A DNA stretch of 64,000 bases from Halorientalis sp. IM1011 (GTDB taxonomy: Archaea > Halobacteriota > Halobacteria > Halobacteriales > Haloarculaceae), in the NCBI RefSeq assembly GCF_001989615.1, contig NZ_CP019069.1, positions 56,564-120,563 on the forward strand, in the 5' to 3' direction. The translations under genes and the position numbers were made by a program. Each line of letters begins with the position of its first letter. Within the stretch, counting starts at the first letter, position 1. Below are positions 1-64,000 of the stretch, piece by piece. The notes beneath the pieces were generated by a model. It was not told the DNA's origin, made no database searches, and was given only the letters and a program-made list of their open reading frames with translations.

Positions 1-749
1 TGCTGGAGTTCCGCGACGACGGTGTATCTCGCGGCGTCGCGGCGCTGGTTCTCGACGCTGACGGTGAGATTGGCCGACTGGCCACGGGTGACGTTGGTGG
101 GATAGTCGCCGCTGACGTATCCCGAACTCCCGTTGTCAGTGAGGAGGGCGAACTCGGTGTACTCGGCGTCGGGCTGGGGTGTGGCGACGGCGTAGGCCCC
201 CGCAGCGAGGCCGAGCAGGACGCTGAGCGCGAGCACGACGTTCACGGCGGTGGTGAGCGCGGAGCCACCCGTCAGGAACGCGCGGGACTGGGCCAGCCAG
301 CGGCCGACCGGGACGCTGTACCGGTGGTCGGCCGGGAGCCGGAGCCGTCGAATCCACCCGACGACGGTCCCCAGGACGACGAACACCGCGACGCTGGCGA
401 CGATCCGCGACGTGGAGAGCGGGCCGGCGACCGCGACGGCCAGGGCCAACAGCGGGAGCACCGTCACGCTCGCGCCGAACGCCAGCAGGAGCCGTTCGGC
501 GAACGTGGTGGGCGCGAACCGCGACCCACCGGCGTGCGCCGAGGCGGGAACGACGGCCGCGAGGAGGACGTATCCGGGGGCGAAAAACAGGAACGCGGCG
601 CCGAGCAGGACACGGACGAGCGGCACGTCGGGCGTGACGCGCAGGTTCGTCGCGACGAACAGGACGACCGACGCGACCAGGAGGAGGTCGAACGGCACCG
701 CACGAACCGCACGCCCGATCCGGCCCCAGGACGGTGATTCGGTACTCAT
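1..749 (-). CDS. DUF1616 family membrane protein, 3' end outside window
   Basis: Reading left from the ATG at 749 gives 249 residues without a stop before the window edge, so the C-terminus is missing. Hydrophobic segments lie near residues 19-34, 42-62, 84-112, 117-135 and 168-190, followed by an extracytoplasmic-looking part with EYTEFALLTDNGSSGYVSG and a DYPTNVTRGQ motif. The complete protein at 15605-16645 has the same order of segments and matching motifs (LTENESGDRVAGDYPTDL), so the two are paralogs. DUF1616 proteins are commonly found in archaeal surface-polysaccharide loci, but their reaction is unknown. A TAACAAAG element lies about 82 bp upstream at 831-840. The family call is firm; the function is not. 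Confidence 0.85.
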   Translation of the reverse strand, partial: MSTESPSWGRIGRAVRAVPFDLLLVASVVLFVATNLRVTPDVPLVRVLLGAAFLFFAPGYVLLAAVVPASAHAGGSRFAPTTFAERLLLAFGASVTVLPLLALAVAVAGPLSTSRIVASVAVFVVLGTVVGWIRRLRLPADHRYSVPVGRWLAQSRAFLTGGSALTTAVNVVLALSVLLGLAAGAYAVATPQPDAEYTEFALLTDNGSSGYVSGDYPTNVTRGQSANLTVSVENQRRDAARYTVVAELQ

Positions 750-874
750 GGCCCGTTCGCCCCGGTTAGCCACCGCTCGGTGTCGTATCTACGCCGAGAC
801 ATCAGTGGCAGGGCCTACAGCCGAATCGGGCTTTGTTATGGCTTGGTTACGTCCGATGCAGATCTGCGGAGCGG

Positions 875-1405
875 TCAGGCGGAGGTCCCGACGCGCTCGG
901 CCGGCGGCGCGGATTCGAGCGCGGAGAGCAGCGCCTCGACGGAGATCGTGTCGTCCTCCATCCGGCACGGGAGGACGAGTTGCAGGTCCCTGTCGACGTA
1001 GACGCCGAGACAGAGCCGGGGCAGGACGATCTTCCGGAACTCCTCGTCGGTCGTGCTCGAGGTGACGGTTCGCTCCTCGAACGGCGACTCGACGGGCACG
1101 TCCGCGTCGGCAGCCCAGGTCCGGAACTCCTCGATGCGGTCGAGTATCCGCTCGCCGGCGTGGGTTTCACCGCAGTGACCTTCCGGACAGACGGCTTTCC
1201 CCCAGATATCGACCGAGACGGTCTCGACGACCCCCTTTCGCTCCAGTCGCGATAGCTCCTTCAGGAGCCCCTCCTGTTGCTCGCGCACGCCGATCGGCGG
1301 CGCGAACGACCGCAGAAACACCTCGATCCGCGGCGGGCGTCCGCTGCGGAGTGACCGTGTCTTCGCCGTCCACCACTCACTGGTTTGGTCTGAACTGCGT
1401 CTCAT
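875..1405 (-). CDS. haloarchaeal HTH-domain regulator, 176 aa
   Basis: I chose the ATG at 1405 (MRRSSDQTSE) rather than the longer open frame upstream, because residues before it look like non-coding Arg-rich sequence and the conserved part begins soon after. Residues about 20-60 (RIEVFLRSFAPP then EQQEGLLKELSRLERKGVVE) look like a helix-turn-helix with a regulator-like linker. Next comes a small Cys/His patch (CPEGHCGETH) and a C-terminal part with LPRLCLGVYVDRDLQLVLPC that may be a sensor or dimerisation domain. Such proteins are widespread in haloarchaea with no fixed target. It stands alone between the DUF1616 gene and the origin region. I infer a DNA-binding regulator of unknown regulon. 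Confidence 0.75.
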   Translation of the reverse strand: MRRSSDQTSEWWTAKTRSLRSGRPPRIEVFLRSFAPPIGVREQQEGLLKELSRLERKGVVETVSVDIWGKAVCPEGHCGETHAGERILDRIEEFRTWAADADVPVESPFEERTVTSSTTDEEFRKIVLPRLCLGVYVDRDLQLVLPCRMEDDTISVEALLSALESAPPAERVGTSA

Positions 1406-2207
1406 TGTTACCCGTCCCTGGTTCCTGCCCAGGGTCACCGGATACCCCGCCCCGACTGTGCTTAAGTATCTCGACCGTTCGGTCCGATTGCCGTCGGTTA
1501 ATTTCGGTCCAAACCGACGATAACGCGTGTATAGAGCAGGCGTCCACGGCGAATACCGTCGATACTCACGTGTAAGGAATCGGAAGCCGACGGAAGAGCG
1601 CCAATATGGACCGATCGAGCCGTAAGTAGTTCTTACGGCCCGGATCGAGCGCGTGAGACGAAGGCAGCGGGGAACCAGTGGATACCTGATCGGGTCCGGC
1701 GGGGCTCCCCCCAAGTCGGAACGGTGGCGAACCGCTCCGAGGCCGTGTGGCACGTCACGCAACTGTGCGTGTGACCCTCTGCGAGGGCCCATCCGGACGA
1801 ACGGCCGAGTCCACTATTGTTATTCACTCGGTACGACGCTCGACGATCCGGTCGCCGTTCCGGACAGCCGCTGGATAACCTGACTATACTAATCACCACG
1901 AACGATGATGAGAGACTGTGCCACCGACGTGGTGGCCATCCACCATGACACAGTACGCTGACGTGGAGAACACTGGTGCACCGCTGGTTCCATTGCTCAC
2001 CGATCGCACTGGTCGCGGTGACGGGACCGGTGAACTGACCGCCGGCGAGGTCGTCTGGCGGCTGGACACGGAGTGACGACCGGCGCTCGACACCGCCCGG
2101 ATCCAGCGCGTTCCCCCGGTTCGGCGGCTCGCTCGCCGGTCGAAAACGCCACATAACGATACTCCCGGCAGCCGATGGATACAGTGCCGCGTCGGCGGTG
2201 ACACAGT
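1406..2207. other. gene-poor stretch between the HTH gene and the tRNA-like sequence
   Basis: No convincing long gene on either strand. The open frames here (for example on the minus strand between 1633 and 2522) have Arg/Ser-rich composition typical of antisense reading of GC-rich DNA. One small plus-strand frame at 1945-2076 has acidic haloarchaeal composition and is listed separately. The remainder probably holds upstream control sequence for the HTH gene and the left edge of the origin region. Confidence 0.5.
1945..2076 (+). CDS. possible small acidic protein, 43 aa
   Basis: An ATG at 1945 opens a 43-residue frame (MTQYADVENTG... ending VVWRLDTE). The amino acid composition is acidic and moderately hydrophobic, as in real haloarchaeal proteins and unlike the Arg-rich shadows around it. 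I recognise no family and see no clear ribosome binding site. A small inverted repeat (CCACC/GGTGG) lies just upstream. This is a weak prediction that needs homologs or expression data. Confidence 0.3.
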   Translation: MTQYADVENTGAPLVPLLTDRTGRGDGTGELTAGEVVWRLDTE

Positions 2208-2296
2208 GGAAGGGTAGCTCAGTGGCAGAGCACCGTCGTGACCCTCGGTCCGACGGCGGCTGCAAGGCCCCGCGTGGTTCGATTCCCGCCCCTTCC
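2208..2296 (+). tRNA. tRNA-like sequence, degenerate or with an insertion in the anticodon region
   Basis: The ends form a perfect 7-bp acceptor stem (GGAAGGG 2208-2214 with CCCTTCC 2290-2296). A D-arm follows with stem GCTC/GAGC and loop AGTGGCA. The T-arm contains GGTTCGATTCC (2276-2286), but its stem GCG-GG/CCCGC needs a bulged T at 2275. The anticodon stem CCGTC/GACGG (2233-2237 with 2252-2256) encloses 14 nt instead of 7, and the variable region is 15 nt. At 89 nt it is either a class II tRNA with an odd anticodon arm, a tRNA with a very short intron, or a decayed copy. I cannot assign an amino acid. No CCA is encoded. Confidence 0.4.
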
Positions 2297-2354
2297 GTGT
2301 CCTCTTTTGCACGTTACGCCGTCCGCCGTCGATTCCACCGACTAGAACGCTCCT

Positions 2355-2895
2355 ACACACACCGGGTTTCCGGTGAAAGTTCCCGTCCGAGCGCTTCGAT
2401 CCGTGAGTCGAGCGAGCGTGTGTGAAGCACAACCGATCCTCACAGGACACGCGTAGTAGCCGCCCCCTACCCGGAACAGCCGGCGTCCGGACACACCGGG
2501 TTTCCGGTGAAATCGCGTTCACAGAACCCGATAACGCTATTCGTGAAAGATATAGTATGTGATTCTACCCGGACTCGAAGACCGGTATTAGACCCGAGAA
2601 TTCACGTAACCGACCTTTTTCACCGGAAACTCGGTGTGTTAATGTAACATTTCCATTCGTTTCGTGCTGTATTATTGTCGGGCAGTGGTCAGGTACGTGG
2701 ACCGACACCGTGTTTCCGGTGAACCGAATCGGGGGTATTGACGGCGTGTCTATCAGAATAATAGTATACTTTCCGATGGATGCCGACCGGCCCAATTTTC
2801 GCCTTTCGTTCTACCTCGCTCTCGATTTCACCGGAAGTCCGGTGTCCAGATTTCGGGGAAAAAGTAAAGACGGGTCCACCGGAAACGCGGTGTGA
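2355..2895. other. putative replication origin with six ORB-like repeats beside orc1
   Basis: Six copies of a repeat built on CACCGG-GTTT-CCGGTG (full form ACACCGGGTTTCCGGTGAAA) lie at 2355-2378 (+), 2491-2512 (+), 2618-2640 (-), 2705-2722 (+), 2826-2845 (-) and 2875-2895 (-). The last ends 4 bp before the orc1 ATG. The DNA between copies is AT-richer than the surroundings, for example around 2530-2560 and 2740-2780, and could be the unwinding element. Archaeal origin recognition boxes have this kind of TTTCC..GGAAA core and sit next to orc1/cdc6 genes. I infer that this is the cognate origin and that the promoter-proximal copy may also let Orc1 control its own gene. Confidence 0.8.
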
Positions 2896-2899
2896 GAGG

Positions 2900-4102
2900 A
2901 TGTCCGAATCCGACGATCTGTTCATCCGGGAGGATCCGATTTTCGCGAACAAGGAGCTACTGGAGATCAACCACCTCCCGGACGAGGGGCGGATCGTCGG
3001 TCGCGACGAGGAGATCAGCCAGCTGGCGAACGCCGTCAACCCCGCCATCTTCGGCCAGAGTCCCAGTAACATCCTCATCTACGGGAAGACGGGGACGGGC
3101 AAGTCCCTGTGTGCGAAGTACGTCTCCCAGCGGCTGATCCGGACCGCCGACGAGGAGGGCGTGACGGCCGCGTTCGCCTACGTCGACTGCGCACAGGACT
3201 CGACGGAGACGCAGGCCGTCCAGACCATCGCGAGCGCACTGAACGACCGGGAGACGACCGATATCAAGATTCCCGACCGCGGGATCAGCACGGCGACGTA
3301 CTACAAACGGCTCTGGTCGATCCTCGACGCGCGGCTGGACGTGGCGCTCGTCATTCTCGACGAGATCGACAAACTCGATTCCGACGACATCCTGATGCAG
3401 TTGTCGCGTGCGGGCGAGGCGGGCAAGATCGACGAGTGCAAGATCGGCGTGATCGGCATCAGCAACAAGATCAAATACAAAGACCGGATGGACGAGCGGG
3501 TCAAGTCCAGCCTCTGTGAGCGGGAGTTCGTCTTCCCCCCATACGACGCGACGCAGTTGCGCTCGATCATGGACGCCCGCAGCGACGCGTTCCGGGAGGG
3601 CGTCCTCGAGGAGTCCGTCGTGCCACGGGCCGCGGCGCTGGCGGCCAAGGAACACGGGGACGCGCGGAAGGCGATCGACATCCTGCGGTACGCCGGCGAG
3701 ATCGCCCAGGCCAACGACGTGGGGACCGTCCGCGAGGAGTTCGTCATTCAGGCCCGCGAACGGGCCGAGACCGACCGATTCCGGGAACTCATCCGCGGGT
3801 CGACACCGCACTCCCGGCACGTCCTGCAGGCGCTGACCGTTCTCTCGCTGGACGAGACCGACGAGGAGGCGTTTCGGACGACACGGGTGTTCGAGGTGTA
3901 CCAGCAGATTTGCCGGCAGGAGGGGGCCGATCCGCTCTCCTTGCGCCGCGTCCGGGACCTCCTGAAAGAACACGCCTTCCTGGACATCATCGAACAGTCA
4001 CGACACAGCGGTGGCAGTGCGGAAGGGAGTTACACGGAACACCAGTTGCTGGAGGATCCGCACGTCGTCAAGCGCGTTCTGGCCGAAACCGTCGAGTCCT
4101 GA
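2900..4102 (+). CDS. orc1: Orc1/Cdc6 replication initiator, 400 aa
   Basis: Archaeal origin-binding AAA+ ATPase that recognises ORB repeats, opens the origin and loads the MCM helicase. The start MSESDDLFIREDPIF at 2900 is the usual beginning of the family; an open frame continues upstream through the origin repeats but is not family-like. Walker A GKTGTGKS is at residues 62-69 and Walker B VILDEID at about 151-157. Sensor and arginine-finger region sequences (IGVIGISNKI, SSLCEREFVFPPY) follow, and a winged-helix domain occupies roughly residues 285-400. The length is normal. It lies directly downstream of six ORB-like repeats, so it is probably the initiator for that origin. Confidence 0.97.
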   Translation: MSESDDLFIREDPIFANKELLEINHLPDEGRIVGRDEEISQLANAVNPAIFGQSPSNILIYGKTGTGKSLCAKYVSQRLIRTADEEGVTAAFAYVDCAQDSTETQAVQTIASALNDRETTDIKIPDRGISTATYYKRLWSILDARLDVALVILDEIDKLDSDDILMQLSRAGEAGKIDECKIGVIGISNKIKYKDRMDERVKSSLCEREFVFPPYDATQLRSIMDARSDAFREGVLEESVVPRAAALAAKEHGDARKAIDILRYAGEIAQANDVGTVREEFVIQARERAETDRFRELIRGSTPHSRHVLQALTVLSLDETDEEAFRTTRVFEVYQQICRQEGADPLSLRRVRDLLKEHAFLDIIEQSRHSGGSAEGSYTEHQLLEDPHVVKRVLAETVES

Positions 4103-4153
4103 ATCCCGCGAGTCGGTCGAAGCAGGTAAGAGGACGGACTGGATACCGAACGT

Positions 4154-4396
4154 ATGGCCGATAAGTCGATCAGCTACGCTCTGGTTCGGGAAGTCGCTGC
4201 GGAGAAGGGGGTCGATCCGGAAGCGCTGGTCCCGCTCCACGACGTGATCGATCCGGACGCGCTCGAATCGATGTTCGACAACACCGACGGATCGACGCTT
4301 CGGAACGGCCACCTCTCCTTCAGCTACGAGGGTTTTTCCGTCAGAGTGGACGACGACGGCTCCGTCTCGCTCACGTCAGCTCCCTACGACGAGTAG
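4154..4396 (+). CDS. HalOD1 output-domain protein, 80 aa
   Basis: A stand-alone HalOD1 domain. The sequence shows the family pattern: a helix (LVREVAAEKGVDPEALVPLHDVIDPD), then DALESMFD and the beta part GHLSFSYEGFSVRVDDDGSV. HalOD1 was defined as an output domain at the C-terminus of haloarchaeal signalling proteins, and single-domain versions are common. No partner is known. It begins 51 bp after orc1 on the same strand and may be co-transcribed, though I see no functional link. A second HalOD1 protein is encoded at 31136-31510. Confidence 0.85.
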   Translation: MADKSISYALVREVAAEKGVDPEALVPLHDVIDPDALESMFDNTDGSTLRNGHLSFSYEGFSVRVDDDGSVSLTSAPYDE

Positions 4397-4494
4397 AGCG
4401 ACCGTGCCGACGTGTCGTGTGCGTTCTGTTCGCACGATACCTATCAGGAATTATTGACAGGAGCCAAATAACTGGCGGGCGAGGGGATACACAG

Positions 4495-4695
4495 ATGTCA
4501 AGCGAGCGTTCACGGGGTGCTCTGGAGGGGCTGCCGGAGTCAGCCGTGTTCCCCGTCGCGCTAGTCTGTCTGTTGGTCGTCTCGTCACTGGCGTTCGCCA
4601 CGAACTACGACATTCTCGGTGCCATCGGCGTGGTGCTGCTCGCTATCCTCTCGCTCGTCTACGGCGCGCTCCAGATGCCCGAGCAACTGGACTAG
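4495..4695 (+). CDS. small membrane protein, 66 aa
   Basis: The start MSSERSRGALEG at 4495 was preferred over an upstream in-frame codon because the intervening residues look non-coding. Two hydrophobic segments are visible (FPVALVCLLVVSSLAFA and ILGAIGVVLLAILSLVYGAL), so it should be a two-helix membrane protein. No family is recognised. Its stop overlaps the stop of the convergent transporter gene by 4 bp (4692-4695). Confidence 0.65.
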   Translation: MSSERSRGALEGLPESAVFPVALVCLLVVSSLAFATNYDILGAIGVVLLAILSLVYGALQMPEQLD

Positions 4696-5387
4696 AACAG
4701 ACCGAGAACGACAGTACTCACCGCCTGTACGATCTGCTCCCAGATGGAGAATCCGACGGTGATCGACAGCACCGTGTCGAGTCCGAAGAAGGCGAACAGG
4801 CCGGCCCCGACGAAGTGCGCCTTCCTGAGGTCGAACGCGTGGGAGAACCGATAGAAAAACAGGGCGTTGGCGAGGCTCACGGGGATGATCGCCAGCATCT
4901 CGCCGACCCAGATAGCCGGATGTGCGCCGTACTGGATCGCGAGGCCGATCGTGACCAGCTGGGTCTTGTCGCCGAACTCGCCGACGGCCATCATGCTGAA
5001 GATCGGCAGGAAGCTCCCGAGCGTGGTCGGGACCGTCCCGATCACGGGGAGTTCGTACCCGTCGACGGCCTGGACGCCGGAGCCGTCCGTGTCCATCGGC
5101 TGGTCCTCGGGTGCCGGCGCGGACCGCCAGAGCGCCGCCGCGAAGAACAGGAAGAGGGCAGCGGTGATCGCGTCCAGATAGAGCCCGGGCAAAGCGTTGC
5201 TGACCGCCTGCCCGAACCAGATCTCGAGGGCCGTCCAGCCGGCGAAGGCGGTCCCCGCGGCGGCGACGACCACGAGCGGGTTGTAGCGCGTCGAGAGCCC
5301 GGCGATGAGAAACTGCACCTTCTCACCGGGCAACACGGCGAGCTGGGCGGTCATCGCGATCACCATGATCTCGAGGAAGCCGCTCAT
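4692..5387 (-). CDS. TMEM165/GDT1 (UPF0016) family transporter, 231 aa
   Basis: A polytopic membrane protein with the duplicated UPF0016 architecture. The first repeat carries LPGEKVQ near residues 19-25 and the second carries the clearer GEFGDKTQL motif near residue 136. The acidic E-x-G-D-K-T residues form the cation path in this family, which moves Mn2+ or Ca2+ against H+. The repeats are joined by an acidic loop (PEDQPMDTDGSG). The ATG overlaps the stop of the upstream DtxR-type regulator by 4 bp (5384-5387), so the two are co-transcribed. I infer manganese export or homeostasis controlled by the regulator. Confidence 0.88.
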   Translation of the reverse strand: MSGFLEIMVIAMTAQLAVLPGEKVQFLIAGLSTRYNPLVVVAAAGTAFAGWTALEIWFGQAVSNALPGLYLDAITAALFLFFAAALWRSAPAPEDQPMDTDGSGVQAVDGYELPVIGTVPTTLGSFLPIFSMMAVGEFGDKTQLVTIGLAIQYGAHPAIWVGEMLAIIPVSLANALFFYRFSHAFDLRKAHFVGAGLFAFFGLDTVLSITVGFSIWEQIVQAVSTVVLGLF

Positions 5388-6088
5388 AATTCGGAGGCGT
5401 GTCGGGTGTCGGGCTGGTCCTGGGTATCGGTCTCGGCGGCCCGCGCGCCGATCGTCTCGGCGACCTCGTCGGGGAGGTCCTGCCGACCGTCGTCGTGGGA
5501 GACCGTCACCATGCCGATGGGTGCCTTCTCCTCGATTACGAGCCGACGACCGGGGACGATGCCCGCCTCGGCGAGGTACTCCAGTTCGTCCTCGTTCCGG
5601 TCACGGACGCGCGCGACGACGACGCACTCGCCGACGGGGAACGCCGCGAGCGGCCGGGTCTCGTCGGCGGCCGGCGGTTCGAGCGTGGCTTCCGGGATCG
5701 GATCGCCGTGCGGGTCGACCGCGGGGTCACCCAGTCGCTCGGCGATCCGCGCCTCGAACTCCTCGCTGATGTGGTGTTCCAGCACGTCGGCCTCCTCGTG
5801 GACTTCGGTCCACTCGTAGTCGAGGTGGTCGACGAGGAACGCCTCCAGCAGGCGGTGGTGTCTGATGATCTCGACGGCGACCGTCTCGCCCTCGTCGGTC
5901 AGCTCCACGCCCTTGTACTTCTCGCGCGCGACGAGCCCCCGATCCTCCAGTTTCTCCATCATGCTCGTGACCGTCGGCGCGGTCACGTCCAGCGAGTCCG
6001 CGATCAGCGAGGGCTTGACCGGTGCCCCGTGCTCGCGCTGGAGTTCGTAGATCCCCTTGAGATAGTCCTCCATCACGTCACTCAGCAT
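5384..6088 (-). CDS. DtxR/SirR/MntR-type metal-dependent regulator, 234 aa
   Basis: The N-terminal winged helix is clear (MLSDVMEDYLKGIYELQ, then SLDVTAPTVTSMMEKLEDRGLV). The dimerisation and metal-binding domain contains HHRLLEAFL, EADVLEHHIS and EEFEARI, where His and Glu are typical ligands. A C-terminal FeoA/SH3-like part (GECVVVARVRDRNEDELEYLAEAGIVPG) closes the protein. I place the start at 6088 because homologs begin MLSxVMEDYL. A 21-bp longer version from 6109 is possible but would run over a palindrome that looks like an operator. The gene overlaps the GDT1 transporter by 4 bp, so it probably represses its own operon when Mn or Fe is sufficient. Confidence 0.9.
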   Translation of the reverse strand: MLSDVMEDYLKGIYELQREHGAPVKPSLIADSLDVTAPTVTSMMEKLEDRGLVAREKYKGVELTDEGETVAVEIIRHHRLLEAFLVDHLDYEWTEVHEEADVLEHHISEEFEARIAERLGDPAVDPHGDPIPEATLEPPAADETRPLAAFPVGECVVVARVRDRNEDELEYLAEAGIVPGRRLVIEEKAPIGMVTVSHDDGRQDLPDEVAETIGARAAETDTQDQPDTRHASEL

Positions 6089-6099
6089 CTTGGTTTGTT

Positions 6100-6113
6100 T
6101 TAGACGCATCTAA
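6100..6113. promoter_or_regulatory. palindrome TTAGA-CGCA-TCTAA, candidate operator of the DtxR-type gene
   Basis: A perfect 5-bp inverted repeat with a 4-bp spacer lies 12 bp before the preferred start codon of the regulator. TTAG..CTAA half-sites are typical of DtxR/IdeR/SirR boxes. The position fits autoregulation. The role is inferred. Confidence 0.5.
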
Positions 6114-6189
6114 TCCATAAGTCTGTTCCTTCAAACAACCGAGTTCACACGCACGAATTCACGTCCGTCGACCGATAGACCTGGCCGCC

Positions 6190-6633
6190 TCAGGCGGGAT
6201 CCTCGCGGATGCGGTGCAGATCGACGTCCGCGGATAGATCGCCGAACTCCGGGTCCGCTCCGACGACGAGTGTTGCGTCTTCCTCGAGCGCCAGCGCTGC
6301 CGCGTACGAATCACCCAGCGAGATGCCGCCGGCACCTTTGATCCGGGCGACACCGCTCCAGGACGGGGTCTCGACCGTCAGGCCGTAGCCCCGAAGAATT
6401 CGCAGGTCCCGCTGTCCGACCTCGAACTCGTCGTCGCCCGGCGGAACTCGATTCGGATCTCCCGTTTCGAGACGCGCGATCTTGTAGACGATCTCGGTCG
6501 CTGTGGCGTGGGAGATCGCGCCGGTCGACTCGTCGCGTTCGATCGCCTGCAGTCGCTCGGTCACGTCAGACGCGCCCGGCTCGTCGTAGAGATACGCGAG
6601 AAGGGGCTCCGTGTCGAAGACGTACTCCGTCAT
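6190..6633 (-). CDS. PIN-domain toxin, VapC-like, 147 aa
   Basis: A single PIN domain, the RNase fold of VapC toxins. The acidic active-site residues expected for the family are visible: the Asp in MTEYVFDTEPLLAYL, the Glu in TATEIVYK, the Asp in ISLGDSYAAALA and a late Asp in LVVGADPEFGDL. Length is normal. Its ATG overlaps the stop of the upstream AbrB-type antitoxin gene by 4 bp (6630-6633), the usual VapBC arrangement. I infer a translation-blocking RNase whose target RNA is unknown. Confidence 0.87.
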   Translation of the reverse strand: MTEYVFDTEPLLAYLYDEPGASDVTERLQAIERDESTGAISHATATEIVYKIARLETGDPNRVPPGDDEFEVGQRDLRILRGYGLTVETPSWSGVARIKGAGGISLGDSYAAALALEEDATLVVGADPEFGDLSADVDLHRIREDPA

Positions 6634-6920
6634 CGGTGCCGGTCGAGTTCCGCGTCGCGCTCACGTTCGAGTTCCTCGTCCTCCGCCTTCATCTCCTGTA
6701 AGTGCTCGCGGACCTCGCCCGTCTCGTAGCGACCGGCGTGGACGCCCTGCATCTCTTCGACCGAGGGCAGGGGTTCGACCACGATCTTCCCCTCCGCTTC
6801 GTGGATGAGTACTTTCCCGGGCGTCTCGATACCGAACCGCTCCCGCAACTCCTTGGGAATCGTCGCTTGCCCCTTCTTGGAGACGCGGATGACCTCGCCG
6901 TCGTCGGTATTACTGGACAT
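6630..6920 (-). CDS. AbrB/SpoVT-type antitoxin, VapB-like, 96 aa
   Basis: The N-terminal swapped-hairpin DNA-binding motif is plain (VIRVSKKGQATIPKELRERF, then TPGKVLIHEAEGKIVVEPLP). The C-terminal half is a charged helix (HLQEMKAEDEELERERDAEL) that would wrap the toxin. I prefer the ATG at 6920 over the one at 6947, because a TATA-like TTTAGTATGA sits about 27 bp before 6920, as in leaderless haloarchaeal mRNAs. It is the first gene of the toxin-antitoxin operon and probably autorepresses it. Confidence 0.85.
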   Translation of the reverse strand: MSSNTDDGEVIRVSKKGQATIPKELRERFGIETPGKVLIHEAEGKIVVEPLPSVEEMQGVHAGRYETGEVREHLQEMKAEDEELERERDAELDRHR

Positions 6921-7059
6921 CTTTGTATTACATTTCGAGTCAGTCATACTAAACCCTTCTTGCTATACTCACGGCTGTCGTCGGTACCGATGAGGAAATC
7001 GTGAAATCGGTGGCGGCTCGACGGGGTTCCGGTCGACGAACGGCGGTCGCGGAATCGAC

Positions 7060-7326
7060 CTACAGGCCCCAGTCCAGGTTCGCGGCGATCTCCAGGTGGT
7101 CGGTCGAGTGCAACACCGTCGCGACGCCCACGCCCACGAGGACGGCGCCGGCGAGGACGCCCGAAGCCAGCACGGTCCACACCGTCGGTCCCGCCGACTG
7201 GATCGACGGCGAGTACGTCGCGATGGCCCAGAAGAAGTCGCCGATGAAGATCCCGCCGCCGATCAGAAGGATGGTCCCGAGGAGACGACTCGGCGTCGGC
7301 GTTGCGGGTTTGTCCTTGATACGCAT
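7060..7326 (-). CDS. small membrane protein, 88 aa
   Basis: Two hydrophobic stretches (LLGTILLIGGGIFIGDFFWAIA and VWTVLASGVLAGAVLVGVGVA) indicate a two-helix membrane protein. They follow a basic cytoplasmic-type N-terminus (MRIKDKPATPTPSR). No family is recognised. It is a single gene between the VapBC-like pair and the first glycosyltransferase. Confidence 0.6.
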   Translation of the reverse strand: MRIKDKPATPTPSRLLGTILLIGGGIFIGDFFWAIATYSPSIQSAGPTVWTVLASGVLAGAVLVGVGVATVLHSTDHLEIAANLDWGL

Positions 7327-7520
7327 TGCATTAGGTACGGTCTTCCAGCGAAATATGTGTTACTACGGTCACGGCCGTCGAAAGTGTTGAGCAGTCGGTT
7401 CCGGTCCGGCGATCCGACGGCCGGTATCGGGTCCGTTGCCCGCAACTAACTGCGAAGAGAGTGACTTCGACGCGGCAGGATCTCAATTACAAAGCCTTCA
7501 CCGACGAGTCTCAGACGCGG

Positions 7521-8507
7521 ATGTACAGCGGGCAAACTGTCGCGGTCGTGGTCCCGGCGTACAACGAGGAGGGGTTCGTGGGAGACGTCCTCGATTCGAT
7601 CCCGGCGTTCGTGGATCGTGTCTACGTCGTCGACGACTGTTCGACCGATGGGACGTGGCGGGAGATTCGCGACCACAGCGAACGGGACGATCGGGCGGTC
7701 GCAGCGAAAGCCGACGGCGGACGGTCGGTCGACCGGATCGAAGCGATCCGACACGAGACCAACCGTGGTGTCGGCGGCGCGATCAAGACGGGGTATCGGC
7801 GTGCGCTTCAGGACGGGATGGACGTGACCGCGGTGATAGCCGGCGACGGGCAGATGGACCCGTCGATCCTCGACCGGTTCGTCGAGCCTATCGTCGAGGG
7901 CCGGGCCGACTACACCAAGGGGGACCGCCTCCAGTCGCCCGAGCTCCGGGCTGGGATGTCGTCGTGGCGGTCGGTCGGCAACTACCTCCTGACCTTCCTG
8001 ACGAAACTGGCCAGCGGGTACTGGCGTACCAACGACCCACAGAACGGCTACACGGCCATCTCGATCGACGCGCTCGAACGGATCGATCTGGACGAACTGT
8101 ACGACCGCTACGGGTTCAGCAACGACCTGTTGATCACGCTCAACGCCTACGGCTTCCGGGTCGCCGACGTGCCGATGCGGGCCATCTACGGCGACGAACA
8201 GAGCCACATCAACTACGCGTCGTTCGTTCCGCGGCTCTCGACGCTGTTGTTCGTCGGCTTCCTGTGGCGGCTGAAGGTCAAGTACTGTCTCGCCGACTTC
8301 CACCCGCTCGTGTTCCTGTACGCGCTGGGCGTGCTCGGCGGCGCGTCCGGGCTCGCACTCGTCGGGCTGGTGGTGACACAGGGCGCGTCCCTGCTGGCCG
8401 GGAGCGTGTCGGTGTTCATCCTCCTGTTCAGTTGCGCGCTGCTGGTGTTCGCGATGATCTTCGACATGCAGCACAACGAACACCTCGAAGAGACGGTTTC
8501 GTACTGA
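7521..8507 (+). CDS. GT2 glycosyltransferase with two C-terminal TM helices, 328 aa
   Basis: A family 2 (GT-A fold) glycosyltransferase resembling dolichol-phosphate sugar synthases. The N-terminus carries VAVVVPAYNEEGFV, the metal and nucleotide motifs appear as VDDCSTDGT and GDGQMDP, and the acceptor region has NDPQNGYTAIS. Two hydrophobic helices near the C-terminus (LVFLYALGVLGGASGLALVG and SVFILLFSCALLVFAMIF) anchor it to the membrane. The ATG at 7521 was chosen because the conserved fold begins four residues later; a GTG at 7461 would add an unsupported extension. It probably loads a lipid carrier or extends a surface glycan. Confidence 0.9.
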   Translation: MYSGQTVAVVVPAYNEEGFVGDVLDSIPAFVDRVYVVDDCSTDGTWREIRDHSERDDRAVAAKADGGRSVDRIEAIRHETNRGVGGAIKTGYRRALQDGMDVTAVIAGDGQMDPSILDRFVEPIVEGRADYTKGDRLQSPELRAGMSSWRSVGNYLLTFLTKLASGYWRTNDPQNGYTAISIDALERIDLDELYDRYGFSNDLLITLNAYGFRVADVPMRAIYGDEQSHINYASFVPRLSTLLFVGFLWRLKVKYCLADFHPLVFLYALGVLGGASGLALVGLVVTQGASLLAGSVSVFILLFSCALLVFAMIFDMQHNEHLEETVSY

Positions 8508-8527
8508 ACGCGGCTCCACCGACCCTA

Positions 8528-8533
8528 TTTTTT
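8528..8533 (+). terminator. T6 run after the GT2 gene
   Basis: A run of six T lies 20 bp after the GT2 stop, between two convergent genes. Oligo-T tracts terminate transcription in haloarchaea. Confidence 0.45.
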
Positions 8534-9642
8534 CAGTCGGCCGTCGACGACCGCCCGACTTCTGCGGCCCCTGTCGATACCCGTCGCGAGACACCCGTGA
8601 CGCTGTCGACCGCGTGGGGATTCTCGGCGACGGTCACGAGCAACTCGGTGAGGTCGACGGTCTCGTCCAGCAGGTCACGTCGGCGAGACTCCCAGCGGTC
8701 GACTGCTTCGTCGTCGGTCAGCAGCTCGAGGGCTGTCTCGCGGACGCGCTCGAAGGACGCGACGTTGCGGACGAGGCCGCGCTCTTCCAGTTCGAGGAAG
8801 TTGCCCATGTCGTCCGCGCCGACGAAGGAGTTCGAGCGGACCGCGGGCGTCCCGAGCAGCGCGGCCTCGGTCACCATCGTCTGGGTGTCGGCGACCAGCA
8901 GCGACGCCTCGGCCAGCGCGTCGTGGAGCCGGGCGGGGTGGAGATCGAAGCGCCGGCCCGCGGTCGATTCCACGTCCAGGTCGTCGCCCTCGTCGGAGAC
9001 GAGGACCGTCGCGTGATCGGCCAGATCGGCGATCAGCGTCCGGACCTGCTCGACGGAGAATCCGCCGTGGCCCACGTCGTGGTGGGAGCCGAAGGCGTTC
9101 AGGCGGAGGATCACGAACGGATCGTCCCCCACGCCGAGGTCCTCGCGGACGGACGGATCGGCGGCAAAGCGGTCGGGGTGGAGGTAGGCCGACTCCTTGA
9201 ACCCGTGGAACACGCGGTGTTTCGAACCGAGGTCGTTCCGGAACGTGTCGGGAGTCAGGAGTGCGTCGGCCAGCAAGCGGGCGATCCGGTGGTCCAGCGA
9301 CGAGGGCTCGGAGTCGTGGACGAGGATCGTCCGGGCACCGGTCAGGCGGCCGGCGGGCGCGGCGTAGGCCCCGATCCCGAACACCACGTCGGGGTCGAAC
9401 CGCCGCGCCGCCGCGAGGGCGCGGGCGTACTGGGCGGGCAGGTTGGTCAGGAGCGAGCGTTTCGTCGTCCCGCACTCGCCGTAGACCTGATAGGGGAGAT
9501 CGGCGGCGTCGGCGAGCGCGAGCGTACAGCCGTAGTCACGCGCGAGAACGCGTACCTCGTGGCCCCGCTGCTGTAGTTCCGAGACGGCGTTTTTGTACAG
9601 GTGGACGTGTGCCGGCGTGTTCGTGAAGAACAGGTATCGCAT
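8533..9642 (-). CDS. DUF354-family predicted glycosyltransferase, 369 aa
   Basis: The start MRYLFFTNTPAHVHLYKN at 9642 begins directly with the first Rossmann strand. The pattern FFTNTPAHVH..GHEVRVLARDYG and FDPDVVFGIGAYAAPAG is typical of DUF354, a GT-B-like family related to UDP-GlcNAc 2-epimerases. Later motifs include LVADTQTMVTEAALLGTPAVRSN, the usual donor-binding region. It is convergent with the GT2 gene. A TAACAAAG element at 9667-9676 is positioned as a leaderless promoter. The sugar and acceptor are unknown. Confidence 0.85.
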   Translation of the reverse strand: MRYLFFTNTPAHVHLYKNAVSELQQRGHEVRVLARDYGCTLALADAADLPYQVYGECGTTKRSLLTNLPAQYARALAAARRFDPDVVFGIGAYAAPAGRLTGARTILVHDSEPSSLDHRIARLLADALLTPDTFRNDLGSKHRVFHGFKESAYLHPDRFAADPSVREDLGVGDDPFVILRLNAFGSHHDVGHGGFSVEQVRTLIADLADHATVLVSDEGDDLDVESTAGRRFDLHPARLHDALAEASLLVADTQTMVTEAALLGTPAVRSNSFVGADDMGNFLELEERGLVRNVASFERVRETALELLTDDEAVDRWESRRRDLLDETVDLTELLVTVAENPHAVDSVTGVSRRVSTGAAEVGRSSTAD

Positions 9643-9666
9643 TACCGGTTCTGTACCGGGAGAACT

Positions 9667-9676
9667 CTTTGTTAAC
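9667..9676 (-). promoter_or_regulatory. GTTAACAAAG element, about 25 bp before the DUF354 gene
   Basis: One of a family of TAACAAA elements found upstream of many sugar genes here (see findings). Its distance from the start codon fits a TATA-box region of a leaderless mRNA. Confidence 0.4.
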
Positions 9677-9738
9677 GGCTCTATTCGGTTGGGCACCGAA
9701 AGAATCGGCAGGTCGGAGTACCGCTTGCTGGTCCCGTT

Positions 9739-11601
9739 CTAGATCTGCGCGGGATCGATCTCCTCGCCGTCGACGAGCAGGCGGAACCGGTCGGCGGAGA
9801 CGTTGGCGGTCCAGTCGGTCAACCGGCCGCGAATCTCGTAGTCGTCGGTATAGCCGTTACCGGTCGCACCGGCGACGATAGTCGTATCGCCGTCTTCGGT
9901 GACCGTATCGCTGGCCACGCTCTTTCCGCCTTCGGCGTTCGGCCCCTTCGAGACTGGTCCGTCGACGGTGAACTCGTAGCGGACGAGCGGCCCACCTTCG
10001 GACGTCTCGATCGTGAACGTCCGCGGTTCGTCGGGTGCGGCCGTCGCTTCTTCGCCGTCGACGAGGACGCGGTAGTGTTCGGGGTCGACGTCGGCGGACC
10101 AGTCGACGAGTTCGCCATCGAAGCGGTAGTCGTCGGTGTAGCCGTTGCCGGTCACGCCGGCGACGATGGTCGTCTCACCGTCCTCCGTGATGGTGTCGTT
10201 GCCCTCGGCAGCATCGCCTTTTGAGACAGTTCCCTCGACCGTGAGTTCGTACTCGACGAGCGGGCCCCCTTCGTTCGTTTCGACCGTGAGCGTGTGCTCC
10301 GTCGACTCGTCGGCCGTCGCTTCCTCACCGTCGACGAGGACGCGGTAGTGTTCGGGGTCGACGTCGGCGGACCAGTCGACGAGTTCGCCATCGAAGCGGT
10401 AGTCGTCGGTGTAGCCGTTGCCGGTCACGCCGGCGACGATGGTCGTCCCACCGTCCTCCGTGATGGTGTCGTTGCCCTCGGCAGCATCGCCTTTTGAGAC
10501 AGTCCCCTCGACCGTGAGTTCGTACTCGACGAGCGGGCCGCCCTCGTTCGTCTCGACCGTGAGCGTGTGCGGGAGTGTGGTCTCTTCGTCGTCGGTCTCG
10601 GTCCCGTCATCGCTTCCCGAGCCATCGGTGTCTCCCACGCTTCCGTCGGTGTTCGCGTCGGTACTGCTACCAGCGGCTTCCTCGGGAGTCGTGGGTACAC
10701 CTGCGGGCGGATCGGTCCGCGGTTGGCCCGCAGAACTGCCGGTTAGTTCGTTCCCGTCCCAGTAGAGATGGGTCGTCCCGTATCTGGTGTCTTCCACCCT
10801 GACGCTGGCCGTATCACTGGTATCCCAGCCCGGCGCGCCGACGACGACGTCACCGAAGCGGCCGCCGGAGAAGTCACAGTCGTACGCTTCGGTGTGCTGG
10901 AATCGACCGATGAACCCTCGGTCGCCACCCACGGCCACGCAGTTCCGGCAGTACGACCCGTCCGTGCCGATCCGGAAGTGTGCGGCCCGGCAGTCGGCAG
11001 CGAAGGAGTTCGTGATGTGGACTTCGCCACCGCCGCCGGTCCCGCTGTCGTATTCGTCGGTGTGTCCCGGTGTGCTCGCGTAGATGGCGTTGTCCGGGAA
11101 CCCCTGGATGTTCACCCGGTCGATCTTGAGCGTCCCAGCGTGTGCCTTCCCAACGTAGATGCCCGTCGAGCCCGGGTACGAGTCGTCGATCGCGCCATCG
11201 CCGAGATACACGTTCTCGATGACGCCCGTACTTCCTTCGTCGACGAGGGCGATGAACGGTTCCGCCTTCTCGAACTCGTCCCACACGCCACGAACGCCGA
11301 CGTTCCTGACCGTCCAGTCGCTTCCACTCGCGTAGATCAGGTACGTCGCTCCGTCGGCTGTGATATCGATCAGCGTATTCTCGAAGGTCTCACCGTCGCC
11401 GATTCGCTTCTCGTATCGTTCGCCCGCCGGAACTTCGATGACGTCGTAGTCGCCATCGGCAGCCGCCGCGACGCCAGTCGAGGCAACTCCCAGCGTGGCG
11501 ACCGCCCCCATCATCGACTTCAGATACGGGCGTCGGCCCACTACACCTCGGGTGGTGTGCTTTCTCTCGTCGCTTTCGTCACCGTAACTATCGTCTTCCA
11601 T
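9739..11601 (-). CDS. Tat-exported beta-helix-like protein with three 91-aa C-terminal repeats, 620 aa
   Basis: The N-terminus has a twin-arginine signal (GRRPYLKSMMG followed by a hydrophobic stretch to GVAAAADG), so it should be exported folded. Residues about 50-290 look like a right-handed parallel beta-helix with many short strands (VIENVYLGDG, DRVNIQGFPDNAIYAS, EVHITNSFAADC). An acidic Ser/Asp/Thr linker follows, then three tandem repeats starting near residues 344, 435 and 526. The first two are almost identical. A pectate-lyase-like or adhesin role is possible, but no catalytic residues can be assigned. It sits inside the polysaccharide locus, which suggests cell-surface or matrix function. 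Confidence 0.8.
   Translation of the reverse strand: MEDDSYGDESDERKHTTRGVVGRRPYLKSMMGAVATLGVASTGVAAAADGDYDVIEVPAGERYEKRIGDGETFENTLIDITADGATYLIYASGSDWTVRNVGVRGVWDEFEKAEPFIALVDEGSTGVIENVYLGDGAIDDSYPGSTGIYVGKAHAGTLKIDRVNIQGFPDNAIYASTPGHTDEYDSGTGGGGEVHITNSFAADCRAAHFRIGTDGSYCRNCVAVGGDRGFIGRFQHTEAYDCDFSGGRFGDVVVGAPGWDTSDTASVRVEDTRYGTTHLYWDGNELTGSSAGQPRTDPPAGVPTTPEEAAGSSTDANTDGSVGDTDGSGSDDGTETDDEETTLPHTLTVETNEGGPLVEYELTVEGTVSKGDAAEGNDTITEDGGTTIVAGVTGNGYTDDYRFDGELVDWSADVDPEHYRVLVDGEEATADESTEHTLTVETNEGGPLVEYELTVEGTVSKGDAAEGNDTITEDGETTIVAGVTGNGYTDDYRFDGELVDWSADVDPEHYRVLVDGEEATAAPDEPRTFTIETSEGGPLVRYEFTVDGPVSKGPNAEGGKSVASDTVTEDGDTTIVAGATGNGYTDDYEIRGRLTDWTANVSADRFRLLVDGEEIDPAQI
9742..10572 (-). repeat. 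three tandem 273-bp coding repeats
   Basis: Units at 10300-10572, 10027-10299 and 9742-10026 encode 91-residue repeats beginning HTLTVETNEGGPLVEYEL. The first two are nearly identical in DNA; the third has diverged (TFTIETSEGGPLVRYEF) and carries a short insertion. The near-identity of the first pair implies recent duplication or gene conversion. Copy number may vary between strains. Confidence 0.9.
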
Positions 11602-11891
11602 ACACCTCGATCAGGAGATGCTTACCCAGTATAAATATTTCATTTATGTATCAAAACCGCATGTTAGAGTGCGTAATTGGCCTTGAATAGTCATATAACA
11701 TATAATAAACGCAAGTAAATAAGAGTAGTCGGATAGCATGCGAGCCCAACCGTATTCGGCCGGCTCGTTATCGGATCGAACCTCGGTAAGAACCGCCTAA
11801 CAGTCGTGAGAACGGTCCGGAACCGGTCGGAGTTTTCCCTGTAGTCGGGGTCAGCGTTCGGCCGGAGTCGAGATCGGTAGCTGGCGCGCGG
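11602..11891. other. AT-rich intergenic region upstream of the beta-helix gene
   Basis: No gene seen. The part nearest 11601 is unusually AT-rich (TATAAATATTTCATT, and ATATAACATATAATAAAC further right), which probably contains the promoter of the exported protein. The remainder is downstream of the flippase gene. Confidence 0.5.
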
Positions 11892-13457
11892 TCAGATCAA
11901 CTCCGTGCGGAGCTGGTCGACGTCGAGCAGTCCCATCGAGACGGCCAACAGGGTCCAGGTCGTAACGCCGAGGAGGACACTGCCGATCAGCGTTGGTATG
12001 TCGGTAACGAACCGCTGGGAGAACGAGACGACTGCGGCCATCACCAGTGCGACGGCACAGACCCGACCCAACCGGTTCCCAACCTGGGTCCGGGAGATCG
12101 GGAGTTCCGAGTCTATCAGGTAGAGGTTCACGGTCAACATGATCGCGTAGCTACCGACCGTCGCGACCGTCGCTCCGACAGCACCGTATACGGGGATGAC
12201 GACGAGGTTCAGACCGAAGTTGAGCAGGGCGGTACCGCCTTTGGCGACAGCTCTGCCCCGAGCGCGGCCGAGATAGTCGAGCGTGTCGTTCGTGATTCTA
12301 TTGATCGCTTGCAGGACGACGAACACCGACAGAATCTGAACCAGCGGAATGGCACCGAGATATCCGTCACCGAAGACGTACCTGACGGCCGGGTCGGCGA
12401 CGAGATAGATGCCGACTGCTGCTGGGAGGTAACACAGGAGCGTGTACTCGAGCGTCGTCTCGTATACGCGGGCCGCGCGGTCGAGGTTACCGCTCGACTT
12501 GTACTCACCGAAGGATGGAGAGAGTGCGAAGCCGAGCGAACTCGCCGGCGCAGTGACGAACTCCGTCAGTTGTTTCGCTAGCGTGTAGTACCCCACGACG
12601 ACCGGCGTGAGGAAGTACCCGATCAGAAGTATGTCCACGCGCTTGTAGAGGATTTCCGCCGCGCTCGTGACCGTTAACGGCACGCAGTACGAGAGGATGC
12701 GCCGAAGGAGCGCCAGATTCGAGACGGCTGCATCCTCGGCATTACGACCGTCGTCCCTCCCGTCCCCAGCCAAGTCGGCAGCCCCCTGTTCCGTCGACGT
12801 ATCCGTATCGGGACCGTCCTCCCGCGAGGAGACTCCGATCCGTGATACCAGTCGGAACAGGGCGAACAGGCCGAACACCGCACCGAGTGCGTATCCGGAC
12901 ACGTAGCCGAGGAGTGCACCCGTCGCACCCATCCCCAGACCGAGAAACAGGAGCATCGAGACGAGTGTCCCAACGTCCGTGACGACGGACTGGCGGGCGC
13001 TCCAGTCGACCTCGTTGAACCCTTGACACAGATAGTAGCCGTAGGTGTTGAGCGTTCGAAAAGCGATATACAGGAAACCGACCGAGAGTAACGCAGTCAG
13101 TTCGTCCCCGCCGAACAACCCGGCGATCCGGCTGCGAAACAGGAACACCGTAGCCGAGACGACGAGGATAGTCAGGCCGTTGATGAGGATCATCGAGCGG
13201 ACGATGAACGGAATCCGTGTGGGGTCCCGCTCGCGGTACTCGGTGACGTAGCGGGCAGTCGACTTGGCGATACCCAGCTGACTGACCAGCAGGGCGAGAC
13301 CGAGAACGGAGATGGCGAGGTATAGCCGACCGTACTCCGAGGGAGTCAGAAACACCCTGGTGAGCAGAAGGGTGATCACTGCGCTGATGCCAATTCGGAG
13401 CAGTTGCGACGCCAGAACGGCCTTGAAACCGTCGAGTAGGTTCCTCGTCGACGGCAT
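11892..13457 (-). CDS. polysaccharide flippase (MOP superfamily, Wzx-like), 521 aa
   Basis: A polytopic protein with about 12-14 hydrophobic helices in the arrangement of lipid-linked oligosaccharide flippases. The start MPSTRNLLDGFKAVLASQLLR at 13457 is the usual beginning; longer upstream residues are Arg-rich shadow. A charged cytoplasmic loop (REDGPDTDTSTEQG...) separates two halves, and the second half begins with SYCVPLTVTSAAEILYKRVDIL. It would move a lipid-linked sugar unit across the membrane for the surface glycan built by the neighbouring enzymes. It is last in a minus-strand operon with the GNAT and deacetylase genes; the gap to the GNAT gene is 1 bp. Confidence 0.92.
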   Translation of the reverse strand: MPSTRNLLDGFKAVLASQLLRIGISAVITLLLTRVFLTPSEYGRLYLAISVLGLALLVSQLGIAKSTARYVTEYRERDPTRIPFIVRSMILINGLTILVVSATVFLFRSRIAGLFGGDELTALLSVGFLYIAFRTLNTYGYYLCQGFNEVDWSARQSVVTDVGTLVSMLLFLGLGMGATGALLGYVSGYALGAVFGLFALFRLVSRIGVSSREDGPDTDTSTEQGAADLAGDGRDDGRNAEDAAVSNLALLRRILSYCVPLTVTSAAEILYKRVDILLIGYFLTPVVVGYYTLAKQLTEFVTAPASSLGFALSPSFGEYKSSGNLDRAARVYETTLEYTLLCYLPAAVGIYLVADPAVRYVFGDGYLGAIPLVQILSVFVVLQAINRITNDTLDYLGRARGRAVAKGGTALLNFGLNLVVIPVYGAVGATVATVGSYAIMLTVNLYLIDSELPISRTQVGNRLGRVCAVALVMAAVVSFSQRFVTDIPTLIGSVLLGVTTWTLLAVSMGLLDVDQLRTELI

Positions 13458-13458
13458 A

Positions 13459-14550
13459 TTAGCTAGTGTCCTTTGCGGTGAACGTGATGGACCAGTTTGC
13501 CGCCTCGTCGACCGACCGACCGCCGACCGTTTGCCCCTCCTCCGAGAGCGGACGGACGACGAGCGTCGTCGTCTCGGTCGCGAGCGAGAGCGGAGGAGTG
13601 GTGTCGGGGAGAAACCCATGCGCCGAGAGTGATTCCGTCGGGATCGAGCCGGGCAACGCGGTACAGAGGTCGACGTCCCGGTACCGGTCGACGACGGCGG
13701 CGAGCAATGCCCGGACGACGGCAGGCCGCAGCCCCGAGAGTGGGAGGGCGTCGACGATGTTCGCGCGATCGAACCCGTATCGGTTCCGGTGCCCGACGAC
13801 GACTGCAGCGACGACAGCCCCTCCCTCGCGGGCCAGGAACGTATCGTAGTCCCAGCGAGGATTGTCGAACCGCCAGTCGAGGAACTGCTCCTCCCGATGC
13901 GTGTGCAACGTGTCCGGGACGGCGCTCCGATACAAACGGGACAGGATGTCGATCGGAACGCCCCGACGGCGTTCCACGGTCACGGGCGATCCACCGGGTC
14001 TGGCGAGGGCGTCGCGTACACGGTAATACGCATCGGTCGCAGACGCGATGGTTCGAGCAACGGGTGTGCCGATCGGGCCTTCGATCCGTGAGCCGACGAC
14101 TGCGGCCGGGTGCTGGATCCGATAGTATATCGGGTGTGTCGTTACGGCCCGCCAGCCGAGATCGAGGTTGCCGGGGAGGGTCCGGTCGTTCGGGAAGTTG
14201 AAGTACAGAGACGGGGGGCCGTCGCGATGGGCCTCGATGGCGGCTTCTGTCATTTCGGTGAACAGCCCGCGTCGACGGTGGTCAGCGGCGACCATCGTAT
14301 CACACGGCTGGTACGCGAGCACGGCGTCGTCGCCGGCCGCGATCGGCATCGGGAAAAACGACCTCGCGCCGACCAGTTCCCCGTCGGTCTCGGCGACGTA
14401 GATAGTGACGTCGTCGGCGTAGGGGTTATCCTGGTATTTCCAGCGGAACCACGCTGGCCTGGCCGGCCCGTCGAAGACGTCACGGTAGAGCGATAGGTAC
14501 GCGTCGTGGTCGTCCGGCCGGAAGGGACGAACCGTGTAGCTAACCGGCAT
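13459..14550 (-). CDS. GNAT-family acetyltransferase-like protein, 363 aa
   Basis: The start MPVSYTVRPFRPDDHDAYLSLY at 14550 is a typical GNAT opening. The acetyl-CoA region is seen as CDTMVAADHRRRGLFTEMTEAA, close to the Q/R-x-x-G-x-G/A signature. A second, divergent GNAT-like or Eis-like half follows (FDRANIVDALPLSG, ALLAAVVDRYRDVDLC). The gene overlaps the deacetylase gene by 11 bp and touches the flippase gene, so the three are probably one operon. I infer modification of an amino sugar or lipid-linked glycan precursor. Confidence 0.82.
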   Translation of the reverse strand: MPVSYTVRPFRPDDHDAYLSLYRDVFDGPARPAWFRWKYQDNPYADDVTIYVAETDGELVGARSFFPMPIAAGDDAVLAYQPCDTMVAADHRRRGLFTEMTEAAIEAHRDGPPSLYFNFPNDRTLPGNLDLGWRAVTTHPIYYRIQHPAAVVGSRIEGPIGTPVARTIASATDAYYRVRDALARPGGSPVTVERRRGVPIDILSRLYRSAVPDTLHTHREEQFLDWRFDNPRWDYDTFLAREGGAVVAAVVVGHRNRYGFDRANIVDALPLSGLRPAVVRALLAAVVDRYRDVDLCTALPGSIPTESLSAHGFLPDTTPPLSLATETTTLVVRPLSEEGQTVGGRSVDEAANWSITFTAKDTS

Positions 14551-15469
14551 ACTCACCGTCCAGCGTTCGGCGAGCGACTTCGTCCATCGTCGCAACCGTG
14601 ATCGCGCCGTCCCGTCGTCGTCGGGCCACGTGTGAGAGGACGGCCCGGAGCCGCTCGAAGTCGGCCGCTCGCGTCAGATTGTTCGGATGGAGCCAGAGGT
14701 GGAACACGCCGTCGGTGTCGGCCGCCGCGTCGATACCGAGTTTCGCCTGCCTGACGACGGGATCCTCGGCGATCAGTTCGAGGGCCGACGTGACGGGGGT
14801 CTCCAACGAGAAGAGGTCGAGTGACGCCGGCAGTTCGACCAGCCCGTGTTCGTCGACTCGTGGTGTCACGACCGGCGGCGCGTCGCCGACAGTGTATCCG
14901 GCGAGTTTCGCGAGTGGGTACAGCGGCGCGTCGTCGTACCACCGTGAGGGCGTTCTGGTGCGGTAACAGCGGAACCCGTGTTCGGCCAGTTGCGCTCGGA
15001 ATCCGACTACGTTCCGGGGATAGACGAACGAGCGGAGCGAAATATCGTGTGTTGCAGCGATCTCGACGCACGTTTCGAATTCGGCGGCCGCCACGTCGGT
15101 ACCGATCTGACCTGGGTCGAAGATGACATGTGAGAACGAGTGACAACCAATCTCGTGATCGACGCCCGCACTTCGGATGTGGTCGATCAATGCCGACCCG
15201 TACCACCGACGGTGGGAGACCTCGGTACCACCCGGATCCCGGGCGAACCACTCCGTTGGTGCGGGGTGGTTCCCGTGTCGACCGTCACACTCGTCGAGAA
15301 ACAGGTGGCCGACCACGGCCCACGTCGCCGGCACCTCGAAGCGATCAAGATACCCGAGGAGACGTACCCATGCGGACCGGGCCCGCTCGATCCGTTCCGT
15401 GGGCCGGTCCGGCTGATCGTGGAACCCCCAGGCAAGTTCGGCGTCGATCGATATCACGATCCGTCCCAT
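14540..15469 (-). CDS. polysaccharide deacetylase family protein (NodB fold), 309 aa
   Basis: The start MGRIVISIDAELAWGF at 15469 puts the first metal-type Asp at residue 9-11 as in family members. The His pair expected for the metal is seen in HEIGCHSFSHVIFD, and a late LWLHPNNLTR motif supplies another His. The enzyme family removes N- or O-acetyl groups from polysaccharides. It is the first gene of the minus-strand operon with GNAT and flippase. The upstream 135 bp is shared with the divergent DUF1616 gene at 15605. Confidence 0.87.
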   Translation of the reverse strand: MGRIVISIDAELAWGFHDQPDRPTERIERARSAWVRLLGYLDRFEVPATWAVVGHLFLDECDGRHGNHPAPTEWFARDPGGTEVSHRRWYGSALIDHIRSAGVDHEIGCHSFSHVIFDPGQIGTDVAAAEFETCVEIAATHDISLRSFVYPRNVVGFRAQLAEHGFRCYRTRTPSRWYDDAPLYPLAKLAGYTVGDAPPVVTPRVDEHGLVELPASLDLFSLETPVTSALELIAEDPVVRQAKLGIDAAADTDGVFHLWLHPNNLTRAADFERLRAVLSHVARRRRDGAITVATMDEVARRTLDGEYAG

Positions 15470-15567
15470 CGTCGTTTGATCAACAGATCGCTGTCCGCAA
15501 TAGTTAGGAGCGAACTTGTGACCCGTGTTCACGATCGGGTCCTGTGACGACCGTCCCGGTATACGAC

Positions 15568-15579
15568 TTATAACAAAGA
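15568..15579 (+). promoter_or_regulatory. TTATAACAAAGA element before the DUF1616 gene
   Basis: Lies 26-37 bp before the ATG at 15605, where a haloarchaeal TATA box for a leaderless mRNA is expected. It matches the TAACAAA element found upstream of other sugar genes in the window. Confidence 0.5.
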
Positions 15580-15604
15580 CCCAACCCATCGGGGAAGATA
15601 CACG

Positions 15605-16645
15605 ATGAGGGAGTCCCTGATTCGGTCGACAGGTGACGGCGTTCTCGGGACGGTACGCGGGCGTATCCAGTCGGCGGTACGGCAGGTACCGACCGATCTC
15701 GTGTTGGTGGTCGCCTTCGCGCTCGGTGCGGTGAGCCTGCTCACGGTCGGGGTGTCGTCGCCGCTCGTCCGGGCCGTTCTCGGGTTCCCGCTTCTGTTTC
15801 TGGTTCCGGGATACGTAACCGTCGCGGCTGCGTTCCCGCGGGCACGCTCGGGCACTCTCGAGCGAACGGGCGCTCTCGGGCAGGTTCGAGAGGTGAGTGG
15901 CGTCGAACGAGCAGCACTGTCGTTTGGACTGAGCGTCGCGCTTTTGCCACTACTCGCACTCGCCATCGACGTCTCACCATGGCCGTTCGAGTCACCCGTA
16001 CGCGCCGGGGCTGTGAGCGGGTATGCGGGGGTGATGGCGGCGGTAGCCGTGTACCGACGGGCACAGGTCTCGGACGCCGACCGGTATAGGTGGCACGTCG
16101 GCCGCACCCTTGCGTCGATTCGGACTGCACTCGCCGGGACTTCGAAGCGGGAGACTGTGCTGAACCTGCTCGTCGCTGTTAGCCTCGTTGCGGCGACTGG
16201 CGCTGTTGGATACGCGCTGGCCACGCCACAGGACGGCGAGCAGTACTCGACGATCTCGATACTCACCGAGAACGAGTCGGGAGACCGAGTTGCGGGGGAC
16301 TATCCAACCGATCTCGACACAGCAGACGATCGGCGACTCGTCGCGGCCGTCGAGAATCGCGAGGGGCGGGAAACCACCTACGAACTAGTCGTAGTGGTTG
16401 AGCGAGTCGATCCGTCAGGCGAGGACAATCGGGTGACCGAGCGCGCGGTGCTCTCCCGCGGGAACGCGACTGTCCCGCCAGGTGGGACGTGGTACTACAG
16501 ACACGGTCTTCGACCAGTTCTGGACGGCGAGAACCTGCGGGTGAGCTATTTCCTGTACGAGGGCGACGCACCCGCGACGCCGACACCGGAGAGTGCGTCT
16601 CAGCACGCCTACTTCTGGGTATCGGCCGCTGACGAAACCCCATGA
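15605..16645 (+). CDS. DUF1616 family membrane protein, 346 aa
   Basis: About four to five N-terminal hydrophobic helices (DLVLVVAFALGAVSLLTVGV, FPLLFLVPGYVTVAAAF, GLSVALLPLLALAIDV and others) are followed by a membrane helix near residue 200 and an extracytoplasmic beta-rich domain with DYPTDLDTADDRRLVAAVEN and TTYELVVVVERV. The same layout occurs in the partial gene at 1-749. The family accompanies glycosyltransferases in archaeal surface-sugar loci, but its activity is not established. It leads a plus-strand series of genes running to 20945. Confidence 0.9.
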   Translation: MRESLIRSTGDGVLGTVRGRIQSAVRQVPTDLVLVVAFALGAVSLLTVGVSSPLVRAVLGFPLLFLVPGYVTVAAAFPRARSGTLERTGALGQVREVSGVERAALSFGLSVALLPLLALAIDVSPWPFESPVRAGAVSGYAGVMAAVAVYRRAQVSDADRYRWHVGRTLASIRTALAGTSKRETVLNLLVAVSLVAATGAVGYALATPQDGEQYSTISILTENESGDRVAGDYPTDLDTADDRRLVAAVENREGRETTYELVVVVERVDPSGEDNRVTERAVLSRGNATVPPGGTWYYRHGLRPVLDGENLRVSYFLYEGDAPATPTPESASQHAYFWVSAADETP

Positions 16646-16682
16646 TCCCCGCCCGTTGCGGTTCGGCGGGGAGTAAATAGAG

Positions 16683-16692
16683 GATAACAAAC
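16683..16692 (+). promoter_or_regulatory. GATAACAAAC element before the 607-aa membrane protein
   Basis: Ends 26 bp before the ATG at 16719; same family of TAACAAA elements as at 15568. The gene may therefore have its own promoter despite the short gap from the preceding gene. Confidence 0.45.
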
Positions 16693-16718
16693 TGTGAGGG
16701 GGTCGATCAGTCGTTGAA

Positions 16719-18542
16719 ATGGTCCTTTCGCCGACCCGGCGTCGCCTCGGAAAGGTCGGTCTCGTAATCGGGGCGACAGCGGTGGCAGTGGGGGTGTTGA
16801 TCGCACACCGAACGCCAGCAACCGGGTACGAACTGTCAGTCTACCACGCGACGCCGGTTGCGGTCTGGGCGTGTCTCGCCGTGGCGCTTGCCACGGCGAT
16901 CCTCGTGGGACTCACCGCTGGCGCAGCCGATGATCGAGGGGTACTGGCCGGCGCGCTCGTGGTCGGAGGGGCAGCGATGACGGTGTTCATCGGCCTCCCG
17001 ATCGTCCGCGGATACCGCTACTACGGACACCACGACGCATTGACCCACCTCGGGTGGGCACGAGCGATCAGCACGGGTACCATGTCGCCGTTTGACCTGT
17101 TCTATCCGGGTATTCACACGGCCGGTGGGTTCGTCAGTGGCGTCGTCGGGATACCGCTGTCGCGGGCGATGCTGTTCGTCGTGCTGGGATCGGCCCTCGT
17201 ATATCTCGTCTTCGTACCGCTCTGTGTCAGGCTCGTCGCTCCAACCGGAATGGCGACCGCCATCGCCGCGTTCGGCGCGTTTTTGCTCCTTCCGATCACG
17301 TCGATCTCGACGTATCTCCTCCCACACGCAATGTCGCAGGCGATATTCGTCTCGACCGTCTTCCTTTTTCTCCTTCTGAAGTACGTCACCACATCCTCCC
17401 GGGGCATCTCGATATCGGCGGTCGGAGCGATGCTGGCGCTCGTCTCGGCGTGTACGCTCCTGTACCATCCACAGCTCGTGGCCCACCTGATAGCCGTCGC
17501 AGTCGGAATTTGTCTCGTTCAGTACGCGTATCGTCGTAGAGCGTCGTCCGGTCCGGTCGACAGCTGGTCCTCACGGACCCGGATCAGCGACCACGAAACA
17601 CTGTACGGGCAGACGCTGTTTCTGATCGTGCTCTTTTTCGGGTGGTCTTCGAATCACGGATTTTTCCTCGGGACCGTCAGCGCCGCTGTGGGGGGAACGC
17701 TCGAGTTCCTGTTCGGGGGGGCGGGAACGGCCGGGGCGGCAGTCGCCTCACAGAGCGGATCGCTGCAGGAAGTCGGCGGGAGTCTCCCGGAACTGTTCCT
17801 CAAACTGTTCGCTGTAAAGGCGATCGTTGCGCTAGCGGCCGGGGCGCTGATCGTCGACATCCTCCTCAGGGGATCGGAGGGTCGATTCCGTGATATTCCG
17901 TCGGTGACGAAATACGTCACCGTCGGACTGATCGGCCTCAGCACGGTGTTCGGGCTCTATTTCCTCAGTTCGGCTTCGAAGCTGTACTTCCGGGTCGTCG
18001 GTCTGGTCATGGTGCTCGTCGTGGTCCTTGCGGCGATCGCTGTCTACGAAGGCGTCAGCCGCGTTCGGTGGTCGTCGTCGATCTCGATTCAGGCAGGGCT
18101 CTCGGTCATCTTGGGTGTACTCGTCGTGGCGTCCTTGATCACCGTATTTCCGTCGCCGTACGTCTACAAGGCGTCGCCACACGTCACCGACATGCAGATA
18201 GAGGGGTACGAGCAAACGTTCGCTGTCCGGAACACGAGCAAGGGTCTCGCGGGCTTTCGAAACGCGCCCAATCGCTACGACGACGCGGTTAACGGGAACG
18301 AGGACCTGAAGCGAAGCCACTACACGATCACCGAGGACGATATGGCCGAACCGCTAACTAGGCGTTTCGAGACGGACACCTACGTCGTGGTAAGTCAGGC
18401 CACCATCGAGCGGGAACAACGAGCCTATCGCGGGCTCCGATTCACACGGCCCGAGATACGTGGAATCGGAACACAGCGCCGTGTCGATCGTGTCGTCGCC
18501 AACGACCAGTTCGATCTCTACCTGGTCCCCGCCTCGAGATAG
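16719..18542 (+). CDS. large polytopic membrane protein of the polysaccharide locus, 607 aa
   Basis: At least twelve hydrophobic helices are visible, with a short motif GYRYYGHHDALTHLGWARA around residues 98-116 in the first large loop. Charged residues after the second or third helix are typical of GT-C-type glycosyltransferases or polymerases, where an Asp/His in an external loop is catalytic. The C-terminal 120 residues are soluble (KSHYTI-like segment and RFETDTYVVVSQ). I cannot assign a reaction; a Wzy-like polymerase or GT-C transferase is plausible from structure and context. It lies between the DUF1616 and GT4 genes on the same strand. Confidence 0.75.
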   Translation: MVLSPTRRRLGKVGLVIGATAVAVGVLIAHRTPATGYELSVYHATPVAVWACLAVALATAILVGLTAGAADDRGVLAGALVVGGAAMTVFIGLPIVRGYRYYGHHDALTHLGWARAISTGTMSPFDLFYPGIHTAGGFVSGVVGIPLSRAMLFVVLGSALVYLVFVPLCVRLVAPTGMATAIAAFGAFLLLPITSISTYLLPHAMSQAIFVSTVFLFLLLKYVTTSSRGISISAVGAMLALVSACTLLYHPQLVAHLIAVAVGICLVQYAYRRRASSGPVDSWSSRTRISDHETLYGQTLFLIVLFFGWSSNHGFFLGTVSAAVGGTLEFLFGGAGTAGAAVASQSGSLQEVGGSLPELFLKLFAVKAIVALAAGALIVDILLRGSEGRFRDIPSVTKYVTVGLIGLSTVFGLYFLSSASKLYFRVVGLVMVLVVVLAAIAVYEGVSRVRWSSSISIQAGLSVILGVLVVASLITVFPSPYVYKASPHVTDMQIEGYEQTFAVRNTSKGLAGFRNAPNRYDDAVNGNEDLKRSHYTITEDDMAEPLTRRFETDTYVVVSQATIEREQRAYRGLRFTRPEIRGIGTQRRVDRVVANDQFDLYLVPASR

Positions 18543-18585
18543 CCATTCCGGTGGCCCGCTGGCGGCCAGCGACACCGAATCCACT

Positions 18586-18597
18586 CTATAACTAACG
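18586..18597 (+). promoter_or_regulatory. CTATAACTAACG element before the GT4 gene
   Basis: A variant of the TAACAAA element, 25 bp before the ATG at 18622 and thus in promoter position. Confidence 0.35.
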
Positions 18598-18621
18598 GTC
18601 TCGCCTCGGGGTACTACCTCG

Positions 18622-19767
18622 ATGACCGGTACGTCAACGCAGGAGTCATCGGTGTTGGTCGTCGCCGATTTCACTGGGAACCAGGGAAAAGCGGAGCGAC
18701 ACGTCGGGCCACTCGCGCGGGTCGCCGATCCCACGATGCTCTGTGTGAATCCGCCGGCGGCAATCGACGGCGTGGACATCGAAACGCCGCCGACCGTCGG
18801 CGTCAGACCGCTCGACCTCCTCATTCTGTCGCTGTTCGCCGTGGTCGAGTGCGTTCGTCGCGACTATGCGGCCGTCTGCTCGTTCTCTCTGTTCCCGTAC
18901 GGATGTGCGGCACTCGTCGCCGGTCGAGTCGCTTCTGTCCCGACCCACCTCGGTGTCATCGGGGGCGACATCGACGTACACGCGACCGGATACTACGGGC
19001 CGGCAGTCCGGTGGCTCATGAGTCGGTTCGCGGTCGTTTCCGTCCCGGGGACTGCGTCTTGTCGGAAACTCGATGCACTCGGCGTGCGACCAGGGAGGGT
19101 AGCGACACTCACGAATCCGATCAGACCGGCCGCGTTTCCGGCGGCTTCGCCTGTGTCCCACCGGCCAATCGACCTGCTCTGGGTCGGGCGGTTCTCCCGG
19201 GAGAAGGATCCGGTACAGTTCGTCGACGTGGTAGCGGAGATAGTCGCAGGTGCTGGGAGGGGTGATCTTCGGGCGGTCATGGTCGGCGACGGCACCGAAC
19301 GGGCGGCCGTCGAGTCGCGGATTCGCCACCACGGCGTCGGGGACCACGTGGAGTTGCCGGGGTGGGTAGACGATCCGACGCGGTACTACCGGAACGCGCG
19401 GCTCTACGTACTCACATCCGACCGGGAGGGATTGCCGCTTACGCTCATCGAGGCGATGGCGACGGGGGTCACACCGGTCGTCCCGGACGTCGGGAACGTG
19501 TGTGACGTCGCCGTAGACGAACAGACCGCAGTCGTCATTCCCGGTGGAGAGACGGCCGGATTGGTCGAAGCGGCGAAGCGGTTGCTCACCGACGACGACC
19601 GTCGGACGACCCTGGCGGAGAACGCGATGTCAGTCCGGGAGACCTATTCCTATGAGGCCGCGGCCGACGACTGGCGACGGATACTCGCCGCCATCGGCGT
19701 TCCTGGAATCGAGGCCGTCGATACGGGGACAGCCCAGTCCCGGGCGACCAATGTCCTGTCGGAGTAA
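18622..19767 (+). CDS. GT4-type glycosyltransferase, 381 aa
   Basis: A GT-B fold retaining glycosyltransferase. The donor-binding half carries RPIDLLWVGRFSREKDP, AVMVGDGTERAAVESRI and the hallmark E-x7-E region SDREGLPLTLIEAMATGVTPVV. The N-terminal acceptor half begins VLVVADFTGNQGKAERH. No membrane segment is needed, and a peripheral location is likely. It follows the 607-aa membrane protein and precedes the exported lipoprotein on the same strand. The donor and linkage are unknown. Confidence 0.92.
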   Translation: MTGTSTQESSVLVVADFTGNQGKAERHVGPLARVADPTMLCVNPPAAIDGVDIETPPTVGVRPLDLLILSLFAVVECVRRDYAAVCSFSLFPYGCAALVAGRVASVPTHLGVIGGDIDVHATGYYGPAVRWLMSRFAVVSVPGTASCRKLDALGVRPGRVATLTNPIRPAAFPAASPVSHRPIDLLWVGRFSREKDPVQFVDVVAEIVAGAGRGDLRAVMVGDGTERAAVESRIRHHGVGDHVELPGWVDDPTRYYRNARLYVLTSDREGLPLTLIEAMATGVTPVVPDVGNVCDVAVDEQTAVVIPGGETAGLVEAAKRLLTDDDRRTTLAENAMSVRETYSYEAAADDWRRILAAIGVPGIEAVDTGTAQSRATNVLSE

Positions 19768-19865
19768 GTCATACGGCGGAACGGCCGGGATACCGGCCGT
19801 TGGTAGAGCGTTCGAATGTCGTAGACGACACATAACCAAAATAGTAGGGCGTCAATCCCAGATCG

Positions 19866-20945
19866 ATGGTGGGCCAATCCCGGAGTGACGACGATCAGGA
19901 GGCACGGCGCAGGCTCTCTCGGCGGGAACTGCTGCTTGCGTGTGCCGCGGGTCTGGCTGGATGTAACGGTTTCGACGCCAGTCGTTCCCAATCCGGTCCC
20001 GGTTCACCGACTCCATCCATGACTCAGAGTGCAACGGCCGACCACGGAACGGTACGACGCGCAGCGCCGGGCGAAGTAACGGACGTACTGGCAGCGGGAG
20101 CCGACGCGCCCGGCACGACGCGTGTCGAGCTCTACCCCGAATCCGTCTACCGGCCGAGCACCCCCTGGTCGATCGCAGATGGCGTCGTCCTGCGGTACAA
20201 CGGCGCGACCGTCGAGCCGCGGGGGGACGTAGACCTCCACCACGTTTACCCGGGTGGCCGGGTCGAGGACGCACACGTGAACCTCCGCAACGTCGACGGA
20301 ACTTACACGTCGAGTGTGTTCCGCTTCGACAGCGGGAAGTTCGGATTCTACGGAAATTCGAACCCCTGGCACGTACGCGGCGGCTTCACCGAGGGACGGA
20401 TCGGCGAGGGAACGCTCTTCGAGTTCGCGCAGGGAGGCGAGCAAGCGATCTACTTCGTTCGGGTAGCGCACTCGGTCCGGAACATCGGCACGGTCGTGGA
20501 CATGCACCGGTCGGACGCATACGGGATCAACGGATGTCAAATATCCGGCATTTGGTATGGGTTCCAGCGAGGTATACACACGCACAACTCCGGCTCTGTC
20601 GATCGCCTGACCGACAACATTGCGGGCAACGAGTTCGACGTTGTCGTCCAACCCGCCGACGAAACCGAAATACTCTGGGACCTCGAACGGGGTCGATTCA
20701 ACGTTCTTCGAGGCCGGTTCTGGGACTACGGTATGTACGACGACGTGATGTGGCGGTTACACGGGGACGACGCCGACGACCGATACGGGAACGTCCTGCG
20801 CTGGTTCCCCGTCGACGGGAGCAGGCGGTGGTTGTTGGCGGAAAATCGGGTGGGCCACGCCTTCGACGACCAAGTCGGTAGCGACCGGAACCGGATCGTC
20901 GTACCGTGGTTACAGGGACACCCAATTACCGATTTCACTGGATGA
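19866..20945 (+). CDS. Tat-exported lipoprotein, 359 aa
   Basis: The N-terminus combines a twin-arginine motif and a lipobox (SRRELLLACAAGLAGCNG), so the protein should be exported by Tat and lipid-anchored at the Cys near residue 36. The mature part is beta-rich with repeated short strands (YTSSVFRFDSGKFGFYGNS, IYFVRVAHSVRNIGTVVDMH, ISGIWYGFQRGIHTHNSG), compatible with a parallel beta-helix of the carbohydrate-active type. No catalytic residues can be assigned. It closes the plus-strand gene series of the polysaccharide locus and is likely to bind or process the surface glycan. Confidence 0.83.
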   Translation: MVGQSRSDDDQEARRRLSRRELLLACAAGLAGCNGFDASRSQSGPGSPTPSMTQSATADHGTVRRAAPGEVTDVLAAGADAPGTTRVELYPESVYRPSTPWSIADGVVLRYNGATVEPRGDVDLHHVYPGGRVEDAHVNLRNVDGTYTSSVFRFDSGKFGFYGNSNPWHVRGGFTEGRIGEGTLFEFAQGGEQAIYFVRVAHSVRNIGTVVDMHRSDAYGINGCQISGIWYGFQRGIHTHNSGSVDRLTDNIAGNEFDVVVQPADETEILWDLERGRFNVLRGRFWDYGMYDDVMWRLHGDDADDRYGNVLRWFPVDGSRRWLLAENRVGHAFDDQVGSDRNRIVVPWLQGHPITDFTG

Positions 20946-20972
20946 GCGGTCGTCTACCCAATCCAGCGAGAC

Positions 20973-21899
20973 TCACTCGTTAATCCGCCCAGGAGCGTTT
21001 AGCGACGTGATCTGTTGGTGCCCCTCAGTACGGAGAAACTCCGAGCAGAACTCCCCGGGCGACCCGACCCAGCCACCCATGTCGAGCGCTCGCTCGATCA
21101 GCCGGCGGTAGAGCCGTCGGTACCCGGGGAACTCGCGGGGATCGAACAGTCGCGGGTGAAAGAGCACGGTCATCACGGCGTCGTTGGCCCGGGCCTCGGT
21201 GAGCAGGGACTCACAGGCCGCCCACGCGGCCTCGAACCGCTCGCCGGGATCGGGGAGGGTCTGCTCCATGAGCGTCAGCGGGAAGACGACGAACCCGTCG
21301 TCGAAGGGCCGGCGGAGGTCGTACCCGTGCAGGAAGCCGTACTCCTCGGTCGAGCCGAGGCTGGTGTCGTAGGCGAGGCCGAGATCGCGGTAGTGACGCC
21401 ACGTCTCGGGATCGTCGAATCGGAGGTAGTGCTGGCGACCACCTGCGATGTCGTGGCCCAGCACCGACTCGATACGGGCTTTCTCCTCGGCCAGGCGCTC
21501 GCGGTCGCGAGCGGTGTGGTAGGAACCGTGGAGGCCGACCTCCCACCCGCCGCGGTCGAGCTGGCGCACGGCCCGGGCGATCGCTGGGTCGCGCACGTCG
21601 TACCGGCTGACGGTCTCTACTAGCGTCTGCGGGTCGGTCAGGTCCGACCACGGCCGCGAGCGTACTGACTGTTCGTTGAGGAAGTAAAACGCCGAGCGAA
21701 CGCCCAGTTTCGCTTCGAGAGTCATGATCTCCTCGAACTGCCAGTAGGGGTTGTGGCCCGGCAGGAGAGCGCGCAGATGTCGGGGTGACCGCTCCGCGAG
21801 GGCGTAGAACGCGGCGTGGACGGCGGTCTTGTAGGGCCGGTCCACGTCGTGGGTGAGGCAGAGCGCGAACGGGTACTCGGTGTCCGTGATCGCCGTCAC
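20973..21899 (-). CDS. polysaccharide deacetylase-like protein, 308 aa
   Basis: NodB-type barrel features are present: FALCLTHDVDRPYK near the start (Asp-Asp/His-Asp type motif), GGWEVGLHGSYHTARD with the metal His, and a late MTVLFHPRLFDPREFPG. Enzymes of this fold deacetylate sugars, and several haloarchaeal members of this subfamily have no proven substrate. The gene follows wecB with a 3-bp gap on the minus strand, so the two are co-transcribed. Confidence 0.83.
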   Translation of the reverse strand: MTAITDTEYPFALCLTHDVDRPYKTAVHAAFYALAERSPRHLRALLPGHNPYWQFEEIMTLEAKLGVRSAFYFLNEQSVRSRPWSDLTDPQTLVETVSRYDVRDPAIARAVRQLDRGGWEVGLHGSYHTARDRERLAEEKARIESVLGHDIAGGRQHYLRFDDPETWRHYRDLGLAYDTSLGSTEEYGFLHGYDLRRPFDDGFVVFPLTLMEQTLPDPGERFEAAWAACESLLTEARANDAVMTVLFHPRLFDPREFPGYRRLYRRLIERALDMGGWVGSPGEFCSEFLRTEGHQQITSLNAPGRINE

Positions 21900-21902
21900 G
21901 GC

Positions 21903-22997
21903 TCATCCCCGGACCGCGTCCTCGACGGGTGCAGCCTCGATCGTCCGGTCGAGCGCGCGGACGATACGTTCGGCCGTATTCCCGTCGCCGTATGGCTGTG
22001 GTTTCTCCGTGACCGCGAAGCGTCGGCCGAGGTTCCGCCGGATCGCACCGGCGTCGGCCCCGACGAGGACGTTCCAGCCGGCCTCGACGGTCTCGATCCA
22101 CTCGGTCTCCTCGCGCATGGTGACACAGGGCGTATCGAGGTAGAACGCCTCCTTCTGGACGCCGCCGGAGTCGGTGGCTACGCGTTCGGCACCGTCGAGC
22201 AGGCGGACGAAGTCCAGATAGCCCACCGGATCGACGAGGTGGACGGACTCGGGCAGGTCGCCGATACCGTCGGCGGCTTTCAGCGCCGCAATGGTCCGTG
22301 GGTGAGCAGGGAAGACGACGGGCAAGGGCGCGTCGGCTAGTCCCTCGACGATAGCGGCCAGTCGCTGTTCGTCCTCGGTGTTCGCGGCGCGGTGGACCGT
22401 CGCGAGGATGTACTCGCCGTCGTCGTGGCCCAGACGGTCCAGCACCCGCGAGCGGTCGCGGGCGCGGTCGCGGACGGCAAGCAGGGCGTCGTAGGTCACG
22501 TCCCCGACCTCGTGGACGCCCTCGGTGACGCCCTCGCCGGCCAGCGTCTCGACTGCCCGCTCGGAGGGGGCAAAGAGCAGATCCGAGCAGTGGTCGGTCA
22601 GCACGCGGTTGATCTCTTCGGGCATGGCCCGGTTGTCGCTCCGGAGTCCCGCCTCGACGTGTGCGAGTCGTACGTCGCGTTTCGCGCCGACGAGTGCCGC
22701 AGCGAGCGTGGAGTTGGTGTCGCCGTAGACGAGCACAACGTCGGGGGATTCGCGGGCCACGACGGTGTCGAGTTCTGCGACCATCGAACCGGTCTGTTCG
22801 GCGTGCGTCCCCGAGCCGACGCCGAGGTTCACGTCCGGTTCGGGGATCGGGAGCTCCTCGAAGAACACGTCGCTGAGCTCGCGGTCGTAGTGCTGGCCGG
22901 TGTGAACGAGGACGTGCTCGTGCGTTCCCAGTGCCTCTGAGACCGGGAACGCCTTCACGAACTGTGGCCGTGCGCCGACCACCGAGAGCACCTTCAT
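21903..22997 (-). CDS. wecB: UDP-N-acetylglucosamine 2-epimerase, non-hydrolysing, 364 aa
   Basis: Interconverts UDP-GlcNAc and UDP-ManNAc. Family motifs appear in order: MKVLSVVGARPQFVKAFPVS, HTGQHYDRELSDVFFEEL, VYGDTNSTLAAAL, LAHVEAGLRS, ATVHRAANTEDEQRL, FPAHPRT and the substrate-binding ATDSGGVQKEAFYLDTPCVTMREETEWIE. Length is normal. Its product could feed the 6-dehydrogenase encoded at 50088-51458. It starts an operon with the deacetylase-like gene. A CATAACAAAG element lies about 115 bp upstream (23112-23123). Confidence 0.96.
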   Translation of the reverse strand: MKVLSVVGARPQFVKAFPVSEALGTHEHVLVHTGQHYDRELSDVFFEELPIPEPDVNLGVGSGTHAEQTGSMVAELDTVVARESPDVVLVYGDTNSTLAAALVGAKRDVRLAHVEAGLRSDNRAMPEEINRVLTDHCSDLLFAPSERAVETLAGEGVTEGVHEVGDVTYDALLAVRDRARDRSRVLDRLGHDDGEYILATVHRAANTEDEQRLAAIVEGLADAPLPVVFPAHPRTIAALKAADGIGDLPESVHLVDPVGYLDFVRLLDGAERVATDSGGVQKEAFYLDTPCVTMREETEWIETVEAGWNVLVGADAGAIRRNLGRRFAVTEKPQPYGDGNTAERIVRALDRTIEAAPVEDAVRG

Positions 22998-23300
22998 CGC
23001 CGTCCCCCGTGTCGCTCGTCGTCGATCGACTCCTCGGCCGTTCCTGCCCGTCGCCGTCCCGATTGCCTGGTAGCCAACATCGTGTCGTGGCGGCGGCTTC
23101 CCGCCGGCCGGCCTTTGTTATGGCTTCGGTGCAATCGCGAACGCGGCGTGCAGATGTCGTTTAACGGCGGTCACGGGGCTGTATACTCGTCTTTGGATGG
23201 TTGCGGCGTAGTTGCGACGCGTAGGCGAGGTATAACAAACTTGGCCGGTCACGAGAGGTTGACACGTTCTCCCGGCGCCGACGGCGGGAGGGAAGTGAGT
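22998..23300. other. divergent intergenic region with two TAACAAA elements
   Basis: No gene seen between the divergent wecB and the gene at 23301. It holds CCATAACAAAGG on the minus strand at 23112-23123 and TATAACAAAC on the plus strand at 23231-23240, each facing one of the two flanking genes, so it is probably a two-way promoter region. Confidence 0.5.
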
Positions 23301-24566
23301 ATGACACAGATCGAATCCGAGCGAGCGACGGCGGAGCCAGCGGCGGGCGGGATCACCGGGGCCGACAGGACCGTACTCCGGTGGTTCGACCGCACGCTCA
23401 CGTACGCGCGTGAGCGTGACTATCGCGGGTGGGACTACGGCGACGGCATGAGCAGTCGCCTGTTACAGGCACTCCCGGTCGAGAACAAGTGGGTGAACCT
23501 GGCCGTCCAGGAGACGGTCAAGCGCGCCCCGGTCAACGTCAGGCCCCTGTTCCTGGTCGAACAGCGCCGCAACTACAAGGGGACGGCGCTGTTCGCGATG
23601 GCGAACCTGACGGCGGCCCGGCTCCGCGGCGACGAAGCCGTCGACTTCGAGGGGACCACCGCCGTCGACTATCGCGGGGAGGCCCGCCGGCTGGCCGACT
23701 GGCTCGTCGACGAGCGCCGGGATGGGTACAGCGGCTTCTGTGGCGGCCACAACCACACGATCCAGTTCCTCGACGGTCGCGGCCGCCCCGAGGACCCCGA
23801 CGCGGTGTCGACTACCTACGCGGTGAAGGCGCTTCTCAGAGCGAGCGCGCTCGACGACTCCTACGCCGACCTCGCGCGGACGGCAGCCGACTTCCTGATC
23901 GAGGACCTGAACTACCGGCCCGTCTCAGACGGGCGCGGCGCGGTGATCGACTACCACCTGAACAAGTCGGGCGACCACTACACGATCAACGCGGGGGCGC
24001 TGTGTGCGCGGACGTTCCTCGACATCTACGACGCGTTCGGGGACGAGGAGTACCGACGACGGGCGACGGAACTGCTCGATCACGTCGCGGACCTGCAGAC
24101 CGCACGCGGCGGCTGGTACTACCGCGATCCACCGGACGCCTCTCACCTCTCGATGGACGGCCATCACAACGGATTCGTGATCGAGTGTTTCCAGCGGTAC
24201 CGGGCGGTGACCGGCTCGGATCGGTACGACGGGACGCTGACCGACGCGCTCTCCTTTTACCGCCGGGAGCTGTTCGAGCCCACGGGCGCGCCGAACTTCG
24301 ACGAGGAGAACGCCTATCCCCGGGACATCCACGCGAGTACGCAGGGCGCGCTCGTGTTCACCTACGCCGGCGAGTACGAGTTCGCCCGGCGGATTCTGGA
24401 GTGGGTGTTCGAGAACCTCCACGCGGGCGACGGGGCCTTCTACTACCGGAAAGAGCGGTTTTTCACGCGTCGCGTCACGCTGATGCGGTGGTGTCAGGCG
24501 TGGATGGCCTACGCCATGGCCGAGTACCTCGACGCGCGACGGACGGAATCGATTACCGACGGGTAA
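23301..24566 (+). CDS. predicted alpha/alpha-barrel protein of the polysaccharide locus, 421 aa
   Basis: I place the start at 23301 (MTQIESERATAEPAAGG). The open frame runs further upstream, but that part crosses the promoter element. The sequence is mostly helical with repeated Trp/Tyr-rich short segments (DYRGWDYGDGMSSRLLQ, GYSGFCGGHNHTIQF, GGWYYRDPPDASHLSMDGHHNGFVIECF), resembling (alpha/alpha)6-barrel carbohydrate enzymes such as glycoside hydrolases or lyases. I do not recognise a characterised relative, and related haloarchaeal proteins carry uninformative names. No signal peptide, so it probably acts inside the cell. It is likely transcribed with the FemAB-like gene at 24648. Confidence 0.75.
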   Translation: MTQIESERATAEPAAGGITGADRTVLRWFDRTLTYARERDYRGWDYGDGMSSRLLQALPVENKWVNLAVQETVKRAPVNVRPLFLVEQRRNYKGTALFAMANLTAARLRGDEAVDFEGTTAVDYRGEARRLADWLVDERRDGYSGFCGGHNHTIQFLDGRGRPEDPDAVSTTYAVKALLRASALDDSYADLARTAADFLIEDLNYRPVSDGRGAVIDYHLNKSGDHYTINAGALCARTFLDIYDAFGDEEYRRRATELLDHVADLQTARGGWYYRDPPDASHLSMDGHHNGFVIECFQRYRAVTGSDRYDGTLTDALSFYRRELFEPTGAPNFDEENAYPRDIHASTQGALVFTYAGEYEFARRILEWVFENLHAGDGAFYYRKERFFTRRVTLMRWCQAWMAYAMAEYLDARRTESITDG

Positions 24567-24647
24567 CCGTCGCATAACAAAACAGCCAGTAGTCGAAGGA
24601 CAGCGCCACGGTGCGACAGCGAACTCGCAGCACGTGGACTCAAAATC

Positions 24648-25679
24648 ATGAGCGTCGAAGTACGTGAAGCAACGCAGTCGGATCTGGAGCACTGGAACAG
24701 CTACGTCGAGCAGTCCCCGTGGGCTGGGCTCTTTCACCGCACGGAGGCGTTGTCGGCGCTCGCTCGTCATACCGAGTGCGAGCTCGTCCGTCTGGTGGGG
24801 TTCAAGGGACAGGAACCGGTCGGAATCTTCCCGGTCTTCGAGATACAGAAGGGCCCAGTCACCGCGGCGGTGTCACCGCCGCCCGACGTGCGGGTGCCGT
24901 ATCTGGGTCCCGCCCCGCTGAACCTCGGCGGGCTCAAACAGCGCAAAGCCGAGCGCCGTCACCGTCGGTTCGTCGAGGCGGCGCTCGACTGGATCGACGA
25001 CCGCCTCGACCCGCAGTACACGCATCTGCGCCTCCATCGGGGCTACCCCGACCTCCGGCCGTTAACGTGGGACGAATTCGACACGGAACCGGCCTACACC
25101 TACCTCGTCGACCTTTCGGTCGGGAGAGAGGACCTGCTCGATTCGTTCAGCCGCGACGCTCGAACCAACATCCGTGACGGACGAGAGGACGACCGCATCG
25201 CGATCTGTGAAGGCGGCCGTGCGAACGTGCCCTTCATCCTCGACCGGGTCAGGGACCGCTACCGGGCCCAGGGCATCGACTTTCGGCTCCCGACCGCACT
25301 CGTCACGGATCTCTACGACGACCTCCCCGAGGGTGCGATTCGCCCGTACATCTGTCGCGTCGACGACCGGCCCGTCGGCGGGATCCTGGCCTGTGAACAC
25401 GGCGACACCGTCTCTCGGTGGCAGGGCGGCGTCAAGACCGACGCCGACGCACCCGTCAACGACCTGCTGGACTGGCGGGTGATGGAAGACGCCGTCGACC
25501 GCGGCTGTACCACCTACGACCTCGTCGGCGCGAACGACCAGCGCATCAACGAGTACAAGGCGAAGTTCAACCCGGAACTCCAGCCGTTCTACAGCGTCGA
25601 GCGCGGGTCGACGATCCTGACGCTCGCGACCCACCTCTACGACCGCATCCGGTCGGCGTCGGTGACGCCTGCAAAGTGA
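24648..25679 (+). CDS. FemAB/BioF2-like acyltransferase (GNAT fold), 343 aa
   Basis: The N-terminal half has HWNSYVEQSPWAGLFHRTEAL and VRLVGFKGQEPVGIFPVFEI. The second GNAT-like half has RPYICRVDDRPVGGILACEHGDTVSRWQ and a final TTYDLVGANDQRINEYKAKFN. This two-domain pattern is that of FemAB-like proteins, which in bacteria add amino acids or acyl groups to cell-envelope precursors and in polysaccharide clusters often modify sugars. The exact substrate is unknown. It is the last gene of the polysaccharide block before the partition module. Confidence 0.82.
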   Translation: MSVEVREATQSDLEHWNSYVEQSPWAGLFHRTEALSALARHTECELVRLVGFKGQEPVGIFPVFEIQKGPVTAAVSPPPDVRVPYLGPAPLNLGGLKQRKAERRHRRFVEAALDWIDDRLDPQYTHLRLHRGYPDLRPLTWDEFDTEPAYTYLVDLSVGREDLLDSFSRDARTNIRDGREDDRIAICEGGRANVPFILDRVRDRYRAQGIDFRLPTALVTDLYDDLPEGAIRPYICRVDDRPVGGILACEHGDTVSRWQGGVKTDADAPVNDLLDWRVMEDAVDRGCTTYDLVGANDQRINEYKAKFNPELQPFYSVERGSTILTLATHLYDRIRSASVTPAK

Positions 25680-25700
25680 GTGCCGGACTGGCCGACTGGA

Positions 25701-26252
25701 TTAGAGATCGTAGCCCCAGGTCCGCAGTATCTCCTCGGCGTCGTCCAAGTGTGCCATCCCCGCCAGATAGATCGCCTCGCGTGCGTCCGTGCGCGAGAGG
25801 TCGACGCCGAGTCGGTCCTCGAGCGTCCGTTCGGCGTCGACGGCGCGGTCGTGAGTCTCCTGCTGGACGAACAGCTGGTGGACCTCCGGCCGCTCGTCTT
25901 TGACCCGATCCCGCCGCAAGACGAGCGGGAGTTCGTCACGGTCGAGTGGCCCGTCGTCCTCGGCCGCATCACTCCCCTCCTCTGGTTCCGTGCCGCCTTC
26001 GATGGCCGGGTCCGTCTCGGCATCGTCTTCTAGGGTCGCCGCTCGACTGTCCGAGGACTCACTGCGTTCGTCCTCGCTCTCCTCACTATCTCGCGGGTCG
26101 CTTCGCTCCCCGCTCGATTTCTCCGAGGACTCGCTTCGTTCGTCCTCGTCGTCCTCACGCTCACGGTTCGCTTCGCTCTCCGTTCGCGATTCCGAGGACT
26201 CGCTTCGCTCGTCCTCGCTATCCCCAAACGGATCAGACGCACCGGACTTCAT
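25701..26252 (-). CDS. acidic low-complexity protein coupled to ParA, 183 aa
   Basis: The N-terminal 90 residues are an acidic, disordered Ser/Glu/Asp/Arg stretch in which EDERSESS recurs three times. The C-terminal 85 residues are globular-looking (DELPLVLRRDRVKDERPEVHQ, AERTLEDRLGVDLSRTDAREAIYLAGM). Its ATG overlaps the parA stop by 4 bp (26249-26252), so it is the second gene of the partition operon. By position it should be the ParB-like or centromere-binding partner, although no ParB motif is visible. The HTH-like C-terminal half is the better candidate for DNA binding. Confidence 0.75.
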   Translation of the reverse strand: MKSGASDPFGDSEDERSESSESRTESEANREREDDEDERSESSEKSSGERSDPRDSEESEDERSESSDSRAATLEDDAETDPAIEGGTEPEEGSDAAEDDGPLDRDELPLVLRRDRVKDERPEVHQLFVQQETHDRAVDAERTLEDRLGVDLSRTDAREAIYLAGMAHLDDAEEILRTWGYDL

Positions 26253-27130
26253 GCGACAACCCCCTCTTCGTCTTCACGGAGATCCCCGGACGTGAGTTCA
26301 ACGTCGAACTGCGCCGAGACGAACCGCGCGAGTTCGTCGAACGCCGCCAGCGTCTCCCGCTCGCGCTCGGGCCGGTCGTTCGTCGCGACGTAGTCGAACG
26401 CGGTCGTCTGTGCGTCCCAGGCCCCGTTGAGCATCGCCTCGCGAACCGGGATCTGGACCGGCGAGACGGGATAGGACACCTCCGAGAGGGCCTCCTCGTA
26501 CTTGTCGCGCATCCGCGTCCGCCGCACTTTGTTCGGAACCACTGCGACCACGCCGACTTCCGTGTCGACGTCGGCCTCCAGATTCGAGACGGTGTCTTCC
26601 AGCCCGCGCAGCGACTGCTCGCCCTTCGGCGAGAGTTCGAGCGGGATCACGACGTTCGCAGTCGCAGAGACGGCATTGTAGACGTGTTGCCCGCCGGTCG
26701 CGGGCGGATCGACGATCACCACGTCGTAGGTCTCGGGCACACCGGCGTCGCGGATCACCCGGCGCAACTGCAACTCCTTGACGAACCGGCCGCCCATGTC
26801 CTGTTCCATCTCCTGGGCGCGCTGGAGGTTCGTCTCCAGACTGTCGAGCATGTTGTGGCTCGGCACCACGTCCAGTCCGTGGCTGGTCGTCCGGACCAGC
26901 TCCTCGAACTCGCCGTTGGGGCGGTCGATCAGATGCCGGACGATGTTGTCCACGTCGGGATCGGCGCGCTCCTCGTCGACGCCGAGGTGGTGACTCGCGC
27001 CGCCGTTCTGCGGATCGAGGTCGATCAGCAGCGTCCGCTGGCCGTGGCGCTGGTGGGCCGCCGCCAGATTGACCGCCAGCGCCGTCTTCCCGACGCCGCC
27101 CGCCTCACTCCACAGCGCGTACGAGATCAT
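26249..27130 (-). CDS. ParA-family partition ATPase, 293 aa
   Basis: Plasmid and chromosome segregation ATPase. The start MISYALWSEAGGVGKTALAVNLA at 27130 puts the deviant Walker A at residues 10-17; the signature Lys before GGVGKT is replaced by Ala, as in some haloarchaeal plasmid ParA proteins. Walker A' and B are RTLLIDLDPQNGGASHHLGV and YDVVIVDPPATGGQ. Upstream residues in the same frame cross the iteron array and are not protein-like. It is preceded by a 13-bp-periodic repeat array (27151-27367) and followed by the overlapping acidic partner. I infer a segregation module of plasmid type; its target may be this replicon or a resident element. Confidence 0.93.
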   Translation of the reverse strand: MISYALWSEAGGVGKTALAVNLAAAHQRHGQRTLLIDLDPQNGGASHHLGVDEERADPDVDNIVRHLIDRPNGEFEELVRTTSHGLDVVPSHNMLDSLETNLQRAQEMEQDMGGRFVKELQLRRVIRDAGVPETYDVVIVDPPATGGQHVYNAVSATANVVIPLELSPKGEQSLRGLEDTVSNLEADVDTEVGVVAVVPNKVRRTRMRDKYEEALSEVSYPVSPVQIPVREAMLNGAWDAQTTAFDYVATNDRPERERETLAAFDELARFVSAQFDVELTSGDLREDEEGVVA

Positions 27131-27150
27131 ATGATGCACTGCACACACTA

Positions 27151-27367
27151 ACTGATCATAAATATTCGTCAGACGTACTGACCAGACTGTCCAGTAATAC
27201 TGAACAATAATACTGGCCAGCATTACTGATCAGAAATACTGATTAGTATTATTGGCCAGAGCGACTGACCAACAACACCAATCAGAAGAACTGCCCAGGA
27301 ATAGTGGCCAGAAGAACCGACTCTCCGTTCGGATCAATAATACCGATCGGTATTACTGTCCAGTCAT
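27151..27367. repeat. array of about 16 imperfect 13-bp iterons (ACTGNYCAGNANT) upstream of parA
   Basis: Units follow each other every 13 bp from 27186 to 27367, for example ACTGTCCAGTAAT (27186), ACTGGCCAGCATT (27212), ACTGATCAGAAAT (27225), ACTGATTAGTATT (27238), ATTGGCCAGAGCG (27251), ACTGCCCAGGAAT (27290) and ACTGTCCAGTCAT (27355). Shorter or diverged units lie at 27151, 27164 and 27177. Each unit contains a CTGNNCAG near-palindrome. The region is AT-rich and contains no gene. It overlaps the parA promoter, and resembles iterated centromere or operator sites of plasmid partition systems. Function is inferred. Confidence 0.85.
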
Positions 27368-27391
27368 ACCAATAGTACGATTCGGGCCCCA

Positions 27392-28642
27392 CTAAAGGTA
27401 CTCGTCGAACACCGACGCCAGTTCCTCACGCACGAGGTCGGCCATCGCGTCCGCGCGCGCCTGGCGGCGCGTGCGCTCGTCGAGGTAGTTGCGTTCGGAC
27501 ACCGACGGATCGCTCGACCCCTGCGCGTCGGCTACGGCCGCCGTATCGGCCGTAATCGACGGCCGCTGGGCCCTGTACAGTCGATACCAGGTCCGCCGGC
27601 CCATCTTCGGTTTCGGTGGCTCGCCGTCGACGGTCACGTCGGCCCGTTCACCCAGATCCCGGAGCCAGCGGCGGGCAGTCTGGGTCGTGATCGGACCGCC
27701 TTCGGGCGACGGAAGCAGGTGGCCCGACCAGTCGCTCGCCTGCAGGCGGTCGATTCGGGCCCGCACGGCCTCAACGCCGACGAGAATCGCCACCGTGTTA
27801 CGGGTCCGCCGGGCGTTCTTCCGTTCGCCGGCCGCGAAGGTGACGTGTGGCGTGTCGCCGTCGGGCGGATCGATGACCAGCTGATCGACGTGCAACTGGC
27901 AGGCTTCGACGGGACGGAGGCCCCAACCGGCGAGAAAGAGGAGCAGGAACCGCTCGTCGGCATCCGCGACCGAGAGGAGAGCGTCCAGTTCGGGCGTCGA
28001 CAGCGCCGGGTGATCGTACACCGGCCGGCGGTCCCAGCCGAACCGCCGCGTGAGGTTCCGGGCAGGGTTGTACGTCGCTCGCCCCGTCTCTTCGAGGTAG
28101 GTGTACCAGTTTTTCACTGCCGACACGTACTTGCGCTTCGAGGCGAGCGTCCCGAGGCGGTCGTCGAGAACCCGGAAGACGGCCTTCGTGCGGGCGATCT
28201 CGTCGGGTTTCGCGCTCTCGTCCAGCAGCGGCGAGAGGAGATCAGCGCGGTCGTGAGTGTTGCTGTAAGTCGTAACGTACGTTCGAAGGCGCGCGCGACG
28301 CGAGTCGACGGTGGACTCGGCGCGGTCGCGGTCCCGGGTCAGTTCGGTGACGTACCCCTCCAGCGCGGCCGTCGTCGGCTCGTGCGCGAGTCCCCAGGGA
28401 TCGCCCTCGCCGCCGTCCGGTGGGAGACCGACCTCGTCGTAGAACTCGCCGGGCGAGAGCCCGTAATCGCGGCGCAGTCGCTCGACGAACCCCGAGTAGT
28501 TCGACTTCAACCACGCGTAGGGCGGCGTCTCGCGGTCGGGGTCGATCGACAGCTCCTCGTCGGCCGCCATCGCCGGGCCGATCTCCTCGCGATAGAACGA
28601 CTCGAACTCCGCCAGCGAATCGAAGGCGGCGTAGCTCGTCAT
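27392..28642 (-). CDS. tyrosine recombinase/integrase, 416 aa
   Basis: The start MTSYAAFDSLAEFESFYREE at 28642 gives a normal-length integrase. The N-terminal core-binding part is SYSNTH/RKYVSAVKNWYTYLEETGRATYNPARNL, and the catalytic domain holds the conserved Arg in FLLLFLAGWGLRPVEACQLH. The late GRRTWYRLYRAQ stands in the place of the His-x-x-Arg box. The nucleophile is probably the Tyr of VSERNYLDERTRR. It lies just upstream of the iteron array on the same strand as parA. This recombinase plus ParA arrangement is common on haloarchaeal plasmids, where it resolves multimers, so I infer a plasmid-derived maintenance module. Confidence 0.88.
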   Translation of the reverse strand: MTSYAAFDSLAEFESFYREEIGPAMAADEELSIDPDRETPPYAWLKSNYSGFVERLRRDYGLSPGEFYDEVGLPPDGGEGDPWGLAHEPTTAALEGYVTELTRDRDRAESTVDSRRARLRTYVTTYSNTHDRADLLSPLLDESAKPDEIARTKAVFRVLDDRLGTLASKRKYVSAVKNWYTYLEETGRATYNPARNLTRRFGWDRRPVYDHPALSTPELDALLSVADADERFLLLFLAGWGLRPVEACQLHVDQLVIDPPDGDTPHVTFAAGERKNARRTRNTVAILVGVEAVRARIDRLQASDWSGHLLPSPEGGPITTQTARRWLRDLGERADVTVDGEPPKPKMGRRTWYRLYRAQRPSITADTAAVADAQGSSDPSVSERNYLDERTRRQARADAMADLVREELASVFDEYL

Positions 28643-28863
28643 AGCTGTCTCGCGTCGTCCGCGTGGTTGGCTGTATCGGTCGATCTCACTATTTCCAACG
28701 ATCGTATCGAGAAACCTAACTGTTGTGGTGTCTTGGTGTCCAACGCAGACAACCATACAACACGCGTATGCCGCCAATTTATGATTGTCGGGAATAAACC
28801 GTATGTCGATATACCGTTTTCACGACGGGCGGCAGACGAGTAAACCACCGTAGGAGGGTTCCG

Positions 28864-28986
28864 CTACTCCAGTTCCACGGTCGGTGGCTCGCCGTTCCAG
28901 CCGTACGAGAAGACGACGAACAGCACGGTCAACAGGCCGATCCCCACGAGTCCGAGTTTCAGCAGTTTGGTGAGCGTTCGGATCAC
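28864..28986 (-). CDS. small membrane protein, 40 aa
   Basis: A GTG start at 28986 gives a 40-residue protein with one helix (LLKLGLVGIGLLTVLFVVFSY) and an acidic tail (PPTVELE). Composition is protein-like and no larger gene covers it. The family is unknown and no regulatory signals are certain. Confidence 0.5.
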   Translation of the reverse strand: MIRTLTKLLKLGLVGIGLLTVLFVVFSYGWNGEPPTVELE

Positions 28987-29054
28987 GTCCCTAGATTCGG
29001 GTGACAGGACCAAGTAGTTTCATGTCCGGTCCCGAGACTGTCGAGTTCGGGTGC

Positions 29055-29297
29055 CTACGTCTGTGGGGTCAGATCGTCGGGTCGTCCGGGGTCAGGTCGA
29101 GAGTCGAGGCGGTCGAATTCGGCCTCGATGGCTTCGATCCGCCGTTCGATGCGATGTTCGGCTTCGGTCATGCGGCGTGTGAGTTCTTCGAGTTCCTCGG
29201 TCGTGCGCTCCCGATCCGGAGACGCACAGCACCACCGGATATGGGTGTCGAGTCGGCGGTGTGAGAGGATCCTGTAACATTCTGGACAGCGTGGCAT
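29055..29297 (-). CDS. small zinc-finger and coiled-coil protein, 80 aa
   Basis: The N-terminus is a compact Cys/His motif (MPRCPECYRILSHRRLDTHI then WCC), followed by a charged coiled coil (TEELEELTRRMTEAEHRIERR). The protein at 42589-42825 has the same order (CPGCERPVPYDRLATHEQYC, then ERQIERLDRRISQSERRM), so the two are paralogs. They bracket the Gln-rich cluster. A DNA- or RNA-binding dimer is plausible, but no function is known. Confidence 0.7.
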   Translation of the reverse strand: MPRCPECYRILSHRRLDTHIRWCCASPDRERTTEELEELTRRMTEAEHRIERRIEAIEAEFDRLDSRPDPGRPDDLTPQT

Positions 29298-29448
29298 GTA
29301 TTACCGTGAGTACTCCAGCCGTATCCTTCATCGTTCGCCCAAATCCTTTAGGGTGGTACGGCCGCCCACCCGTGCCGGCCTTGGGTTTTATCAGCGGGTT
29401 CGTGGTACCACTACTCGGTCGGTCGCGTATCACTGACCGACGGCAATC

Positions 29449-30384
29449 ATGAGTCACCAGGGAGACGATCCGAAGGGATCACGTGAGCGACAGCGCACCG
29501 GAACGCCGCCCAGCCAGCCACAGCAGACGAGCCAACAGCCGCCCCGACAGTCACAGCCGACACAGTGGCAGGGCCAGACCCAGGGGACACCCAGCCAGCA
29601 GCCCCAGCAGGAGTTCACACAGGGACCGGGGGGTGGCCAACAGATCGGAGGCGGCCGACAGTCGAGTGGGCAACAACCTAGCGAGCGACGATCGAGCGGC
29701 CAGCGGGGCGGAATGCCACCGGGCGGGACACAGCAGCCAGGTGGTGGCCAGCAGCCGCGTGGGCAGCCACAGGGTGGTCGCCAGCAGGGGGGACAGCCGC
29801 CACAGTCCGGTGGACAGATCGGAGCGCAGGGAGGCGGAGCGATGGGTGCCGGTCAGCCGGGAGGATTCACGCAGCAGGCGAGCGCGATGCAGTCGGCACC
29901 CCCACGAGCGACTGGCGGCGCGGCCGCACCGCCACGGGGTCGTCGGATGGCACCGGCGAGCGTCGAGGAAGTCATCAGCACCGACGTGATCACCGCCCGT
30001 CGTGACACACCGATCCCCACGGTCGTGTCGCTACTGCGCGAAAACGACGTGGGCTCCGTGATCGTCGTCGAAGACGACGGGGAGACGCCAATCGGCCTCC
30101 TCACGGACCGCAAGATCGCGCTCGCGATCGAGTCCGAACCCGATATCGCCGATCTGACCGCGGAGGAACTCGTCTCGACGGACCTGCTCACCGGACGGAC
30201 CGACATGACGGTGTTCGAGGCCCTCGATCAGCTGAAGGAGGCCGGCATTCGCCGGCTTCCCATCCTCGACGAGGACGGTTCACTCGTCGGTATCGTCACG
30301 CTCGACGACCTGCTCGTCCTGTTCGGGAGGAATCTCAACGACGCAGCCGAGATCATCGCCACCCAGACTATGAGCCACTCCTGA
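29449..30384 (+). CDS. Gln/Gly-rich disordered N-terminus fused to a CBS-domain pair, 311 aa
   Basis: Residues 1 to about 160 are dominated by Gln, Gly, Pro and Ser (QQPPRQSQPTQWQGQTQ, GGGQQPRGQPQGG) with no recognisable fold. Residues about 172-305 form two CBS motifs (ISTDVITARRDTPIPTVVSLL, DDGETPIGLLTDRKIAL and TDMTVFEALDQLKEAGIRRL, DGSLVGIVTLDDLLVL). CBS pairs bind adenine nucleotides and regulate or sense energy state. The Gln-rich tail is unlike typical acidic haloarchaeal proteins and resembles low-complexity segments that self-associate. It is the first of four Gln-rich proteins in the next 11 kb. Why the two parts are joined is unknown. Confidence 0.88.
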   Translation: MSHQGDDPKGSRERQRTGTPPSQPQQTSQQPPRQSQPTQWQGQTQGTPSQQPQQEFTQGPGGGQQIGGGRQSSGQQPSERRSSGQRGGMPPGGTQQPGGGQQPRGQPQGGRQQGGQPPQSGGQIGAQGGGAMGAGQPGGFTQQASAMQSAPPRATGGAAAPPRGRRMAPASVEEVISTDVITARRDTPIPTVVSLLRENDVGSVIVVEDDGETPIGLLTDRKIALAIESEPDIADLTAEELVSTDLLTGRTDMTVFEALDQLKEAGIRRLPILDEDGSLVGIVTLDDLLVLFGRNLNDAAEIIATQTMSHS

Positions 30385-30657
30385 CGGAGCCGGCGGCCTC
30401 ACGGCCACCGCCCTCGATGGTCCCCAGTCCATCGCCACGAGTCGCTCGTTCTGCCATTCGAATACCGGATAGTTGCAAACTCGATTCGTTTGCGTTCCAG
30501 TTCGAGTCACGTAGCTGCAAGGCGTTACAGTAGTACGTTCGTAATGCAGTCGAATAGGTGTCGGTCGATTGCCGAATCGGTGCCCGGAGCGCATGGTGTC
30601 GGTCTGCATCTGCAGGCAGCAGCCATTCCCCGACGAGGACCGTACGTCGGACGAACT
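30385..30657. other. short gene-free stretch
   Basis: No gene or clear signal is seen between the CBS gene and the PRC-barrel gene. Open frames here are antisense-type shadows. The promoter of the PRC-barrel gene presumably lies at the right end. Confidence 0.4.
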
Positions 30658-30897
30658 ATGGTAGAACTCACAGAGGAAGACGAGGGGAAGACGGTCGTTC
30701 GCGGCGACGAATCGGTCGGGCGGGTCGTCGAAATAGATCACGGCACGGCTTACATCGATCCGGATCCCGGAATCACCGACACGATCAAATCGAAACTCGG
30801 GTGGGGCGAACGGGAGAGCGAGGACACCTATCCCCTCCAGGAGGCCAGCATCGAATCGGTCACCGACGACGAGGTGCGGCTCGAAGGCGATCTGTAG
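30658..30897 (+). CDS. PRC-barrel-like small protein, 79 aa
   Basis: The sequence VELTEEDEGKTVVRGDESVGRVVEIDHGTAYIDPDPG shows the beta-barrel pattern of PRC domains, which in bacteria and archaea often occur in stress-linked and RNA- or membrane-associated proteins. The start at 30658 excludes an upstream unsupported extension. The protein at 33349-33663 shares the same core (LTETDEGKTVVDAAGNDIGIV), so they are paralogs separated by four genes. Its partner and reaction are unknown. Confidence 0.78.
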   Translation: MVELTEEDEGKTVVRGDESVGRVVEIDHGTAYIDPDPGITDTIKSKLGWGERESEDTYPLQEASIESVTDDEVRLEGDL

Positions 30898-31135
30898 CGG
30901 CGGGTAACCTTTTTCGCGGCGTCCGGACGAGTTCGAGCGACAGCCCTGTCGTGCACTCGGACCCGATGGATCCGTCGTCCGAGTATCGGGGTAGAAGAAA
31001 CCGATTACTCGATGTAACGCTCGATTACCGCCGGACGGCAACGGACCGATGGACCGGGCGGGTGGGGGTTTCGCGAGGGCGGCGTAAGTGGAGAAAAACT
31101 TTTGGTAGCGGTACTGTAACGGAACCACGAGACAG

Positions 31136-31510
31136 ATGAGAAATCCCAACGTGTCACAGCGTGACCACGCTACCGCTTCACAGTCTCTCGGTCACCGGAC
31201 ACAACCGTACGTCGTCCACCACGACTTCGACGGGCCGTCGGAGCTGACCACGACGCTCGCACACGCCATCGCCGACGTGACCGGTTTCGACGTGACCGAG
31301 ACCGGGTTCACCCTGAGTGACTACGTCGATCCGGCGGCGCTGGACCGCCTGTTCGCCCCCAAATCCGACGGAACACCGCGGACGAACGGCCACCTCGGGT
31401 TCACGATCTGGGACTGTCAGGTCACCGTCTACAGCACCGGACAGATCGTCGTCACGCAGACCCAGCCCCAGAACGGCGGCCGCAACCAGCAGAATCCGAC
31501 TCCTCGCTGA
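31136..31510 (+). CDS. HalOD1 output-domain protein, 124 aa
   Basis: Residues about 30-115 match the HalOD1 pattern: AHAIADVTGFDVTETGFTLSDYVDPAALDRLF then GHLGFTIWDCQVTVYSTGQIVV. The first 30 residues and the Gln/Asn-rich tail (TQPQNGGRNQQNP) are likely disordered. It is a second HalOD1 protein of the window (compare 4154-4396), here embedded in the Gln-rich cluster. No partner is known. Confidence 0.8.
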   Translation: MRNPNVSQRDHATASQSLGHRTQPYVVHHDFDGPSELTTTLAHAIADVTGFDVTETGFTLSDYVDPAALDRLFAPKSDGTPRTNGHLGFTIWDCQVTVYSTGQIVVTQTQPQNGGRNQQNPTPR

Positions 31511-31742
31511 ACCGTCGGTCGTCGGCTACGCTCGGTCTCCGATAGCGACTGCGACGGGGAACGCGCCGGCGGCGGACAACAACCGCTTACCGAGGGACGA
31601 AACCGACAACCGACGGCTATGGGGGTGAACGATAGCGGTTGTTTATAGCGACGCCAGCGGACGACACGCACGCACCGGTCGGAACGCGGTAGGCCACTCG
31701 CCTGCACGCACCGGACGGCAGACGCAGATCGCTTATCCATCT
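31511..31742. other. short gene-free stretch
   Basis: No gene or clear signal is seen. It presumably holds the promoter of the Gln-rich phasin-like gene that starts at 31743. Confidence 0.4.
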
Positions 31743-32561
31743 ATGAGCCAGCAACGACAGACCCAGCGAGAGACCGGCGAGTCGAGCGAGCAGACGGAAG
31801 AACTCCAGCGGACACTGATGGAGAACGGGCGCAAAGCCATGCGGCAGTTCGTCGAACTGCCGCTCCAGCAGAGCCTGCAGTTCCAGCGCAGCGCGGCGGA
31901 ACTGTTCGTGAACGGACTGGAGGCACAGAAGTGGGCCCAGGAGCGGGGGATCGAACTCACCAAGAACACGATGGGCAACTACCTCCAGACGCTCGACGAC
32001 GTCACCCAGAACGCCGAGGAGCTGGCCAAGACCGAGATGGCAGCGGGCCAGCAACAGGGCCAGGCGATACAGCAAGCCATGGGCCAGTTCCAGGGCGGCC
32101 GGGGAATGCAACGACAGCCGTCGGGCGGCCAACAGATGGGCGGTCAGCAGTCGACCCCACAGCGGTCCCCCGAGATGGGACAGCAGACTCCGACAGGCGG
32201 AGTCCAGCAACCGCAGGGGTCACAGCCCCAAGAGATCGGGCAACAGCAATCTCAGCAGCCGGGCGGCCAACAGCAACCACAGCCCCAGGAAATCAGGCAG
32301 CAGCCACAACCACAGGGGCTGGGTCAGCCACAGCCTCCGGAGATCGGGCAGCAGCGACCGCCGCAGATCCAGGGGCAACAACGGCCGCTCGGGCAGCAGC
32401 CGTCGCCACAGCAGCCAGCGACGGAGCAGTCGCCCACACCGCAGGAAGGCGAACGACAGACGAGGCCCGACCCCACGGAGGCCTCACAGCAGGGTTCCAG
32501 AGCCGAAGGGAAACAGGCGGACGGGCCGGCACAGAAAGAATCGCCGCCCGAGACGCAGTAA
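31743..32561 (+). CDS. helical phasin-like domain with Gln-rich tail, 272 aa
   Basis: Residues about 15-105 are helical and amphipathic (SEQTEELQRTLMENGRKAMR, QFVELPLQQSLQFQRSAAEL, NYLQTLDDVTQNAEELAKTEM), similar to phasin-like proteins that coat polyhydroxyalkanoate granules. Residues about 107-272 are Gln/Pro/Gly-rich with repeated short units (QPQEIGQQQSQQPGGQQ, PQPPEIGQQRPPQ). The tail is one of the four Gln-rich segments in this region. A surface-coating or condensate-forming role is inferred, not shown. A T6 run follows the stop. Confidence 0.75.
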   Translation: MSQQRQTQRETGESSEQTEELQRTLMENGRKAMRQFVELPLQQSLQFQRSAAELFVNGLEAQKWAQERGIELTKNTMGNYLQTLDDVTQNAEELAKTEMAAGQQQGQAIQQAMGQFQGGRGMQRQPSGGQQMGGQQSTPQRSPEMGQQTPTGGVQQPQGSQPQEIGQQQSQQPGGQQQPQPQEIRQQPQPQGLGQPQPPEIGQQRPPQIQGQQRPLGQQPSPQQPATEQSPTPQEGERQTRPDPTEASQQGSRAEGKQADGPAQKESPPETQ

Positions 32562-32578
32562 CGCCGACGAATCGGCCG

Positions 32579-32584
32579 TTTTTT
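32579..32584 (+). terminator. T6 run between convergent genes
   Basis: Six T residues lie 18 bp after the stop at 32561 and 14 bp before the stop of the convergent gene at 32598. Such oligo-T tracts end haloarchaeal transcripts. Confidence 0.5.
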
Positions 32585-32597
32585 CGGTCCCGCTCGA

Positions 32598-32921
32598 TCA
32601 GTCCTCGGTCCAGTACATCAGATCCTCCTTCGGAACGTCGCAGTTCGGGCACGTCGGAGGGAGGTCGCCGGCGATCTCGCCCATCTCGCCACAGCCGATA
32701 CAGCGCCACATCAGTTCGGCCTCGCCGAAGGCGTGGCCGGATCGGGCGTGTTCGATGCTGAGTGACTCCACTCCGTGTCGGACGGTCAGGTAGAGGCCGC
32801 CGTCCTCCATGCCGCGGACGGTGCCCACGGCGTGTCCGGCCTCCGTGTACAGCGTCTGTCCGAACGCGAGATCGACCTCGTCGGGATCCGTCGATTCTGG
32901 GGTTTCACCTCGGCCGCTCAT
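32598..32921 (-). CDS. zinc-ribbon (rubredoxin-like) protein, 107 aa
   Basis: The C-terminus has the zinc-ribbon pattern WRCIGCGEMGEIAGD followed by CPNC, as in rubredoxin-like or rubrerythrin-type metal centres. The N-terminal half is a small beta-rich PRC-like domain (EAGHAVGTVRGMEDGGLYLTV). No reaction is known. It is the first of three minus-strand genes (32598-33663) that may form an operon with the DUF5789 and PRC-barrel genes. Confidence 0.72.
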   Translation of the reverse strand: MSGRGETPESTDPDEVDLAFGQTLYTEAGHAVGTVRGMEDGGLYLTVRHGVESLSIEHARSGHAFGEAELMWRCIGCGEMGEIAGDLPPTCPNCDVPKEDLMYWTED

Positions 32922-32974
32922 ACCCCGGATTCGGGACGGACCGGCAAAAAGTGTCTGTCGGGTCGGCCGTCATC

Positions 32975-33262
32975 TTAGAACGACTGCTCTTCGTGATCGA
33001 GTTCGGTGTCGTTGGTCGCGCGGTCGCTGTATGATTTTCGGCCGACGGCCTCCTCACCGATCATGTTGAGGACGCTCTGTTGGACCTCGTCGGCGGACTC
33101 GTAGGTCTGGTCGTCCTGTGTGTCGAGTACCGACTGGAGTTCGACCGTGCCGTTCGCGTGCTCGATCTCGCGGTCACCGTGGGCCGCGAGCAAGTCCTCG
33201 TTCGTCAGCGGGTACGATTCGGCGTCGAGTTCGTCGTCGAGACCGCCGAAATCGAGACCCAT
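32975..33262 (-). CDS. DUF5789 family protein, 95 aa
   Basis: Start MGLDFGGLDDELDAESYP at 33262 is the usual beginning of this haloarchaeal family, and the conserved SVLNMIGEEAVGRKSYSDRA segment is present near the C-terminus. No biochemical role is known. It is flanked on the same strand by the zinc-ribbon and PRC-barrel genes, with short gaps. Confidence 0.82.
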   Translation of the reverse strand: MGLDFGGLDDELDAESYPLTNEDLLAAHGDREIEHANGTVELQSVLDTQDDQTYESADEVQQSVLNMIGEEAVGRKSYSDRATNDTELDHEEQSF

Positions 33263-33348
33263 ATCGCGGTCTTCTGTCACTGTGCTCACCGACAGCCCGT
33301 ACCACGCCGACGGACAAAAGGGGTCGGGCCGCAACTCCGACGGGAGCG

Positions 33349-33663
33349 TCAGGTCGGTTCACCCTCCGACTCGAGTTGTTTCCCCGTCTCGGGTTCGTCC
33401 TTCGTCCTGGGGTCGTCCTTCGCCCGGAGTTCGACGTCGGTCCCGGTCGTCCGCTCGATGCGGTCCGTGTCGATCCGATAGGCGTCCTCGTCGTACCCCT
33501 CCCACTTCAGCGTCGTCTTGACCCGGTCGACCAGCGACGGATCGGGTTTGACGTAGATCCCCTCGGCAGTCACGTCCGTCACGATCCCGATATCGTTACC
33601 TGCCGCGTCGACGACCGTCTTCCCCTCGTCGGTCTCGGTGAGCGTCGGCCGTTCCTTTGCCAT
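33349..33663 (-). CDS. PRC-barrel-like protein with acidic tail, 104 aa
   Basis: Residues 1-70 show the same beta-barrel pattern as the protein at 30658-30897 (LTETDEGKTVVDAAGNDIGIV, YVKPDPSLVDRVKTTLKWEGY). The C-terminal 30 residues are charged and low in complexity. It is the promoter-proximal gene of a possible minus-strand operon down to 32598. No function is established. Confidence 0.77.
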   Translation of the reverse strand: MAKERPTLTETDEGKTVVDAAGNDIGIVTDVTAEGIYVKPDPSLVDRVKTTLKWEGYDEDAYRIDTDRIERTTGTDVELRAKDDPRTKDEPETGKQLESEGEPT

Positions 33664-33826
33664 GGTACCACTGGTCACGGTACGCGGGGAGCAGCCATAA
33701 CTCTCCGGGGCGGGAGCGTCGGGCCGGAACGCCGGCGGGTTCGGCCAGCCGGCTGATTTGAGTGACTTGGGCCTGCAGGCTCGGTGTTGATCCGGGTTGG
33801 CGGTGTATCGGCCACCGGTGAGACCC

Positions 33827-34651
33827 ATGAGTTTCCACGCGCGAACGGTCCTGCAGGTCGAGGTACCGGACATGATCTCGTCGACGATCGCCGACGTGGT
33901 CGCGTTCCTCCCCCGACTGATCGGTGCGTTACTGATCCTGCTGATCGGCTGGGCGATCGGGATCGCGATCGGCAAGGTCGTCAGCAAGGTGACCGATAGC
34001 GCCGAACTCGACCAGCTGGTACTCGATACGCCGCTCGGGAGGATGCTGGGGGGAACGGAAAAGGCCGTCTCGCGGGCGTTCGGGGCCACGGCGAAGTGGT
34101 TCGTCGTCGCCCTGTCCGTCCTGGCGGCCGCGGACGTGCTGGCGGTCACGTTGCTCTCGGAGTGGATCCAGACCGCGGTGTCGTACCTCCCCGCGTTCAT
34201 CGGCGGGCTGGCGGTCATCGTCGCCGGGTTCATCGTCGCGGACTTCATCGGCGACGCGATGATGCGAACCCGGGCGGCGACCCAGACGGCGTACACGTCC
34301 TGGTTCGCCACGGGCACCCGGATGTTCCTGTATTTCACCGCGGTCGTGATCGGCCTCGACACGATGGGGATCGACGTGAGTATCCTGTTCGTGTTCGCCC
34401 GTGCGCTGGCCTACGGGCTCGGCGCGGCGATCGCCATCGGCCTGGGCGTCGCGTTCGGGTGGGGCGGCCACCGCTACGTCGCCAACAACATCGACCGCTG
34501 GATGGGACAGGCCTCCAACGGAGCACCGCGCCCGTCCGGCTCACCCGAAGCCGACGGGGGAGCGCGAGACCGGCCCGCTCCCGGCAATCGGGAGCCACCC
34601 GTACCAGACGACCGGGACCCGACCGCGTCGGACGACCGAACGGAGGACTGA
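33827..34651 (+). CDS. MscS-related membrane protein with conserved TM helices, 274 aa
   Basis: Four or more hydrophobic helices follow a short N-terminus (IADVVAFLPRLIGALLILLIG, TAKWFVVALSVLAAADVLAVT, YLPAFIGGLAVIVAGFIVADF and MFLYFTAVVIGLDTM). The pattern matches the family annotated as mechanosensitive ion channel or conserved TM helix. The usual MscS beta domain is not clearly present, so channel activity is uncertain. A Pro/Asp-rich acidic tail follows residue 225. The start at 33827 was chosen because an ATG at 33872 would remove the amphipathic N-terminal segment seen in relatives. It may help resist hypo-osmotic shock. Confidence 0.78.
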   Translation: MSFHARTVLQVEVPDMISSTIADVVAFLPRLIGALLILLIGWAIGIAIGKVVSKVTDSAELDQLVLDTPLGRMLGGTEKAVSRAFGATAKWFVVALSVLAAADVLAVTLLSEWIQTAVSYLPAFIGGLAVIVAGFIVADFIGDAMMRTRAATQTAYTSWFATGTRMFLYFTAVVIGLDTMGIDVSILFVFARALAYGLGAAIAIGLGVAFGWGGHRYVANNIDRWMGQASNGAPRPSGSPEADGGARDRPAPGNREPPVPDDRDPTASDDRTED

Positions 34652-34837
34652 CAACGGAACTCGACAGCCTGCGGGCACCAGCTGGCTGATACGCTGGCTC
34701 GGACCAGCCGGCGTTCGGGCCGTGTCCCCTGTTTCGCCGAGCTTTCCCACCTGTCAACGCGGGCTCAGGAGCGGGTACTGCCGCGTTACCACACGTAATC
34801 AGTGTATAATAAAACGTCCGTCCGTTCTGGACTTCCC

Positions 34838-35509
34838 ATGGGCACGATCGTGGAGGCACAGGTCCCGGCGTCGGAGTTCGCGCTCGGTGACACGGTAGCA
34901 TCGGTTCCGGACGTCTCCTTCGAGCCCGTCCGAACAGTCTCGGCCGGGACGGAGCGACCGTTACCGTTCCTGTGGGCCGCAGCCCCGGAGTTCGACCGCC
35001 TCGACGAGGCGCTGCGTGCCGACGAGAGCACGGCCGACGTACACCGACTGGTCCGTGACGGGAACCACGTCCTCTACGCCGTCCGCTGGCAGTCCCGCGT
35101 CCGCGCGCTCGTCCAGCTCGTCGCCGTCGAGGACGGCACGCTGCTCGACGCCCGACTCCACGACGACACGTGGAAGCTGCGCGTCCTCTTCCCGGAGAAG
35201 GCGGCGATGTCGTCGTTCTACGACACCTGCCGGAACTACGGCCTCGACATCGACGTGAACCGGGTGAACGGCCTCGAAAGCGTCGTCCGGCACGGCGGAA
35301 CGCGACTCTCCCCCGAGCAGTACGAGGCACTCTCCGAGGCGCTGGAAGCTGACTACTACGGCGTCCCGCGGGGTTCGACACTGGTCGAACTGTCCGACCG
35401 CCTCGACGTCTCCCACCAGGCCGTCTCCGAGCGACTCCGGCGGGCCCACCAGTCCCTCATCGAGTCGTCGCTCCACGACGGCCTCACGCCGGACGAGCCA
35501 CACCCCTGA
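34838..35509 (+). CDS. bacterio-opsin-activator-type HTH regulator, 223 aa
   Basis: Residues 1-150 contain a beta-rich sensor-like region (MGTIVEAQVPASEFALGD, VRDGNHVLYAVRWQSRVRALVQL). The C-terminal HTH of the Bat type is seen as LSPEQYEALSEALEADYYGVPRGSTL and SDRLDVSHQAVSERLRRAHQ. Such regulators are abundant in haloarchaea; their effectors are seldom known. It stands in the same strand order after the MscS-like gene. It could control the neighbouring stress-type genes, which is inference. Confidence 0.87.
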   Translation: MGTIVEAQVPASEFALGDTVASVPDVSFEPVRTVSAGTERPLPFLWAAAPEFDRLDEALRADESTADVHRLVRDGNHVLYAVRWQSRVRALVQLVAVEDGTLLDARLHDDTWKLRVLFPEKAAMSSFYDTCRNYGLDIDVNRVNGLESVVRHGGTRLSPEQYEALSEALEADYYGVPRGSTLVELSDRLDVSHQAVSERLRRAHQSLIESSLHDGLTPDEPHP

Positions 35510-35620
35510 CCGGGATCGCCCCCGCCGGGCGACGTCGGAAATCCGGCAGTATTCCGCTGGTCCCGGTAGCGACGGGACCGTGACGGGGCGGCCTCGGCAG
35601 GTACTTCCCAACAGTCCGGC

Positions 35621-36472
35621 TCACCCGAGCCGGTCGCGTCCCTCGGTACCTTCGTAGGCAAGTCCGGCGTTCGGGGGGCGACGGCCGGCGAGGACGACGT
35701 TCGTGACGCCCCCGAGCAGGAAGATCAGCGATGCGAAGTAGAGCCAGGTGATGAGCAGGAGGACGCCGCCGAGGACGCCGTACAGTTCCGCGGTCGAGGA
35801 GAGGGAGATGTACAGTTGAAAGAGCAGTTGCAGGAGCGTCCAGCCGACCACGGTGACGATCACACCGGGCACCGCTTCCAGGGGCTCGATGTCCACGTCC
35901 GGGAAGACGTAGTACACCGGGTAGAAGACGGCCGACAGCGCCGCGATCAGAAAGAGGACGTTGAGAACGCCCAGGAACGGAAGCTGTGGGACCATCGCGA
36001 AGATCAGGCCGGCGAACAACATCGCGAGCGTCGCGCCGGCCATCGCCGAGATCACGATCAGCGCGTCGGTCACCTGCCCCCGGAGCGGGCGGCGGCCCTC
36101 CGTGTCGTACAGCTGTGCGAATGCGGTATCGAGCCGACGGAACAGCGTGGTCGCACCCCACAGCAGCGCCACGAGCCCGAGTACGGAGAGTCCGAGTCGA
36201 CCGCTGGCGCGGGTCAACGCGTCGTAGACCACGTTCTGTCCGGCCGGGGAGAGGTACTGTCGGGTCAGCGACAGTACGACGGCGACGAGGCGATCACCGC
36301 CGAGCCACGAGAGGGCAATTACGATCAGTAACAGGAGCGGGAGCAGGGAGACGAACGCGGAGTACGCCAGACTCCCGGCCATGAAGGGCACGTCACGCTC
36401 GCGAAACTCGGTGACGATCACGCGGACGACGGTGGTCGCCTCGCCGACCCGATCGGGAAGCGCGTTACTCAT
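35621..36472 (-). CDS. YihY/BrkB family membrane protein, 283 aa
   Basis: Six hydrophobic segments are visible, beginning FMAGSLAYSAFVSLLPLLLLIVI and ending ITWLYFASLIFLLGGVTNVV. The AYSAFVSLLPLLLL and YYVFPDVDIEP motifs are typical of the YihY/BrkB family, whose substrate is not firmly known. The start MSNALPDRVG at 36472 was preferred over an in-frame codon 66 bp further upstream, since the extra residues look non-conserved. It faces away from the FAD/Rieske gene at 36655. Confidence 0.85.
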   Translation of the reverse strand: MSNALPDRVGEATTVVRVIVTEFRERDVPFMAGSLAYSAFVSLLPLLLLIVIALSWLGGDRLVAVVLSLTRQYLSPAGQNVVYDALTRASGRLGLSVLGLVALLWGATTLFRRLDTAFAQLYDTEGRRPLRGQVTDALIVISAMAGATLAMLFAGLIFAMVPQLPFLGVLNVLFLIAALSAVFYPVYYVFPDVDIEPLEAVPGVIVTVVGWTLLQLLFQLYISLSSTAELYGVLGGVLLLITWLYFASLIFLLGGVTNVVLAGRRPPNAGLAYEGTEGRDRLG

Positions 36473-36654
36473 CGCGCACACCGCCGTCGGCGTCGTGACT
36501 CGGGCCACATCCGTGCTAGCACGTGGGATGGCAGGCACTTATCAGTCGCGGGGCATCGCCCGGTCGATAGCTCGGTTCCTTGCAGTGGCTGGCCGCGGGT
36601 TTTCCCGTCCGGACGTGGAGCGATCAGTCGCTGCTCCGCGCAGCCGTGATTCCC

Positions 36655-38274
36655 ATGCACCCCGAGGAGACCCGACCGAAAGGCGGCGACACGACCGATA
36701 ACGGCGACGGCGTCACCGACGGCGGCGACGGCCACCGTTCGCTGTGGCTGGCCGAGGAGTCCGAGACCCAGTACGGCCCGCTGACCGACGACCTGACCGT
36801 CGACACCGTCGTCGTCGGCGGGGGAATCGTCGGTATCACGACGGCCTACCACCTCGCGACCGCCGGGCAGTCCGTAGCGCTGCTCGAACGCGACCGCCTG
36901 CTCGGCGGGACGACCGGCCACACGACGGCGAAACTCACCTCGCTGCACGGCCTGCGGTACGCCGACCTGCTCGAACGCCGGGGAGAGACCCGGGCCAGGG
37001 AGTACGCCGAGGCGAACGAGGCCGCCATCGACCGCGTCGAGCGACTGGTCGACGACCTCGGCGTCGACTGTGAGTTCGAACGCACCGAGGCGTACACCTA
37101 CGTGACGGACCGGGATCGGGTGTCCCGTGTACGGGAGGAAGTCCGGGCCGCGGAGCGACTCGACCTCCCCGCGTCGCTCGCCGAGACGACCGATCTCCCG
37201 TTCGAGATCGCGGGCGCGGTCCGGTTCGACTCGCAGGCGCGGTTCGATCCCGCGACCTACCTGCAGGAGCTCGCGGCCGCGACGGCAGATTCGGGTGGCC
37301 GGCTCTTCGAGCGGACGACGGCGACGGGCGTCTCGGGCGGGTCGCCCTGTCGCGTCGAGACCGACCGGGGGACGATCACGGCCGACGCCGTCGCGGTCGC
37401 GACGAACTTCCCGATCACGGACCACGCGGGGTACTTCGCACGGATGACGCCCAAACGGTCGTACGTCCTCGCCGTTCGCCTGCGGGACGAACCGCCGGAG
37501 GGGCTGTACTACGATCCGACGGAGCCGTACTTCTCCGTCCGGCCGCGGCCGGGCGACCGCGACTCGCTGGCGCTGATCGGCGGGCAGAACCACCGCACTG
37601 GACACGGCGGCAGTACCGCGGCCCGCTACCGCCGACTCGAATCCCAGGCGCGCGACCGGTTCGACGTCGAGGCCGTCGAGTACCGCTGGTCGACCCAGGA
37701 CTTCCGGACGTTCGACGACGTGCCGTTCGTGGGGACACTCCCGGTGTTCGACGAGGGCGTGTACGTCGCGACGGGGTTCGGTGGCTGGGGGATGACCAAC
37801 GGCACCGCGGCGGCACGGCAGCTCGCGGACCGCATCCTCGGTCGCGATCCGGAGTGGAGCCGCGTGTTCCGACCGACGCGAGTCACGCTCGGCGTCGGAC
37901 CGTTCGTCTCCCACAACGCTCAGGCCGCTCGGCATCTCCTCTCCGGGCGGTTCGGGCAACGGACGACGCCGCCCGCGGCCGCGCTCGATCCCGGCGAGGC
38001 GGGCGTCTTCCGCCGCGACGGGGAACAGGTCGCCGCCTACCGCGACGCGGACGGGCGACTGTACACCCGGTCGGCGGTGTGTCCCCACCTGGGCTGTCTC
38101 GTCGAGTGGAACGACGGCGAGCGCTCCTGGGACTGCCCGTGTCACGGCTCCCGGTTCGACGTGGACGGGACCGTCCTCGACGCGCCCGCGGTCCAGGAAC
38201 TGGAACCGGTCGACGTTCGACCCACCCGGACGGAGCGCGACCGGCGACCGTCGGCCCCGTCGGAGGAAGATTGA
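36655..38274 (+). CDS. FAD-dependent (DAO-type) oxidoreductase with C-terminal Rieske domain, 539 aa
   Basis: The N-terminal FAD domain has VDTVVVGGGIVGITTAYHLA (the GxGxxG dinucleotide motif), LLGGTTGHTTAKLTSLHGL and the late YVATGFGGWGMTNGTAAA typical of the glycine oxidase-type family. The last 80 residues form a Rieske [2Fe-2S] domain (CPHLGCLVEWN, CPCHGSRFD), with the Cys-His pairs intact. The fusion is a known architecture, but the substrate of this branch is not established. The start MHPEETRP at 36655 excludes an Arg-rich upstream run. It may act in a redox or detoxification step; no partner gene adjoins it. Confidence 0.9.
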   Translation: MHPEETRPKGGDTTDNGDGVTDGGDGHRSLWLAEESETQYGPLTDDLTVDTVVVGGGIVGITTAYHLATAGQSVALLERDRLLGGTTGHTTAKLTSLHGLRYADLLERRGETRAREYAEANEAAIDRVERLVDDLGVDCEFERTEAYTYVTDRDRVSRVREEVRAAERLDLPASLAETTDLPFEIAGAVRFDSQARFDPATYLQELAAATADSGGRLFERTTATGVSGGSPCRVETDRGTITADAVAVATNFPITDHAGYFARMTPKRSYVLAVRLRDEPPEGLYYDPTEPYFSVRPRPGDRDSLALIGGQNHRTGHGGSTAARYRRLESQARDRFDVEAVEYRWSTQDFRTFDDVPFVGTLPVFDEGVYVATGFGGWGMTNGTAAARQLADRILGRDPEWSRVFRPTRVTLGVGPFVSHNAQAARHLLSGRFGQRTTPPAAALDPGEAGVFRRDGEQVAAYRDADGRLYTRSAVCPHLGCLVEWNDGERSWDCPCHGSRFDVDGTVLDAPAVQELEPVDVRPTRTERDRRPSAPSEED

Positions 38275-38346
38275 GGAGGCGGGCCGCCGGCCGTCACGGA
38301 GGCCCGGACTGCGACTGAGATACTGGTATCGGGTCGGCGACGGACC

Positions 38347-39219
38347 TCAGCGTTGCTGCTGGAAGCTCCCGCCGGTCTGCTCCTGTTGACCCTGTTGCTG
38401 GCCTCGCTGTTTGTACTGGAGGCCGCCCCGTGACTGCTCGGATTCCTGCTGGCCCTGCTGGGGCTGCTGTTGCTGACGCTGCTGGGGTCGTTGCTGTTGT
38501 TGATCCTGCTGGGGCTGCTGTTGCTGGCCCTGCTGGGGCCGTTGCTGGCTCATCGGGGACTGTTGCTGACCTCTCTGTGGCTGTTGTTGCCCCATCCGAG
38601 ATTGCTGTCCCTGCTGGCGGCCCTGAATCTGTGGCTGTTGCTGTTGCCCCATCTGAGACGGCTGTTGTCGACCCATCCGGGACTGTTGTCCCTGCTGTGG
38701 CTGCTGTTGTCTCATCTGGGGTCGCTGTTGACTCATCTGTGGCTGCTGTTGGCCTATCTGTGACTGTTGCCGGCCGATCTGTGGTTGCTGTTCCCGCTGG
38801 AACTGTTGCTGGCCCCCTCGCTGGCGGGACTGGGCCTGCTGTCCCTGCTGGGTGCCCTGTCCCCGGATTTCGCCGCCGAACTGCTCGCTCTGGCCCCGCT
38901 GTGGCATCTGCTGGGACTGTTTTTTCTGGCCGGACTCCTGCTGGGACTGCTGTGGTTGCATGCCAGCCTGGGACTGCTGAGAGTGCTGTCCCTGTGCCAG
39001 CCCGATCTGCTGTCGAAACTGTCGTTTGCCCTGCTCGCCCTGCTGGTCGTGCTGCTGGGGTTGTTGCTCGATCTGCCCCTGCTGTCGTCCCTGTTGGCGC
39101 TGCTGTTGCTGGCGTCCCTGCTGGCCGCCCTGTTGCTGTCTCTGCCCTTTCTGGCCCTGATTCTGCTGGCCCTGGCCCTGCTGATACTGTTCGGTCTGGT
39201 ATGGATTTTGCTGGTTCAT
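38347..39219 (-). CDS. extremely Gln-rich low-complexity protein, 290 aa
   Basis: By my count 140 of 290 residues are Gln (about 48 percent), with Gly, Arg, Ser, Pro and Met filling the rest, and only about a dozen acidic residues. That is the reverse of the acidic haloarchaeal norm. Recurrent units include RQQPQM-, GQQQPQ- and MGQQQ-type segments (SRMGQQQPQRGQQQ). No globular domain or membrane segment is visible, so it is expected to be disordered and possibly prion-like or condensate-forming. The other strand also stays open because of the repetitive codons, but encodes a Leu/Val-rich sequence without features. Homologs would decide. I judge this frame real because three neighbours carry similar Gln-rich tails. 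Confidence 0.72.
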   Translation of the reverse strand: MNQQNPYQTEQYQQGQGQQNQGQKGQRQQQGGQQGRQQQQRQQGRQQGQIEQQPQQHDQQGEQGKRQFRQQIGLAQGQHSQQSQAGMQPQQSQQESGQKKQSQQMPQRGQSEQFGGEIRGQGTQQGQQAQSRQRGGQQQFQREQQPQIGRQQSQIGQQQPQMSQQRPQMRQQQPQQGQQSRMGRQQPSQMGQQQQPQIQGRQQGQQSRMGQQQPQRGQQQSPMSQQRPQQGQQQQPQQDQQQQRPQQRQQQQPQQGQQESEQSRGGLQYKQRGQQQGQQEQTGGSFQQQR

Positions 39220-39405
39220 GGGTTCGTCTGTGGCTGCTGTCAGCTGTGTATCGGCTCCCGTTCCGGGTGAGGAAGCGGTCCCGGGACGGCGTTACCGGAG
39301 TCCGTCGCTACCCCGTCGGTGGCTGCCACCGCGCCGCCATTAACCGTTTCGTCGGTTCCGGGTTCTAAGGCGACGTTACTCCGTTTCGTCGGGAGTTGGG
39401 GCCGG

Positions 39406-39921
39406 CTAGAACCCCTGTGTCATGCCGCCGGAGGCGCCACCGGACTGCATTCCGCCGCCTCCCATTCCGCCACCACCCATTCCGCCGCCGGCTCCCTGCG
39501 TCGTGCCCATCCCCTGCTGGATCTCCTGCATCGTCTGCCCGAGAACCTGCGCGCACTCCTGACAGTGGCTGCGGTCGTGCTGCCCGCACTCCTTCGCACA
39601 GGCCTGGGCGGCCTGCTGGAAGGTCTGAAGGATCGATCCGGCGAACCGAGAGTTCTTCGGGAGCAGAGCGATGGCCGCCTCGCCGATCTCCGTCACGTCC
39701 TCACAGAGCCGGATGCACTCCACCATCTGCGGATTGCTCTCCTGAATGCACTGGTCCGCACACCAGCCACACACGTCGATAGCGCGTGCGATGCTTTCGG
39801 CGAGTTGCTGGGGCTGGCCGGGCTGTTGCTGGGAGCCGCCCTGGGACATCCAGCCCTGTGTCTGTCCGTACTGCTGTCCGCCCTGTGTGCCTGTCGACTG
39901 CTGGAACTGGCCCTGGGTCAT
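39406..39921 (-). CDS. Csp/DUF326-type four-helix copper-binding protein with Gln-rich N-terminus, 171 aa
   Basis: The start MTQGQFQQSTGTQGG at 39921 begins a Gln/Gly-rich segment of about 45 residues. Next come Cys-rich helices of the DUF326 type: AIDVCGWCADQCIQESNP, VECIRLCEDV, QACAKECGQHDRSHCQECAQ. Such four-helix bundles store Cu(I) through Cys residues. A Gly/Met-rich C-terminal tail follows (GGGMGGGGMGGGGM), which could also bind copper. A role in copper storage is inferred from family resemblance. It is the fourth Gln-rich protein in this cluster. Confidence 0.82.
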   Translation of the reverse strand: MTQGQFQQSTGTQGGQQYGQTQGWMSQGGSQQQPGQPQQLAESIARAIDVCGWCADQCIQESNPQMVECIRLCEDVTEIGEAAIALLPKNSRFAGSILQTFQQAAQACAKECGQHDRSHCQECAQVLGQTMQEIQQGMGTTQGAGGGMGGGGMGGGGMQSGGASGGMTQGF

Positions 39922-40010
39922 GATCTGACGGGCGAAGACGCCCAGCGGGAGTTTCACTACCCGGTCAATAGGTATATCTCGGTTATCGCCAGTAACGGCG
40001 GCGTATCTGC

Positions 40011-40370
40011 TCACACCCCCGGAACGCCGGCCGCGTCGAACGTCGTCACCCCGAGGGCAGCGAGGATGGCGACGACCACGAGCGAGGCGATCCAGGCGAT
40101 CAGTGCGATCCCGATGGCCTTGAGCCAGCCGCCGGGGTACCGGTAGTTGATGACGGCGATGTACGCGATCAGCGCGACGAGTGGGCCGAGCAGGGGAATC
40201 CAGCCGATAAACAGCGCGACGAATGTCCAGACGATCGCCCCGATCAGTGCCGTGACGAGCGCGTAGGTGTAGTCGTCGGTGTTGGTGATCACCCGCGCCC
40301 CGACGTAGATGCCGAGCGCGCCGATGAGGAGGCTCACCACGAACACGATGATGGAGTCGATGACGGCCAT
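40011..40370 (-). CDS. four-helix membrane protein, 119 aa
   Basis: Three to four hydrophobic helices (IDSIIVFVVSLLIGALGIYVG, ALVTALIGAIVWTFVALFIGW, LLGPLVALIAYIAVIN, IGIALIAWIASLVVVAIL) with a conserved ending FDAAGVPGV. The protein at 61329-61687 is a clear paralog (VDSLVVFLVSLLIGALGIHVG ... FDAFGVPG). No function is known. The ATG at 40370 is the first that keeps the conserved N-terminus. Confidence 0.75.
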   Translation of the reverse strand: MAVIDSIIVFVVSLLIGALGIYVGARVITNTDDYTYALVTALIGAIVWTFVALFIGWIPLLGPLVALIAYIAVINYRYPGGWLKAIGIALIAWIASLVVVAILAALGVTTFDAAGVPGV

Positions 40371-40450
40371 GCCGCCACTCACCCACCACGTACCGTTGTT
40401 ATTGGGAGGTTTCCCGAATCGACGGCTCGACGGGCGAAACCCCGGACGCG

Positions 40451-41548
40451 TCAGGGTTCGACCCATCCACCGTCGGCAGCTGCGCGCTGGACGGCGTCGA
40501 GCAGTCGCTGGACCGCCAGCCCCGCCTCGAAGTCGGGGTCGTACGGGTCGTCGGCCGCGATCGCGCGCAAGAACTCGTAGTTCTCGTGGACCACCGCGTG
40601 CTCCCAGCCGAGGACGTGCCCCGGCGGCCACCAGTGGTCCGCGTAGGGATCGTCGGCCTCGGTGACGAGCTCCCGCTCGAATCCGCGACTGTCGGGCCAT
40701 CGGACGAGGAGTTCGTTGGGGCGTTCGAGCGACCAGCGCAGCGCGCCCTCGGTCCCGTCGAGTTCGATCCGGTGGTCGTTCTTCCGCCCGGGCGCGACCC
40801 GAGAGACCTCGACGGTTCCCGTCGCGCCGTTCTCGAAGGCCAGCTGCGCGGTGGTGGCGTCGTCGACGGTGACCGACTGCGTGCCGTCGCCCTCGGGATC
40901 GGGCCGTTCGTCGACGAACGTTCGGGTGTGACCGCTGACCCGGGTCACGTCGCCGACGAAGTAGCGCGCGAGGTCGAGCGTGTGCGCGCCGAGGTCGCCC
41001 AGCGCGCCGCTGCCGGCGAGGTCGGCGTCCAGCCGCCAGGACCACGGGGCCGTCGGGTCGACGAGCCAGTCCTGGAGATAGCGGCCGCGGAACGCACGGA
41101 TCTCGCCGAGTTTCCCGGCCTCGACGAGTCGCTTCGCGCGCGCGACCGCGGGCAGAAACCGGTAGTTGAACGCGACGGCGGCGGTGGCGTCGCTCTCGCG
41201 CGCGGCGGTCGCCATCCGTTCCGCGTCGTCGAGGCTGTCCGCGAGCGGTTTCTCACAGAGGACGTGGACGCCGGCGTCGAGCGCCTCGATCGCCGGTTCG
41301 GCGTGCAGGAAGTTCGGGGCGAGGTTGTAGAACACGTCCACGTCGTCGATGGCGTCGCGCCAGCCGGTCGCGGTCTCGGTGAATCCGAGCCGGTCGGCGG
41401 CGTCGTCGAGGGCCGCCTCGTCGCGTCCGATCAGGATCCGCCGTTCGGTCTCGGGGGTATCGGGGAAGAACATCGGGAGCCGCGCGAGGGCGTTGGCGTG
41501 GGCCCGGCCCATGAACCGGTAGCCGAGGAAGCCGATCCGGAGCGTCAC
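40451..41548 (-). CDS. Gfo/Idh/MocA family oxidoreductase, 365 aa
   Basis: NAD(P)-dependent sugar oxidoreductase with an N-terminal Rossmann fold (VTLRIGFLGYRFMGRAHANA) and the family motif GVHVLCEKPLADS with the catalytic Lys. The GTG start at 41548 overlaps the stop of the upstream isomerase gene by 4 bp, so the pair forms an operon. The C-terminal part (DHWWPPGHVLGWEHAVVHENYEF) suggests an inositol- or sugar-dehydrogenase-like member. The substrate is unknown. Other Gfo/Idh copies in the window lie at 42956, 51460 and 60248. Confidence 0.88.
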   Translation of the reverse strand: MTLRIGFLGYRFMGRAHANALARLPMFFPDTPETERRILIGRDEAALDDAADRLGFTETATGWRDAIDDVDVFYNLAPNFLHAEPAIEALDAGVHVLCEKPLADSLDDAERMATAARESDATAAVAFNYRFLPAVARAKRLVEAGKLGEIRAFRGRYLQDWLVDPTAPWSWRLDADLAGSGALGDLGAHTLDLARYFVGDVTRVSGHTRTFVDERPDPEGDGTQSVTVDDATTAQLAFENGATGTVEVSRVAPGRKNDHRIELDGTEGALRWSLERPNELLVRWPDSRGFERELVTEADDPYADHWWPPGHVLGWEHAVVHENYEFLRAIAADDPYDPDFEAGLAVQRLLDAVQRAAADGGWVEP

Positions 41549-42510
41549 GCCCAGAACGCCTCCCCGGGTTCGGATTCCAGCAGGACCCGGTCCAGTAGCT
41601 CGACGGCCTTCTCGAGGCCTTCCTGCGGGCTCGTCAGGGCGTCCTCGTGTTCGATGCTCACCGCGCCGTCGTAGCCCACCAGACGCAGGGCGGTGACGAT
41701 GCGTTTCCAGTGTTGCTCGCCGTGGCCGTACCCCACCGTTCGGAACAGCCACGACCGCTCGGCGGGCCGGTCGTAGGCCGTCGTGTCGAGGACCCCGCGG
41801 GTTCGCTGCCGGGACTCGTACAGTTCCGTGTCTTTGGCGTGGACGTGGTGGATCGCGTCGCGCTCGCCGAGCCAGCGGATCGTCGCGACCGGATCGATCC
41901 CCTGCCAGTAGAGGTGCGAGGGGTCGACGTTCGCACCGACCCGTTCGTTGGTCGCGTCGCGGAGGCGAGCGAGGGCGTGGGGTTCGTGGGCGAGTGTATT
42001 CGGGTGCATCTCGATGGCTACGTCGACGCCGTGTTCGGCCGCGAGGGCGGCCACGTCGGTCCAGTACTCGGTGGCGCGGTCCCACTGGTACGCGAGGGCG
42101 TCGGCGTGTTCGGGCGGCCAGGGGGCCGTGATCCAGTTCGGCGTCACGTCCTCGGGGCTGCCACCGGGGAGTCCGGAAAAGCAGGTGACGGCGGCCACGT
42201 CGAGTGCGTCGGCGAGGCGGATCGCCCGGCGGAGTTCGCGGTCGGCCCGGTCGGCACGGTCGTCGTCGGGGTGGAGCGGGTTGTTGTGCGTCGCGAGCGC
42301 GCTGATCGACAGGTCCCGGTCGTCGAGAGTCGTGTCGAGGGTCGCTCGTTCGTCCGGGTCTTCCAGCAACGTGTCGGGGTCGAGGTGGTCACTCCCGGGG
42401 AAGCCGCCACAGCCCAGTTCCACGGCGTCGACGCCCAGGTCGGCGAGGTAATCGAGTGTGTCCTCCAGGGGGCGCTCCCCGAGGGGGACGGTCAGGACAC
42501 CGAGGTCCAT
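41545..42510 (-). CDS. sugar phosphate isomerase/epimerase-like TIM-barrel protein, 321 aa
   Basis: A xylose-isomerase-type barrel: MDLGVLTVPLGERPLEDTLDYL, the metal-site Glu/His/Asp patterns GVDVAIEMHPNTLAHEPHAL and VGANVDPSHLYWQG, plus HHVHAKDTELYE. Proteins of this group act in inositol or sugar catabolism, usually with a Gfo/Idh dehydrogenase partner. The two genes overlap by 4 bp and are expressed together. I infer a carbohydrate catabolic or remodelling pathway. Confidence 0.88.
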   Translation of the reverse strand: MDLGVLTVPLGERPLEDTLDYLADLGVDAVELGCGGFPGSDHLDPDTLLEDPDERATLDTTLDDRDLSISALATHNNPLHPDDDRADRADRELRRAIRLADALDVAAVTCFSGLPGGSPEDVTPNWITAPWPPEHADALAYQWDRATEYWTDVAALAAEHGVDVAIEMHPNTLAHEPHALARLRDATNERVGANVDPSHLYWQGIDPVATIRWLGERDAIHHVHAKDTELYESRQRTRGVLDTTAYDRPAERSWLFRTVGYGHGEQHWKRIVTALRLVGYDGAVSIEHEDALTSPQEGLEKAVELLDRVLLESEPGEAFWA

Positions 42511-42588
42511 ACCTGTCGTTCCACGCGCGGCCGGTAATAGTTCACCCCGGCGTGGGAGTCTCCTCGGGTGGCGCGCTCGGGACTCCCC

Positions 42589-42825
42589 TCACCGCTGGGG
42601 GCGGGAGCGGCCGTCGGCACCGTCGTCGGTTCGGGAGCGATTGACGTCGAGTTCGGCTTCGAGCGCGCGGAGTCGGCGGTACATCCGTCGTTCGGACTGA
42701 GATATCCGGCGGTCGAGACGCTCGATTTGCCGTTCCGTATCGTTGTCCAGTGCCGTGCAGTACTGCTCGTGCGTCGCGAGTCGGTCGTACGGGACCGGCC
42801 GCTCACAGCCAGGGCAGGTCGGCAT
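42589..42825 (-). CDS. small zinc-finger and coiled-coil protein, 78 aa
   Basis: The start MPTCPGCERPVPYDRLATHE at 42825 begins a Cys/Cys/His/Cys motif, followed by a charged coiled coil (DNDTERQIERLDRRISQSER). It parallels the protein at 29055-29297 in order and length. The pair lie on either side of the Gln-rich cluster. No function is known. Confidence 0.68.
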   Translation of the reverse strand: MPTCPGCERPVPYDRLATHEQYCTALDNDTERQIERLDRRISQSERRMYRRLRALEAELDVNRSRTDDGADGRSRPQR

Positions 42826-42955
42826 GTGTCGTCCGTAGTACAACCGCTCACGGCTTCACTCTTTGGTCGCCTGCGGGAGGTGTTCCGGAACGGAGGCTGG
42901 CGGAGTCGGGAGACGGCGGCGTCAGACCTTTCGCCGTGAATAACACAGGAGTTGT

Positions 42956-43987
42956 ATGGTCCTGCAGATCGGCGTCATCGGTGTCGGCGGACTCGGCTAC
43001 CTCCAGGCCAAGACGTACGCTGAACTCGGGAGCGTCGATATCGTCGCGGCCGCGGACGTCACTGCGGACGCTCGCGACCTCTTCGAGCGAGAGTTCCACG
43101 CACCGGCCTACGAGACGTACCGCGCACTCCTGCACGAACACGGTGCCGAACTCGACGCCGTCACCATCGTCACACCCCACACCCTCCACTACGAACAGAC
43201 CATGGCCTGTCTGGAATCGGGCCTGCACGTCCTCGTCGAGAAACCGATGGTCACGGACGTGGGCCACGCCAAAGGGCTCGTCGAGGCGGCTGCCGATCGC
43301 AATCTCGTCCTGCAGGTCGGCTACCAGCGCCGGTTCCACGACGGGTTCAGGGAGATCGACCGGGTGCTCCGGAGCGGTCGCATCGGCCGCCTCCGCGCCG
43401 TGGACTGTTTCGTCAGTCAGAACTGGATCGACAACCACCGCGGCACCTGGCGGGTCGATCCCCAGCTGTCCGGCGGCGGCCAGCTCTACGACACCGGCTC
43501 ACACGTCCTCGACGCTCTCGTCTGGCTCTCTCACGCCCAGCCGACGGCGGTGACTGCCCAGATCCAGTACGCCATGCCCGATATCGACGTCGACAGCGTG
43601 TTGACGGTCAGACTGGAGCGCGACGCCGAACCGATCCTGGCGAGCGTCGCCATCGTCGGTGACGGCGTCGACGCCACTCCCCGGGAGGGATACCGGTTCT
43701 GGGGAACCGACGGGACCATCTCCTACATGGACGACGAACTGGAGATCGACGAACAGAACGGCGCAGCCTACCGGACCGAGATGGCCATCGACGCCGACTT
43801 CGACACGCTCAACCGCCGGAAGCTCCGGAACTTCGTCGACGCAATCGAGGGGACGGCCGAGTTAGCCGTCCCCGGAACCGTCGGGCTCACCATCACCGCG
43901 CTCACCGAAGCGGCCTACGAGGCGGACGCGACGGACTCTACCGTGTCGGTCCAGTCGGTCGTCGAGAACGCCACCGTCCAGCAGTGA
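42956..43987 (+). CDS. Gfo/Idh/MocA family oxidoreductase, 343 aa
   Basis: The Rossmann start VLQIGVIGVGGLGYLQAKTY and the motif GLHVLVEKPMVTDVGHAKG, with the catalytic Lys, define the family. Later segments LQVGYQRRFHDGFREID and WRVDPQLSGGGQLYDTGSHVLD fit sugar-1-dehydrogenase-like members, where the substrate-binding His lies in a G-x-x-x-x-T/D-x-x-x-H motif. The gene stands alone on the plus strand, divergent from the zinc-finger gene. Confidence 0.87.
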   Translation: MVLQIGVIGVGGLGYLQAKTYAELGSVDIVAAADVTADARDLFEREFHAPAYETYRALLHEHGAELDAVTIVTPHTLHYEQTMACLESGLHVLVEKPMVTDVGHAKGLVEAAADRNLVLQVGYQRRFHDGFREIDRVLRSGRIGRLRAVDCFVSQNWIDNHRGTWRVDPQLSGGGQLYDTGSHVLDALVWLSHAQPTAVTAQIQYAMPDIDVDSVLTVRLERDAEPILASVAIVGDGVDATPREGYRFWGTDGTISYMDDELEIDEQNGAAYRTEMAIDADFDTLNRRKLRNFVDAIEGTAELAVPGTVGLTITALTEAAYEADATDSTVSVQSVVENATVQQ

Positions 43988-44011
43988 GATTCCGGCGCGA
44001 TTCCGCCTGCG

Positions 44012-44869
44012 TCAGCCACCCGGCACGACCCGGCGCGCGAGCCAGCCGAGGAAGGGTGCCACGTCGCGCTGGGACGTGAGGCGGTACTCGGCGGCGGTGT
44101 CACGCGAGCCGACGTGGACCCCGACGTCACCGGCTGTGAGGACCCGGAAGACGTCCTCGTCCGTGGTATCGTCGCCGAGATAGACGGTCCGATACCCGTC
44201 GGGAAGCCGCCCCTGCATCCAGCGCACCGCCTGCCCTTTGTCCCAGTCGATGCGCGGCCGTATCTCGACCGATTTGCGCCCGGAGACGAGTTCGAGCCGA
44301 TCGTCCAGTTCCGGAGAGAGCGCATCGATGCGGTCGGTCACGACGGATTGCAGCGCCGCCGGGACCCGTCGATAGTGGACCGTCAGCGAGAGCCGCTTGT
44401 CCTCGATCTGGCAGCCGGGCACGTCACCGAGCGCCTGCCGGAGAACGGTCCCAGCGTGGTCGAGGGCGGGCCTGTGACGTTCCACCTCGGGATGGAGCTC
44501 TCTCGTGTCACCCCATACCAGTTCGAGCCCGTGATTGCCTGCGTAGACTGCATCCGTGATTCCGGTGCGCGAGCGGAGATCGTCCAGTTCGCGGCCGCTC
44601 ACGATGGCGACGACGGCGTCGGTCCGCGCGGCGAGACCGCCGAGGGCGGCCGCGTTCGCGGTGGTGATCTGCGGGTGATCGGGATCCTTCGCGATGGGTG
44701 CGAGCGTGCCGTCGAAGTCGGTGGCGACCAGCAGTCCCGATCCGCGTTCCAGTCGCGCCGCGATCTCGCCGAGATGGGAAGCAGCCGGTCTCGTTCCGCG
44801 CTCGTGTGCTGGCGGCCGTGTTCGACGCTGTGAATTCGGCCGGCGCTGGTAATTGGTATCGTTAGTCAC
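44012..44869 (-). CDS. otsB: trehalose-6-phosphate phosphatase, 285 aa
   Basis: HAD-fold phosphatase removing phosphate from trehalose-6-phosphate. Motif I is LVATDFDGTLAPI near residues 44-56; later motifs appear as AIVSGRELDDL, YAGNHGLELVWG, WDKGQAVRWM and TVYLGDDTTDEDVF. I chose the GTG at 44869 (VTNDTNYQRRPNSQ), which starts 10 bp after the otsA stop at 44880; the frame continues upstream within otsA, but that is shadow. The otsA-otsB order on one strand makes trehalose from UDP-glucose and glucose-6-phosphate, an osmolyte. Confidence 0.92.
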   Translation of the reverse strand: MTNDTNYQRRPNSQRRTRPPAHERGTRPAASHLGEIAARLERGSGLLVATDFDGTLAPIAKDPDHPQITTANAAALGGLAARTDAVVAIVSGRELDDLRSRTGITDAVYAGNHGLELVWGDTRELHPEVERHRPALDHAGTVLRQALGDVPGCQIEDKRLSLTVHYRRVPAALQSVVTDRIDALSPELDDRLELVSGRKSVEIRPRIDWDKGQAVRWMQGRLPDGYRTVYLGDDTTDEDVFRVLTAGDVGVHVGSRDTAAEYRLTSQRDVAPFLGWLARRVVPGG

Positions 44870-44879
44870 GGGTCGTAGG

Positions 44880-46556
44880 TCACGCGGGACGACGATGTAC
44901 CGGAGACCGCCGTTCGCCCGGTCGGAGGCACTGGTTGACCCACGAATCGAGGGTCTGTTCGGTAACCGCCCGACGGAGGCCGTCCATCCGCTGTCGTCGC
45001 TCGTCGTCCGGCATGGCGAGGGCGTCCTCGATGGTCGTGGCGAAGTCGGGCACGTCCAGGGGGTCGATCGCGAGTGCGTGGTCGCCGAACTCGTCGTACG
45101 CACCGGTCCCTCGACTCAACAGGAGGACGCCCGGGTCGGAGCCCTGCGCGGCGACGTACTCCTGGGCGACGAGGTTCATCCCGTCCCTGAGCGGGCTGAC
45201 GATGGCGAGGTCCGCCTCGCGGTAGAGCCCGAACAGTTCGGCCTGTGAGAGGTGCGCCGTCGTGTAGATGACCGGTTGCCAGTCGTCGGTGCCGAACCGA
45301 TCGTTGAGCCGCTCGACCCGATCCTCGACGGTCGCCCGAATCTCCCTGTACGCCTTGATCTCCTCCCGGCTGACGCTCCCGACCTGCACGTAGGTGAGGT
45401 CACCGCGGAGGTCGGGATTGTCGGTCAGGAGCCGTTCGAGCGCGCGGAGGCGTTCGGGGATTCCCTTGGTGTAGTCCAGTCGGTCGACGCCGACACCTAG
45501 CGTCACGTCGTCGGCGATTCCGTGCTGTTTCCTGAGACGGGCCGGGAACGCGGTCGCGGCCGCAGTCCCTACGGTGTCGCGAACGTCCTCGACGGGAACG
45601 CCCATCGGATTAGACTGGATGGCGATCTCACGACCGCGATACGCGATCCGTCGGTCGGACCAGTCGACGACGGCATCGTCGACGGCGGTCGCGACGCACT
45701 CGAGGAAGTTCTGGACGTAGCGTTCGGTGTGGAACCCGATCCGGTCACAGCCGAGTAGCCCCCGGAGAAGATCCTGTCGTCGCGGGCAGGCGCGGAACGT
45801 GTCCCACGCCGGCCAGGGGATGTGCCAGAACTGCGCCACGTCGACCGCCGGGCCGAGTTGCCGTCGGACGATACGCGGCGCGAGCGCGAAGTGATAATCG
45901 TGAAACCAGATCGTCGTCTCGTCGAGTCGGTCCCCGGGCGCGCTCGCGATTGCATTCGCGGCGAATCGCTCGTTCACCGTCCGATAGGTGTCCCAGAACG
46001 CCCCCTCGCAGTTCACGTGACCGAGAAACGAGTGACAGAGCGGCCACAGCACCTGGTTGCTGAACCCGTAGTAATAGTTCTCCACCTCGGCGTCGGAGAG
46101 CCAGACGCGTCGCAACGTGTATCGTTCGTCCGTCGGCCCCGAGTCGGTTCGAGGGGGTGCCCCGGACGAATTTCGAGGGGGCGCCCCGGACGAATCGGTG
46201 TTTTCCGATAGATCCTCGGCTGGCGGGACCGCGACACAGCCGTCGTCGTCGACGACTTCCTCGTCGGCGTCACCGTCCCCCCAAGCGATCCACGTGCCGC
46301 CGAGTTTTCGCATCACCGGATCGAGACCCGCAGTGACACCTCCCGTCGGTCGGTCCACAGTGATCGCCCCCTCGTCGAACTCGTGACTGTACGGCTGTCG
46401 GTTCGACACTACGATCAGATCGCGAGCCACGTTTCGATCAGGCGGCCCATGCCCCGCTCCTATGTCGCGTTGCGGTTGCCGTGTCGATTCCCGATTCGAC
46501 GATCCGGGACCACCGGTCCCGGTTCCGTTCGGCCGTGGTGGCGTATGGTCGTACAT
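44880..46556 (-). CDS. otsA: trehalose-6-phosphate synthase, GT20, 558 aa
   Basis: GT20 glycosyltransferase. Motifs in order: LIVVSNRQPYSHEFDE, GGVTAGLDPVMRKLGGTWIAWG, TIWFHDYHFALAPRIVRR, QFWHIPWPAWDTFRACP, GVDRLDYTKGIPERLRAL and SPLRDGMNLVAQEYVAA. The ATG at 46556 was chosen because residues before it are not conserved. A variable loop near residues 95-130 holds the doubled SSGAPPRN/SSGAPPRT segment encoded by a 24-bp tandem duplication (46148-46194). It is first in the ots operon. Trehalose would support desiccation or osmotic tolerance. Confidence 0.93.
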   Translation of the reverse strand: MYDHTPPRPNGTGTGGPGSSNRESTRQPQRDIGAGHGPPDRNVARDLIVVSNRQPYSHEFDEGAITVDRPTGGVTAGLDPVMRKLGGTWIAWGDGDADEEVVDDDGCVAVPPAEDLSENTDSSGAPPRNSSGAPPRTDSGPTDERYTLRRVWLSDAEVENYYYGFSNQVLWPLCHSFLGHVNCEGAFWDTYRTVNERFAANAIASAPGDRLDETTIWFHDYHFALAPRIVRRQLGPAVDVAQFWHIPWPAWDTFRACPRRQDLLRGLLGCDRIGFHTERYVQNFLECVATAVDDAVVDWSDRRIAYRGREIAIQSNPMGVPVEDVRDTVGTAAATAFPARLRKQHGIADDVTLGVGVDRLDYTKGIPERLRALERLLTDNPDLRGDLTYVQVGSVSREEIKAYREIRATVEDRVERLNDRFGTDDWQPVIYTTAHLSQAELFGLYREADLAIVSPLRDGMNLVAQEYVAAQGSDPGVLLLSRGTGAYDEFGDHALAIDPLDVPDFATTIEDALAMPDDERRQRMDGLRRAVTEQTLDSWVNQCLRPGERRSPVHRRPA

Positions 46557-46799
46557 GATCCCGAGAGATACCGTAGTCCGGACCGGAGTGCAGGTTTTGC
46601 CGGACCAAGCCGGTGGTGCTTGCATCTGAAAGGACGATCCCGGTTGGACGACGGATCCCCTGGTCACGGTCGATGCCGACAACGGGTCACGGTCGATGCC
46701 GACACCCGGACAGAATCGAACTCCGTCCTCGGTGAGTCACGGCGAAGCGGCAGTGGGAGCCGACCGGATCCTTGCCACTTCGTTTCGTATTCACAGCTA

Positions 46800-46821
46800 T
46801 TTACAGTCGTATGGCTGTAAA
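46800..46821. promoter_or_regulatory. 22-bp palindrome TTTACAG-N8-CTGTAAA
   Basis: Seven-base arms TTTACAG and CTGTAAA flank TCGTATGG. A sequence identical at 20 of 22 positions occurs at 56750-56771 between rdfA and sph3. The duplicated, symmetric form suggests a dimeric regulator site. Its regulator is unknown. Confidence 0.45.
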
Positions 46822-46874
46822 GTTGGAGCGACAGACAGGAGTAGCGTTCACGAGGGACGAGTCAGTGGCGCGCG

Positions 46875-47678
46875 CACACCGGGTTTCCGGTGAAACGGGT
46901 GGTAGAGAGGGGGTGTGGAACGAGGGGTGTTTGTTCGAGGCGAGGTGGTATTTGGAGCGCGCGCACACCGGGTTTCCGGTGAAACCGGGGCAGAAGGGGA
47001 CTGGGGAGGGAGATCCAGCGGGGGACGAGGGAAAACACCCTAGAAACAGACACACACCGGATTTCCGGTGAAAGTCTATGCTAGAGCGGCCAGTAGTACC
47101 GAAATCCGCTGAGATATTGTGGCGCTAGAGACTGAGCTAGAGACTGGGCTTCCGCTAGCACTATCTGAATAAAACTGGATAAAATTGATAACTGTGTTTA
47201 ATTACATTAGTTTTATATACTACAAAGGAGTAAAGTCCATTGATTAGATCACAACCATTAGAGTGATAGCTGGCGCTATCACGTAGAGCGGAAGCTGCCA
47301 TCCGAAACGATCCTCTTCGAGTGGTGTGGTTCTCGCTTTCGGTATCGTTCTTCGCTCCAGCTCTCGCTGTCACGCTTGCTTCCACTCTCGGTTCGATTCC
47401 TCTGTCACCGTGATCTCCCTCCGTTCTGGTCCGTAGCTTTCTCGTTGAGAGGTCTACTCCGGCTTCAGACGGCGCTTCGACCGACGATACTCCTGCAGAC
47501 AACGTGCAACCGACGACACTCTCATCGACGACCTCACTGGCGACGGCTCCCCACCGACGATCCCTCAACCCCCGTTTCAACTGCACCCCTCCCCCTCCAA
47601 CCCCCCATTTCACCGGAAACCCGGTGTGTGTCTCTAACCCGATTCTTTATAAACCATTTCACCGGAAACCCGGTGTCC
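46875..47678. other. second ORB-like repeat cluster without an adjacent orc gene
   Basis: Five repeats of the same kind as at 2355-2895. Three lie in one orientation (CACACCGGGTTTCCGGTGAA at 46875-46895 and 46964-46984, and a variant with GGATTTCC at 47051-47073). Two lie in inverted orientation (TTTCACCGGAAACCCGGTGT at 47608-47630 and 47657-47678). They flank an AT-rich block at about 47090-47260. This is the classic layout of an archaeal origin, yet no orc1 gene is nearby. Activity is inferred only. Confidence 0.7.
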
Positions 47679-47916
47679 GATTTCGAAATTTTACAAAAGT
47701 TATAATACATAAATTCTCCATCCAGTTTCTGGCTTCGTCCATCGGTCGTCAGTGTCCCGACATCTCACTGGGATTCACTTCTCGATCGTCGTCACCAACT
47801 GGTCTTTCTGAACCGGTCGGTGCCGGCTACCCCTCGTTAGCCTGAACGTACGTTCGAACGTCTCGGGTAATTGGTGTATAACTATAGACGAAAATTCATA
47901 ACGAGAATACGGACCC

Positions 47917-48210
47917 ATGTTCGACCTGACTGGTTTCCAACGAGACATCATGTACCTGGTTGCGGGGTTAGACGACCCACACGGCCTCGCGGTCAAGGAC
48001 GAACTCGAGAAGTACTACGAATCGGAGATACACCACGGCCGCCTGTATCCGAACCTGGACGAACTGGTGAAGAAAGGCCTCATCAAGAAAGGCAAGAAGG
48101 ATCGACGTACCAACGTCTACAAACTCACCGACCGCGGCGTTCGCGAGCTTCAGGACCGTCGGGACTGGGAAGACCAGTACCTGCAGGACAAACAGGCCAT
48201 CCCGACGTAA
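47917..48210 (+). CDS. PadR-like transcriptional regulator, 97 aa
   Basis: Small winged-helix protein of the PadR type: MFDLTGFQRDIMYLVAGLDDP, AVKDELEKYYESEIHHGRLY and GLIKKGKKDRRTNVYKLTDRGVREL. Such regulators sense small ligands, often phenolic or stress signals. It is the first gene after the repeat-rich region at 46875-47678. A T6 run follows the stop at 48235-48240. Confidence 0.87.
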   Translation: MFDLTGFQRDIMYLVAGLDDPHGLAVKDELEKYYESEIHHGRLYPNLDELVKKGLIKKGKKDRRTNVYKLTDRGVRELQDRRDWEDQYLQDKQAIPT

Positions 48211-48234
48211 CGGCCCACGTAGCGATCCCGACTA

Positions 48235-48240
48235 TTTTTT
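48235..48240 (+). terminator. T6 run after the PadR gene
   Basis: Six T residues 25 bp after the stop codon; likely a haloarchaeal terminator. Confidence 0.45.
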
Positions 48241-48359
48241 CGACCCGTCCGACCAGCCAGTTACGGATCGGCAGTTCCTGACAGCGTCAGTGACTCTCAC
48301 CGACGCCGATCGCACATGGACCGGGTAACAAACCGTCCATCTCCCGTCGATCGGAGTCG

Positions 48360-48758
48360 ATGCTACCGTCCCGGGAGACGCGATCGGCGCTATCGGCGGA
48401 CCACCACAGCTGGCTCCGGTCCGTCTCGCTGCCCTGGATACTCGCTCTCGTCGCGAGCAAGTCGGGCGATCTCGTGACGACCGTCGTCGGACTGGCGGTC
48501 GTCGACGGCCTCACGGAACGCAATCCCGTGGCCGGTACTGTCTTCCGCCAGTTCGGCGTCGTCGGACTGTGCGTGATGACCGCCGCCGTGTTGCTCGTCG
48601 TCGTCCTCGTCGTCGAGCATGCTGCATCGGTCCTCGAACGTCACGACGATACCTCGGTCGGGCCAAACACCGTCTATTTCCTGGGATACTTGCCACTCGT
48701 TACCGTATTCGGTGCGGCGACGGTGTATAACGCCGTCTTACTCTGTATACACGCCTGA
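48360..48758 (+). CDS. DUF5658 family membrane protein, 132 aa
   Basis: Three hydrophobic helices with the family pattern ILALVASKSGDLVTTVVGLAV, VVDGLTERNPVAGTVF and FLGYLPLVTVFGAATVYNAVL. Proteins of this family are small and poorly characterised, and often sit near regulators in haloarchaea. No partner is known. It lies on the same strand as the PadR gene but the 149-bp gap suggests separate transcription. Confidence 0.77.
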   Translation: MLPSRETRSALSADHHSWLRSVSLPWILALVASKSGDLVTTVVGLAVVDGLTERNPVAGTVFRQFGVVGLCVMTAAVLLVVVLVVEHAASVLERHDDTSVGPNTVYFLGYLPLVTVFGAATVYNAVLLCIHA

Positions 48759-48890
48759 CTGCGCCCGGTTGGGTCGGCGTATCGGGCTGCCGTCCGTGGG
48801 TTACTGCGCATAACCGGGGTATAACTATCCCACCGGCACGATACGCCCCGGTCGATGTCGCGCCGGTACGGTCCGGCGAAGGGTGATAGC

Positions 48891-49088
48891 ATGGACGAGG
48901 CTCATACGACCGACGACGTGGCGGACGATGTACAGGCGGAGCCGGAACTGATCTCGGTGGTCGTCGAGGACGACGACGCGCCCGACCAGTGTACCATCTT
49001 CCACCCGGAGTCGTCGGGTGTCGACCGGATGTCACAGTGGATCACTGCGGAGACCGATCTCTTCGTCGATCTCTACAGCGTCCGGTAG
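48891..49088 (+). CDS. DUF7511-type small acidic protein, 65 aa
   Basis: Residues about 20-63 match the domain with ISVVVEDDDAPDQCTIFHPE and RMSQWITAETDLFVDLYS. The ATG at 48891 was chosen over 48855 because a GGTGA-type ribosome binding site (aagggtgat) sits just upstream of it. The protein probably has a single domain and unknown function. Confidence 0.72.
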   Translation: MDEAHTTDDVADDVQAEPELISVVVEDDDAPDQCTIFHPESSGVDRMSQWITAETDLFVDLYSVR

Positions 49089-49113
49089 AACCAGAAATTC
49101 GGTTGTCGGACAC

Positions 49114-49713
49114 TCAGTCGCCGGTCTCAGCCCCGACTTCGATCGCGTGGAGTGCCGAACAGCCGCCGACGGCCAGGACGAGCACGCCCAGGGCGGCGAT
49201 CGACGCTGCGCCGCCCGCGACCAGGCTGACGAAAAAGAGCGCGGCACCGACGCCGCTCAGCCCGAGATAGTACTCGTGCCAGGGTCGCGTGTCCGGTGAC
49301 TGGTTGTCCAGATACTCGTAGAGCTGTGGGGCGTTCTCACCGAGAGAGACGATCCCGCGGTTCTGGTTGAACTGGACGATTCCCATGTCGGCCATCTTCG
49401 GCAGGTGACACTGGTAGAGGCCCACGTACACCCGCTTGCGCTGGCTGGAGGTGATCGACGCGATGTCCGTGTCGTTTTCCAGCGCAGCGATATGCTCCGC
49501 CAGGTCACTGAGTGTGACCTGCTGTTCGTGTTCGCGCAGGTATCTGATCACTTCGCGACGACGCTCGTTTTTCAAAATCTCGAATATGAGATCTAGTGAT
49601 AGTTCTTCGGCGGGCGACTCCTCACCCCCCTCGGCGCTCGTCGTCGGTTCCGTTGCCGATTCCTCGATCTGCTGTGTCGTTGGTCCCGTTGACCCCGTTT
49701 CCTGTGTACTCAT
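49114..49713 (-). CDS. DUF7344-type HTH membrane protein, 199 aa
   Basis: An N-terminal disordered segment is followed by a winged-helix domain of the haloarchaeal DUF7344 type (SLDLIFEILKNERRREVIRYL, SSQRKRVYVGLYQCHLPKMADM). Two transmembrane helices close the protein (LGLSGVGAALFFVSLVAGGAA, IAALGVLVLAVGGC). The protein at 54038-54586 has the same order and is a paralog. It is probably a membrane-bound regulator; the signal is unknown. Confidence 0.83.
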   Translation of the reverse strand: MSTQETGSTGPTTQQIEESATEPTTSAEGGEESPAEELSLDLIFEILKNERRREVIRYLREHEQQVTLSDLAEHIAALENDTDIASITSSQRKRVYVGLYQCHLPKMADMGIVQFNQNRGIVSLGENAPQLYEYLDNQSPDTRPWHEYYLGLSGVGAALFFVSLVAGGAASIAALGVLVLAVGGCSALHAIEVGAETGD

Positions 49714-50087
49714 GCTCTAATCACCCGTCTCTGGGATCGCACTCGTTCCCCCTCCCAGTCGGTCGTGTACGTCCTACCGGGACGCGTCTCCATTCGCCCC
49801 TTTACTGCTGGTAGGCCTCTCCCAATGACCGACGCCACGTGGGAACGCGTTGATTTATCCGCGGCGTCTACACGCACGACAGGCAGGCACTTAATTGTTA
49901 TTTGTCGTATAAGAAATGAATACTTCACGCTGGCGCTACGATCGGTAAGGATCTGTTTCGGTCTCGGTGGCTAGCGAATCAGCACGGTCAGACAGTAACA
50001 GGACGGAGAACAGCAACCGCACGGTCGTATAGTATCAAAAACATTTTCGAAAAATGGGATCGGACGAGATACGTTCGGGCGTGTCAG
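49714..50087. other. gene-free stretch between two gene starts or ends
   Basis: No gene is seen. It probably carries the promoter of the DUF7344 gene near 49740 and an AT-rich part near 49900-50055, for example TATAAGAAATGAATACTTCA. The 3' end of the UDP-sugar dehydrogenase gene borders it. Confidence 0.4.
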
Positions 50088-51458
50088 TCACTCTCTACCG
50101 GAATCACCGACACCGACGGTCGTCACCGGGGTTTCGAATTCGGTACCGTCGACGACGTTTCGGCCGTCGACGACGACCGCACCGTCGAGTTCGCTCCAGT
50201 CGAGGCTGTCGAACTCGTCGTGAGCAGTCGCGACGACCACCCCATCTAATTCCGTCTCGGGGAGGTCACCGACCTCGGCCGATCGGACGTCGAACGCGTC
50301 CAGGTCGACGACGGGATCGACCCCGATTACGTCGGCGCCGGCGTCTCGCAGCAGGGACGCGATGGCGACGCCGGGGGATTCACGGGTCTCGTCGACGCCG
50401 GGCCGGTACGCGAGACCGAGGACGGCGACCGTCGCGTCCGAGGGTGCCACGCCCGTCTCGCGCAGTGCCTCGCACAGTTTCCCGACGGTGTATCCCGGCA
50501 TCGCGTCGTTGATGCGTCTCGCCCGTCGCAACAGGGGCGTCCCGGTCTCGGTAGTGTCGATGAGGAAGTACGGATAGTAGGGGATACAGTGGCCGCCGAC
50601 GCCGGCACCGGGACGATGCAGGTCGCAGTACGGTTGTGCGTTGGCCGTCTCGATGGCCTCGAACACGTCGACCCCCATCTCCTCGGTCAGCGTCGCGAGT
50701 TCGTTGGCCAGCGCGATGTTCACGTCCCGATAGACCCCCTCGAACACTTTGACGCACTCGGCGGTCGTGGCGTCGGAGACCGCGTGGACCTCGTTGTCCG
50801 TTAGCACGTCGTACAGGGCCGCGGCGGCCCGTGTACTCTCGGGGTCGACGCCCCCGACGACTTTCGGATACGCCCCGCGAACGTCACGGAGTGCCCGCCC
50901 GCTCGCGGTCCGCTCGGGACAGAACGCCACGCCGAACTCGCCGGGGTCGCAGTCGCTCTCCTCGGCCAGTATCGGGGCGACAACCTCATCGCAGGTTCCT
51001 GGCGGGACGGTCGACTCGACACACACCAGATCGCCGGGTTCGAGGCCGCTCGCGACGGCCGAGATCGCCGCCCGGAGCGTCGTGAGGTCGGGACTCCCGT
51101 CCTCGACGAGGGTCGGGACGATGACGACGTGGACGCTCGCACGGGCGGCGGCCGCGTCCCCCTCGGTCGTCGCGACGAAGGACCCGTCGGCGACGACCTC
51201 CCGCATCGCCTCGGGGAGCCCCGGTTCTCCGCTGACGGGGCAGTCCCCGTCGTTGATCGATTCGACGACGGATGCGTCGACGTCGACGCCGGTCGTGTTC
51301 CCCGTGACCTCGGCGAACACCGTCGCGAGGGGGAGCCCCATCTTGCCGAGACCGTAGACTGCCACTGGCACCCGGCCGGCGCGGATCGCGGTGCCCTGTC
51401 CGTTCGCCGGACTCGAACCACCGTACAGCGAGACGGCCGATTCGGACTCGCGGTGCAT
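50088..51458 (-). CDS. UDP-N-acetyl-hexosamine 6-dehydrogenase, WecC/WbpA-like, 456 aa
   Basis: NAD-dependent dehydrogenase making UDP-N-acetyl-hexosaminuronate. The N-terminal NAD fold has VPVAVYGLGKMGLPLATVF, and the active site has GAGVGGHCIPYYPYFL with the catalytic Cys. The middle lattice EGVYRDVNIALANELA and the C-terminal VLGLAYRPGVDETRESPGVA complete the family. It lies 1 bp after a Gfo/Idh gene on the same strand and downstream of an aminotransferase gene, matching the WbpA-WbpB-WbpE gene set for UDP-2,3-diamino-uronate sugars. The preferred substrate could be UDP-ManNAc from wecB or UDP-GlcNAc. Confidence 0.9.
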   Translation of the reverse strand: MHRESESAVSLYGGSSPANGQGTAIRAGRVPVAVYGLGKMGLPLATVFAEVTGNTTGVDVDASVVESINDGDCPVSGEPGLPEAMREVVADGSFVATTEGDAAAARASVHVVIVPTLVEDGSPDLTTLRAAISAVASGLEPGDLVCVESTVPPGTCDEVVAPILAEESDCDPGEFGVAFCPERTASGRALRDVRGAYPKVVGGVDPESTRAAAALYDVLTDNEVHAVSDATTAECVKVFEGVYRDVNIALANELATLTEEMGVDVFEAIETANAQPYCDLHRPGAGVGGHCIPYYPYFLIDTTETGTPLLRRARRINDAMPGYTVGKLCEALRETGVAPSDATVAVLGLAYRPGVDETRESPGVAIASLLRDAGADVIGVDPVVDLDAFDVRSAEVGDLPETELDGVVVATAHDEFDSLDWSELDGAVVVDGRNVVDGTEFETPVTTVGVGDSGRE

Positions 51459-51459
51459 G

Positions 51460-52431
51460 TTAGTTCTCTATCGCCGGGGGCTCGCCGGTCGCGTGGTCGT
51501 CGATCCGACGGGCCACGTCGAGTGCGGCCAGCGCGTCCTCGCCGGTCACCGGCGGGCGCGATCCGGTGGTCGCAGCCTCGACGAAGGCTTCGAGTTCGGC
51601 CCTGAGCGGCTCCCCGTTCTCGATGGTCGGTCGCTCGATGATGCTCTCGTGGCGGTACCGAAGGTCGCCGTCGGACTCGTAGTACTCCGGGACGGAGTGG
51701 CGGTGAATCTGGACGCTCTGGGCCTCGTAATCGACGTTGACGCGACACTCCTCGGCCGTGATGGCGAGTCGTCTGACCTTCTCCTGGGTCACACGGCTGG
51801 CGGTCAGGTCGGCGACCACGCCGTCGGCCAGCTCGAGCTGGGCGGTGACGTGATTCCGGTCCCGGGTGCCCATCGCCGAGACGCGCTCGACGGTCGAGCC
51901 GATGGTCGAGAGCACCACGTCGATGTCGTGGATCATCAGATCGAGGACGACGCCGTCCTTGCTGTCGCGGTCCACCGGCGGGCCGAGCCGCTGGACGTCG
52001 ACGGCGATCACGTCCAGGTCGGCGACGATCTCGGACAGCGCCCTGACGGCGGGGTTGAACCGCTCGACGTGCCCGACCTGTAACGCCACGTCCCGCTCCC
52101 GCGCCATCTCGACTAGTTCTCGCCCGCGCGCGAGGTCCGAGACGAACGGCTTCTCGACGAGGACGTTCACGCCCCGATCGATGGCCTCGGTGGCCACGCC
52201 GTAGTGGTAGCGCGTCGGGACGGCGATCGAGACCGCGTCACAGCGCTCCAGCAGGTCGGTCTGGTCCATCGCGTCGGTCCCGTACTTCGTCGCCACGTCG
52301 GCGGCGCGGTCCGCGTCGGCGTCGGCGACACCCCCGAAGTCGACCCCGGGGAGCTCGTTGTACACGCGCGCGTGATGCTGGCCCATCGATCCGACGCCGA
52401 CGACGCCGGCCGTCGGTCGCTCCTCACTCAT
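51460..52431 (-). CDS. Gfo/Idh/MocA oxidoreductase, WbpB-like, 323 aa
   Basis: Rossmann start TAGVVGVGSMGQHHARVY and the family motif GVNVLVEKPFVSDLARGREL. Later VLDLMIHDIDVVLS and LQVGHVERFNPAVRAL fit the WbpB-type 3-dehydrogenases of uronate sugar synthesis. Next to the 6-dehydrogenase (1-bp gap) and an aminotransferase gene it forms a likely sugar-nucleotide cassette. WbpB recycles with WbpE in bacteria; the archaeal role is inferred. Confidence 0.87.
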   Translation of the reverse strand: MSEERPTAGVVGVGSMGQHHARVYNELPGVDFGGVADADADRAADVATKYGTDAMDQTDLLERCDAVSIAVPTRYHYGVATEAIDRGVNVLVEKPFVSDLARGRELVEMARERDVALQVGHVERFNPAVRALSEIVADLDVIAVDVQRLGPPVDRDSKDGVVLDLMIHDIDVVLSTIGSTVERVSAMGTRDRNHVTAQLELADGVVADLTASRVTQEKVRRLAITAEECRVNVDYEAQSVQIHRHSVPEYYESDGDLRYRHESIIERPTIENGEPLRAELEAFVEAATTGSRPPVTGEDALAALDVARRIDDHATGEPPAIEN

Positions 52432-52509
52432 GTGTCGTCCATCGTGTCGCGGTCTCGTTTTCCGTCTCGTCGCGCCGTCTCCGGTCGTTCGTGGTGGGTT
52501 TCCGTTCGA

Positions 52510-53613
52510 TCACTCGTGGCTCACCTCGCGGATCGTCCGCGCGATCGTGCGCCGGTCGGCCTCGGTCGTCTCGGGATGGATCGGCAGGGACAGCACTTCC
52601 TCGGCCGCCCGGCTAGCGACGGGGGCCGACGCGTCGACCCCCTCGTAGGCCGGCTGTTCGTGGATCGGCGTCGGGTAGTAGACGCCGGTGTCGACGCCGG
52701 CCGCCGACAGCGCGTCCTGCAACCGCTCCCGCCGCTGGGTCCGGATCGTGTACTGGTGGTAGACGTGTCGCCGCTCGACCGGCTCGACCGGCGGGATGAC
52801 CGACGTGTCTTCGAGCATGTCGGTCAACTCGGCGGCGTTGGCGCGGCGCGCCCGGTTGAACTGGGGGAGCTTCTCCAGCTGGACCAGTCCGATGGCGGCC
52901 GCGAGGTTGGTCATCCGGAAGTTGTGTCCCAGATCCACGTGCCGGTAGCTGCCGTCGCGCCCGTGGTTGACGAACCGCTCGGCCCGCTCGGCCACGTCGT
53001 CGCGGTCGGTCACGACCGCGCCCCCCTCCCCGGTCGTCATGTTCTTCGTCGGGTAGAAGCTGAACGTCCCCGCATCGCCGATGGCGCCGACGGGGCGGCC
53101 GTCGTGGCGCGCGCCGTGGGCCTGTGCGGCGTCCTCGATCAGCGCGAGGTCGTGTGTCTCGGCGATGTCGGCGAGGTGGTCCATGTCCGCCGGCAGTCCG
53201 TAGAGGTGGACCGCGAGGATCGCGTCGACGTCGTGTTCCCTGACGACGGACTCGACCGCGTGGGGATCGAGGTTGTACGTCTCGGGGTCGATGTCGGCGA
53301 ACACCGGTTCGGCACCGCAAAACCGGACGGCGTTGGCCGAGGCGACGAAGGAAAACGGCGTCGTCACGACGCGGTCGCCCTCGCCGATGCCAAGCGCGTG
53401 GAGCGCGGTGTGGAGCGCGGTCGTCCCGTTGCTGGTGGCGACCGCGTGGTCGGTCTCACAGAAGTCCGCGAAGGCGGTCTCGAACTCCGTGACGGTCTCG
53501 CCGGCCGCCAGGCGACCGGATTCGACGACCTCGGACACGCGAGCCGATTCGCGCTCGTCGAGTTGTGGGGCGGCGATGTCGACCGACCGGACGCGTTCCT
53601 CGCCGGTTACCAT
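52510..53613 (-). CDS. DegT/DnrJ/EryC1/StrS aminotransferase, WbpE-like, 367 aa
   Basis: PLP aminotransferase on a sugar nucleotide. The start MVTGEERVRSVDIAAPQLDE at 53613 gives the usual beginning. Motifs include ATSNGTTALHTALHALGIGEG, LIEDAAQAHGA, and GTFSFYPTKNMTTGEGG with the PLP Lys. The full-length copy here contrasts with the frameshifted relative at 59149-60251. It leads the operon with the WbpB-like and WbpA-like genes. The amino product is probably a 3-amino sugar of UDP-uronate. Confidence 0.92.
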   Translation of the reverse strand: MVTGEERVRSVDIAAPQLDERESARVSEVVESGRLAAGETVTEFETAFADFCETDHAVATSNGTTALHTALHALGIGEGDRVVTTPFSFVASANAVRFCGAEPVFADIDPETYNLDPHAVESVVREHDVDAILAVHLYGLPADMDHLADIAETHDLALIEDAAQAHGARHDGRPVGAIGDAGTFSFYPTKNMTTGEGGAVVTDRDDVAERAERFVNHGRDGSYRHVDLGHNFRMTNLAAAIGLVQLEKLPQFNRARRANAAELTDMLEDTSVIPPVEPVERRHVYHQYTIRTQRRERLQDALSAAGVDTGVYYPTPIHEQPAYEGVDASAPVASRAAEEVLSLPIHPETTEADRRTIARTIREVSHE

Positions 53614-54037
53614 CGTCGTCCTCCCGGCGACCGATGTCGCTCGACAGCACAGTTGCGCCGACAGACAGTGTTCGTTCTTGGGGACCTCATGGTTCGAGTT
53701 CGCCAGCGGGCGAAACCCCTGGCACGCCTCCATCCAGTCGGCAGTTCGCCTTTGTTATGCGGCCCATTTACCCGACGTATCGGACGCCTCACGGCTGTAC
53801 GCCCCGACTCCGTCGATTCCTGACCGACTACGGGTCGGTTCGGGGCCGTATCACCCGCCAGGCGACACAGTGTGGCACGCTAACGGGATGGGCGGACAAC
53901 GGTAGCACGCTGGTACCGTTTATAAGCTGGGTGTAACAAAGGGACGAGGCAGAAATTGGGAGGCACGTCACGCAGAAATGACCGTGCCAGGCGTCCAGTC
54001 TCGTCGAGAGAGCTAATCACGAGGGACGAACTCCTTG
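53614..54037. other. divergent intergenic region
   Basis: No gene seen between the divergent aminotransferase and DUF7344 genes. It contains minus-strand GCATAACAAAGG at 53749-53760, and GGTGTAACAAAGGG on the plus strand at 53930-53943, i.e. two TAACAAA elements facing the two flanking genes. Confidence 0.5.
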
Positions 54038-54586
54038 ATGGCATACGATCAGGAAGAACTGACGCAAGACCTCGTTTTCGACATCTTGAGCAGTCCGCGC
54101 CGTCGGTACGTTCTGTACTATCTGCGGACTGTCGGGGAGCCGGTCGCGCTGAACGACCTGGCCGAACAGGTCGCGGCGTGGGAAAACGAGACGGAAGTCG
54201 ACGAACTGTCCGATCAGGAGCGCAAGCGAGTGTACGTCTCCCTGTACCAGACTCACATTCCGAAACTGGATTCGGTCGGCATCGTCGAGTACGATCAACA
54301 GAGCGGGATGGTCGAGTTGACCGACCGCGTCCACCGGATCGACGACTACCTCACCGAGACGAGCGAGCCGATCCCCTGGCAGGCGTTCTACATGGGGCTG
54401 GCCGCCGTCAGCGCGGTGTTGCTCCTGCTCGTCGGGCTCGGAATCGGCCCGTTCGGGCAGATACCGGCACTGGTTGTCGGCATCGTCATCACCGCCGGGT
54501 TCGCGATCTCGGCGTCGGCCCACTACCTCTACTGGCGGTCACAGCGAAAACAGGTGCCGAACGAACTGCGTACCCGCGGTGGCTGA
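54038..54586 (+). CDS. DUF7344-type HTH membrane protein, 182 aa
   Basis: Winged-helix domain (EELTQDLVFDILSSPRRRYVL, SDQERKRVYVSLYQTHIPKL) followed by two transmembrane helices (FYMGLAAVSAVLLLLVGLGIG, IPALVVGIVITAGFAISASAH). Paralog of the protein at 49114-49713. Such proteins occur in many haloarchaeal polysaccharide regions; the ligand or regulon is unknown. The start at 54038 avoids an upstream non-ATG codon. Confidence 0.85.
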   Translation: MAYDQEELTQDLVFDILSSPRRRYVLYYLRTVGEPVALNDLAEQVAAWENETEVDELSDQERKRVYVSLYQTHIPKLDSVGIVEYDQQSGMVELTDRVHRIDDYLTETSEPIPWQAFYMGLAAVSAVLLLLVGLGIGPFGQIPALVVGIVITAGFAISASAHYLYWRSQRKQVPNELRTRGG

Positions 54587-54606
54587 GTACGTGGTTCGTC
54601 GCTGCG

Positions 54607-54798
54607 TCACTCGTGGACGACGCCGCTGCCGGTCCTGAGTGAGCGCATCGTCGAGCACTCCAGACACGCGTACACGTGATCCTTGTTGTCGCCGAAGACG
54701 CGGGCGAAGGCGCTCGTGACGTAACTCCCGCAGTTTTGACATCGGGTGGACGTCTCGTCTGGCGTCTCGTCGGCCACGGTCGTGAGTTCCGCTGTCAT
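54607..54798 (-). CDS. DUF7563-type small zinc-finger protein, 63 aa
   Basis: Two CxxC pairs are visible (RCQNCGSYVTSAFARVFG and YACLECSTM), as in the haloarchaeal small zinc-finger family. An ATAACAAAG element lies about 27 bp upstream (54826-54840). A DNA-binding role is possible; no target is known. Confidence 0.77.
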   Translation of the reverse strand: MTAELTTVADETPDETSTRCQNCGSYVTSAFARVFGDNKDHVYACLECSTMRSLRTGSGVVHE

Positions 54799-55245
54799 GT
54801 GCGGTAGGCACGTGGAGTGGGGGGTGCTTTGTTATAATCGGGCTATTGATGCGTATTTGGATTGTTACGAGCTTATTCAGATTGTTACGGGCTTACTGTG
54901 GGTGACCGTATCGCTGACGGCCGCTCACGCCGAATCGGGTGAGGCAGGGGCTGCGTTACGATCACACTGCGCCTTCGAAAGGTAAGTGACGAGTGGTCCG
55001 GGGGCAGGTGGAGTCCGGCGGGGAACCACCTGAGAACGTGTCGCTGACCGCGCAATAAGGGGGACAAAATTATTGGGGGTGACGACGAACAGGTGGCAAG
55101 TCACCGAAGGACGCCACGGACGAGCCGTGAGCGGTGAATCGTGTCGGTGAGGCAGTCGCGGCGGGGTGACGAAGACGTGAGCGACGGGGCTGAGTACGCG
55201 AACGAACGCGGTACGGCTGGCGCGATCAGGAGGACGATCAACTAA
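54799..55245. other. gene-free stretch with a TAACAAA element
   Basis: No gene seen. Contains a promoter-type element ATTATAACAAAGC (minus) at 54826-54840 for the zinc-finger gene. Further right, a long leader precedes the winged-helix gene, ending in an AGGAGG ribosome binding site at 55228-55233. Confidence 0.5.
54826..54840 (-). promoter_or_regulatory. TTATAACAAAG element before the DUF7563-type gene
   Basis: Lies about 27 bp before the start codon, in TATA-box position; same motif as at 15568 and 59113. Confidence 0.45.
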
Positions 55246-55521
55246 ATGAACTCAGACTGGGACGACGTAAGCTTCGTTATCAGTTCGCAGTACCGCATCG
55301 CGGTCCTCAGGCGGCTCGCCGACGGGCCGGCGACCCCGTCGCGCATCGCGAACGACGCCGATCTCGGCATCGCACACATCTCGCGGGCCCTCCAGGGGCT
55401 CCGCGAGCGGAATCTCGTCGAACTGCTGGTCTCCGAGGACAGACGCAAGGGTCGTGTCTACGGGATCACCGAAAAAGGCGGCAACGTGTGGCAGAAGATC
55501 GAGGCCGAAAACATGGTGTAA
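55246..55521 (+). CDS. winged-helix regulator of MarR/ArsR-like type, 91 aa
   Basis: Winged-helix pattern: SFVISSQYRIAVLRRLADGP, RIANDADLGIAHISRALQGLR, VELLVSEDRRKGRVYGITEKG. Closely similar proteins in haloarchaea are annotated as PhiH1 phage-repressor-like or MarR-type. An AGGAGG ribosome binding site sits 12 bp upstream of the ATG, unusual among mostly leaderless haloarchaeal genes, so it has a leader transcript. The target is unknown. Confidence 0.85.
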   Translation: MNSDWDDVSFVISSQYRIAVLRRLADGPATPSRIANDADLGIAHISRALQGLRERNLVELLVSEDRRKGRVYGITEKGGNVWQKIEAENMV

Positions 55522-55613
55522 GCGTCCGGGTTCACCCCGAGCGTCGCCACGGTCGATCTCCGGAGCCGGGCGAGTGCTTCCGAGATGCCAATACACCCCG
55601 CCCCACGACACCG

Positions 55614-55754
55614 TTACTCGTCTTCGGTCTCGCGTGACGCGTTCCCCACGTCGGTGTCTTCCGGAACGAGCTGTTCCGGCGTCCGCTCGTGCATCGGTGT
55701 CCGAGCGAACTCTGTAATCCGTTCCCACTCACTATCTGTCAGCCGTCCTTGCAT
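55614..55754 (-). CDS. small conserved-looking protein, 46 aa
   Basis: An ATG at 55754 opens MQGRLTDSEWERITEFARTP and the frame continues to a stop at 55614-55616. The composition is acidic and helical and includes the segment MHERTPEQLVPEDTD, which reads like a haloarchaeal small protein rather than a shadow. No family is known. It lies convergent with the winged-helix gene. Confidence 0.55.
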   Translation of the reverse strand: MQGRLTDSEWERITEFARTPMHERTPEQLVPEDTDVGNASRETEDE

Positions 55755-56113
55755 GCGCACGTTCGTTTGGCGTGTCGTGTCTTAGTAATACCCTCCTTAG
55801 TTCACAGGTAATCGACTGGTAAAAACCGGATTCGAACACTATCGGGCACAAAGCTAGTTATTGCTCACTGATAGTATGGGTGTTCTGTCTTCGCAAGCAA
55901 TCGGTAGCCGAGACGGGATCAGCCGTGAACGGGGCGTAATCGATCCGACACCGGCCGGCAGTCACAGGTGGACGGTGTCCAGTTCACGCCGCTGGGCGCG
56001 TTTCGGCGCGACGACGCCACGAGACACCGGCCGGTCGCGGTCTCCCATCAGCCGGGCGGCTGTCTGTCCGGAACGTTTAGAGGAAACCGACGCCTAGAGT
56101 TCGCTCGTTGCAC
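55755..56113. other. gene-free stretch upstream of rdfA
   Basis: No supported gene. A frame at 55861-56097 has Arg/Ser-rich shadow composition. The region presumably contains the rdfA promoter, not identified with confidence. Confidence 0.4.
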
Positions 56114-56725
56114 ATGACCGGGACGGACTGCCAGTGCAAGGTCGGCCGCGGCGTCGAGGACTTCGGTCTCGACGGGATACACGACGATCTGGTCCGTCGC
56201 TGGTGTGGCGACGGGCGGGAGCGACAGAGCCTCCGTGAACTGGCGACCTACTTCAACAGGCGACTGCTGGGCTCGGCGGTCGAGTCGGCCGACGAGGCAC
56301 CGCTATCGGGCGAAGTGTCGAACCTCTACCGACTGCTGACGGACGACGACGTGAGCAGCGGGGTCCGGACCCAGACCCGCCGTCGCCTCGAGACCGCTGG
56401 CGTACCGGTCGAGGCGGTCGAGTCGGCCTTCGTCTCCCACCAGACCGTTCACACGCATCTGACGGAGTGTCTCGGCGTCTCTCGGGAGACGGAGGCGGAC
56501 GACCCCGAATCACGCCGGCGCGCGGATCGGGATCGAATCCGCGCGCTCCAGAGTCGCACGGAAGCCGTCACGACGGACGCGCTCGAACGGCTTCGCGACT
56601 CGGAGGCGCTCGCGCTGGCCGACTTCGACGTGCTCGTCGACGTGACCGTCCTCTGTGACGAGTGCGGCCGCCAGCACGACGTGGGCTCGCTGCTCGATCG
56701 GGGCGGCTGTGACTGTCAGGAGTGA
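56114..56725 (+). CDS. rdfA: rod-determining factor RdfA, 203 aa
   Basis: The sequence matches the family found in Haloferax volcanii cell-shape work: QCKVGRGVEDFGLDG, ERQSLRELATYFNRRL, TDDDVSSGVRTQTRRRLE and FVSHQTVHTHLTECLGVSRE. A C-terminal zinc-like Cys motif is CDECGRQHDVGSLLDRGGCD. The ATG at 56114 was chosen over a TTG two codons earlier. RdfA is a small regulator-like protein needed for rod shape, and is usually next to sph3, as here. The mechanism is not settled. Confidence 0.85.
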   Translation: MTGTDCQCKVGRGVEDFGLDGIHDDLVRRWCGDGRERQSLRELATYFNRRLLGSAVESADEAPLSGEVSNLYRLLTDDDVSSGVRTQTRRRLETAGVPVEAVESAFVSHQTVHTHLTECLGVSRETEADDPESRRRADRDRIRALQSRTEAVTTDALERLRDSEALALADFDVLVDVTVLCDECGRQHDVGSLLDRGGCDCQE

Positions 56726-56749
56726 CCCGCTCACCCGACCCGGTTGTGC

Positions 56750-56771
56750 TTTCCAGTCGTACGGCTGTAAA
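56750..56771. promoter_or_regulatory. 22-bp palindrome between rdfA and sph3
   Basis: TTTCCAG-TCGTACGG-CTGTAAA, identical at 20 of 22 positions to 46800-46821. A second, imperfect half-copy follows at about 56775-56790 (TCGTACCTGTGTAA). The position between rdfA and sph3 suggests regulation of sph3; the factor is unknown. Confidence 0.45.
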
Positions 56772-56853
56772 GGCGGTCGTACCTGTGTAAGGGAGCGCCT
56801 ACCGGCCGAATATGTCAGACGCACGTCGGACGCGCCGGGCCGCTGTAACCGGA

Positions 56854-56866
56854 CTGTAACAAAAGG
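56854..56866 (+). promoter_or_regulatory. CTGTAACAAAAGG element before sph3
   Basis: Ends about 31 bp before the ATG; a member of the TAACAAA family. Confidence 0.4.
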
Positions 56867-56896
56867 TTTTGTGCGAGTAGTCATACCCTTCGAAGC

Positions 56897-58834
56897 ATGG
56901 ACACGGTAGAGTCGGCCGAAGTCGTCGAGGCCGACGTCCGGAACGTCGGCGGCATCGACCGGACACGGTGTACGTTCGAACCGGGCGTAACGGTACTGAC
57001 AGGGGAGAACGCGACCAACCGGACCTCGTTTCTCACCTCGCTGATGGCGGCGCTGGGCAGCGACCGCGCGACGCTGAAAAGCGACGCGGACGAGGGCGAG
57101 GTTCGGCTCTCGTTCGACGGCGAGACGTACACGCGAACCTTCGAACGGACCGACGGGCGGGTGAGCACCGGAGGCGATCCGTACCTCGAGGACGCGACCG
57201 TCGCCGATCTGTTCGCCTTCCTGCTGGAGTCGAACGAGGCGCGGCGCGCGGTCCGGTCGGGATCGGATCTGCGCGAACTGGTGATGCGGCCGGTCGACAC
57301 GGACGCGATCCGTGCCGAGATCGACCGGCTGGAAGAAGAGAAACGGCGACTCGACGACGAACTGGCGGACCTCGACGACCTCGAAGCCGAGCGCGCGGAC
57401 CTGGTGGACGAGCGGACGCGACTGGCGAACGAAATCGAGGACGCCGAGGCCGATCTGGAGGAGCGGCGGGCGGAACTGGCGGAACTGGACGCCTCCGTCG
57501 AGGAGAGCAAATCCCACCGCGAACGGCGACAGGAGGATCTCTCGGAACTGGAGTCAGCCCGGGAGGATCTGGAGCGGACGCGGCGGCAACTGGAGACCGA
57601 ACGCGAGAGCCTCGACTCTCTCCACGAGGAACGTGCGGAACTGAAAGAGCGACGCGAGGAGTTGCCGGACGACCCCGGGGGCCGACTGGACGAGATCGAG
57701 TCGGAACTCGACCGGCTCAGGGAACACAAGAACTCGCTGGAGTCGACGATCAACCAGCTCGGGCGGATCGTCCAGTTCAACGAGTCGATGATCGAGGGCG
57801 ACGGTGAGGCACCGGTCGAGGGACTCACCGAGCGCGACGACGACGTGACGGCCCAGCTCCTGCCCGACGACGAGGTCGTCTGCTGGACCTGTGGCTCCGA
57901 GGTCGAGGAGTCGGCCATCGAGGGCACGCTGGATCGGCTCCGCGACCTCCGTCAGGAGACGGTGTCGAAGCGGCGCGAGGTTTCGGCCGAGATCGACGAC
58001 CTGAGCGAGGAGAAAGGCGACCTGGAGTCGACCCGCGAGGAGCGCGAACGGGTCGACCGTCGACTGTCGGAACTCGACGACGAGATCGAGCGCCGGACGG
58101 GCAACGTCGAGGAACTGGAGTCGTCGATCGACGACCTCGAAGCGCGGGTCGAGGATCTGGAAGATACCGTTCGCGAGCGCGACGAGCGAGAGTACGAGGA
58201 GGTCGTCGAGCGCCATCGGGCGGTCAACGAACTGGAGTTCGAGATCGAATCGCTCAGGGAGGATCTGGACGCCGTCGAGGACGAGATCGCGGAGGTCGAC
58301 ACCCGACTCGACGAGCGCGAGGAGATCGAGGCCCGGCGGGAGTCCGTCGACGAGGAGCTACGGGACCAGCGGACCCGGATCGAGCGCCTGGAGGCCGAGA
58401 TGGTCGAGACGTTCAACGACCGGATGGCTGAGGTGCTCTCCCTCTTGGACTACGACGGGATCGACCGCATCTGGCTCGAACCCCGCGAACAGGAGGCTCG
58501 CGACGGGCGTCGAAACGTGACCGAGCGGGTGTTCGACCTCCACATCGTGCGTCGGGGCGACGACGGAGGCGTCTACGAGGACGCTATCGAGACGCTCAGC
58601 GAGAGCGAGCGGGAGGTCGCCGGGTTGGTGTTCGCGCTGGCGGGCTACCTCGCACACGACCTCGACGAGACGGTGCCGTTCGTCGTGCTGGACTCGCTGG
58701 AGGCGATCGACGCCGACCGGATCGGGCGACTGCTGGAGTACTTCGCCGACCATACGCGGTATCTGGTCGTCGCGCTGCTCGACGGCGACGCACAGGCCGT
58801 CGACGACAGACACGAGCGTATCCGGATGGGGTGA
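56897..58834 (+). CDS. sph3: SMC-related coiled-coil ATPase Sph3-like, 645 aa
   Basis: An archaea-specific SMC-like protein paired with rdfA. The N-terminal ATP-binding region has a deviant P-loop TVLTGENATNRTSFLTSLM, lacking the usual GK[S/T]. Long coiled coils follow from about residue 135, interrupted near residue 332 by CWTCGSEVEESAIEGTL, a CxxC hook-like turn, and a second coil runs to about 520. The C-terminal head has the Walker B-like VPFVVLDSLEAIDADRI. In Haloferax volcanii a protein of this type acts in shape control; chromosome-related functions are also possible. The 22-bp palindrome and a TAACAAA element lie upstream. Confidence 0.83.
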   Translation: MDTVESAEVVEADVRNVGGIDRTRCTFEPGVTVLTGENATNRTSFLTSLMAALGSDRATLKSDADEGEVRLSFDGETYTRTFERTDGRVSTGGDPYLEDATVADLFAFLLESNEARRAVRSGSDLRELVMRPVDTDAIRAEIDRLEEEKRRLDDELADLDDLEAERADLVDERTRLANEIEDAEADLEERRAELAELDASVEESKSHRERRQEDLSELESAREDLERTRRQLETERESLDSLHEERAELKERREELPDDPGGRLDEIESELDRLREHKNSLESTINQLGRIVQFNESMIEGDGEAPVEGLTERDDDVTAQLLPDDEVVCWTCGSEVEESAIEGTLDRLRDLRQETVSKRREVSAEIDDLSEEKGDLESTREERERVDRRLSELDDEIERRTGNVEELESSIDDLEARVEDLEDTVRERDEREYEEVVERHRAVNELEFEIESLREDLDAVEDEIAEVDTRLDEREEIEARRESVDEELRDQRTRIERLEAEMVETFNDRMAEVLSLLDYDGIDRIWLEPREQEARDGRRNVTERVFDLHIVRRGDDGGVYEDAIETLSESEREVAGLVFALAGYLAHDLDETVPFVVLDSLEAIDADRIGRLLEYFADHTRYLVVALLDGDAQAVDDRHERIRMG

Positions 58835-59148
58835 GTCGGGAAAAGCGGGGGCAGGGGAATGTGCTGTGCTCCCGTCCGTGGGGGCAGGGCTGGCACCCCG
58901 GCACGGGTGGGGGCGGCGTCGGTTGCCGGGGCGCACCGGGCCGTACCACGTCGCCGGCTAAAGTTATCGGGCGGGTGCGAGCGCGGGATCGGCTCCAGCC
59001 GCCAGTAACCTCCCTGTACCCGGCCACACCCGCGACTGCCGGACGTGACGGCCGCGCACCTTCCCTCGTCGACACTAGCAGTGGCTTTCCGGGAGCGGCC
59101 GGGGATACGCTCGCTATAACAAACTGCCGGTGTTCACCACCTCGGGGT
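58835..59148. other. gene-free stretch between sph3 and the sugar aminotransferase
   Basis: No gene seen. A CTATAACAAACTG element at 59113-59125 is the likely promoter of the aminotransferase. The remainder is GC-rich with no notable repeats. Confidence 0.5.
59113..59125 (+). promoter_or_regulatory. GCTATAACAAACT element before the split aminotransferase
   Basis: Ends 24 bp before the ATG at 59149, in TATA-box position of a leaderless transcript; one of the strongest copies of the motif. Confidence 0.5.
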
Positions 59149-60251
59149 ATGGACGAGCCCGTGGAGTTCACGGATATCTACGTCGACGAGGCGATGGTCG
59201 ACCGCGCGACCGAGGTCCTCCGGAGCGGCCGCTACGTCAAAGGGCCGATGGTCGAGCGATTCGAGGCCGCGTTCGCCGAGTTCTGCGGTACGGACCACGC
59301 CGTCGGCGTCGCCAGCGGGACCGACGCGATCTACCTGGCGCTGCGAGCGGCCGGCGTCGATCCGGGCGAGGACGTGTTCGTGCCCGCACACACCTTCTTC
59401 GCGACGGTCAGCCCCGTGCTGGAACTGGGCGCGAACCCGGTGTTCGTCGATCACGACCCGGACACGTACACGATGGACCCGCGCGATCTGGCGGAGAAGG
59501 TCGCGGCCGCCGACGACCCGGCAGCCGTCGTCCCGGTCCACATCTACGGGCACCCGGCGGATATGGACGCCATCGGTGACGTTGCCGAGGCACACGACAT
59601 GGCGATGATCGAGGACGCCTGTCAGGCCCACGGCGCGACGGACGGGGGCGACCGCGCCGGAGTCTCGGCGACGCGGGCGCGTTCAGCTTCTATCCCTCGA
59701 AGAACATGACCGTCGCGGGCGACGGCGGGATACTCACCACCGACGACCCGGACCTGGCCCGCGAGGCCCGGATGCTCCGGAATCACGGGCGCGACGACGA
59801 CGGCGAGCACGTCCGACTGGGCCTGAACCACCGGCTCGGCGAACTCCACGCGGCCCTCGGGCTCGAACAGCTCCAGCACGTCGACGACTGGAACGAGAAG
59901 CGCCGCGCCGCAGCGCAGCGGTACACCGACCGACTGGAAGACGTCGAGGCGGTCACGACTCCCGATACGCGGGACGACACCGAACACGTCTACCACCTCT
60001 ACGTGATTCAGGCACCGGACCGGGACGATCTGCAGGACTCACTGAACGACGCGGGCGTCGAGACGGGGATCCACTACCCGGTCCCGACCCACGAGCATCC
60101 TGCCGTCGCGGAGCGACTCGACGGGTCGCCGCAGGTGCCCCGAACCGAGCGGCTGACCGAACGCATCCTCTCCGTGCCGATGCATCCGCGCATCACCGAC
60201 ACCGAGATCGACCGGGTGTGTGCGGCGATCGAGCGCCACTACGACCGATGA
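59149..60251 (+). pseudogene. DegT-family sugar aminotransferase broken by one frameshift
   Basis: The first part (59149 to about 59660) reads MDEPVEFTDIYVDEAMVDRA, GVASGTDAIYLALRAAGV, FVPAHTFFATVSPVLEL, IEDACQAHGA and is a normal start. The second part (from about 59661, new frame) carries AFSFYPSKNMTVAGDGG with the PLP Lys and normal C-terminal motifs (HRLGELHAALGLEQLQ). Joining them needs the loss of one base near 59658-59664 (GCCGGAGTCTCGGC). Apart from this one change the gene is well preserved, so a sequencing error or very recent mutation is possible. It probably makes a 3-amino sugar nucleotide. Confidence 0.85.
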
Positions 60252-61264
60252 GATACGGAATCGTCGGGACGGGCTACTGGGGGAAAAATCACGTCCGCGT
60301 CGCGACGGAACTCCGCGGCTCCGGACCGATCGACGAGGTGGTCATCTGTGACGCCGACGAGGAACGGGCCGCCGACCTCGCCGAGACCTACGACGTGGAG
60401 TACACGACGCGTCACGACCGGCTGGAGGTGGACGCCGCGTCGGTCGCGACGCCCTCGACCACCCACGAGGAGATTGCGACCGACCTGCTTCGGTCGGGAA
60501 CGGACCTCCTGGTCGAGAAACCGCTCGCGCTCTCGGCCGAGGCCGCCTGGAACGTCGTCGAGACGGCCCGGGACGAGGGTCAGGCCCTCGGCGTGGGCCA
60601 CATCTTCCGGTATCACCCCGGACTGCGCGAGCTCAAACGGCTGGTCGACGCCGGCGAACTCGGCGAGATCGAGTACCTCCACACTGCGCGCTTCTCCTTC
60701 CGGGTCCCCCGGGACACCACGGGCGTGCTCTACTCGCTCGCCGTCCACGACGTGGACGTGTACGACTACCTCCTCGGGGAGCGTCCCGAACGGATTCACT
60801 GTTCCACGAACTCGACCCACCGGGAGAACATCGACGAGACGACGACGCTCACGCTTTCGTACGGCGACCGGACGGGCGTGATCCACTCCTCCTGGCAGAT
60901 TCCGGTGTTCGGGAAGCGCCGCGATCTCGCGGTCGTCGGCACCGACGGCGCGGCGTACCTCGACTACCTCGCCGATACGGAGGTCGAGGTCTACGACGCG
61001 AGCATCGTCACGGACGCCGACGGCGACCTGCGGAAACGAGAGCGGGGCAAGACGGTCCACGAGGCCGCGGACGCGGAACCGCTGAAGACGGAACTGCGGG
61101 AGTTCGTCGCCGCAGCACAAGCGGGTCGCGACCCGCCGGCGAGCGGCCGCGTCGGCGCTCGCACCGTCGAACTGCTCGAGCGCGCCGTCGAGGCCGCCGA
61201 CTCCGGGCAGGTGCTCGACGTTCCTCAGGAGTCTCGGACCGTCAGCCCACCGAATACGGATTGA
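60248..61264 (+). CDS. Gfo/Idh/MocA oxidoreductase, 338 aa
   Basis: Rossmann motif MRYGIVGTGYWGKNHVRVA and the family's GTDLLVEKPLALSAEAAWNV. C-terminal features include GHIFRYHPGLRELKRLVDAG and VHDVDVYDYLLGERP, as in WbpB-like 3-dehydrogenases. The ATG overlaps the stop of the split aminotransferase by 4 bp (60248-60251), so the two form an operon parallel to the pair at 51460-53613. Confidence 0.88.
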   Translation: MRYGIVGTGYWGKNHVRVATELRGSGPIDEVVICDADEERAADLAETYDVEYTTRHDRLEVDAASVATPSTTHEEIATDLLRSGTDLLVEKPLALSAEAAWNVVETARDEGQALGVGHIFRYHPGLRELKRLVDAGELGEIEYLHTARFSFRVPRDTTGVLYSLAVHDVDVYDYLLGERPERIHCSTNSTHRENIDETTTLTLSYGDRTGVIHSSWQIPVFGKRRDLAVVGTDGAAYLDYLADTEVEVYDASIVTDADGDLRKRERGKTVHEAADAEPLKTELREFVAAAQAGRDPPASGRVGARTVELLERAVEAADSGQVLDVPQESRTVSPPNTD

Positions 61265-61328
61265 TACAACGCAAACACCATTCCCAGTGCGTTTTAGCGG
61301 TAATACCGAGGACCTCGAATTCTTCCGT

Positions 61329-61687
61329 TCAGATCCTGGCACGCCGAACGCGTCGAACTCGGTGATGCCGGTCGACGCCAGCACCGAGAGGACGACGACG
61401 GACGCGACCCAGGCCACGAGCGCGATGGCGGCGGCCGAGAGCCACCCGCCGCTGTACCGGCGATTGATGACCCAGAGGTACGCCAGGAACACGAGGACGG
61501 GTCCGAGTCCGGGGATCCCGCCGAACAGCCAGCCGACGACCCCCCAGATGATCGCGCCGATCAAGGCCGTCCAGACCGCGTACTCGTAGTCGCTCTCCCC
61601 GGTCACGATCACGGCCCCGACGTGGATTCCCAGCGCGCCGATCAACAGACTCACCAGGAAAACCACCAGACTGTCGACGAGTCCCAT
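61329..61687 (-). CDS. four-helix membrane protein with a lost stop codon, paralog of 40011-40370
   Basis: Residues 1-118 align closely with the protein at 40011-40370 (GLVDSLVVFLVSLLIGALG ... ITEFDAFGVPG). The expected stop is present at 61329-61331, but one base is missing before it, so the frame runs on for hundreds of bases antisense to the Gfo/Idh gene. This is probably another single-base deletion or error. The function is unknown. Confidence 0.7.
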
Positions 61688-61763
61688 ATTCGACCCGTCG
61701 GCTGGGGGCAACAAAAAAGCCGACGGCCCGCGGCGCGTGGCCGGGGTCGGCCTCGGCCTCGAA

Positions 61764-62566
61764 TCACTCCGCCAGCACGCCTCTCGTAGTCGGATTTCTG
61801 GAGGTAGAGCTTCCGGTCGCCGACCCGTGTCCAGGCCCGGTTCGTGCGGCGGGAAATCGAGCGCCCGCACCCGTCGTAGATGGCGGAGTTGCGTCTGCTC
61901 GTCACTCGCAGTCAATTTCTCGGGTGGGGATCTCCTTCAGGTCGTCGAGGCTGTCCTTGGCGTAGAAGTAGCGCTCACCGGTCGAAATCCGACTGGGGCG
62001 TCGCCAGTTCGTCGATCTCGCGGGCGGCGATGGCGGGGGAGTCGCTCCTCGAAGAGTTCTACGGACGCGCCGCGGACCCGCTCGTAGAGGGTCCGGGCGG
62101 TGTCCTCCTCGGTGATCGGAACGAACTTCCGGTCGATCACGTCGCCGGCGTCGAGTCCTCGGCCATGACGTGGAGGGTCGTTCCGTGTCGCCAGTGGTCG
62201 TTCCGGCGCGCCGTTCATAATCGAGTGGCTGAACACGTTGCTCCCCTGTAGCGGGGCAGTTCCGCCTGATGGAGGTTCAGCGCGGCCTCCCGGGGCGTGT
62301 TCAGCAGATCCGGCCCGAGGATGTTCGGGTAGTAGACGCTGAGGAGGTAGTCGAAGTCCCGCCCGACGACCCGATCTTCCTCGTCGGACGGTCAACACCG
62401 GCAGGTCGTGGTCGAGCGCGCGCTCGTGGACCGATCCGTCCCACCAGGCGTCGTAGTCTCTGGGGTAGGTGACGACGGTCTCGACGGTTATCTCGTCGTG
62501 TGCGACCAGGCGTTCGAGGCAGGCCTCGCCCAGCGGGTGGCTGCCGAAGAAGGCGACCGATACCAT
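61764..62566 (-). pseudogene. sugar formyltransferase-like gene with about eight frame changes
   Basis: Conserved segments occur in the right order on one strand but in shifting frames: MVSVAFFGSHPLGEACLERL (62566 on), SDEEDRVVGRDFDYLLSVYY, PNILGPDLLNTPREAALNLH, NVFSHSIMNGA, HWRHGTTLHVMAEDLDAGD, VIDRKFVPITEEDTARTLYE, ERYFYAKDSLDDLKEIPTRE, TQLRHLRRVRALDFPPHEPA and GDRKLYLQKSDY. They match the methionyl-tRNA-formyltransferase-like family used for N-formyl sugars. Each shift is one base in a short run (for example around 62385, 62258 and 62020). As it stands it cannot be translated; sequence error or recent decay are both possible. A CATAACAAAAC element lies just upstream (62587-62600). Confidence 0.75.
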
Positions 62567-62586
62567 GTCTCCGTCCTCGCCATCGT

Positions 62587-62600
62587 CGGGTTTTGTTATG
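62587..62600 (-). promoter_or_regulatory. CATAACAAAAC element before the formyltransferase
   Basis: Lies about 21 bp before the start codon at 62566; same motif as at 59113. Confidence 0.4.
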
Positions 62601-62759
62601 GAGGTCTTTGGAGACAGGCGACCCCCCGTTCCGCGATCTTAATCAACATCGGGGCCGGCCGGTCCTTCCGTGCCTACCGTTCCCAGAGGCCGAGGATTAC
62701 GCTTGCCGTCGTCGGTTCGTACACCTTCGAGGGACACACACCTCGTCCCGAGTTGTGAC

Positions 62760-62962
62760 ATCCTCCGCGCGTGAGAGGAGAGGGAGCAAAGCTCCCTCAG
62801 CAGCCGGGCGTAGCCCGGCGACGGCGCGGCTTCCCTGCATGGGAATACCGGCTAACTATCGGCAGAGGGTTCCGACCCGACCTCTCCGAGCGTCATCTAC
62901 CGTGATTGACTCTGCTCGGTGGGGTCGTGGCGCTGTCACAGGCGCTCCCATCCCGTGAGATG
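62760..62962 (-). ncRNA. probable omega-RNA (guide RNA) of the TnpB element, with two strong hairpins
   Basis: Directly 3' of the TnpB stop (62963) on the same strand. Two hairpins are visible: GCCGGGC-GTA-GCCCGGC at 62803-62819 and GAGGGAGC-AAA-GCTCCCTC at 62780-62798, followed by GGAGGATGTCA at about 62768-62758. In IS200/IS605 elements the RNA that guides TnpB overlaps the 3' end of tnpB and ends at the right end, with the guide being the adjacent host sequence. The corresponding guide would begin ACAACTCGGGACGAGG (62759 leftwards, minus strand). Boundaries and function are inferred. Confidence 0.55.
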
Positions 62963-64000
62963 TCATCGCCCGCCGGTTTCCAGTGGCAGGCTCTCACCCC
63001 ACGGGTCGTGGCGGTCAGCGATGTTGACCGCCGCGTTGATGTCTGCGTGATATTCCGATACCCAACACTCGCCGTTTGTACACCGGAACTCGTCGCCGTT
63101 CCGGTGCCCGATGTGGCCGCACTCGTGACACATCTGACTCGTGTACTCTGGTCGGACGTATCTAACCGGAAGTCCTGCTTCTCGTGCTTTGTCCTCGATA
63201 CGTTGTTGGAGGCGAGCGAACGCCATGCGTGGAGTCGTCGGTTCATCCACTCGCCGTAATCGAGGTTTTTGCGGATGTCCGAGAGGTCTTCCAACACGAC
63301 CACTGGCTTCTCGAATCGACAGGCGTACTCGATGGCACGTCGAGACGCCTTCTCGATGATGTTTGTAAGTGCGTTCTGGTAGTGGTCGAATCGCTCGTCG
63401 ATCCGCCACTCGGCGGCGTCACGCTCTTGGAGTCGCTTGAGCGTCGTGTACATCTCTTTGCGAAGGCGACGAGCACGACCACCGTTGATGAGTAGTGGGT
63501 CATTGGAGTCCCCTGCTCGCAGGCACAGCCCGCGGAGTAGGTGGATCGCCAATATCGAAGCCGACTGGTGTTACATCGTCGTCTGTCGATTCGTAGTCCG
63601 GTTCTTCGACCGGGAACTCGACGGTGACGTGGAGTGTCCACGACGTGCGGTGACGTTGCAGGCGGAGTTGTCCCGCTGACGCCTCACCGTCCACGAGGTC
63701 GTGCCACAGCCCCTCTTGGGCGGATTGATACGAAGCGGTATCCAGAAGTTCGTCCCCGCGACCGGGCTGTGGCACCCACCACGTAAACTCGTAGTCACGC
63801 GCCGCCGAGTGGTCGAACTCGGCGGCTTGGTTGGTGAGCCGAACCGGATGATTGTTGTCCAACTCCTGGGCATCATAGGTGCCGTGCAGTTGTGGGACAT
63901 AGTTACACAGGGCCGCTTTCGCCTGATACGGGAGGTCGTAGGGGTCACTACGTCGCTGGTGGCGGTCATCGTGTCACACCCGGCCTCGAACGCCTCGTGG
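62963..64000 (-). pseudogene. tnpB: TnpB (IS200/IS605 OrfB) RNA-guided nuclease, frameshifted and cut by the window end
   Basis: Segments in the order expected for haloarchaeal TnpB but in several frames: AAEFDHSAARDYEFTWWVPQ, WHDLVDGEASAGQLRLQR, VTPVGFDIG (first RuvC Asp), LLINGGRARRLRKEMYTTLK, EWRIDERFDHYQNALTNIIE, CRFEKPVVVLEDLSDIRKNL (second RuvC acidic), MAFARLQQRIEDKAREAGLP, and the zinc ribbon CHECGHIGHRNGDEFRC-(TNGEC), then YHADINAAVNIADRHDPWGE with the third acidic. At least five single-base shifts interrupt it. The N-terminus lies outside the window. As it stands the gene is inactive, or the sequence is faulty. Confidence 0.8.

Follow-up and report, generated by a model that had tools for sequence, protein, structure and literature searches.

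A 10.5 kb segment of a 120.6-kb replicon (C3) of Halorientalis sp. IM1011 (contig NZ_CP019069.1) holds four Gln-rich genes, and in this island and its relatives proteins of unrelated folds (phasin-like, CBS, copper-bundle and Dps) bear the same kind of Gln-rich tail. In haloarchaeal genomes, the Gln-tailed forms of the phasin, CBS and copper proteins are found together much more often than chance predicts, and this holds inside one family too. The island would most likely build a cytoplasmic scaffold-client assembly through mutually binding Gln-rich, charge-poor tails, a reading that we hold with middling confidence. Its genes are given below by position in the window, that is, the whole stretch of 64,000 nucleotides that was analysed.

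29449..30384, + strand: CBS-Q, a Gln/Gly-rich N-tail (~155 aa) followed by a CBS domain pair (Pfam CBS 3.6e-24)
30658..30897, + strand: small PRC-barrel-like protein (ORF with homologs; named so in the earlier note, no Pfam match)
31136..31510, + strand: HalOD1 domain protein with a short Q-containing end (Pfam HalOD1 3.7e-20)
31743..32561, + strand: PhasQ, a phasin-like helical domain (~residues 17-104) and a Gln-rich tail (relative of the PhaP-position gene in the same genome's pha operon)
32598..32921, - strand: DUF7130 protein (Pfam DUF7130 1.2e-39), with a weak rubredoxin-like match besides
32975..33262, - strand: DUF5789 protein (Pfam 1.9e-19)
33349..33663, - strand: second PRC-barrel-like protein (homologs; DUF7130 and PRC matches weak, below cut-off)
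33872..34651, + strand: MscS-like conserved transmembrane helix protein (Pfam PF05552 2.8e-16)
34838..35509, + strand: BAT/HTH_10 transcription regulator (Pfam HTH_10 1.6e-11, BAT 5.2e-11)
35621..36472, - strand: BrkB/YihY family membrane protein (Pfam 7.7e-39)
36655..38274, + strand: fusion of an FAD-dependent oxidoreductase and a Rieske domain (Pfam DAO 4.5e-54, Rieske 1.6e-12)
38347..39219, - strand: pure-Q, a nearly pure Gln-rich protein and proposed scaffold (no family match)
39406..39921, - strand: Csp-Q, a copper-storage-like four-helix bundle with a Gln-rich N-tail and a Gly-rich C-tail ending in QGF (match to Csp3)
40011..40370, - strand: recurrent island membrane protein of 119 aa (8/13 PhasQ loci and three Halobaculum plasmids)

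Computing the composition of each protein located the four Gln-rich proteins exactly where the earlier note had placed them. Residues 1-155 of CBS-Q contain 26% Q, 23% G and 3% D/E, the C-terminal 167 residues of PhasQ 32% Q and 8% D/E, and the whole of pure-Q 48% Q and 4% D/E. In Csp-Q, residues 1-45 reach 36% Q, and the final 31 residues are 55% G with only 10% Q. The HalOD1 gene is a fifth Q-bearing gene, its Q-containing end being only short. With Gln-rich defined as 9 Q in 30 residues, none of the 398 genes sampled from the same genome outside the window passes (0/303 in 280 kb of the chromosome, 0/57 on the rest of the island replicon and 0/38 in a 40-kb stretch of the other plasmid), against four genes in 10.5 kb here, which is more than chance would give. 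Within the window the automatic gene caller yields 3/67 passing genes, having missed the copper-storage gene, whose ORF passes with 12. In a control set of 11 loci, centred on copper proteins without the tail from other haloarchaea, no gene passes (0/206); the count is 33/247 in 11 PhasQ loci of relatives and 5/131 in six loci with tail-less phasin relatives, where four of the five belong to pha operons, as phasin or regulator-like genes. In four pairs of relatives, differences are most frequent at third codon positions as read in the Gln frame, so that this frame, and not the opposite strand, looks coding.

The same gene set recurs around the phasin-like protein in 13 loci. HalOD1 is present in all 13, about 3 kb or less from PhasQ, the Gln-tailed CBS protein in 11, a linked, nearly pure Gln ORF (>35% Q) in 10, the Gln-tailed copper bundle in nine, and Dps in six, five of them Gln-tailed. 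Genome G384, where CBS-Q and Csp-Q are absent near PhasQ, counts against the scaffold-client reading. Over 391 haloarchaeal genomes, 10 share PhasQ and CBS-Q (11 and 17 carriers; 0.48 expected), eight share PhasQ and Csp-Q (11 and 13 carriers) and 10 share CBS-Q and Csp-Q (17 and 13 carriers), where the carrier counts rest on tails scored in the best 30 loci of each search (17 of the best 30 CBS loci checked are Gln-tailed). Inside the organism's own family (85 genomes) the shared counts for the same three pairs are 9, 7 and 7, with P values of 2e-10 to 2e-7 that ignore relatedness within families. A lack of co-occurrence of these families in other genomes was one half of what the earlier note had named as refuting its proposal; on testing, this did not come true, the Gln-tailed members being found together strongly.

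A similar island design is carried by three Halobaculum plasmids, from another family: CBS-Q is present in all, Dps-Q in one and a Gln-rich protein in two, and no phasin-like gene was found in this version of the island. Two of these islands are matched by the CBS-Q leaders of genomes G026 and G311. The suggestion that the neighbouring families are those of bacterial stress islands stands only in part: HalOD1 turned up in one of 14 named control genomes, that of Haloferax volcanii, while one Dps-Q belongs to the bacterial Dps type.

Csp-Q matches the Csp3 structure 5fig (E 3.3e-6) and TIGR04401 with 25.5 bits, under the cut-off of 100; the Pfam scan of the protein itself did not list PF03860, which its relatives carry. 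By sequence it is a Cys-rich four-helix bundle like the Csp3 copper storage proteins, with copper storage as its predicted function, and it differs from them by its Gln-rich tails, its less acidic core and fewer Cys (nine in the core; median 9 instead of 13). In favour of the scaffold-client reading, the folded cores of Csp-Q (0.167, n=15) are less acidic than those of their relatives without a tail (0.247, n=15; P 4e-6), and the same goes for Dps-Q (0.153, n=6, vs 0.240, n=26, where one of the 26 rows, L011, reads the island gene of G085 in shortened form and was kept in; P 2e-4). Against it, CBS cores show no such de-acidification (0.197, n=10; tail-less 0.185, n=11; P 0.11); for phasin cores, the comparison has one tail-less row only. 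The Csp tree is compatible with a single origin of the Gln tail, so the de-acidification of Csp may be one event. The Dps-Q of G281 lies above the cut-off of the bacterial Dps model and below that of the haloarchaeal DpsA model; from bacterial Dps it differs by its Gln-rich tails.

A surface-coating system, also raised in the earlier note, was not borne out. A check by hydropathy and an RR rule, not by a signal-peptide program, was run on one Dps-Q and on the five proteins of the window that bear Gln. None of the six has a twin-arginine pair in residues 1-35 or a 19-residue mean hydropathy over 1.34, with three island membrane proteins reaching 2.57-2.89 as reference. On the missing twin-arginine pair and the low hydropathy, by which this simple check found neither a secretion signal nor a membrane anchor on the Gln proteins, we rejected a cell-surface coat.

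The phasin-like domain may link the island to polyester (PHA) biology. PhasQ aligns with the PhaP-position gene of its own genome, rather than with Haloferax mediterranei PhaP itself (E 1.5e-7, 32% over residues 16-92), and that gene belongs to an operon ordered AbrB-like (match below cut-off), phasin-like, PhaE, PhaC; PhaR/AbrB and PhaP are reported from H. mediterranei. Besides this related domain, PhasQ has in common with phasins of PHA granules, such as PhaP of H. mediterranei, a strongly amphipathic helical stretch (helix moment up to 0.68), but it differs from them by its long Gln-rich tail, its site outside the pha operon and the lack of any Pfam or NCBIfam phasin family match. A PDB search with PhasQ gave nothing under E 0.5, AlphaFold2 modelled the domain with pLDDT 56 and pTM 0.26, and a search of limited sensitivity among 5.8 billion proteins returned eight relatives of the window PhasQ and only three of the Haloarculaceae PhasQ from G300. 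The relation to the PhaP-position gene and the amphipathic helix favour a decorated polyester granule, in which PhasQ would coat PHA granules while its Gln tail and pure-Q form a brush recruiting Csp-Q, Dps-Q and CBS-Q, with no separate condensate. A PHA synthase subunit is indeed present in 11/11 PhasQ genomes, vs 4/7 CBS-Q genomes without PhasQ (P 0.043), but PhaE is near-universal in the organism's own family, so 11/11 alone says little. The genome's own PhaE is on the chromosome (C1:1638147) and the island on C3, which sets PhasQ apart from PHA synthase, and the Pfam scan found no PHA synthase domain among the island genes scanned. The Halobaculum islands do without a detectable phasin-like gene, and G026 and G311 are missing from the set of genomes that match the phasin domain or PhaE. 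We regard the granule explanation as quite unlikely.

Still unlikely, in our judgement, is that stress genes are simply co-located, each Gln tail being a private linker or solubility tail with no shared assembly. The island genes use both strands and conserved upstream blocks precede all six genes examined (window, G085, H. persicus), so that they look separately transcribed, and six Csp loci from genomes other than those with PhasQ show no further Gln-rich gene within 15-20 kb, a result that also weighs against the scaffold-client reading. Yet Gln-tailed forms of unrelated folds strongly co-occur, alongside a protein consisting almost wholly of tail, and no Gln-rich ORF was found in the stretches examined around tail-less CBS (three plasmids) and tail-less Csp (two plasmids). 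Neutral low-complexity growth on plasmids through repeat slippage agrees with the frequently small island replicons and with tails that vary in length and align poorly among relatives; against it, the contigs that bear the island in G351 and G384 are 3.7 and 2.2 Mb long, and the long tails are under purifying selection, with dN/dS of 0.26-0.40 in six long tail or pure-Q pairs (at least 135 codons; two of three short tails give 0.73 and 0.93). Of the Gln codons, CAA accounts for 12-21% in six Gln-rich genes vs 9% in the background, so the tails are not plain CAG repeats. Q runs are shorter than in shuffles (P<0.03) in 7/9 pure-Q proteins, avoidance being non-significant in the other two and seen in only 1/5 client tails, and the ends of pure-Q are similar, its C-terminal stretch GGLQYKQR having counterparts in aligned relatives. 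Given the purifying selection, CAA codons and capped Q runs, plain slippage was rejected as very improbable. Prion-like domains resemble these tails in Gln-rich composition, and Gln tails making heritable fibres, as a prion-like or amyloid switch, would be a further explanation, though one we find scarcely credible. Eight of the nine pure-Q proteins (37-53% Q) have a longest Q run of 3 or 4 and one of 6, the runs being interrupted by G, P and S, and the folded domains of the clients are of storage and sensor types; with long uninterrupted Gln runs not found, amyloid was rejected as the first reading.

A putative self-assembly by the Gln-rich tails is the best reading of these data. What is looked for in the sequence of a condensate, a low-complexity region common to unrelated proteins together with a scaffold-like member, is present here. 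In the proposed mechanism, pure-Q would act as the scaffold and the tails would co-assemble via Gln side-chain contacts, which molar KCl would leave unscreened and may strengthen. Among the clients, Csp would supply copper storage, CBS nucleotide sensing and, in relatives, Dps iron/peroxide protection, all gathered in one body under stress or starvation; PhasQ may anchor this body to a hydrophobic surface, polyester granules or another. The BAT/HTH regulator probably controls the island; within the window, the search for an operator common to the island genes found only shared words of 9-10 bases. One inverted repeat lies upstream of pure-Q.

Encapsulins and bacterial microcompartments also place a common short targeting tag on unrelated cargo proteins encoded near the shell. 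The likeness is one tag type on unrelated proteins; in the island, however, long Gln-rich tails take the place of the tag and the putative scaffold itself resembles a tail, and the Pfam matches of the scanned island genes include no shell family. The suggested strengthening of Gln contacts may be likened to the action of ionic strength on NFAT5, an animal ionic-strength sensor whose long, Gln-rich, charge-depleted disordered (prion-like) domain is reported to condense as ionic strength rises, an effect abolished by Gln-to-Ala substitution (PMC10602047, preprint). NFAT5, however, is one animal transcription factor, whereas here an archaeal gene island with several unrelated folded clients is known from sequence. 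No description of this Gln-tailed gene set was found in the titles and abstract beginnings of the papers listed by the literature searches, consistent with the earlier statement that no haloarchaeal system of this composition had been described.

More tentatively, we propose an often plasmid-borne membraneless organelle in haloarchaea with a Gln-tail code, in which a pure-Gln scaffold would collect Gln-tailed copper, iron, sensor and granule-binding clients, molar salt silencing charge but not glutamine contacts. If true, archaea would have a new kind of cellular organisation, in which several unrelated folds do the opposite of the acidic norm reported for halobacterial low-complexity regions (34% D/E over 22 regions; PMC6821194). 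It would also reveal how disordered proteins come together in molar salt, under which contacts based on charge should fail, and the island supplies named plasmids and genes for direct tests of condensation at very high KCl.

The window covers positions 56,564–120,563 of a replicon of 120,563 bp, so it runs to the last base of that sequence. The four Gln-rich genes described in the earlier note are all present in the window: PhasQ (a phasin-like helical domain with a Gln-rich tail), CBS-Q (a Gln/Gly-rich N-terminal tail before a CBS domain pair), the nearly pure Gln-rich protein pure-Q, and Csp-Q (a copper-storage-like helical bundle with a Gln-rich N-terminal tail). At a threshold of 9 Gln within 30 residues, no gene qualified among 303 chromosomal, 57 same-replicon and 38 second-plasmid genes sampled from the same genome, nor among 206 genes in 11 control loci. 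The Gln tails of the window and pure-Q contain 26–48% Gln and 2–8% Asp/Glu, with no Gln run longer than four; the C-terminal tail of Csp-Q is Gly-rich, not Gln-rich. Low-complexity regions of halobacteria have been reported to be acidic (PMC6821194).

Relatives of the phasin-like domain were found in 108 of 391 haloarchaeal genomes (E 0.001), ten of them matching at 5e-12 or better, and a further genome with a weaker match (G265, 1e-7) carries the Gln tail. Many of the remaining matches adjoin a PhaE match and look like plain pha-operon phasins, the reading of tails covering the best 30 loci. The PhasQ loci of the eleven genomes, with those of Halorientalis persicus and Haloarcula rara added, make up a set of 13. 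PhasQ served as bait, so its own presence in 13/13 loci is uninformative, and the counts that follow are lower bounds from stretches of 18–62 kb. HalOD1 lies within about 3 kb of PhasQ at every locus, and directly upstream on the same strand at 11. Other recurring genes encode DUF5789 (12/13), CBS-Q (11/13), pure-Q, taken as an ORF above 35% Gln without another match (10/13), DUF7130 (10/13), Csp-Q (9/13), FAD/Rieske (8/13), a 119-residue membrane protein (8/13), BrkB (6/13) and Dps (6/13, five of these with at least 8 Gln in 30).

The co-occurrence in other haloarchaea that the earlier note proposed to look for is thus found, and the island is conserved. Scanning genome contigs for PhasQ gave a single named genome locus, that of Halorientalis persicus, which keeps the gene order of the window's island without the second PRC-like, MscS-like and FAD/Rieske genes. 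In G265, Csp-Q and a Gln-rich protein are encoded on the PhasQ contig but away from PhasQ, and CBS-Q of G381 is on a different contig from PhasQ. The named replicons with PhasQ are plasmids, in Haloarcula marina (NZ_CP100405.1 and NZ_CP100408.1) and Haloarcula rara (CP119786.1), whereas in G351 and G384 it sits on a 3.7-Mb and a 2.2-Mb contig, respectively.

Taken across genomes, Csp matches occur in 201/391, with a Gln tail (at least 7 Gln in 30) in 13 of the best 30 loci, and CBS matches in 179/391 (E 1e-20), with a tail (at least 8) in 17 of the best 30, the tail check covering the best 30 loci per search. PhasQ (11 genomes) shares 10 genomes with CBS-Q, where 0.48 would be expected, and 8 with Csp-Q; CBS-Q and Csp-Q share 10. 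Within the 85 genomes of the Haloarculaceae these overlaps are 9, 7 and 7, respectively. Outside this family, CBS-Q (7) and Csp-Q (5) share three genomes, with P 7e-5, a value that, like the other co-occurrence P values, ignores kinship within families.

A plasmid search with the CBS part returned 17 records, of which six were opened, plus two from a Csp search, besides Haloarcula marina and rara. Three Haloferacaceae plasmids, from Halobaculum sp. XH14, H. salinum and H. halophilum, encode CBS proteins with Gln-rich leaders (14–18 Gln in 30). All three carry the island membrane protein, DUF7130 and the BAT regulator, and two of three carry HalOD1 and MscS-like genes; a Gln/Gly/Arg-rich ORF is likewise found in two, and Dps of H. 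halophilum is flanked by Gln-rich tails on both sides. In two Halobaculum plasmids (L208:14962-15882 and L212:14823-15599) the database gene is annotated on the strand opposite the Gln-rich frame, and third-position divergence favours the Gln frame. G026 and G311, neither of which gave a phasin-domain or PhaE match in the 391-genome search, have CBS-Q leaders whose first residues are identical to those of the XH14 and H. halophilum leaders. Near tail-less CBS (three plasmids) or tail-less Csp (two plasmids), no Gln-rich ORF was found in the stretches fetched, which reached 14 kb to either side, apart from one flank of a single stretch that was limited to about 7 kb. On the chromosome of Halorientalis sp. 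IM1011, a phasin-like gene (L049:9901-11004; 12% Gln, 26% Asp/Glu) adjoins a tail-less CBS gene, and G167 has a similar pair (L055); the first pair is possibly a chromosomal equivalent of PhasQ and CBS-Q that lacks the disordered tails.

Several elements surround the island. Small Cys-containing proteins flank it, one per side (29055-29297 and 42589-42843, both minus strand); they are interrelated, each matching the Halorientalis persicus counterpart of the other at about 40%, are kept at corresponding places there, and may mark the island edges. The inverted repeat AACCG-N6-CGGTT (39342-39357) lies upstream of the pure-Q gene, within a block that G085 and Halorientalis persicus have in common with the window, and is a possible regulator site; no second repeat of this kind was found in the window. 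Just upstream of the island (25701-28777) are an acidic protein, a ParA-like ATPase and an integrase-like gene; ParA relatives also adjoin the island in G085 and G265. By visual comparison of translated starts, the gene pair at 56108-56725 and 56897-58834 resembles two neighbours of the Haloarcula marina island that are annotated as RdfA and archaeal SMC-related; L045 also has a similar pair near its island.

As for the parts, the PhasQ domain has a relative in the organism's own pha operon, namely the gene occupying the PhaP position; in Haloferax mediterranei, PhaP is described as the main granule phasin and PhaR as an AbrB-domain protein that regulates the phaRP operon. Csp3 is a relative of Csp-Q, and Dps-Q (the Gln-tailed Dps) of G281 scores above the bacterial Dps model cut-off and below that of haloarchaeal DpsA. 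The FAD/Rieske, BrkB, MscS-like, PRC and DUF genes recur in changing subsets, and one locus without Gln genes (L101) has relatives of both FAD/Rieske and BrkB. Each component family is already known. Literature searches, in a collection that lacks most subscription journals, found no account of this gene set, and hence no described counterpart either of the island taken as a system or of a common Gln tail on unrelated folds.

The tails evolve under constraint ratios (dN/dS) of 0.26–0.40 in six long tail or pure-Q comparisons (at least 135 codons) and 0.18, 0.73 and 0.93 in three short tails, with 0.04–0.30 in seven domain comparisons. Plain CAG slippage is disfavoured as their source by the CAA share of Gln codons, 12–21% in six Gln-rich genes against a 9% background. 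Long Gln runs are avoided (P<0.03) in seven of nine pure-Q proteins, but in one of five client tails. Pure-Q C-terminal ends are alike in most aligned rows, the terminal residue being Phe or Tyr in 13 of 21 listed Csp-Q and pure-Q proteins, and a Csp tree built from 22 rows is compatible with the tail having arisen once.

The best-supported explanation of the island is a scaffold–client assembly, to which we give about even chances, the mechanism being a proposal read from sequence. Pure-Q would be the scaffold and the Gln tails a tag common to clients serving copper, iron and nucleotide sensing. The cores of Csp-Q and Dps-Q are poorer in acidic residues than those of relatives lacking the tail, which is what residence within an assembly, and not singly in brine, would predict; CBS-Q cores are not reduced in this way. 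Physically, a molar KCl cytoplasm would screen charge contacts, not neutral Gln contacts. The Gln-rich, charge-depleted domain of NFAT5 forms condensates with rising ionic strength, and with all 109 Gln changed to Ala gives no puncta and no activation of targets, a measured precedent reported in a preprint (PMC10602047). PhasQ would act as adaptor to polyester granules. PHA synthase subunits, present in 217/391 genomes, occur in 11/11 PhasQ genomes versus 4/7 CBS-Q genomes without PhasQ (P 0.043), which weakly supports PhasQ as a granule adaptor added to a core independent of PHA.
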